Positions 1 through 23,155 of a DNA stretch of 23,155 bases are shown here, one piece after another (position 1 is the first letter of the stretch; each line of letters opens with the position of its first letter). The stretch lies in IMG/VR virus record IMGVR_UViG_3300027736_001515, positions 1 through 23,155 of that record; one strand, given 5' to 3'. The notes under the pieces are model-generated. The model did not search any database and was not told where the DNA came from. It saw nothing but the letters and a program-made list of their open reading frames with translations. Source of the DNA: a virus. The position numbers and the translations under genes were made by a program.

Positions 1-1
1 T

Positions 2-1354
2 CTATACTCAGGTGGACATGCAAATCTTGACCTTGCTAAACAAGACTGGTCAGAAGACATGGTGCGGTCCCGAGAGCCTGGAACGTTTATACTGGGAGAC
101 TCTGGAGGGTTCCAGATTGCCAAGGGTCTTTGGGAAGGCGATTGGAAAGCCAACTCAGGTTGTGCTAAGGCTCAAAAGAAAAGATCACTTATTTTAAACT
201 GGTTAGACAATGTGGCAGACTATGGCATGATCTTGGATATCCCAACTTGGGTTATACATGACAAGAAAGCATCAGCGGCCTGTCAAATTACCACGCTACA
301 AGAAGCAGTGGATGCCACAAAGTTTAATAACGAATACTTTATGAAACACCGCAAGGGTGTGGAGAATGGTGGTGCCAAGTTCTTGAATGTGTTGCAGGGC
401 GATAATCATACATCTGCAGACCAGTGGTATGAGACCATGAAGGAGTACTGCGATCCTGTGAAATACCCAGACACACACTTTAACGGTTGGTCCATGGGTG
501 GACAAAACATGTGTGACGTACACTTGGTACTTCGCAGACTGGTAGCACTACGCTATGACAATTTACTTCAAGAAGGCAAACATGATTGGATGCACTTCTT
601 GGGAACCTCCAAACTGGAGTGGGCTGTTTTATTAACTGTAATCCAAAGGGCCGTAAGAAAATATGTCAATCCAAACTTCACAATCTCGTTTGACTGCGCC
701 AGTCCGTTCCTTGCAACAGCAAACGGACAGGTCTACTTCGAAAATGTCTTTGAACACGACTCCAAGTGGTCGTATCGCATGGCTCCTTCAGCCGACGACA
801 AAAAATATTCCACAGACACACGCAAGTGGGGAACAGGGGTAGTAGCAGATGGCATCTATCCACGTTGGGAAGATTCACCTATCAGTGATCTACTCAAGAT
901 GAAAGATATTTGCATCTACAAGCCCGGCGATCTAAATAAGATCGGCAAAGAAGGCAAGACAAGTTGGGATAGTTTCTCATATGCTTTGCTCATGGGCCAT
1001 AATGTCTGGATGCATTTGACTGCGGTACAAGAAGCCAATCGACGTTTTGATGCAGGTGAACATCCTGCTATGATGCGTAGGTCAGGTGGAGACTATGCCA
1101 AGTTTGAAGACATTGTGGAAGCAATCTTTGCCTCACCAGATCGCGAGACTGCCGAAGCCATTATTGAGATGTACGACACATATTGGATGGAGATTGTGGG
1201 CACACGAGGATTCAAAGGCAAGAAAACCAAGAATGCCCGAACACAATTCAATGCGCTATTTGAATTCGAAGAACCTGAGACTGTACAAACAAATGATGAT
1301 AGTGTACAATTAGACATATCAGCACTAGATCAATTAGAAAATGAACAGACCTGA
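2..1354 (+). CDS. dpdA: DpdA/TGT-like 7-deazaguanine transglycosylase (5' truncated)
   Basis: The frame is open to the left edge, so the start lies outside the window; an in-frame ATG at 59 is too late because conserved sequence precedes it. The family swaps guanine for a 7-deazaguanine base on a TIM barrel. The DSGGFQ motif (nt 98-115) matches the base-recognition Asp of tRNA-guanine transglycosylases. FDCASP (Asp codon at 692) matches the nucleophile motif FDCVxPTR, and GWSMGGQ (about nt 487-507) sits where TGTs have GGLSVGE. The CxCxxC zinc motif of tRNA enzymes is not visible, which fits the DpdA branch acting on DNA better than a housekeeping tRNA enzyme. folE, queD and queE in the same window support a role in 7-deazaguanine modification. 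The stop overlaps the next gene. The family is secure; the DNA substrate is inferred. Confidence 0.82.
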   Translation, partial: LYSGGHANLDLAKQDWSEDMVRSREPGTFILGDSGGFQIAKGLWEGDWKANSGCAKAQKKRSLILNWLDNVADYGMILDIPTWVIHDKKASAACQITTLQEAVDATKFNNEYFMKHRKGVENGGAKFLNVLQGDNHTSADQWYETMKEYCDPVKYPDTHFNGWSMGGQNMCDVHLVLRRLVALRYDNLLQEGKHDWMHFLGTSKLEWAVLLTVIQRAVRKYVNPNFTISFDCASPFLATANGQVYFENVFEHDSKWSYRMAPSADDKKYSTDTRKWGTGVVADGIYPRWEDSPISDLLKMKDICIYKPGDLNKIGKEGKTSWDSFSYALLMGHNVWMHLTAVQEANRRFDAGEHPAMMRRSGGDYAKFEDIVEAIFASPDRETAEAIIEMYDTYWMEIVGTRGFKGKKTKNARTQFNALFEFEEPETVQTNDDSVQLDISALDQLENEQT

Positions 1355-1844
1355 ACACGAAAATGTCAACTTCTTTGTGGGCACAGAAGTAGAACGCACA
1401 CCTGCGTTTGGCAAAAAAACTTTGTTTGTGGTTGACGTTCAACCCACAGTGGAAATACTCAGCAGATTCCTTGGCAACGGATGTGAGCATATCTTCTTTG
1501 GTGCCAATCACAGTTTCCATCCTGACAACAGGCTAGCGTGGCAACGTTGGGAAAGCATGATCGAACCATTCCTGGGCGACGGATATCTATGTAGTTTAGA
1601 CATTCCAATCACCCATGTGTATGAGTTTCACGATGGCCCACTCTGCGACTACAGAAATTTTATTCCACAAATTCGAGTAAGTCTACCCTATACAAAGTTG
1701 TGGAATTATAATACAATGTTAAAAATAGATGACAAAGACTTTGATGCCACCAATCCCGGAGTTTGGTGTCACAGTCTACACAGCCTAATGAGCCGTGATG
1801 CATTTACATCATGGGATGATTATAAACAGGATCAAAAGTTATGA
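1341..1844 (+). CDS. Conserved phage protein of unknown function next to DpdA
   Basis: This 167-residue soluble protein has no signal peptide or membrane segment. I recall similar proteins in aquatic myoviruses but cannot assign a function. Striking blocks are FVGTEVE (12-18), GANHSFHP (54-61) and a C-terminal KIDD...DATNPGVWCH stretch (128-144). The alternating hydrophobic strands and conserved Asp/His/Asn suggest an enzyme, perhaps barrel-like. No CxxxCxxC cluster, nucleotide-binding loop or nuclease motif is visible. It starts 14 nt inside the DpdA-like gene, and its stop overlaps the ATG of the T-fold gene (ATGA at 1841), so the three are probably co-translated. Context therefore suggests a role in 7-deazaguanine metabolism or insertion. 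Real gene: confident. Function: unknown. Confidence 0.8.
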   Translation: MNRPEHENVNFFVGTEVERTPAFGKKTLFVVDVQPTVEILSRFLGNGCEHIFFGANHSFHPDNRLAWQRWESMIEPFLGDGYLCSLDIPITHVYEFHDGPLCDYRNFIPQIRVSLPYTKLWNYNTMLKIDDKDFDATNPGVWCHSLHSLMSRDAFTSWDDYKQDQKL

Positions 1845-2293
1845 ACCAAAGAGACCAAGCACTAACAGAACAGCGTGAGCGAATCATGAGTCAAGCAGAA
1901 CGTAAAATCTGGGTCACATTCCGCAAAGAAGGAATACATTGTTATCCTGCGGCCGCAACAGACCCTGCATTGGCCACAGGCGATGAATATGATGTTAGTT
2001 TCCTCGGAACACCACATCGTCACATATTCCACTTTAGAGTTTGGATTGATGTGCTACACAACGATCGTGATATTGAGTTTATTCAATTCAAGCGTTGGTT
2101 GGAAAACTTGTACAAGGACGGAATCTTACAACTTGACTATAAGAGTTGCGAAATGATGGCTGATGACTTGTACGCAGAAATTGCCGCACGATACCCAGAT
2201 CGTGCTGTGTGGATTGAGGTTGCCGAAGACGGTGAGAATGGTGCCTTGATCAAATATGAAATCACTCACCCAAGTCTTTCAATCAAGATTTAA
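1841..2293 (+). CDS. Putative T-fold (QueD-like) protein
   Basis: This 150-residue protein has a layout resembling tunnelling-fold pterin/purine enzymes such as QueD. A possible first metal ligand is H33, followed by an HRH pair (59-61) at the start of a beta strand. A D/EFxxFKR segment (79-85) resembles the usual DFxxLK. KSCEMMADDLY (101-111) resembles the PTxENLA helix, and a final IEVAEDGENGALIKY strand resembles VxVxETxxxxxxY. A metal triad H33/H59/H61 would match the three zinc histidines of QueD. The start at 1841 overlaps the previous stop; a second ATG at 1886 would trim 15 residues and keep the core. True QueD is at 10479, so this would be a second, diverged T-fold enzyme beside the DpdA-like gene. 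The fold call is by eye and needs a profile search; QueF-like is an alternative. Confidence 0.55.
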   Translation: MNQRDQALTEQRERIMSQAERKIWVTFRKEGIHCYPAAATDPALATGDEYDVSFLGTPHRHIFHFRVWIDVLHNDRDIEFIQFKRWLENLYKDGILQLDYKSCEMMADDLYAEIAARYPDRAVWIEVAEDGENGALIKYEITHPSLSIKI

Positions 2294-3036
2294 TGCACAC
2301 CTTATACCTTGGACCCAGTTGGGCGGTCCAAAGTTTTGAATCCACACACGGGGTAGACGATCCTGTCAAAACCAACCTGGCTCAAGAGTTAGAGTTAAAC
2401 AATTACACCTCTTTGGCATTGTATGCCAAAAGTAATCTTGATCAACTGCATGATGCCGAAGAGTTTATGCAACATAATCCAGAACTGGCACCGTTTAGGA
2501 TCGTGTTTATCACTGCAAATTCACTGCAAGATGCACACAAAATTTCCAAGATATCCCAAGCGGACTTTGCTCGAGCATTCCTGACCAGTGCAGATCCTAT
2601 TGATATAATAAAGACTTTAGAACAACAGTTTTATCGTCGACTAAACAGTCTTGATATACCAGTGGCCTTGATAGGTGCCCATACTGATATTGAATGTGAA
2701 TCATTTGATAACATAACTGTGATACACCCAAGTTGGCAAAATTTTCTTGGCCAGTATTGCGGTCTAAATAGTTTCTATGGATGGTCGGCAGATGTTGCAC
2801 ACAGATGGTTACGAGGTGTTATTATACCTGACTACGGTCCACCTGAACATTTTGAATTAGCGGGTAGACCATCAAAAGTAGTGGTTGACGAAATTCACAA
2901 ACTAATCAAAATCAACTGGCAAATATTAGAAAAAAATAAATTGTTCACAGGTTCGCATCCAAACATACAGGGTAATCAATTGTTCGCACAAAAAATCAAA
3001 CAATCGGTTAACAACTGGATTGACAAACATCAATAA
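2293..3036 (+). CDS. SGNH/GDSL hydrolase-like protein
   Basis: This 247-residue protein resembles the SGNH esterase fold. A block-I-like segment at the N-terminus, YLGPSWA (5-11), carries a possible nucleophile Ser9. A C-terminal SHPNIQGNQLFA stretch carries the block-V His222. The usual Asp three residues before that His is Thr219, so a classical triad is uncertain and the protein may be catalytically altered. No signal peptide is seen, so it should act in the cytoplasm. ATG overlaps the preceding TAA by one base. It ends just before a strong promoter, making it the last gene of the left operon. SGNH proteins near sugar genes sometimes act on O-acetyl groups, but no substrate can be read here. 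A second SGNH-like gene lies at 17970. Confidence 0.55.
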   Translation: MHTLYLGPSWAVQSFESTHGVDDPVKTNLAQELELNNYTSLALYAKSNLDQLHDAEEFMQHNPELAPFRIVFITANSLQDAHKISKISQADFARAFLTSADPIDIIKTLEQQFYRRLNSLDIPVALIGAHTDIECESFDNITVIHPSWQNFLGQYCGLNSFYGWSADVAHRWLRGVIIPDYGPPEHFELAGRPSKVVVDEIHKLIKINWQILEKNKLFTGSHPNIQGNQLFAQKIKQSVNNWIDKHQ

Positions 3037-3048
3037 ATTTTGTATACT
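3020..3048 (+). promoter_or_regulatory. Sigma70-type promoter upstream of the 3078 gene
   Basis: TTGACA at 3020-3025 and TATACT at 3043-3048 are separated by 17 bp, close to the bacterial consensus. The -35 lies in the end of the preceding gene. Transcription would start near 3055, giving a leader of about 23 nt with an AAAAGG ribosome site (3065-3070) before ATG 3078. It probably drives the 3078-6660 run early in infection using host polymerase. Confidence 0.72.
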
Positions 3049-3077
3049 ATCTTTAACTTTAACTAAAAGGAAATCAA

Positions 3078-3302
3078 ATGGCCAAGCCATCACTCAAATC
3101 CAACCCACGTGTCGCTGAGATCTTTAATGATCTGGAAGTGTTCTTGGAGTTCTGTCAGGACTATGGATATCGTTACAACGAATCAGACCTGTATAACTTC
3201 AAGAGTTACGCATGGCAACAGTTCAACAAGTGGCATGCGGGCAAGAATGCCAAGAACATGTGGAACGAAGATTCACGTCGCTTTGCAGGATTCCGTGCAT
3301 GA
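3078..3302 (+). CDS. Small conserved hypothetical protein
   Basis: This 74-residue, charged, probably helical protein has no cysteine-based metal site, signal or membrane segment. Tyr, Phe and Trp are abundant (for example DYGYRYNESDLYNF), giving a compact aromatic core. The start is clear: AAAAGG lies 7 nt upstream of ATG, behind a near-consensus promoter. Its TGA overlaps the ATG of the glycosyltransferase at 3299, so the two are translationally coupled. I do not recognise a family. It may be a partner of the glycosyltransferase or simply the first gene of an early operon. Confidence 0.75.
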   Translation: MAKPSLKSNPRVAEIFNDLEVFLEFCQDYGYRYNESDLYNFKSYAWQQFNKWHAGKNAKNMWNEDSRRFAGFRA

Positions 3303-4513
3303 GAAAACTGTACTACATGGGCTTGGAAAGTTACGAAGCCCGTTACACACTACAATTAACAGAGTGGAACCGGCGTGTGTTTGACCGTAGAGGTCTTGAC
3401 GTAGTATACGTTCCTGGTACTACTATTGATAATACACAGGCTATATCAGTTGGTCAAGTGTTAGATGCACACGGTCGCAGTTACTTTGGCATGAGCCAGA
3501 TGATGAACTTGGTTCAAATGATGAAGAACGGTGCGGTAACCGGTGAAGATGTGATCTACTTTGAAGACATGTTCCAACCTGGATTTGAGAGTCTTGGTTA
3601 TATCATGAACCAGATTCCTAAAGAACAATGTCCTAAAATTTACGTGCGCTGTTTGGCACAAGCAATCGACCCTGATGACTTTGTTCATGTGTGGGGATTG
3701 CAAAAGTGGATGGACCTATATGAAAAAATGGTTAACGAGATGGTTGCCTTCTCCGGTGGGGCGGTACTCGCCACTAATGAAGAGATGGTCGCTCACATGC
3801 GGATCGCTGGTTGGACTGCTCCAATCTATAACATTTCCGGGTTGGCATTTGGAAAAGCAGAAGTTCTCGAGCGTGTTGGCGGCAGTACCAACATCACACC
3901 GTTTGATCAGCGTCCACGACGAGTTGGGTTCGCGGCACGTTTTGATCAGGAAAAGCAACCCGGCTTCTTTATGGACCTTATTGAGATGTATGGTGAACTC
4001 ACCAGCGAACCTTGTGAGTTTGCAATATACAGTGGCGGACCTCTCCGAAGCAACAACCCAGAGTATGTTGAACGTGCCCGTCGTATGGAGGCACAGGGGC
4101 GACTCAAAATCTTTGATAACATAAGCAAGAACGAATATTATGCTCATCTCAACAACACTCGTGTGCTTTTTAATTGTGCTCTTCAGGACTGGGTCTCTAA
4201 CACCGTCAGTGAGGCTGATACTCTTGGCTGTAACGTCCTCTACCCTGCTTATCGCTCTTTCCCCGAGACTTTTGCAAACGATTCAAACCGCCTTTACGTA
4301 CCCTGGAGCATAGACGATGCCTATCACAAAATGTGTAATCTTTTGCAGACTCCTCATCACAACATGGGCCTTATTAGTGATTGGAATAATGGGACTGTTG
4401 ATCGGATTGTTGATATTATTACCGGTCAGGGTAGTCAGTGGGATCGTTCGGGCCCTCGCTACAGAGATCATGTCCCGCACGAAAAATATCAAGTAGTAAA
4501 GATCGAAAAATAA
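3299..4513 (+). CDS. GT-B glycosyltransferase (group 1/GT4-like)
   Basis: This 404-residue protein begins MRKLYYMGLE. The reading frame stays open to 3212, but ATG 3299 overlaps the previous TGA and gives a normal N-terminus. The C-terminal half has the nucleotide-sugar-binding layout of retaining GT-B enzymes: a GFAARFDQEKQPG segment (sugar-diphosphate loop style) and a VSEADTLGCNVLYP segment matching the conserved E-x7-E/EAxxxG acidic region. The N-terminal half carries a VYVPGTTIDN and an acceptor-domain-like FEDMF region. I recall close relatives in marine myoviruses. It should transfer a sugar from a nucleotide donor in the cytoplasm; donor and acceptor are unknown. SDR, GalE and aminotransferase genes follow with overlapping starts, pointing to one pathway. 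Confidence 0.8.
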   Translation: MRKLYYMGLESYEARYTLQLTEWNRRVFDRRGLDVVYVPGTTIDNTQAISVGQVLDAHGRSYFGMSQMMNLVQMMKNGAVTGEDVIYFEDMFQPGFESLGYIMNQIPKEQCPKIYVRCLAQAIDPDDFVHVWGLQKWMDLYEKMVNEMVAFSGGAVLATNEEMVAHMRIAGWTAPIYNISGLAFGKAEVLERVGGSTNITPFDQRPRRVGFAARFDQEKQPGFFMDLIEMYGELTSEPCEFAIYSGGPLRSNNPEYVERARRMEAQGRLKIFDNISKNEYYAHLNNTRVLFNCALQDWVSNTVSEADTLGCNVLYPAYRSFPETFANDSNRLYVPWSIDDAYHKMCNLLQTPHHNMGLISDWNNGTVDRIVDIITGQGSQWDRSGPRYRDHVPHEKYQVVKIEK

Positions 4514-5130
4514 TGCAACGTGTGTTGATTATAGGTGCTACCGGTGGTATTGGCAGCAATCTTTTTCATCAGATGGCTGACAGTGCAGACTATGAAGTTG
4601 CTGGCTGGAGCAGTCAGGATCTTGATCTAGATTATCCCGAACGTATTTTTGACTGTGATTTCAGCGACATTGACATCTTGATCAATTGTGCCGGACACAA
4701 TCAAGGCAATTATCAAGGGTTCATGAAAAATTCTTGGCAAAATCAATACAGTCAAATTCGAGTCAACTATATTTCAAATGTGTTTTTGCTCAAGCAGTAT
4801 GCTGATCAACGATCGCATGGTAAATATGTTTGGCTCAACAGTGCCAGCACTAAGAATCCAAGAATTTTTCACAACACTTACATTGGCAGTAAAGTGGCCA
4901 GTAAATTCAGTATTGATTTGATCTCTCAAGAAGTTGAACATATCAAAATACTAGAGGCCAACATTGGTCTCACTAGAAGCAACATACGCTATAGAAATTT
5001 CTCTGGTACCAAGACCATGCAAGAGGTGCAAGACACATATGGTGATGACCATGTGCTGGAATGTGATTATGTTGCCGAACAACTGCTGTCGGCCATAAGA
5101 TCCGACCTAACTCATACGGAAATAAAATGA
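4513..5130 (+). CDS. Short-chain dehydrogenase/reductase (SDR)
   Basis: This 205-residue Rossmann oxidoreductase has the cofactor loop GATGGIG (8-14), the NCAG strand (58-61), serines at 110/112 and the catalytic pair Y123-x3-K127 (YIGSK). Active-site residues are intact, so it is likely functional; at 205 residues it is slightly short for a classical SDR (about 250). ATG 4513 overlaps the TAA of the glycosyltransferase (TAATG), which favours this start over earlier in-frame codons. Its end overlaps galE by ATGA. Context suggests oxidation or reduction of a nucleotide-linked or lipid-linked sugar. A second SDR of almost the same length lies at 13520 in the other sugar block. Confidence 0.82.
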   Translation: MQRVLIIGATGGIGSNLFHQMADSADYEVAGWSSQDLDLDYPERIFDCDFSDIDILINCAGHNQGNYQGFMKNSWQNQYSQIRVNYISNVFLLKQYADQRSHGKYVWLNSASTKNPRIFHNTYIGSKVASKFSIDLISQEVEHIKILEANIGLTRSNIRYRNFSGTKTMQEVQDTYGDDHVLECDYVAEQLLSAIRSDLTHTEIK

Positions 5131-6074
5131 TTATTATAGTAACAGGAGCCGCAGGCTATATTGGCGGTCAGACTGTCTTGTTGTTGAAAGACGCAGGGCA
5201 CACCGTGTACGGAATTGATCGTAGACAACCACCCAAGCATCTGCTGGGAGTAGTTGATAACTTTTTGTTCCAAGATTTTTCTAGCGACGTGGCCCTGAAT
5301 TGGATCATTGCCAAACAACCTGATGCCATCGTTCATTGTGCCGGCACCAGTCTTGTTGGACCCAGTGTCACAGATCCCGGTGAATATTACAACAACAATG
5401 TGGCCAAGACATTAAAACTCTTGGACATTGTTCGTAAGAGTTTGCCTCGGACTAGATTTATTTTTAGTTCAAGTGCTGCCACATATGGTGAACCCTTAAT
5501 GGGCGAATCACACGAAGTTGATCCTTGCATGCCCGTGAGCCCGTACGGCGAAAGTAAACTCATGATTGACATGATGCTGGAAAGCTATCATCGTGCATAC
5601 GGGCTCGATTATGTGAGTTTTAGATACTTCAATGCATGCGGTGCTGATCCTCAAGGACGACATGGACAAGAGCCCGGTGCTACACACGTGATTGCTCGGT
5701 TATTGGAAGCCACTAGAGACGAAGAGACGTTTAAAATATATGGAGTTGATTATCCTACTGCTGATGGTACTTGTGTTCGCGATTACGTGCATGTGGATGA
5801 TATCGCCCGAGCCCACGCTTTGGCTTTGTATCACAAAATCCCTGCAGGCGTCTACAACCTCGGATCAAACTCAGGAACCTCAGTCAAGCAAATAGTGGAA
5901 CGTGCAATGTCTATTACTGGCAAGAAGCCAGAGATTATGTTTGGTGCGGCACGAGCCGGAGATCCTCCGGAACTGACTGCTAGTGCAAACAAGTTCAATC
6001 TGGTAGCAGGTGCTTGGCGACATTATGATCTAGATGCCATGATTCAACATGCATGGGCGTGGTATGTTCGATAA
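5127..6074 (+). CDS. galE: UDP-glucose 4-epimerase-like (GalE) extended SDR
   Basis: This 315-residue protein has all extended-SDR marks. GAAGYIGG (7-14) binds NAD, SSSAATYGEP lies around 114-123, and the catalytic pair is Y140-x3-K144. RYFNACGADP, a GRHGQ...TH segment and DGTCVRDYVHVDDIARAH are highly typical of GalE, which interconverts UDP-glucose and UDP-galactose (or the N-acetyl forms) in the cytoplasm. It is slightly shorter than bacterial GalE (about 335). The ATG overlaps the SDR stop (ATGA), and the aminotransferase that follows overlaps its end. It probably supplies a donor sugar to one of the phage glycosyltransferases. Related 4-epimerases with other substrates cannot be excluded. 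Confidence 0.85.
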   Translation: MIIIVTGAAGYIGGQTVLLLKDAGHTVYGIDRRQPPKHLLGVVDNFLFQDFSSDVALNWIIAKQPDAIVHCAGTSLVGPSVTDPGEYYNNNVAKTLKLLDIVRKSLPRTRFIFSSSAATYGEPLMGESHEVDPCMPVSPYGESKLMIDMMLESYHRAYGLDYVSFRYFNACGADPQGRHGQEPGATHVIARLLEATRDEETFKIYGVDYPTADGTCVRDYVHVDDIARAHALALYHKIPAGVYNLGSNSGTSVKQIVERAMSITGKKPEIMFGAARAGDPPELTASANKFNLVAGAWRHYDLDAMIQHAWAWYVR

Positions 6075-6660
6075 GATTCTAAAGTTTGAACAAGAACTGG
6101 CCCGGTTCACCGGAGCACCATATGCCATCATGACTGATTGTTGTACACATGCAATCGAATTGTGCTTGCGATACGAGCAAGTAAAGTCATGCGAATTCAC
6201 ACCTTACACCTATGTGAGTATTCCCATGCTTATGCACAAGTTAGGAATCCAATATCAATATTCAAATCATGCATGGCAACGTTGGGTAGGCGAATATCCT
6301 TTTCTAAATACAAGAATTTGGGATAGTGCAAGACGTTTAGAACGCAATATGTATCGCTCAAATACCATGCAATGTTTAAGTTTTGGACATGACAAGCCTT
6401 TACATATAGGCCGAGGTGGTGCTATAATACTAGATGACAAGACGTCATATGATGCAATAATTCGCATGAGATATGATGGTCGAGATCTAAATATTACACC
6501 CTGGATAGAACAACGTGAGTTTCAAATTGGATATCATTATAAACCTACACCAGAAGAGGCCGCCCAGGGATTGGCGTTGCTGGAAGGTCTTAAAGAACAT
6601 TGTCCGCCACCAAGGCACGTTGATTATGCAGATCTAAGAACAATCACTATCAAGGAATAA
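6064..6660 (+). CDS. Short DegT/DnrJ/EryC1-type sugar aminotransferase
   Basis: This 198-residue protein follows the DegT family: FTGAPYAIMTDCCTHAIELCL matches the N-terminal Gly/Ala-rich cofactor region. PYTYVSIPMLMHKLGIQY follows, then SFGHDKPLHIGRGGAII, where the Lys occupies the place of the PLP-binding lysine. Full-length members have about 370 residues; here the C-terminal small domain is nearly absent, yet the frame ends cleanly at TAA. An in-frame ATG also exists at 6049; 6064 gives the shorter overlap with galE. The family transaminates keto-sugars bound to nucleotides, consistent with the SDR/GalE context. The shortened form may be a specialised phage version or may have lost activity. 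Confidence 0.72.
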   Translation: MFDKILKFEQELARFTGAPYAIMTDCCTHAIELCLRYEQVKSCEFTPYTYVSIPMLMHKLGIQYQYSNHAWQRWVGEYPFLNTRIWDSARRLERNMYRSNTMQCLSFGHDKPLHIGRGGAIILDDKTSYDAIIRMRYDGRDLNITPWIEQREFQIGYHYKPTPEEAAQGLALLEGLKEHCPPPRHVDYADLRTITIKE

Positions 6661-6661
6661 A

Positions 6662-7399
6662 ATGACAGAACCAGTATCAGTAAATAACATTGATGACAAA
6701 GGCTACGAAGAAGCATATCTAGCAGATGCCATTCGTTTCAAGATGAAACGTGAAGGCAAACGCTTTTGGGCTGGTGACAACGTTAGTGACTATGTTAGTG
6801 AAAAAGATAAAGAACAATTAATCAATGATGCCACAGAAGCATTTGAACGAGTATTAGACACACTATTGATTGACAGAGAAAATGACCCAAATTCACAAGG
6901 CACGGCTCGCCGGTTGGCAAAGATGTACTTCAATGAAATTATGGCTGGTCGCTATGAGGAATCGCCTAATGCAACGGCTTTCCCAAATGACACAGATGGA
7001 GCATACGAAGGCATGCTGGTTGTGCGTAGCGAACTTAAGAGCATGTGTAGCCACCATCATCAACCTGTTACGGGTGTTGCTTATATTGGAATCATTGCTG
7101 GCCCCAAACTCATTGGTCTTTCGAAGTACACCCGTATTGCACAGTGGTGCGCCCGTCGTGGAACCCTTCAAGAAGAACTCTGCATGGATATCGCTCGTGA
7201 GATCGGGACAGCAACTGGATCCAAGGATGTGGCCGTTTATATTCAGGCTACCCACGGATGTTGCGAGAATCGTGGTATTATGGCTCATAGTAGTCTCACC
7301 CAAACTACCGTACTCCATGGAGCTTTCAAGTCAGACCAAAGCGTAAAGAAAGAATTCTTTGATAATATTAAACTGCAACAGGACTTTGCACCACGATGA
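6662..7399 (+). CDS. folE: GTP cyclohydrolase I
   Basis: FolE converts GTP to 7,8-dihydroneopterin triphosphate, the first step of both folate and 7-deazaguanine synthesis. The 245-residue protein contains CSHHHQPVTG (129-138), holding zinc ligands C129 and H132. It also has GLSKYTRIAQWCARRGTLQEEL (152-173) and ATHGCCENRG (196-205) with zinc ligand C200. These are the full signature elements and the catalytic residues look intact. It is a little longer than E. coli FolE because of an N-terminal extension. AAGGAA a few bases before ATG 6662 is a good ribosome site. With queD and queE in the window, the product most likely goes to 7-deazaguanine rather than folate. Confidence 0.95.
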   Translation: MTEPVSVNNIDDKGYEEAYLADAIRFKMKREGKRFWAGDNVSDYVSEKDKEQLINDATEAFERVLDTLLIDRENDPNSQGTARRLAKMYFNEIMAGRYEESPNATAFPNDTDGAYEGMLVVRSELKSMCSHHHQPVTGVAYIGIIAGPKLIGLSKYTRIAQWCARRGTLQEELCMDIAREIGTATGSKDVAVYIQATHGCCENRGIMAHSSLTQTTVLHGAFKSDQSVKKEFFDNIKLQQDFAPR

Positions 7400-7590
7400 T
7401 AATTACTGCACTCACTTGTCTAGTTGGCGGAATTGTTATTGGCATGGCTATCAAACAAGAACGCCTGCATAGTCAATATCAAAAAACCTACGAAGAAGTT
7501 GATCAACAAGTTCGTAAAGATCTGTTGTACTACAAGAACCTCAGTGAGAGTTTGAAACAAGATTTACATCACCTCAAGACTAAAAAATGA
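7396..7590 (+). CDS. Small single-span membrane protein
   Basis: This 64-residue protein has a hydrophobic N-terminal segment (residues 1-20, with glycines) that should span the inner membrane. A charged helical tail rich in Glu, Lys, Gln and Tyr follows and may form a coiled coil. No lipobox or cleavage site is evident, so it is likely an anchored N-in or N-out helix rather than a secreted protein. ATGA overlap with folE and again with the HIT gene shows it is part of the same operon. I do not recognise the family. A spanin or holin role is not supported by the context. Confidence 0.7.
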   Translation: MIITALTCLVGGIVIGMAIKQERLHSQYQKTYEEVDQQVRKDLLYYKNLSESLKQDLHHLKTKK

Positions 7591-7991
7591 TATCATACGC
7601 AACATTAAAAGCCGCGCAGGACGGAAAAGTAGCACCATGGACCAATACAGTACCCGAACTTAGTAACACTCATATTGCTGTGTTCCGCGATGCTTATCCA
7701 GTAGCCAAAGGACATTTGCTATTTGTACCACGTGCCAATACAGATGAATCTATTGTGGTGGCCATGGGTATGGCTTTGTTGACTGGTCGTCAAATGGTGC
7801 AAAACAATCAATGTGATGCTTTCAACGTTGGATTGAATGCAGGAGTTGCCGCTGGACAGACAGTGATGTACCCGCACGTACACTTGATACCAAGAATGCA
7901 CGGTGATACTCCAGATCCTGTTGGTGGTGTACGAGGTGTCATACCAGGCCAGGCCAATTACAAAACTGCCACTTACCAACAACCTGAATGA
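7587..7991 (+). CDS. HIT-family nucleotide hydrolase/transferase
   Basis: This 134-residue protein has the C-terminal HIT region: FNVGLNAGVAAGQTVMYPHVHLIPR. In the usual HxHxHxx motif the first His is Tyr95 here, while the nucleophile H97 and the following H99 remain. GKPxxxGHxLxxP is represented by YPVAKGHLLFVPR (37-49). The family hydrolyses or transfers nucleotide monophosphates from substrates such as AMP-amides or dinucleoside polyphosphates, in the cytoplasm. Activity is plausible because the catalytic histidine is kept. The start overlaps the membrane-protein stop (ATGA). Beside nucleotide-sugar genes it could trim nucleotidyl intermediates, but no substrate is shown by the sequence. 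Confidence 0.85.
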   Translation: MISYATLKAAQDGKVAPWTNTVPELSNTHIAVFRDAYPVAKGHLLFVPRANTDESIVVAMGMALLTGRQMVQNNQCDAFNVGLNAGVAAGQTVMYPHVHLIPRMHGDTPDPVGGVRGVIPGQANYKTATYQQPE

Positions 7992-8671
7992 TTGATGTAA
8001 CCAGTTCGTCATCTGCAAAATGCGGAGTTTGCGCACCCATTGGTGGATTTGGAAATCACGTGAGATGGTTGGCTCTTTTGGATCCTTGCTTTCAATTTGA
8101 AGTTACACCTCTAGTAGAACCAAGATTTAAAAAAATACCGGACCCAACAAGACACATAAAGTTCTTGGATACTGACAGTAAACTAGAAAGTTTTCGTACA
8201 CAAATTTACTCTTCAAAACGATCATGGGATAATTGGTTATGGATGGAATTTCTATATAGAGAAGATCTTGACGAAGTTCTTGTGTTTGATCACCGGGGAG
8301 ATCAAATTGAAGGCGTAACTAAAAATCTAGTACTAACAGTTAATCCTGATCTAGCATTGTATTCCTATCTCAAACTCAACAGTAATCTAAATCATTGTAC
8401 CCCAGAAATATTCAAAGAACAATCTCTTCGGTTTACTAGAAATGCTATTAGGAATTCTCTTAACCATTCAGAAAATAAAATTATAAATGTAGATTGTTTA
8501 TATCAACCCACCCTTGACAAGACATTTTATAACAGCATGATTGAATGGTTTGAACTAAGCGACTGTTACAATCTTGCCAATGAAGTGCATGGGCTATGGT
8601 TTGATGCTCATCAACGTGCTGAACAAGAATTTGTTCAATATGTTAACAATTTATATGGAGGAAAATTATGA
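7988..8671 (+). CDS. Hypothetical protein upstream of aminotransferase
   Basis: This 227-residue soluble protein has an N-terminal CAPIGGFGNHVRWLALLD segment (15-32) and a SSKRSWDNWLWMEFLYRE block. A C-terminal half follows with INVDCLYQPTLD and many aromatic residues. The Gly-rich N-terminus followed by a basic SSKRSW segment faintly resembles phage sulfotransferase or fucosyltransferase-like proteins, but I see no intact P-loop and do not assign one. It starts in the overlap with the HIT gene (ATGA) and ends in the ATG of the PLP aminotransferase, whose ribosome site GGAGG (8657-8661) lies inside this gene. Its pathway is probably that of the two genes that follow. Confidence 0.72.
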   Translation: MIDVTSSSSAKCGVCAPIGGFGNHVRWLALLDPCFQFEVTPLVEPRFKKIPDPTRHIKFLDTDSKLESFRTQIYSSKRSWDNWLWMEFLYREDLDEVLVFDHRGDQIEGVTKNLVLTVNPDLALYSYLKLNSNLNHCTPEIFKEQSLRFTRNAIRNSLNHSENKIINVDCLYQPTLDKTFYNSMIEWFELSDCYNLANEVHGLWFDAHQRAEQEFVQYVNNLYGGKL

Positions 8672-9573
8672 CAACCCCCCTGCAATCTAATTTGATTGGT
8701 ATTGCAACAGCACCGGCTGATTGTGTCGCTGATCCTGTAAAAGATCAACTGGTGCAAACTATTATAAAATCTATAGGTGCCAATTGGTTAGAGGATGACT
8801 ATGTAGTGCCGCACTATCTCAAAAGATATCGTGAGTGGATCGAAAGCACCCAACTGAATTATGTTACAGGGCTAGATAACTTTCCCAGTGTAACTTACTC
8901 ACAAGGTACCACAGAAAGTTTTGACAAGTTTTATTTACGCAATAGGAATCGTCGTTTTCGTTGTTTCCGCGGAGAATACTTGTATCACGAACTGACCTGG
9001 CGTAACTTAGGACACGATTGGGCTTACATTGACGACAAAGAACTTCAAGCAAACGATGCTGTTATTTTTAGTCTGCCATTTGCTGACACTGGTAATCAAA
9101 AAAACACTCAAGAACTGCTTGATACTTGTTTATCTTTAGGAATACCTGTATTAATAGACTCAGCATTCTTTGGAATTTGTTCAGGCATTGACTTTGATTA
9201 CAGCCATCCTACTATTACTGATGTTACTATGAGTCTTAGTAAACCATTCCCAGTGTATGGTATGCGTATTGGTATTAGATTTAGTAAAGACACCACAGAC
9301 GGATTGAATATCTATGGCAATACTCATTATGTCAACAAGTTCGGAGCGGCAGTGGGTGTGCAACTATTCAATCATCAGCATCCGGACAAAATATTTACTC
9401 GTTACAAAGACCAGCAATTAGCCTGGTGTGAAAAGTATAATTTGATTCCTAGCAACTGTGTGACATTTGGGTTAGACTATAATCATCAGTATGATAATCA
9501 CAATCGTGGAAGTGCAGACAGCAATCGTATCTGTTTTGCTAAATTCTTTAACAAAGGCTACTTGCCACTATGA
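8668..9573 (+). CDS. PLP-dependent fold-type I aminotransferase-like enzyme
   Basis: This 301-residue protein has the core of class I/II aminotransferases. YSQGTTESF (77-85) is the cofactor-phosphate loop and IPVLIDSAFFGI (159-170) carries the ring-nitrogen Asp164. SLSKPFPVYGMRIG (189-202) holds the Schiff-base Lys192 and phosphate-binding Arg200. It is short for the family (350-400), mainly at the C-terminal small domain. A strong GGAGG lies 6 nt before ATG 8668. The PP-loop ATPase overlaps its end by ATGA, suggesting consecutive steps: amine formation and an ATP-activated amide or thio transfer. Substrate could be an amino acid, a sugar or a base derivative. Confidence 0.75.
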   Translation: MTTPLQSNLIGIATAPADCVADPVKDQLVQTIIKSIGANWLEDDYVVPHYLKRYREWIESTQLNYVTGLDNFPSVTYSQGTTESFDKFYLRNRNRRFRCFRGEYLYHELTWRNLGHDWAYIDDKELQANDAVIFSLPFADTGNQKNTQELLDTCLSLGIPVLIDSAFFGICSGIDFDYSHPTITDVTMSLSKPFPVYGMRIGIRFSKDTTDGLNIYGNTHYVNKFGAAVGVQLFNHQHPDKIFTRYKDQQLAWCEKYNLIPSNCVTFGLDYNHQYDNHNRGSADSNRICFAKFFNKGYLPL

Positions 9574-10394
9574 CATGGATTCCAGGTGGTCACGACAATT
9601 GGTTTTCAATATCACTAGATGGTCCAACATTTGAACTAAAGTTTAACCAACATGCAAGTAAGTTACACACCGACTTTGATAGTGTTGCAGACGTGGCCGC
9701 CAATCTATTATATCAACAATGGAACGATCGCCCGTTGTATCTTGCCATGAGTGGTGGTATCGACAGTGAGTTTGTGGCCAATACATTGTATAGAAATAAC
9801 ATTCCGTTTGTTCCTGTTATTTTAAAAATTGAAAATTACAATTCTACAGAATCCTGGTTTGCAGAACACTGGTGCTACCGCCACTGTATTCAACCCACAA
9901 TATTAAATTATTCAATGCCCATGTATTTGGATGCTATGGCTAAATTTTTTCCAAATTTGGTAAAAATTAAACAACCCAGTCAAACGGCAATGATGATAAT
10001 ATATAACTGGATTACACAACAAGATGGGGTTTGTATATACGGCGCCGGAGATATAAATTTACAAGACGGTAAATTTTTCTGTAATAGTTTAGATTTTATC
10101 AGCACCGTTGTGTACAATGATCGTCATCCTGTACCGTTTTTTATGTACACGCCCGAATTGGCATTATGCTATGTGTCAAAATTTGACATCACCATAAGTG
10201 AGCAGTATAATAAATTAAATTTTTATGGTGTCCCTGCTAGACCAAAATTTGATTATATTGATAGTCTTCACCGACTACCAGAGCACAAAATACAAATAGG
10301 TAAACTTGTCACACTATGCAAGTTTCCATTGGATTTTGATCCTTACCATTGGTATGGTACACAAGAACAACTCATGAGAGATTTACAACCATAA
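9570..10394 (+). CDS. PP-loop ATPase, asparagine synthase-like or QueC-like
   Basis: This 274-residue protein carries the pyrophosphatase loop SGGIDS (61-66) after a strand, preceded by a roughly 55-residue N-terminal region. PP-loop enzymes adenylate a substrate oxygen before replacing it with N or S. QueC, which makes preQ0 from CDG, belongs to this superfamily, but its C-terminal zinc cysteines (CxxxxxxxCxxCxxC pattern) are missing: there is no C-terminal cysteine cluster. Its SGGIDSEFVA loop is closer to asparagine synthase-like phage proteins. No glutaminase domain is present, so ammonia would come from elsewhere. It ends the folE operon; the next gene, queD, has its own promoter. QueC replacement is an open possibility, not a call. 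Confidence 0.7.
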   Translation: MTWIPGGHDNWFSISLDGPTFELKFNQHASKLHTDFDSVADVAANLLYQQWNDRPLYLAMSGGIDSEFVANTLYRNNIPFVPVILKIENYNSTESWFAEHWCYRHCIQPTILNYSMPMYLDAMAKFFPNLVKIKQPSQTAMMIIYNWITQQDGVCIYGAGDINLQDGKFFCNSLDFISTVVYNDRHPVPFFMYTPELALCYVSKFDITISEQYNKLNFYGVPARPKFDYIDSLHRLPEHKIQIGKLVTLCKFPLDFDPYHWYGTQEQLMRDLQP

Positions 10395-10397
10395 ATA
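10390..10397 (+). promoter_or_regulatory. Weak T4-type late promoter candidate
   Basis: CATAAATA is one mismatch from the T4 late promoter TATAAATA and overlaps the stop of the PP-loop gene. If used it would start near 10403 and give queD a leader of about 76 nt. The single motif is weak evidence. Confidence 0.25.
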
Positions 10398-10429
10398 TCC
10401 CTTTCAGCGGTCTATCGGCATCGTCCCGC

Positions 10430-10458
10430 TTTACAAACTCCGCCGCCTATGCTATACT
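10430..10458 (+). promoter_or_regulatory. Sigma70-type promoter with extended -10 upstream of queD
   Basis: TTTACA at 10430-10435, a 17-bp spacer and TATACT at 10453-10458 preceded by TGC (extended -10). Transcription would start near 10465. AGGAG at 10466-10470 is the ribosome site for ATG 10479, so the leader is only about 14 nt, too short for a preQ1 riboswitch. It gives queD early, host-polymerase expression independent of the folE operon. Confidence 0.75.
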
Positions 10459-10478
10459 TTAACATAGGAGAAAACAGC

Positions 10479-10985
10479 ATGACAACATTAAATCCCGTAG
10501 TTTACAGATACACCAGTACCAAAGAGTACCACGATGCATTTCCATGTGCGTACAGACAATGGAGGGCAGACAGTCATTGTAATCTAATACACGGCTATTC
10601 ATTCTCAATGAAGTTCTACTTTGGAACCAATGAACTAGATGTGCGGAACTGGGCCGCTGACTATGGTGGACTCAAAGAACTTAAAAAGACCCTAGAAGAC
10701 CAATTTGATCATACACTTATTGTGGCGGCAGATGATCCTGAAATGGTTACATTTAAACTGTTACAAGAACGAAACATGGCCAAGATTGTTGTGTTACCTC
10801 GATTAGGCTGCGAAGGTGTTAGCGATATGCTCTACAAGTATGTCAACGGTGTTTACATTCCTGAGATGTGGGGACCTGGTGAAGCGGCTCGTTTGTGGTG
10901 TTATCGTGTAGAAGTACGCGAGACACAGAGCAACATGGCATTCCGCGAAGGTCATCGCGAATGGAATGAGGATTTATTTGCTTAA
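10479..10985 (+). CDS. queD: 6-carboxytetrahydropterin synthase (QueD), variant metal site
   Basis: QueD turns dihydroneopterin triphosphate into 6-carboxytetrahydropterin. I start at ATG 10479, 8 nt after AGGAG; an in-frame ATG at 10449 lies inside the promoter and is rejected. The 168-residue protein has SHCNLIHGYSF (32-42) with nucleophile C34. DYGGLKELKK (61-70) matches DFxxLK, D77-H78 is the catalytic pair, and VEVRET (144-149) holds the pterin-anchoring Glu148. Compared with E. coli QueD, zinc ligands H16 and H33 align with Tyr25 and Tyr40; only H38 is conserved. I recall similar CxxRQW/HGY forms in bacterial relatives, so this may be a natural subfamily. At 168 residues it is longer than E. 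coli QueD (about 120). Confidence 0.85.
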   Translation: MTTLNPVVYRYTSTKEYHDAFPCAYRQWRADSHCNLIHGYSFSMKFYFGTNELDVRNWAADYGGLKELKKTLEDQFDHTLIVAADDPEMVTFKLLQERNMAKIVVLPRLGCEGVSDMLYKYVNGVYIPEMWGPGEAARLWCYRVEVRETQSNMAFREGHREWNEDLFA

Positions 10986-10996
10986 TAATATACGCA

Positions 10997-11004
10997 TATA
11001 AATA
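10997..11004 (+). promoter_or_regulatory. T4-type late promoter motif TATAAATA
   Basis: An exact match to the T4 late-promoter core, placed in the gap between queD and the glycosyltransferase at 11013. By T4 geometry transcription would begin near 11010, leaving only about 3 nt before the ATG, so the first message would be almost leaderless. It may serve mainly the downstream genes. It supports, but does not prove, T4-like late transcription. Confidence 0.45.
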
Positions 11005-11012
11005 TTTTCACC

Positions 11013-11903
11013 ATGAAAAACGAATACAGCATAGCAGTCTTACTGCCAACTCGCAGCCGCACTGATGCCCTTACTACCAGTGTAACCAGTATTGTAGATC
11101 TAGCCGAAGATATTTCGCGCATACAATTGATCTTTGGGTTTGACGATGATGATGAAATTGGCTTAAATCATTTCAAAACAGTGATTCAGCCATTTTTAGA
11201 TAAACGTAAGGTGTCTTACGAGGCTCAGGCTTTTAAAAGCATGGGCTATGCTGGACTAAATCGATATTACAATCACTTGGCAAAGTCAACTTCGTCTGAC
11301 TGGTTGTTTGTGTGGAATGATGATGCTGTGATGGAGACTCAGGGGTGGGATAGTGTGATTGAGCAATACACAGGTGAATTCAAACTGTTAAAAGTTCATA
11401 CCCACCACGATCATCCTTATAGTATCTTCCCTATAATGCCAAGGGCATGGTATGAGTTAATCAATCATCTCAGTCGCCATCAAATGATTGATGCCGAACT
11501 AAGTCAGTTGGCTTTCTTGTTGGATATTATGCAAGTGATTGAGGTTGATGTCACACACAATCAAGTTGAGTTGACCAAAGACACAACCGATCCACTTAAA
11601 CCCAAAGTGCGATTTGAAGGTAATCCCACCAATCCTATTGACTTCCATCATCCACAAACCAGTGCTCGTCGTTATCAGGATTGTGATGTTATTGCTGAAT
11701 ACATGCGCTCAATTGGACTAGACACCTCTTGGTGGGAAAGTGTCAAGAGTGGAAAAAGTTATGTCTGGGAAAAATTAATTGCCCTGGATGTTAACAAACA
11801 AATGAGTCAATTTGTAATGGAACTTGACGAGCGTGGGCAAGTGTTGTCTTATAGCAAAGATCAAAAAAGTGAAGAACTCCGGAGATCTCTTGCAACAAAA
11901 TAA
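11013..11903 (+). CDS. GT-A glycosyltransferase-like protein
   Basis: This 296-residue protein shows the start of a GT-A (family 2-like) domain: IAVLLPTRSR (about 7-16), then a FGFDDDDE acidic strand and a WNDDAVMETQGWD segment that matches the DxD metal/nucleotide site of these transferases. A long C-terminal part with several His residues is unassigned. No membrane helix is visible, so it is a cytoplasmic transferase. It opens the second sugar block; the methyltransferase starts inside its 3' end. No Shine-Dalgarno sequence precedes ATG 11013, only the late-promoter motif. Donor and acceptor are unknown; a virion protein, host glycan precursor or DNA base are all possible. Confidence 0.72.
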   Translation: MKNEYSIAVLLPTRSRTDALTTSVTSIVDLAEDISRIQLIFGFDDDDEIGLNHFKTVIQPFLDKRKVSYEAQAFKSMGYAGLNRYYNHLAKSTSSDWLFVWNDDAVMETQGWDSVIEQYTGEFKLLKVHTHHDHPYSIFPIMPRAWYELINHLSRHQMIDAELSQLAFLLDIMQVIEVDVTHNQVELTKDTTDPLKPKVRFEGNPTNPIDFHHPQTSARRYQDCDVIAEYMRSIGLDTSWWESVKSGKSYVWEKLIALDVNKQMSQFVMELDERGQVLSYSKDQKSEELRRSLATK

Positions 11904-13110
11904 TATAACAGTCAGCAACTTGGTTACTGAGTGTGTGATTTCCAAAGGCTCGGTTAAAAAAATACTTGATTTTGGACAGCATGCCTATGCCGATACATTT
12001 ATCCGTCCTGATCAACTGCATCTCAGCGAGCCTGTGTTTCCTTTGCAGGTATATCTCAATAGTGATTCAGGTAGTATACAATTAGGATACATTAGTTCAG
12101 CCAAGGACCGTTACAATCTCTACAGTTATAGTTATACTTCTAGCAATAGTCAAACAGCCAGAAACCACTGGGATGAATATGCACAAACAATCAAACGTCG
12201 CGGTCATACAGGACTAGTAGTAGAAATTGGCAGCAACGACGGTTATCTTGTTGGGCAATTCGATCAAGCGGTAGGAGTAGATTCTAGCGCAGAAATGTGT
12301 GCATTGTCTCAAGCAAAGGGCATTGAAACCATCAACACTTTGTTCGATGACGCCACGGCTGACGCAATAAAAAACAAACATGGATCAGCATCAGTAATCA
12401 TTGCTAACAATGTGTTTAACCATGCCAACAATCCTGTGGCATTTGCACAGAGCGTGGCAAGATTGCTATCAAGTTCAGGAGAATTTGTGTTTGAAGTTCC
12501 TTATTGGCTCAGCATGATCGAGTCAGGAAGATTTACCGACATGGTATACCACGAGCATCCTACTTACTTTACTATAAAGATGGCCTGGAACCTGTTAAAA
12601 ACTGCTGGGTTAGAAATAACCGACTTTGATGTGGTTGATTATCACGGTGGTAGTTTACGAGTGTTTGCACGTCTCGACACTGGCGCTGATATGCCGGTTA
12701 AAATTCAAGATGCTATAGTTAAAGAAACAAAAACAGGTTTGTTTGATCCTGCATTTTATCAAAACTTACAACTTCATTTTGAGCAATCTAAGATTGATTG
12801 GCTTGCGTCTTTCTATAAATTACTCAGTGAAGATCCTAACGCAGTTGTCATAGGTGTAGGTGCGGCTGCCAAGGCCAACACATGGTTAAAGTGGCACGGA
12901 CTCGACAGCACAATGATTCGTTGCATCACTGATGCCAGTGAGCACAAACAGGGCAAATATACACCACTTACTAGAATCCCAGTGTTGGCAGATGAAGAGT
13001 TTGCCCAACACAAACAACCATATGCTTTGATATTGAGTTGGAATATTGGCGAAGGACTTCGCCGTGCTATCTTAAATATCAATCCCAACACAAGGTTTAT
13101 ATCACAATGA
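11890..13110 (+). CDS. NDP-sugar C-methyltransferase-like SAM enzyme
   Basis: TTG 11890 is chosen as start: GGAG (11881-11884) lies 5 nt upstream and the gene then overlaps the previous stop by 14 nt; no in-frame ATG is available near the start. The 406-residue product matches deoxysugar C-methyltransferases of the TylC3 type in length and order. An N-terminal ILDFGQHAYADTFI segment is followed by the SAM loop VEIGSNDGYL (111-120). A C-terminal VVIGVGAAAKANTWL Rossmann-like domain completes it. The family's N-terminal zinc cysteines are reduced to one (C15), an unusual loss. It would add a methyl to a keto-sugar on a nucleotide, and the cupin gene overlaps its end (ATGA). Confidence 0.8.
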   Translation: MQQNNITVSNLVTECVISKGSVKKILDFGQHAYADTFIRPDQLHLSEPVFPLQVYLNSDSGSIQLGYISSAKDRYNLYSYSYTSSNSQTARNHWDEYAQTIKRRGHTGLVVEIGSNDGYLVGQFDQAVGVDSSAEMCALSQAKGIETINTLFDDATADAIKNKHGSASVIIANNVFNHANNPVAFAQSVARLLSSSGEFVFEVPYWLSMIESGRFTDMVYHEHPTYFTIKMAWNLLKTAGLEITDFDVVDYHGGSLRVFARLDTGADMPVKIQDAIVKETKTGLFDPAFYQNLQLHFEQSKIDWLASFYKLLSEDPNAVVIGVGAAAKANTWLKWHGLDSTMIRCITDASEHKQGKYTPLTRIPVLADEEFAQHKQPYALILSWNIGEGLRRAILNINPNTRFISQ

Positions 13111-13517
13111 AAACATACAACATTTACGCCGATCACGGTTTAAAAGGTCTTGGATCTTTTGCAGATGACCGTGGTAGTATTACTGACATATTTTATATGG
13201 CCAATATGAATCATGGCTGTATTATTACCAATCAACCAGGTGCTGTGCGTGGCAATCACTATCACAAATTTACCACACAATACACTTACATATTGTCCGG
13301 CACATTGACCTACTACAGTAAAAGTATAGGTGGTGATGAACCCACAGACGTGTTCGATGCTGTGGCTGGTGCCATGATCATCAGTGACCCTCTTGAAATT
13401 CATGCTATGAAGGCCGGTGCTGACGGATGTACTTTTATTGCATTTGCAGAAGGTCCAAGAGGCGGTGCAGACTATGAGTCTGACACCTATCGAGTAGAAG
13501 ATATTACTTCCGCATAG
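13107..13517 (+). CDS. Cupin sugar isomerase/epimerase-like protein (WxcM/FdtA type)
   Basis: This 136-residue small-barrel protein contains GAVRGNHYHKFTTQY (46-60). In this motif His51 and His53 correspond to the catalytic/metal histidines of nucleotide-sugar 3,4-ketoisomerases and 3,5-epimerases. YILSGTLTYY follows, as does a later LEIHAMKAG strand with His96. The size fits a single cupin domain. ATG 13107 overlaps the methyltransferase TGA; the frame remains open further upstream but no better start exists. It likely isomerises or epimerises a 4-keto-6-deoxy sugar nucleotide, a step that fits the neighbouring C-methyltransferase and SDR. A dTDP-sugar substrate is inferred, since no RmlA/RmlB is in the window. 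Confidence 0.78.
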   Translation: MKTYNIYADHGLKGLGSFADDRGSITDIFYMANMNHGCIITNQPGAVRGNHYHKFTTQYTYILSGTLTYYSKSIGGDEPTDVFDAVAGAMIISDPLEIHAMKAGADGCTFIAFAEGPRGGADYESDTYRVEDITSA

Positions 13518-13519
13518 TA

Positions 13520-14125
13520 ATGACAAAAACCGCCGTAATCATTGGCGCAAATAGTGATATTGCCAAGAGCGCCATACAACTGCTTCAAGAACAATATCAC
13601 ATTGTGGCCGTTGGTCGAGAAACAATTGACCTTGACGATCCCACTAGTGATATGCGTATCAGTATGATACTGACTATGGGTGAGCCGGATGTGATTGTTA
13701 ATTGTGCCGGTGTGTTTGACGGAGATAACACTCTGGATTACGATACTGTGTTTAATGTAAACTTAAAAAGCAATTGGTCTGTGATCAACTATTACATCAA
13801 AAATCCGCCAACTAAGTCTGTTAGATTTGTTATGATAGGGTCAAGTGCCTACAAGCAAGGGCGCAAAAACTTTATCTTATACAGCGCCAGCAAGGCGGCG
13901 TTGTTCAACGTATGGCAAGGTGCGAGTGAATTTGTTAGCGACAATTTGAAACTGGGGTTAATCAATCCAGTACACGTACATACTAAAATGACAGCACATA
14001 AACCACATCCAAATCCAGATATTTGTCTAGAACCGATTGATGTTGCAAAAGAGATTGTAAATTTATGTGACATGCCACAAAGTTGCTACATAGATATGGA
14101 TTACAAAATTAAGGATATAACATGA
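13520..14125 (+). CDS. Short-chain dehydrogenase/reductase (second SDR)
   Basis: This 201-residue SDR has a cofactor loop GANSDIA (9-15), a VNCAG strand (60-64), Ser108/109 and the catalytic Y121-x3-K125 (YSASK). The glycine loop is degenerate compared with GxxGxG but is seen in other SDRs. ATG 13520 follows the preceding TAG by 2 bases. Its stop overlaps the UDP-sugar dehydrogenase ATG. Length and layout parallel the SDR at 4513, suggesting the two are paralogues serving separate sugar blocks. Expected role: reduction or oxidation of a keto-sugar nucleotide after the cupin and methyltransferase steps; the substrate cannot be read from the sequence. Confidence 0.82.
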   Translation: MTKTAVIIGANSDIAKSAIQLLQEQYHIVAVGRETIDLDDPTSDMRISMILTMGEPDVIVNCAGVFDGDNTLDYDTVFNVNLKSNWSVINYYIKNPPTKSVRFVMIGSSAYKQGRKNFILYSASKAALFNVWQGASEFVSDNLKLGLINPVHVHTKMTAHKPHPNPDICLEPIDVAKEIVNLCDMPQSCYIDMDYKIKDIT

Positions 14126-14895
14126 AAATAGGAATTATTGGCAAGGGCACAGTCGGTAAGGCTGTATACGAAGGTTTGGAGTATCTTGGACACAGCATGT
14201 GTTTTTATGATCCGGCTTATGATGGTAGTAAACTGAGTGATGTACTGGACGCTGAATGTGTGTTTCTTAGTGTGCCAACCAATCAAGCCGACAACGGTGA
14301 TTGTGACACCAGCATTGTCGAAAGAGTGATTGAAGAATTAAATCAGCATCAGTACTCCGGCCTGGTAGCAATTAAAAGCACAGTGGTACCAGGTACTAGC
14401 AAAAGACTCAGCACACAATACCCAAATTTAAAAATATGTAGTGTGCCTGAATTTTTACGGGCCAAGACTGCTTTGGCAGACTTTGTTTACAATCACGATT
14501 TGCTAATCATCGGTAGTGATCGTGGGGAAGACTTTGAACTAATCAAAAAAATTCACGGGCAATTCCCAAAGAATGTGGCTTGTGTGAGTCCCACCGAAGC
14601 CGAAGTAGTCAAGTACTTTAATAACGTACATCATGCCATGAGCGTGACGTTTGCCAACATCACATACGATGTGTGTAAAAAATTAGGTGCTGATTATAAA
14701 AATGTGTATGATGCAATCACTCAAAGAGAATCTATCAATCCGCACTACCTAATGGCCAATGACAACATGCGCGGTTACGGCGGACATTGTTTGCCCAAAG
14801 ATACCAGCGCATGGAACAACTTGATCAAAGACCTTGGACTGCCATATACCTTGATCCAAAGTGTAATCGATGATAACCAGAAAGCAAACAAATGA
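14122..14895 (+). CDS. Short UDP-glucose/GDP-mannose dehydrogenase-like protein
   Basis: This 257-residue protein has the NAD loop GIIGKGTVG (4-12), a VPTN strand (51-54) and KSTVVPGT (85-92). PEFLRAKTALADF (109-121), an E161/K164/N168 cluster and the catalytic GYGGHCLPKD (218-227) with Cys223 follow. These are the N-terminal and central domains of UDP-sugar 6-dehydrogenases. Standard enzymes have about 400-450 residues; the C-terminal nucleotide-sugar-binding domain is missing, yet the stop overlaps the next ATG normally, so this is not a random truncation. All catalytic residues are present. It may use a smaller substrate or another subunit. The following UXS-like epimerase hints at UDP-glucuronate then UDP-xylose. 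Confidence 0.75.
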   Translation: MKIGIIGKGTVGKAVYEGLEYLGHSMCFYDPAYDGSKLSDVLDAECVFLSVPTNQADNGDCDTSIVERVIEELNQHQYSGLVAIKSTVVPGTSKRLSTQYPNLKICSVPEFLRAKTALADFVYNHDLLIIGSDRGEDFELIKKIHGQFPKNVACVSPTEAEVVKYFNNVHHAMSVTFANITYDVCKKLGADYKNVYDAITQRESINPHYLMANDNMRGYGGHCLPKDTSAWNNLIKDLGLPYTLIQSVIDDNQKANK

Positions 14896-15782
14896 AAATA
14901 TTAGTAACAGGTGCTAGTGGCCTACTGGGCACTGAAATTTGTAGACAATTAAAAACAGTTACAGGTAATGAAGTTTGGGCCGTTGACAATCACAGTCGCA
15001 GTTCAACCATTCCTCTTTGTGATCAATTCATGAACATTGATTTAACTGATAAAACTTCGATTGCCCAATTGCCACGGGATTTTGATTACATCTATCACTA
15101 CGGTGCCATCAACGGTACCAAGAATTTTTACGAGCGTCCCAATCAAGTTTTATCAAACAACTTTATCTGCGATATCAACATGTTTGAATATGCCGGCCAA
15201 AATGCAAATCTTAAAAAAATTGTGTATGCCAGCAGTAGCGAAATAGTAAGTGATGATCCTGTTAGTCCGGTGCCCGAACATGCAGACATTGCTATCCGGG
15301 ACATTCACAATGCTCGTTGGAGTTACAGACTTGCCAAAGTGTGTAGTGAAAACTATTTGGCCAACAGTAAACTACCTTATGTGATGTTGCGTTACTTCAA
15401 CGTGTACGGCGAGAACAGCAAGGCTGGTCACTTCTTGGCTGATCAGATTGCTAAAATTAAAGATGGCAAGTTTGAATGCTTTGGTGCCGACGAGACTAGA
15501 AGTTTCTGCCACGTAGAGGATGCTATCAGAGCCAGTATTCACTGTGCTCAAACACAAACTCGTGAACTGATCAACATTGGTAACGACAGAGAAATTACCA
15601 TCATGGATGCGGCACAAATTATCGCATCGGCACTGGGACATGATAATCCCACATGGGCTATCACTCCCGGCAAGCCTGGTAGCACAGCCAGTCGCAGGCC
15701 AGATATTAGCAAACTAAGAAGCGCGATGCCAGATTACGCCCCTATGAGTTTTGAACTGGGTGTGCAAAAATCAATTGGATAA
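14892..15782 (+). CDS. NAD-dependent epimerase/decarboxylase (UXS-like extended SDR)
   Basis: This 296-residue extended SDR has GASGLLG (7-13), a YHYGAINGT segment (68-76), an ASSSEI strand and the catalytic Y145-x3-K149. LRYFNVYG and a DETRSFCHVEDAIRA block follow, as in UDP-glucuronate decarboxylases and related epimerases. Its partner gene is a UDP-sugar dehydrogenase-like enzyme with an ATGA overlap, so UDP-xylose (via UDP-glucuronate) is a reasonable product guess. It differs from the GalE-like gene at 5127, which has the GalE motifs. It ends the second sugar block; queE downstream has its own promoter. The substrate is uncertain. Confidence 0.78.
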   Translation: MKILVTGASGLLGTEICRQLKTVTGNEVWAVDNHSRSSTIPLCDQFMNIDLTDKTSIAQLPRDFDYIYHYGAINGTKNFYERPNQVLSNNFICDINMFEYAGQNANLKKIVYASSSEIVSDDPVSPVPEHADIAIRDIHNARWSYRLAKVCSENYLANSKLPYVMLRYFNVYGENSKAGHFLADQIAKIKDGKFECFGADETRSFCHVEDAIRASIHCAQTQTRELINIGNDREITIMDAAQIIASALGHDNPTWAITPGKPGSTASRRPDISKLRSAMPDYAPMSFELGVQKSIG

Positions 15783-15799
15783 ACCGGCAAACTCACCAC

Positions 15800-15829
15800 T
15801 TGCAAAATATCCGCTGTTTCGTGTATAAT
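15800..15829 (+). promoter_or_regulatory. Sigma70-type promoter upstream of queE
   Basis: TTGCAA at 15800-15805 and perfect TATAAT at 15824-15829 are spaced by 18 bp. Transcription should start near 15836, giving about 20 nt of leader with AAAGGA before ATG 15856. It separates queE from the sugar block and matches the separate promoter of queD. Confidence 0.72.
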
Positions 15830-15855
15830 GTACAAGTATACAACAAAGGATATAG

Positions 15856-16701
15856 ATGTCTAAACTTAAAATAGCAGAATTATTTTATTCAATTCAAGGC
15901 GAAGGTCGATACATGGGTGTGCCCAGCGTGTTTCTTCGTACATTTGGGTGTAACTTTACTTGTGGCGGGTTTGGTATGCCGCCAGGTGAGATGAGTATGG
16001 AGCGTGATGCTATTGCTGAACGCATGGTTGATTTTAAAGATTACAATGAATTGCCATTAGTATCTACTGGCTGTGACAGTTATGCAAGTTGGGATCCAAG
16101 ATTCAAAGACCTGAGTCCCGTACTAGAAAGCGATGGCATAGTGCATCGCATTATGGAAATACTCCCGCATCGCCGCTGGGAAGATGAGCATTTGGTTATT
16201 ACTGGTGGTGAGCCATTGTTAGGATGGCAACGTGCTTATCCGGAATTCTTAGATCATCCTAGCATGAACAGACTTAAAGAGATTACGTTTGAGACCAATG
16301 GTACTCAACCACTGAGTGATGAATTCAAATCATATTTGTTTAAATGGGCTAAACAATCCAAACGAGAAATTACATTTAGTGTCAGTGCCAAGTTACCATG
16401 CTCGGGAGAAAAGTGGGAAGACGCCATTCAACCAGCCATTGTTTGTCAGTATGAATGGTTTGGCACAACCTATTTAAAATTTGTTATTGCTACAGAACAA
16501 GACTTAGTAGATGCTGAAAGGGCAGTAGATGAATATCGTAAGATGGGCTTTACTGGGCATGTGTATGTTATGCCTGTTGGTGGGGTTGAGCGGGTGTACC
16601 ATCTTAATAATAGAGCAGTGGCAGAGATGGCAATGCAAAAAGGATGGCGCTACAGTGATCGACTACAGGTGCCACTCTTTAAAAACGAATGGGGAACCTG
16701 A
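15856..16701 (+). CDS. queE: 7-carboxy-7-deazaguanine synthase (QueE), split Fe-S motif
   Basis: QueE is a radical-SAM enzyme that contracts 6-carboxytetrahydropterin to CDG. The 281-residue protein begins IAELFYSIQGEGRYMGVP, the QueE N-terminal signature, then LRTFGCNFTC (27-36). Most radical-SAM enzymes have CX3CX2C, but here C32 and C36 are followed by F39, and the third cysteine appears to be C73 in GCDSYASW (72-79), the equivalent of the usual CDTxxxW. A 36-residue insert thus splits the cluster motif. ITGGEP (115-120) binds SAM. The start has AAAGGA 6 nt upstream. It is longer than E. coli QueE (223). Its TGA is followed 1 nt later by a TTG-started small gene. Confidence 0.93.
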   Translation: MSKLKIAELFYSIQGEGRYMGVPSVFLRTFGCNFTCGGFGMPPGEMSMERDAIAERMVDFKDYNELPLVSTGCDSYASWDPRFKDLSPVLESDGIVHRIMEILPHRRWEDEHLVITGGEPLLGWQRAYPEFLDHPSMNRLKEITFETNGTQPLSDEFKSYLFKWAKQSKREITFSVSAKLPCSGEKWEDAIQPAIVCQYEWFGTTYLKFVIATEQDLVDAERAVDEYRKMGFTGHVYVMPVGGVERVYHLNNRAVAEMAMQKGWRYSDRLQVPLFKNEWGT

Positions 16702-16878
16702 TTGACTGAATCACATACTCGAACCATTGCTAGAACTATAAGTTACAGGATTATCGCTTTACTAATTACTGCACTATGGACCGGATTAGGTGAAGCAATT
16801 ACAATTCATTTTGTTTTGTCATTAGTACAATATATAATGGAACGTATGTGGTTAAAAATTAATTGGGGTAAAATATAA
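16702..16878 (+). CDS. DUF2061-like small membrane protein
   Basis: This is a short gene with TTG start at 16702, supported by GGGGA (16691-16695) 6 nt upstream; it ends at TAA 16876-16878, overlapping the next ATG. The 58-residue product has RTISYRIIALLITALWTG followed by a second hydrophobic stretch and a MERMW ending. This fits DUF2061 proteins, two-span membrane proteins with a (K/R)xxSYR start and a hER(x)W end. Family members are often found near sulfate assimilation genes, but none is visible here. It probably sits in the inner membrane and is read through from the queE promoter. Confidence 0.65.
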   Translation: MTESHTRTIARTISYRIIALLITALWTGLGEAITIHFVLSLVQYIMERMWLKINWGKI

Positions 16879-17258
16879 TGGGAATGTTCGACATATTTAA
16901 AAAGAAGCCGGCACCAAAAGTCAAATCTGAACCTAAAGTCAAGGAGCCGGTCAAGAGTGACAAAGAACTGTCTACAGAAAAAAACGAGCCGTATGTTAGC
17001 ATTGTAAGGATGGATGTAGACCCCAACAATTTGCATCAAGGTGCGTTTGAATTAGACTGGAACGATATCTTTGTGGCAAGATTGGTCAAAGCCGGTTACA
17101 TGATGAAGCCCGACGATACAGATTCTGTTATTGTGGATCGTTGGTTCCAAAATATTTGCCGTCATGTGGTTATGGAAACATGGGAACAAGAACAAGCCAT
17201 AGGCAAGCAGTATGTTAACACTAGAGACATAGGTGGCGGACGTAGCGAGGTAAGTTAA
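16878..17258 (+). CDS. Conserved phage hypothetical protein
   Basis: This 126-residue protein has a Lys/Pro/Glu-rich, probably disordered N-terminus (about 1-40) and a folded C-terminal half. The latter carries VRMDVDPNNLHQGAFELDWNDIFV and a VDRWFQNICRHVV helix; an Ile/Glu-rich end reads GGGRSEVS. I recall similar proteins in aquatic myoviruses but no function. TAATG overlaps with the genes on both sides. No cofactor motif, signal peptide or membrane span is visible. Confidence 0.75.
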   Translation: MGMFDIFKKKPAPKVKSEPKVKEPVKSDKELSTEKNEPYVSIVRMDVDPNNLHQGAFELDWNDIFVARLVKAGYMMKPDDTDSVIVDRWFQNICRHVVMETWEQEQAIGKQYVNTRDIGGGRSEVS

Positions 17259-17500
17259 TGGAACCACTCAAACCACCAGCCACATATAAAGTTTACACAG
17301 TGATCAAGCAGACAGGCCTGAGCATGAACTATGTTTATGTATCTATGCAGAGTAGCATAAACTATGGGTCAGGTTTTTACGGCACAAGACACGAAGCCGA
17401 ACAGGTCCGTACATTTGAACTGCTTAAAGAGACCACAGTTCCTAAACCTCAGTTTCATGTGTTTGAACTTGAAGTACCCAACCCAGCATACCAAGAATGA
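17258..17500 (+). CDS. Small hypothetical protein
   Basis: This 80-residue protein has GAGG (17247-17250) 7 nt before ATG 17258. It reads as beta strands (YKVYTVIKQ, NYVYVSMQSS) and a short helix (RHEAEQVRTFELL), which suggests a compact alpha/beta fold. The stop overlaps the nucleotidyltransferase start (ATGA). The family is not recognised and no binding motif is apparent. Confidence 0.7.
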   Translation: MEPLKPPATYKVYTVIKQTGLSMNYVYVSMQSSINYGSGFYGTRHEAEQVRTFELLKETTVPKPQFHVFELEVPNPAYQE

Positions 17501-17973
17501 TATTCAACCACATCAAACAATTAAAATCCGAAGGAAAAAAGATTGGCATCACTTTCTCAACCTTTGACATGCTCCACGCGGGTCACATTGCCATGCTGAG
17601 TGAAGCCAAGAATCATTGTGACTACCTGATCTGCGGGCTCCAAACAGACCCAACTATTGATAGACCTGAAACTAAAAATCGCCCTATACAAAGTATTGTG
17701 GAGCGACAAATACAGTTGGCCGCATGCCGTTATGTTGATGAAGTTGTTGTGTATCAAACCGAACAAGATCTTGTTGACTTGCTGTTGATCTTGCCTGTGG
17801 ATGTTCGTATCCTGGGGGTGGAATATCAACACAAAAACTTCTCTGGCTATGAGGAATGTGGAATGCGTGGGATTGAATTAGTGTTCAATGGCAGAGATCA
17901 TTCGTTCTCCAGTTCAAGTCTGCGTAAACGTGTGGTGGCCGCTGAGACTGAAAAAGTAATGCTACAAAAATGA
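17497..17973 (+). CDS. Cytidylyltransferase-like (HxGH) nucleotidyltransferase
   Basis: This 158-residue protein has the HAGH motif (27-30) of glycerol-3-phosphate cytidylyltransferase/HldE-type enzymes, which couple CTP or ATP to a phosphorylated sugar or polyol. An ERQIQLAACRYVDEVV helix (69-84) and the C-terminal HSFSSSSLRKRVV (135-147, matching ISTTxxR) complete the active site. A single small domain is present, with no kinase partner. It could activate a glycerol- or heptose-phosphate for one of the phage glycosyltransferases. Start and end both overlap neighbours (ATGA, ATGAT). Confidence 0.85.
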   Translation: MIFNHIKQLKSEGKKIGITFSTFDMLHAGHIAMLSEAKNHCDYLICGLQTDPTIDRPETKNRPIQSIVERQIQLAACRYVDEVVVYQTEQDLVDLLLILPVDVRILGVEYQHKNFSGYEECGMRGIELVFNGRDHSFSSSSLRKRVVAAETEKVMLQK

Positions 17974-18695
17974 TCTTGTATGTAAATGGTTGCAGTCACT
18001 CAGCGGCTGCCGAAGCCGCGGTCAACGAAGTGTTTGCTATAGATGATGGCAAGAATGGTATAGACCGTAGGCCGCATCCTGCAAATCTAGCAGTAAGTTG
18101 GTGTACTAAGTTAGCCGAACATCTTGGTGTTGAAATGTACTGCGATGCTGAATCTGCTTCAAGTAATGATCGCATGATACGTACCACACGTGACTGGATC
18201 AAGAACAATCCAGATCGACTGGCTAACACATTCATGATCATACAATGGTCTACTTGGGAAAGAGAAGAGTGGTTGTACAATGGTACATGGTACCAAGTAA
18301 ATGCCAGCGGCTGGGATATAGTGCCTCTTGAATTACGGGATCGTTACAAGCAATATGTAATTGATGTGGATTGGAAAACAGCCACTCGTAGAGCACATGA
18401 CCAAATTTGGGCATTCCATCAAGAGTTAACCGAACTCCAAATACCGCATCTATTCTTCAACGGACACAGTACATTCAGTGAATTACCAGCAGATCGAGCA
18501 TGGGGAAAGGAATATATTTTTCCTTATTCTATTGATCATTCCTATAGTGCCGTGTGCAGAAACAACGGTTTTGAGTATGTTAATCCCAAAAGTTACCATT
18601 TTGGTGCCGATGCCCATTGCTTTTGGGCCAACTATGTGTTACAATACATCTACGATAACAACTTGATTGTGACCAATGAAATACGTACTGATTGA
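17970..18695 (+). CDS. SGNH-like conserved phage protein
   Basis: This 241-residue protein has a block-I-like NGCSHSAAA at residues 6-14 (Ser9) and SASSNDRMIRTTRDWI around 64-79. A MIIQWSTWEREEW strand and a C-terminal GADAHCFW (212-219) give D214 and H216, spaced by one residue rather than the usual two. I recall this layout as a conserved aquatic-phage family, often labelled hypothetical or GDSL-like. It may hydrolyse an ester or act on a glycan; catalytic residues are suggestive only. It overlaps the exonuclease gene by 20 nt. The other SGNH-like gene is at 2293. Confidence 0.65.
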   Translation: MILYVNGCSHSAAAEAAVNEVFAIDDGKNGIDRRPHPANLAVSWCTKLAEHLGVEMYCDAESASSNDRMIRTTRDWIKNNPDRLANTFMIIQWSTWEREEWLYNGTWYQVNASGWDIVPLELRDRYKQYVIDVDWKTATRRAHDQIWAFHQELTELQIPHLFFNGHSTFSELPADRAWGKEYIFPYSIDHSYSAVCRNNGFEYVNPKSYHFGADAHCFWANYVLQYIYDNNLIVTNEIRTD

Positions 18696-19716
18696 CACTG
18701 CCAACATGTTCTTTCGTGCTAGGCACGGAGCATTTAGAGCCGCAGACTCCTGGACCAAATTGGGCTTTGCTTTGCACGTTACCTTGATGGCTGTGAACAA
18801 GATGGCCCGGCGTTTTGAAGCAGATCACGTGGTATTCGCACTAGAAGGACGCTCGTGGCGCAAGGACTACTACAAGCCGTATAAAGCAAATCGTGCTGTG
18901 GCCCGGGGCAAGATGACCGAAGCAGAAGCAGAAGAAGATAAACTGTTTTGGGAGACGTATGACGAACTGACTAAATACTTGGCTACGAAAACCAATTGTA
19001 GCGTTATCCGATGTGCCACTGCTGAAGCAGATGATATCATAGCACGTTGGATTGCTTTACACCCCCAAGACCAACACGTTATTATCAGTTCAGATTCTGA
19101 CTTTGTACAATTACTCGCACCTAATGTTACGCAATACAATGGTATTGCTGATGAACTGTTAACCCTGGAGGGCATATTTGATGCTAAAGGTAACCACGTC
19201 AATGATAAGAAAACTAAACAGCCAAAAACGATCCCGGATCCAGCCTGGTTGTTATTTGAGAAGTGTATGCGTGGCGACACCTCAGACAACGTATTCAGTG
19301 CGTATCCTGGAGTACGTGAGAAAGGCACAAAGAATAAAGTTGGTCTCCGTGAGGCCTTTGGAGACCGAGACAAACGCGGATACAATTGGAACAATCTAAT
19401 GTTGCAACGTTGGTCCGATCATGAGGGGAGAGAACATCGTGTGCTGGATGACTATGAACGCAATCGCACCTTGATTGACCTTACAGCACAACCAGACGAC
19501 ATCAAGATAACCATAGACACAGCCATACGTGAGCAGGTAAGTCACAAGGATGTGGGACAGGTAGGAGTGAGATTTATGCAATTCTGCGGCAAGTATGAAT
19601 TGAACAAATGTAGCGATGCGGCCGAACAGTTTGGTCGCTGGCTCAATGAAACATATAAAGGAGTACTAGATGATATTAGCCAAACCAGTAGTGGACAATC
19701 AGTATTACATACTTAA
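18676..19716 (+). CDS. 5'-3' exonuclease / flap endonuclease (T4 RNase H type)
   Basis: This 346-residue nuclease has the acidic metal sites of the FEN family. D7 lies in VLIDTANMFF, E57 in FALEG, E117/D119/D120 in AEADDIIARW and D140/D142 in SSDSDFVQLL. A GDTSDN motif (D201, D204) followed by YPGVREKGTKN matches the helix-3-turn-helix segment that contacts DNA. It removes RNA primers and 5' flaps during lagging-strand synthesis. Basic residues R/K around 59-73 fit the arch region. It starts 20 nt inside the SGNH-like gene and its end overlaps the next gene by 47 nt. This replication gene anchors the window as phage. Confidence 0.9.
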   Translation: MKYVLIDTANMFFRARHGAFRAADSWTKLGFALHVTLMAVNKMARRFEADHVVFALEGRSWRKDYYKPYKANRAVARGKMTEAEAEEDKLFWETYDELTKYLATKTNCSVIRCATAEADDIIARWIALHPQDQHVIISSDSDFVQLLAPNVTQYNGIADELLTLEGIFDAKGNHVNDKKTKQPKTIPDPAWLLFEKCMRGDTSDNVFSAYPGVREKGTKNKVGLREAFGDRDKRGYNWNNLMLQRWSDHEGREHRVLDDYERNRTLIDLTAQPDDIKITIDTAIREQVSHKDVGQVGVRFMQFCGKYELNKCSDAAEQFGRWLNETYKGVLDDISQTSSGQSVLHT

Positions 19717-20110
19717 GAAGGATAATCGCAAGATTGGCCAACTTGAAGTAAAAGAGAACGGTAACTGTACAATAAAAATTCTTGATAGTGTAGTAAGTTA
19801 CAAAACTATCAAGATGGCTCGAGAGGCAGTTGACATCCAATTTGAGCCAGCCGAAACTGCAACACCATTGCCTCCAAACGTGGTTTATGGTCACGAAGTT
19901 GCGGGCGACGTGTTCAACCCGCTGTGGGACGTGAAACACAAACTACCACTGTTCACTAGAGAAGATAAATCCAAGTCTTGGTTTGCCGCAGGATGGTACC
20001 GGGTCAAGCAACATCGCAAGTGGAAAACCGTACAACACCCTAAACTTATCACCTTGGAGCGTTATGCCTATCAAGGTCCCTTTCAAACCAAGGAACAAGC
20101 AAGTGACTAA
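19670..20110 (+). CDS. Conserved phage hypothetical protein
   Basis: This 146-residue protein begins at ATG 19670 with a good AAAGGAG (19657-19663), inside the tail of the exonuclease gene. The N-terminus is beta-rich (YYILKKDNRKIGQLEV), followed by a short helix and an aromatic C-terminal part (SWFAAGWYRVKQHRKWKTV, YAYQGPF) that could bind nucleic acid. No catalytic motif is visible. It resembles small conserved proteins of T4-like aquatic phages as I recall them; a replication or repair accessory role is only suggested by position next to the flap exonuclease. Confidence 0.75.
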   Translation: MILAKPVVDNQYYILKKDNRKIGQLEVKENGNCTIKILDSVVSYKTIKMAREAVDIQFEPAETATPLPPNVVYGHEVAGDVFNPLWDVKHKLPLFTREDKSKSWFAAGWYRVKQHRKWKTVQHPKLITLERYAYQGPFQTKEQASD

Positions 20111-20459
20111 TCCGTTTAGAGATCAAGAAAAATTCATGCGAGCCTGCGAACAGACTGTGGGCGAGTTCAACGAAGCACAATATCAACTGTACTGTAATCT
20201 CATAAGTGAAGAATTTGATGAATTAGTAGCAAGCAAGACCAAAGTAGATGATCTTGACGCACTAATTGACATTCTTGTTGTGACCATTGGTGCCATCCAT
20301 AGTCTCGGCGCCGATGCCGAAGGTGCCTGGAAAGAAGTTATGAGTACCAACTTTGCCAAGATTGATAAACAAACAGGTCGGGTACGTAAACGCGAGGACG
20401 GTAAAGTACTTAAACCTGCTGGCTGGACACCTCCGGAACTGGAACAGTTTGTGAAATGA
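20103..20459 (+). CDS. MazG-like NTP pyrophosphohydrolase
   Basis: The start is GTG 20103, with AAGGA (20090-20094) upstream and an 8-nt overlap with the preceding gene; upstream codons in frame lie in another gene. The 118-residue alpha-helical protein has the EEFDE metal-binding motif (36-40) and DALIDILVV (52-60), the EExxE...ExxD/DxxxD pattern of MazG/HisE-type all-alpha pyrophosphatases. Conserved later residues NFAKID and GWTPPEL fit phage dCTP/dATP-type members of the superfamily. It would hydrolyse nucleoside triphosphates, adjusting the dNTP pool during phage replication, next to the flap nuclease. Confidence 0.82.
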   Translation: MTNPFRDQEKFMRACEQTVGEFNEAQYQLYCNLISEEFDELVASKTKVDDLDALIDILVVTIGAIHSLGADAEGAWKEVMSTNFAKIDKQTGRVRKREDGKVLKPAGWTPPELEQFVK

Positions 20460-20671
20460 GCCTGCATATAAATCGTTTTGTAGACAGCATCAAAGCACAC
20501 GAATCACGCGGTCAGCGTGATTTCGTCATGACCATGCGTGAAGCCAAAGATTTACATAGTGATATTACAAAACTATTACTAACATTAGAGTCCTTGCATA
20601 CTCGAAATACCCAGCCAAAAGAAGAAACAATTACGGTAGAATTGAGTGGTGGCAGTTTCAAAACCACGTAG
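20456..20671 (+). CDS. Small hypothetical helical protein
   Basis: This 71-residue protein is largely helical (HINRFVDSIKAHESR, REAKDLHSDITKLLLTLESLH) with a short beta-like tail (ETITVELSGG). It starts in the ATGA overlap with the MazG-like gene, so it may be a small partner of that enzyme or of replication proteins. The UAG stop lies inside an 8-bp inverted repeat just upstream of the next gene. No family is recognised. Confidence 0.72.
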   Translation: MSLHINRFVDSIKAHESRGQRDFVMTMREAKDLHSDITKLLLTLESLHTRNTQPKEETITVELSGGSFKTT

Positions 20672-20693
20672 TTTTTGAGATAAATAAACTACG
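20667..20693 (+). repeat. 8-bp inverted repeat spanning stop and ribosome site
   Basis: CGTAGTTT (20667-20674) and AAACTACG (20686-20693) are perfectly complementary with an 11-nt loop. The left arm covers the TAG stop of the upstream gene and the right arm touches GGAG (20693-20696) of the downstream gene. A GATAAATA late-promoter-like motif lies at 20679-20686. There is no trailing T run, so it is not a typical intrinsic terminator; masking of the ribosome site is more plausible. Confidence 0.55.
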
Positions 20694-20699
20694 GAGATA

Positions 20700-20999
20700 A
20701 TGATGTCAAGACCCAAGCCAAATGTGTTGATTGAACACACTGACAAAGCAACTTACAAGACCGAACAAGTGTTGGCCTCAGAAGGCGTGTGGGCAGTTTT
20801 TTATGATACCAAACCTATCAATTTAAAAACTTCAAACATGCTCACACAATATCCAGGGCCTAAATACAAGAAGGTTTCATTCTCAAATCCCGGACATGCC
20901 AAAAACTTGGCCCGTAAACTCAACACACAATTCAAGACCGACAAGTTCACAGTCGTGCTCTTGACGCAGGGGGCGCAAGTATACCCCGATGCCAAGTAA
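20700..20999 (+). CDS. Conserved small phage hypothetical protein
   Basis: This 99-residue protein has two adjacent ATGs, 20700 and 20703; with GGAG at 20693-20696 the second gives a better 6-nt spacing, so the real product may be 98 residues. It is a beta-rich, Lys-rich protein (WAVFYDTKPINL, KVSFSNPGHAKNLARKLN, KFTVVLL), perhaps a nucleic-acid binder. The stop overlaps the next gene. Upstream are the inverted repeat and a late-promoter-like motif, so its expression may be timed separately. Function unknown. Confidence 0.72.
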   Translation: MMSRPKPNVLIEHTDKATYKTEQVLASEGVWAVFYDTKPINLKTSNMLTQYPGPKYKKVSFSNPGHAKNLARKLNTQFKTDKFTVVLLTQGAQVYPDAK

Positions 21000-21348
21000 A
21001 CAACAACTCACTCAACAACTGTTAAATCAACTGCCAGTGGACGACCGGCCCAGCTTTGAACAGGCGTTAAAGTCGTGGTGGCAGGATATACGTGACGATA
21101 GTGGGCTGAGGTTGAGCATTTCAGGATATGATGCTTTCAAATTTTTAAATTTTAATCAACACGAGTTTGAATTTACCAAGGCATTGAGTCCCAGTTTGCT
21201 CATGACTCTACATCGTAAACTAGACTGCCCTTATTATATCAAAGGCGGTAAAAATACCAAGTTGGTCTTGTTTGGCAGTAAGCAGTCTGTGATATACGCC
21301 ATGTACGGCGATATAGAAAAGTTTTTGCGTTATCTACAAAGACTTTAA
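20989..21348 (+). CDS. Hypothetical protein at the end of the + strand block
   Basis: This 119-residue protein starts 11 nt inside the previous gene. The N-terminus is helical and Gln-rich, the middle has FLNFNQHEFEFTKALSPSLL and the end IYAMYGDIEKFLRYLQRL. It looks like an all-alpha or alpha/beta small protein without recognised motifs. It ends tail to tail with the minus-strand glycosyltransferase-like gene (4-nt overlap), so no terminator separates the two converging transcripts here. Confidence 0.65.
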   Translation: MPSKQQLTQQLLNQLPVDDRPSFEQALKSWWQDIRDDSGLRLSISGYDAFKFLNFNQHEFEFTKALSPSLLMTLHRKLDCPYYIKGGKNTKLVLFGSKQSVIYAMYGDIEKFLRYLQRL

Positions 21349-22445
21349 ACCAGTCTCTTTGTTTCTTGAATAGGTGGCCCAGACTTGCCTAGTATGTCTC
21401 CCAGCAACTTGTAGTCATTGAACAATCTAAATCTAAAGCCTCTAGATATTTCTCTAAGCACTCGCTGGGTGTCTGGATCATAGCGATTGATCTTTTCGAC
21501 TAGATCTTCCATGAACACATTGCGACGAACTAGGTCAAGATTGTGTTGAAATCTTGGCAAATTGTTTTGTATAAACTCTCTGGCGCGGTCAATATCGCGC
21601 AACAAATCTAAATTCTTTTCCACGGCATAGTAGGCACGATCCCAAGGATCTGCCATGCGTTCATAACTGTGATCTACAATGTCATCAAACACATCAAAGC
21701 CCAAGCGACGCATGCTTTCAGGTATGGCCCAACCTCCTACCCAGATGGGCAAGGTGCCACCATAGATGGCCATGATGGTCTTTTCGGTCTTGAGTGTTTC
21801 ACGTTCGTAGAAACTGGGCTCAGTAATTAAACTAACACAACTGGGTTCAAACAGCGCATCTTTTAACAATCCTGCGTAGTTTTCTCCATTTCTAGTTTGT
21901 CCATATTTAAGCCCTTGGTCGAGAAAAATCTCATGTCCAAACGCATAGGATTTTTCTGGAATATCAACTTCAGTATTGTTTATGATTTGTTTGTATAAAT
22001 CACAGTTGGTGTTGCTCAACATCTTGCCGCGATTGATGTTGACCTTCTTCCAGCACAAGGAGTGTGTATAGTTGTCTAGTTCAAAATGCTCAATCAACAT
22101 CAGCAAGAACTCTCGGTTGGGTCTGGGCTTGTTGATCATAAAGTTGAATGCTCGAGTTTTGTTGCTCCAGTTGGGTTGTATGTTTCTGGTTTCAAATTCT
22201 TTGGCTTCTGCCGCCAGGAAGATAGGCATACACAGTAGATTGTACTCGGACAATTCGTCATCGTGATTGATATGATCAAAAACAACCAAGTGTTTATGGG
22301 GGTCGCAAGCACTATTTTCCAGCAGAGTCTTTACGTGAAAACAATGATTGTCGTCATCATAGTGATGATCGTTGACATAAATTATTTCAGGCTCAGTTAG
22401 GATCTCGCCACTATAGCGATAAGACGGTCCAAAGATTTCTATCAT
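21345..22445 (-). CDS. Glycosyltransferase-like protein (fucosyltransferase/exostosin-like C-terminus)
   Basis: This is the only long gene on the minus strand: 366 residues, starting at 22445. Its central-to-C-terminal region (SLITEPSFYERETLKTEKTIMAIYGG pattern, TEKT at 220-223, GTLPIWVG at 230-237 and LGFDVFDDI at 248-256) matches glycosyltransferases with a nucleotide-binding second domain, such as the alpha-1,3-fucosyltransferase and exostosin groups. In these, a TEKxxxA...G-P stretch contacts the donor. No signal peptide or transmembrane segment is seen. It is transcribed away from the ParB-like gene, with only 24 nt between them. It probably adds a sugar to a phage or host target. The orientation suggests independent acquisition or regulation. 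Confidence 0.65.
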   Translation of the reverse strand: MIEIFGPSYRYSGEILTEPEIIYVNDHHYDDDNHCFHVKTLLENSACDPHKHLVVFDHINHDDELSEYNLLCMPIFLAAEAKEFETRNIQPNWSNKTRAFNFMINKPRPNREFLLMLIEHFELDNYTHSLCWKKVNINRGKMLSNTNCDLYKQIINNTEVDIPEKSYAFGHEIFLDQGLKYGQTRNGENYAGLLKDALFEPSCVSLITEPSFYERETLKTEKTIMAIYGGTLPIWVGGWAIPESMRRLGFDVFDDIVDHSYERMADPWDRAYYAVEKNLDLLRDIDRAREFIQNNLPRFQHNLDLVRRNVFMEDLVEKINRYDPDTQRVLREISRGFRFRLFNDYKLLGDILGKSGPPIQETKRLV

Positions 22446-22469
22446 AGAAAGTATTTACTAAGTATCAGC

Positions 22470-23155
22470 ATGTACTGGAACAATCCCACCATACGGGTAA
22501 CATACCCACTGAACTCGCAACCTGACCCCATCATACAAAGTTTTCACAACGGGGTGCATTGTGTATTTTACAGTCCGTCGGTGCCCAAAGAAACCATACG
22601 CTATCAACAGTCGTTGCAAGACATCTGCAATTGGGCCAATGAGCAGATCAAATACCGTGGTATAGATGGATTTTTTGCTGACCCATTGAATCGCTATGAA
22701 ATTGCCAACATAGTAAAATTAAACATGTGGATTGACGACATCCGCAAGCAAGGTATTGTCAAACCTATGAATTTATTTTACGATGGTCAAGCAAAATATG
22801 GTATCAACAATGGTGAAAGTCGCTTGCGAGCGGTAGAACGCATCAGCAGTCTAGCAAGTGTATCAGCATTTGTATGCACCAGACAAGAACATGTTGAACG
22901 TTTTGCTCACCTAGAACAAGTGCATGATTTTGAACAGTTTGCACGTTTGTGCAGGGCAGTGGATGGACAAAAATTCCTGTTTCAACTCACAGACCCCGAA
23001 GCGCCGTATGGAATATTCTGGTACGAGTATGACAGTAGATCAACTGCACTAGTCACTCCTCCTGAAGAATTTTGTGTGTCCGCTTTGAAAGATTATCTCA
23101 AAGGTTATAAAGATTTTGAATTTACCATCGAATGGTTTGATGACCTAAAGTCATG
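22470..23155 (+). CDS. ParB-like domain protein (3' truncated)
   Basis: This gene, open to the right edge (228 codons read, no stop), begins at ATG 22470, diverging from the minus-strand gene with a 24-nt spacer. A ParB/sulfiredoxin-like segment is visible at 88-121: a helix (WIDDIRKQG) followed by VKPMNLFYDGQAKYGINNGESRLRA, whose GxxxGExRxxA pattern is the family's nucleotide-binding core. Ahead is a roughly 85-residue region with PDPII and FFADPLNRYE. No DNA-binding helix-turn-helix is seen so far. Phage ParB-like proteins can be CTP or ATP binders, partition factors or adenylating enzymes; the missing C-terminus prevents a choice. No Shine-Dalgarno is clear. Confidence 0.6.
   Translation, partial: MYWNNPTIRVTYPLNSQPDPIIQSFHNGVHCVFYSPSVPKETIRYQQSLQDICNWANEQIKYRGIDGFFADPLNRYEIANIVKLNMWIDDIRKQGIVKPMNLFYDGQAKYGINNGESRLRAVERISSLASVSAFVCTRQEHVERFAHLEQVHDFEQFARLCRAVDGQKFLFQLTDPEAPYGIFWYEYDSRSTALVTPPEEFCVSALKDYLKGYKDFEFTIEWFDDLKS

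Follow-up and report, generated by a model that had tools for sequence, protein, structure and literature searches.

What would a second enzyme of the QueD kind do beside a base-exchange enzyme, in a viral genome that already encodes a QueD of its own? This question is raised by the left end of IMG/VR virus record IMGVR_UViG_3300027736_001515, of which positions 1 to 23,155 were analysed (hereafter the window). A sequence-only reading of this stretch had described three overlapping left-most genes, the first DpdA-like, the second a conserved orphan and the third a diverged T-fold enzyme, and had proposed an extra step on the pterin or deazaguanine base, or a delivery subunit. The second and third genes are called here U167 and T150 after the length of their products.

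Gene content of the cluster and the DpdA-like neighbour

The features of the cluster are collected in Table 1. The overlaps at the left end are real, since the DpdA-like gene and U167 share 14 bp and U167 and T150 share 4 bp (ATGA), the next gene starting at 2293, and the window does carry its own queD as had been described. The conserved glycosyltransferase and epimerase of the cluster had been missed by the sequence-only reading.

Table 1. Features assigned in the window, with the evidence for each (CDG, 7-carboxy-7-deazaguanine)
Position	Strand	Assignment	Evidence
2..1354	+	DpdA-like guanine transglycosylase, 5' end truncated by window edge	family motifs and profile alignment
1341..1844	+	U167, 167 aa, conserved orphan, predicted partner of this DpdA type	AF2 model, invariant residues, DpdA co-occurrence
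1841..2293	+	T150, 150 aa, predicted QueD/PTPS T-fold, phrog_17812; predicted CDG-processing, DpdL-like decarboxylase most likely	
3078..3302	+	74-aa conserved cluster gene	present in 83/137 non-redundant loci
3302..4513	+	GT4-like (GT-B) glycosyltransferase	PF13692 E 0.002 (sub-cutoff), homologues, T150 linkage
5127..6074	+	NAD-dependent nucleotide-sugar epimerase/dehydratase, conserved cluster member	PF01370 E 9e-56; 100/137 loci
6049..6660	+	short DegT/DnrJ-like protein (PLP sugar aminotransferase family), conserved	PF01041 E 6e-14; 68/137 loci
6662..7399	+	FolE, GTP cyclohydrolase I	PF01227 E 3e-39
10449..10985	+	QueD, 6-carboxytetrahydropterin synthase, phage type	PF01242 E 1.9e-14; phrog_2389 E 1.7e-34
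15856..16701	+	QueE, CDG synthase, radical SAM	phrog_2076 E 4e-51; profile vs solved QueE chains 5e-14

Relatives of T150 and U167 are encoded on more than 500 IMG/VR stretches each (597 in one scan and 529 in the other), down to 25-40% identity, hence both are genuine conserved genes and not chance ORFs. Neither gave a match that counts in Pfam or NCBIfam, and IMG/VR scans queried with the U167 of ACP17 and the T150 of phiST returned zero further relatives. Loci of the T150 type recur across hundreds of aquatic phage contigs in IMG/VR, and T150, U167 and DpdA are found all together in 274 of 327 loci, many of the contigs being near-duplicates and the locus counts carrying no phylogenetic correction. 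Among 137 non-redundant loci, counted likewise, the commonest genes are T150 (134), the glycosyltransferase (129), DpdA (120), FolE (119) and U167 (110), followed by the epimerase, the 74-aa gene and the DegT-like gene at the counts given in Table 1.

The single DpdA-like sequence of the window has no direct match in Pfam, NCBIfam or PHROG. Its family alignment (A9, 24 sequences) keeps DSGGFQ, LDIP, LQG, GWxMGGQN, HFLGTSK and the invariant aspartate of FDCAS, and the corresponding profile aligns collinearly with the TGT-like proteins of ACP17 and X1 (hhalign probability 60, E 8.5e-5), the ACP17 protein itself matching TIGR00449 at 4.6e-7. From these motifs and this alignment we assign the gene as a DpdA/TGT-like transglycosylase, in agreement with the first description of it. 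Hutinet et al. describe DpdA2, which is likewise hidden from simple searches (PMC6884629). The DpdA and DpdA2 phages 9g, nt-1 and Dp-1, with a preQ0 or G+ pathway (PMC6884629), resemble the window in having FolE, QueD and QueE together with a transglycosylase, and in post-replicative insertion of the base, which is predicted here; however, they carry QueC, whereas the window type comes without QueC and with T150, U167 and a glycosyltransferase.

The U167 family and its link to DpdA

The AF2 model of U167 (pLDDT 94.3, pTM 0.88) has a beta6/alpha3 content and a predicted order of elements unlike that of T150. A structural check for a T-fold had been suggested for both proteins, and in the case of U167 the model does not resemble one: no T-fold chain is among the structural matches listed by Foldseek and VIA. 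Foldseek against the PDB gave no match at E<=0.001, the sequence found nothing in the PDB at E<=10 and a BFVD search returned the ACP17 homologue only.

Thirteen residues are invariant in 58/58 sequences of the family (T27, F29, K128, D130, D131, N138, G140, V141, W142, T156, W158, Y161 and D164), and E16 and E18 are invariant too once the start of the ACP17 protein is moved upstream. This agrees with the conservation claimed for the KIDD and ATNPGVW motifs, of which K128, D130 and D131 (KxDD) and N138, G140, V141 and W142 are all in the invariant set; the GANHSFHP motif of the sequence-only reading is conserved in the form GANxSF but not as the exact GANHSF.

The best VIA scores of U167 are middling, with a STAS domain at Z 7.0 over 90 residues, QueE of B. 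subtilis at Z 6.1 over 127 and QueE of E. coli at 5.7 over 126. The QueE matches extend over more of the protein than the other top-ranking ones, the beta6/alpha3 order fits, and the invariant E16 and E18 lie by eye near the IQGEG of QueE. U167 could be a stripped-down QueE relative, with the same core of six strands and three helices but lacking the Fe-S loop, and would then bind CDG or 7-deazaguanine. We consider this rather unlikely, as Z values below 8 may reflect a common arrangement and the STAS match scores higher. Moreover, a sequence relationship to QueE was rejected: the profile score of 22.2 is not clearly above the maximum of 21.7 among 25 column-shuffled controls, single-sequence scores equal those of shuffles, and the cluster-binding cysteines of QueE (CxxxCxxC) are found in 0/58 U167 sequences.

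We surveyed 41 whole T150-bearing records (30 IMG/VR contigs >100 kb and 11 named phages), a non-random sample of named and large records in which relatedness inflates the statistics; window-type DpdA is present in 26 of the 28 records with U167, and U167 in 26 of the 28 with that DpdA. U167 is not strictly required, as window-type DpdA loci without it exist (L061, L171 and Phosso), and in PA5oct it lies ~ 27 kb from DpdA. The family is nearly restricted to viruses, with 4 short MAG contigs only among 85,000 cellular genomes. Given this co-occurrence, U167 is probably a dedicated subunit of the window-type DpdA and would be a previously undescribed partner of the enzyme with no confident relative. 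The delivery subunit of the original proposal therefore fits U167 better than T150, since U167 tracks the DpdA type and not T150.

T150: predicted fold and exchange with QueC

The AF2 model of T150, built from 56 diverse window and IMG/VR sequences, reaches a pLDDT of 90.9 and displays the beta-beta-alpha-alpha-beta-beta order of PTPS. Its top PDB matches are PTPS and QueD (Foldseek E 1e-4), with VIA Z scores of 10-11.6, namely 11.6 for 2dtt and 10.3 for E. coli QueD (4ntm). The profile of the family agrees with the model: against the phage QueD profile hhalign gives a probability of 67-73 and E 3-5e-5, the score of 36.2 compares with a maximum of 15.6 across 25 column-shuffled controls, and QueD scores above FolE and QueE. 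The sequence alone found in the PDB chance bacterioferritin matches only, and its closest PHROG is phrog_17812 (E 2e-34), a family filed as function unknown. By its model T150 has a T-fold of the QueD/PTPS kind, which bears out the diverged T-fold read from its sequence.

QueD has three metal-binding histidines, a catalytic cysteine and a base-binding glutamate with established roles. Mapped onto E. coli QueD by motif order and predicted secondary structure rather than by residue-level superposition, H33, H59 and H61 of T150 would take the places of the metal histidines and E129, near the C-terminal strand, that of the base-binding glutamate; the helix 'SCEM..ADDLY' aligns as well. The three histidines, already noticed as a possible metal triad, are invariant in 56/56 diverse sequences and are kept in the named-phage homologues too, which strengthens the prediction of a metal site. 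R60, H73, R76, E79, S102, E104, E129 and D130 are also invariant in the 56, R60 varying in PA5oct, and E132 is listed among the extra invariant charged residues. T150 departs from QueD in several respects. The position of the QueD cysteine, four residues before HxH, is held by an invariant leucine (Leu55), hence we keep T150 apart from the QueD enzymes; PF01242 gives no match at E<=1 on the window T150 and 0.15 on the Bakedbeans homologue; the loop where QueD bears an Asp-His pair is shorter; and a separate QueD coexists in the genome. Two fusions of T150, one with an endonuclease VII-like domain (MA9V-3) and one with an N-terminal portion of no assigned family (Bakedbeans), were uninformative.

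FolE and QueE are encoded in 41/41 of the surveyed records and QueD in 36/41, so that the frequent occurrence in phages devoid of every 7-deazaguanine gene, which would have counted against the original proposal, is not seen. A credible QueC is found in 0/41. PF06508 exceeds its cut-off in 2/41 records, but both of these candidates were rejected on inspection: the first is an NadE-like PP-loop ORF next to QueE, and in the second the match is partial, covers 69 residues and falls in an ORF that has no PP-loop motif. In the window a PP-loop ORF (9570-10394) has SGGIDS but was rejected as QueC, with no Cx8CxxCxxC zinc motif, no PF06508 match at E<=1 and only 0.27 for phrog_1550; the window being a 23-kb fragment, its lack of QueC rests on relatives such as the 149-kb contig of L003. 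Conversely, among 12 comparison records without T150 (9g, nt-1, Dp-1, HHTV-1, phiSM, immuto, phi38:2, Quesadilla, Mufasa8, StAshley, BSP7 and Youna2) QueC is present in 11/12 and T150 in 0/12, an exclusion with a Fisher value of 1e-8, not corrected for relatedness. The swap can be seen in a pair of phages of the same host, since Cellulophaga phage phiST has QueD-QueE-FolE-MazG-T150 and no QueC while Cellulophaga phage phiSM has QueC-QueD-QueE and no T150. T150 occurs in records without QueC and QueC in phages without T150; therefore T150 replaces QueC in these phages.

We also considered that T150 could complement a QueD of the HGY type by supplying its missing histidine. This was rejected, as the HGY type of QueD is also found in the QueC phages phiSM, immuto and StAshley.

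T150 adjoins DpdA of two clearly different types or more, namely that of the window, phrog_10773 (ACP17, X1, BUCT-ZZ01) and possibly a third small one in phiST, D479 and Ahp1 (phrog_20335/19058). Hence it serves the pathway and not one transglycosylase. Of the step originally proposed on pterin or deazaguanine, the deazaguanine pathway stands; a simply added step, or one on pterin, does not, because T150 occurs where QueC is absent, which places the branch point at CDG and not at a pterin.

Proposed fate of CDG and the linked sugar genes

CDG is consumed by QueC (PMC13329287), and in a QueC-less pathway it is consequently left for another fate. With its predicted metal site and guanine grip, T150 is the natural candidate for this step and most likely acts on CDG. 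It is probably a DpdL-like CDG decarboxylase. DpdL was reportedly proposed by Cui et al. 2023 as a phage 7-carboxy-7-deazaguanine decarboxylase, and T150 is probably DpdL or a relative; DpdL reportedly comes from a Cellulophaga context, and phiST carries a T150 homologue. The likeness lies in a phage gene that follows QueE in QueC-less deazaguanine phages, and the setting of T150 (FolE, QueD, QueE and DpdA without QueC, DpdA not being identified in every record) is that of DpdL. The differences are that T150 occurs in much larger aquatic phages and is accompanied by U167 and a glycosyltransferase.

The window would then encode a cluster that modifies DNA with a 7-deazaguanine and does so without QueC. 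FolE, QueD and QueE would lead to CDG, which T150, lacking the pterin-synthase cysteine and having the predicted three-histidine site and guanine-gripping glutamate, would take in the place of QueC, most likely for a metal-assisted decarboxylation to 7-deazaguanine (the DpdL activity). DpdA would put the product into phage DNA in exchange for guanine, and U167, translationally coupled to DpdA, would most likely serve as its dedicated subunit in base delivery, DNA recognition or activation. Finally, the glycosyltransferase and sugar genes may decorate the inserted base. We hold this scheme as a whole to be moderately probable. A point against it is that decarboxylation would leave the glycosyltransferase no obvious hydroxyl or carboxyl handle.

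The linkage of the glycosyltransferase to T150 is tight. Among the 271 T150 loci that span 9 kb or more, 257 have a GT4-like gene within 5 kb of T150, on the same strand and nearly always downstream; homologues are found in X1, PA5oct, ACP17, BUCT-ZZ01 and Phosso, the one of X1 passing PF00534 at 8e-12. T150 phages without the glycosyltransferase include phiST, Ahp1, D479, Bakedbeans and RHph_I1_18; phiST, among other exceptions, has a DpdA of another type. Because the gene is so closely linked to T150, sugar decoration of the base, or of another modified base, is suggested, and the pathway may end in a 7-deazaguanine that bears a sugar, a base of which no earlier description is known to us; alternatively, an O-antigen-type cassette may happen to lie at the T150 locus. 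The nearest precedent would be QTMAN and QTGAL, as GT4-type glycosyltransferases working on a nucleic-acid deazaguanine; they differ in being eukaryotic and in modifying the cyclopentenediol of tRNA queuosine, and the action predicted for the window enzyme is read from gene linkage. A full route, in which T150 acts on CDG, a DpdA-U167 complex brings the product into DNA and the GT4-like enzyme adds a sugar supplied by the epimerase and aminotransferase-like proteins, perhaps even as a C7 carbon-carbon glycoside if T150 decarboxylates, is offered tentatively.

The glycosyltransferase that directly follows T150 in most loci needs a group to which the sugar can be attached, and T150 might instead carry out another reaction on CDG, for example activate, hydrate or amidate its carboxyl, so that DNA receives CDG or a derivative of its carboxyl and the sugar is joined to that handle. 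The extra invariant charged residues H73, R76, E79, S102, E104, D130 and E132 could do more than proton transfer. This is unlikely, however, as the T150 phages without a glycosyltransferase named above show that T150 works without glycosylation, and T150 has no ATP-binding motif. Still less probable is that T150 is a QueD paralogue without catalysis of its own, which would bind pterin or deazaguanine and hand CDG to DpdA as a regulatory or channelling subunit. The lost cysteine would be explained, as would the overlap with the DpdA-U167 genes and the usual company of DpdA or a DpdA candidate, but three histidines with an invariant Arg/Glu/Asp/Ser cluster across 46-96% identity are typical of a working metal site, and the exclusion of QueC argues for a chemical role. 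That the cluster makes a base for tRNA or serves folate or biopterin metabolism is very improbable, for although QueD, QueE and FolE are common to tRNA queuosine synthesis, the T150 phages have no QueC, a DpdA-type transglycosylase is adjacent and U167 is nearly virus-restricted.

Phage 7-deazaguanines made via QueC hide DNA from restriction enzymes. The loci described here define a large group of aquatic and jumbo phages, including the cultured PA5oct/Paride-like phages, ACP17 and Phosso, that are QueC-less and have a T-fold enzyme in its place; most of them also have a linked glycosyltransferase, and U167 is often present. This provides a candidate annotation for phrog_17812 and predicts which unmeasured phages would carry CDG-derived or sugar-bearing bases, several such phages being already cultured.

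Phage QueD and candidate small DpdA

The QueD encoded in the window and in most loci is of the phage type 'AYRQW...HCxxxHGY', in which the metal histidine is changed at two of the three E. coli QueD positions (AHR, HGH) and the catalytic cysteine is retained. HGY is present in 109 of 111 phage QueD sequences, and QueD of this type is also found in phiSM, immuto and StAshley, phages which carry QueC and no T150 (the 150-aa T-fold protein). phiST gp65 (phrog_20335), which carries no annotation, is a candidate small DpdA; the gene adjoining T150 is related to it in Vibrio phage D479 and perhaps also, via phrog_19058, in Aeromonas phage Ahp1.

Coordinates of the features discussed (L numbers, individual loci)
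Feature	Source	Coordinates	Remark
SGNH-hydrolase-looking ORF	window	2293-3036	immediately downstream of T150; judged by eye
PP-loop ATPase-like ORF	window	9570-10394	SGGIDS motif
QueD	window	10449-10985	
C-methyltransferase, SDR, UDP-glucose dehydrogenase-like, epimerase, cytidylyltransferase, fucosyltransferase-looking ORF (minus strand)	window	11824-17973 and 21345-22445	additional nucleotide-sugar genes
Second SGNH-hydrolase-looking ORF	window	17970-18695	farther along; judged by eye
phiST gp65	L162	9798-10577	
ACP17 gp122	L164	17303-17701	U167 homologue
U167	record of L234, 146-kb contig	69554-69952	
T150 fused to unassigned N-terminus (~250 aa)	L333, Vibrio phage Bakedbeans	5254-6405	
T150 joined to endonuclease VII-like domain	L337, Chryseobacterium phage MA9V-3	5395-6276	
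Phosphoribosyltransferase	L336, Synechococcus phage BUCT-ZZ01	1441-1902	within QueE-QueD-FolE-T150 cluster

U167 gene models

Among homologues of U167, the 167-aa predicted DpdA partner, the annotated start of ACP17 gp122 is too late, given that the family motif FFxGxEVEHT continues in the upstream frame. The L234 homologue is split or internally shortened, since only model positions 1-74 and 107-166 were matched.

Accessory genes

The PP-loop ORF lacks the QueC zinc motif and, as it occurs in only 14 of 327 loci, is a non-core member. The SGNH-hydrolase-looking ORF next to T150 was found in 11 loci and is not widespread. A Pfam search with the fucosyltransferase-looking ORF gave no match. A phosphoribosyltransferase-looking family was seen in 27 of the 137 non-redundant loci; its presence in T150 clusters perhaps points to a nucleotide-level route for the base.
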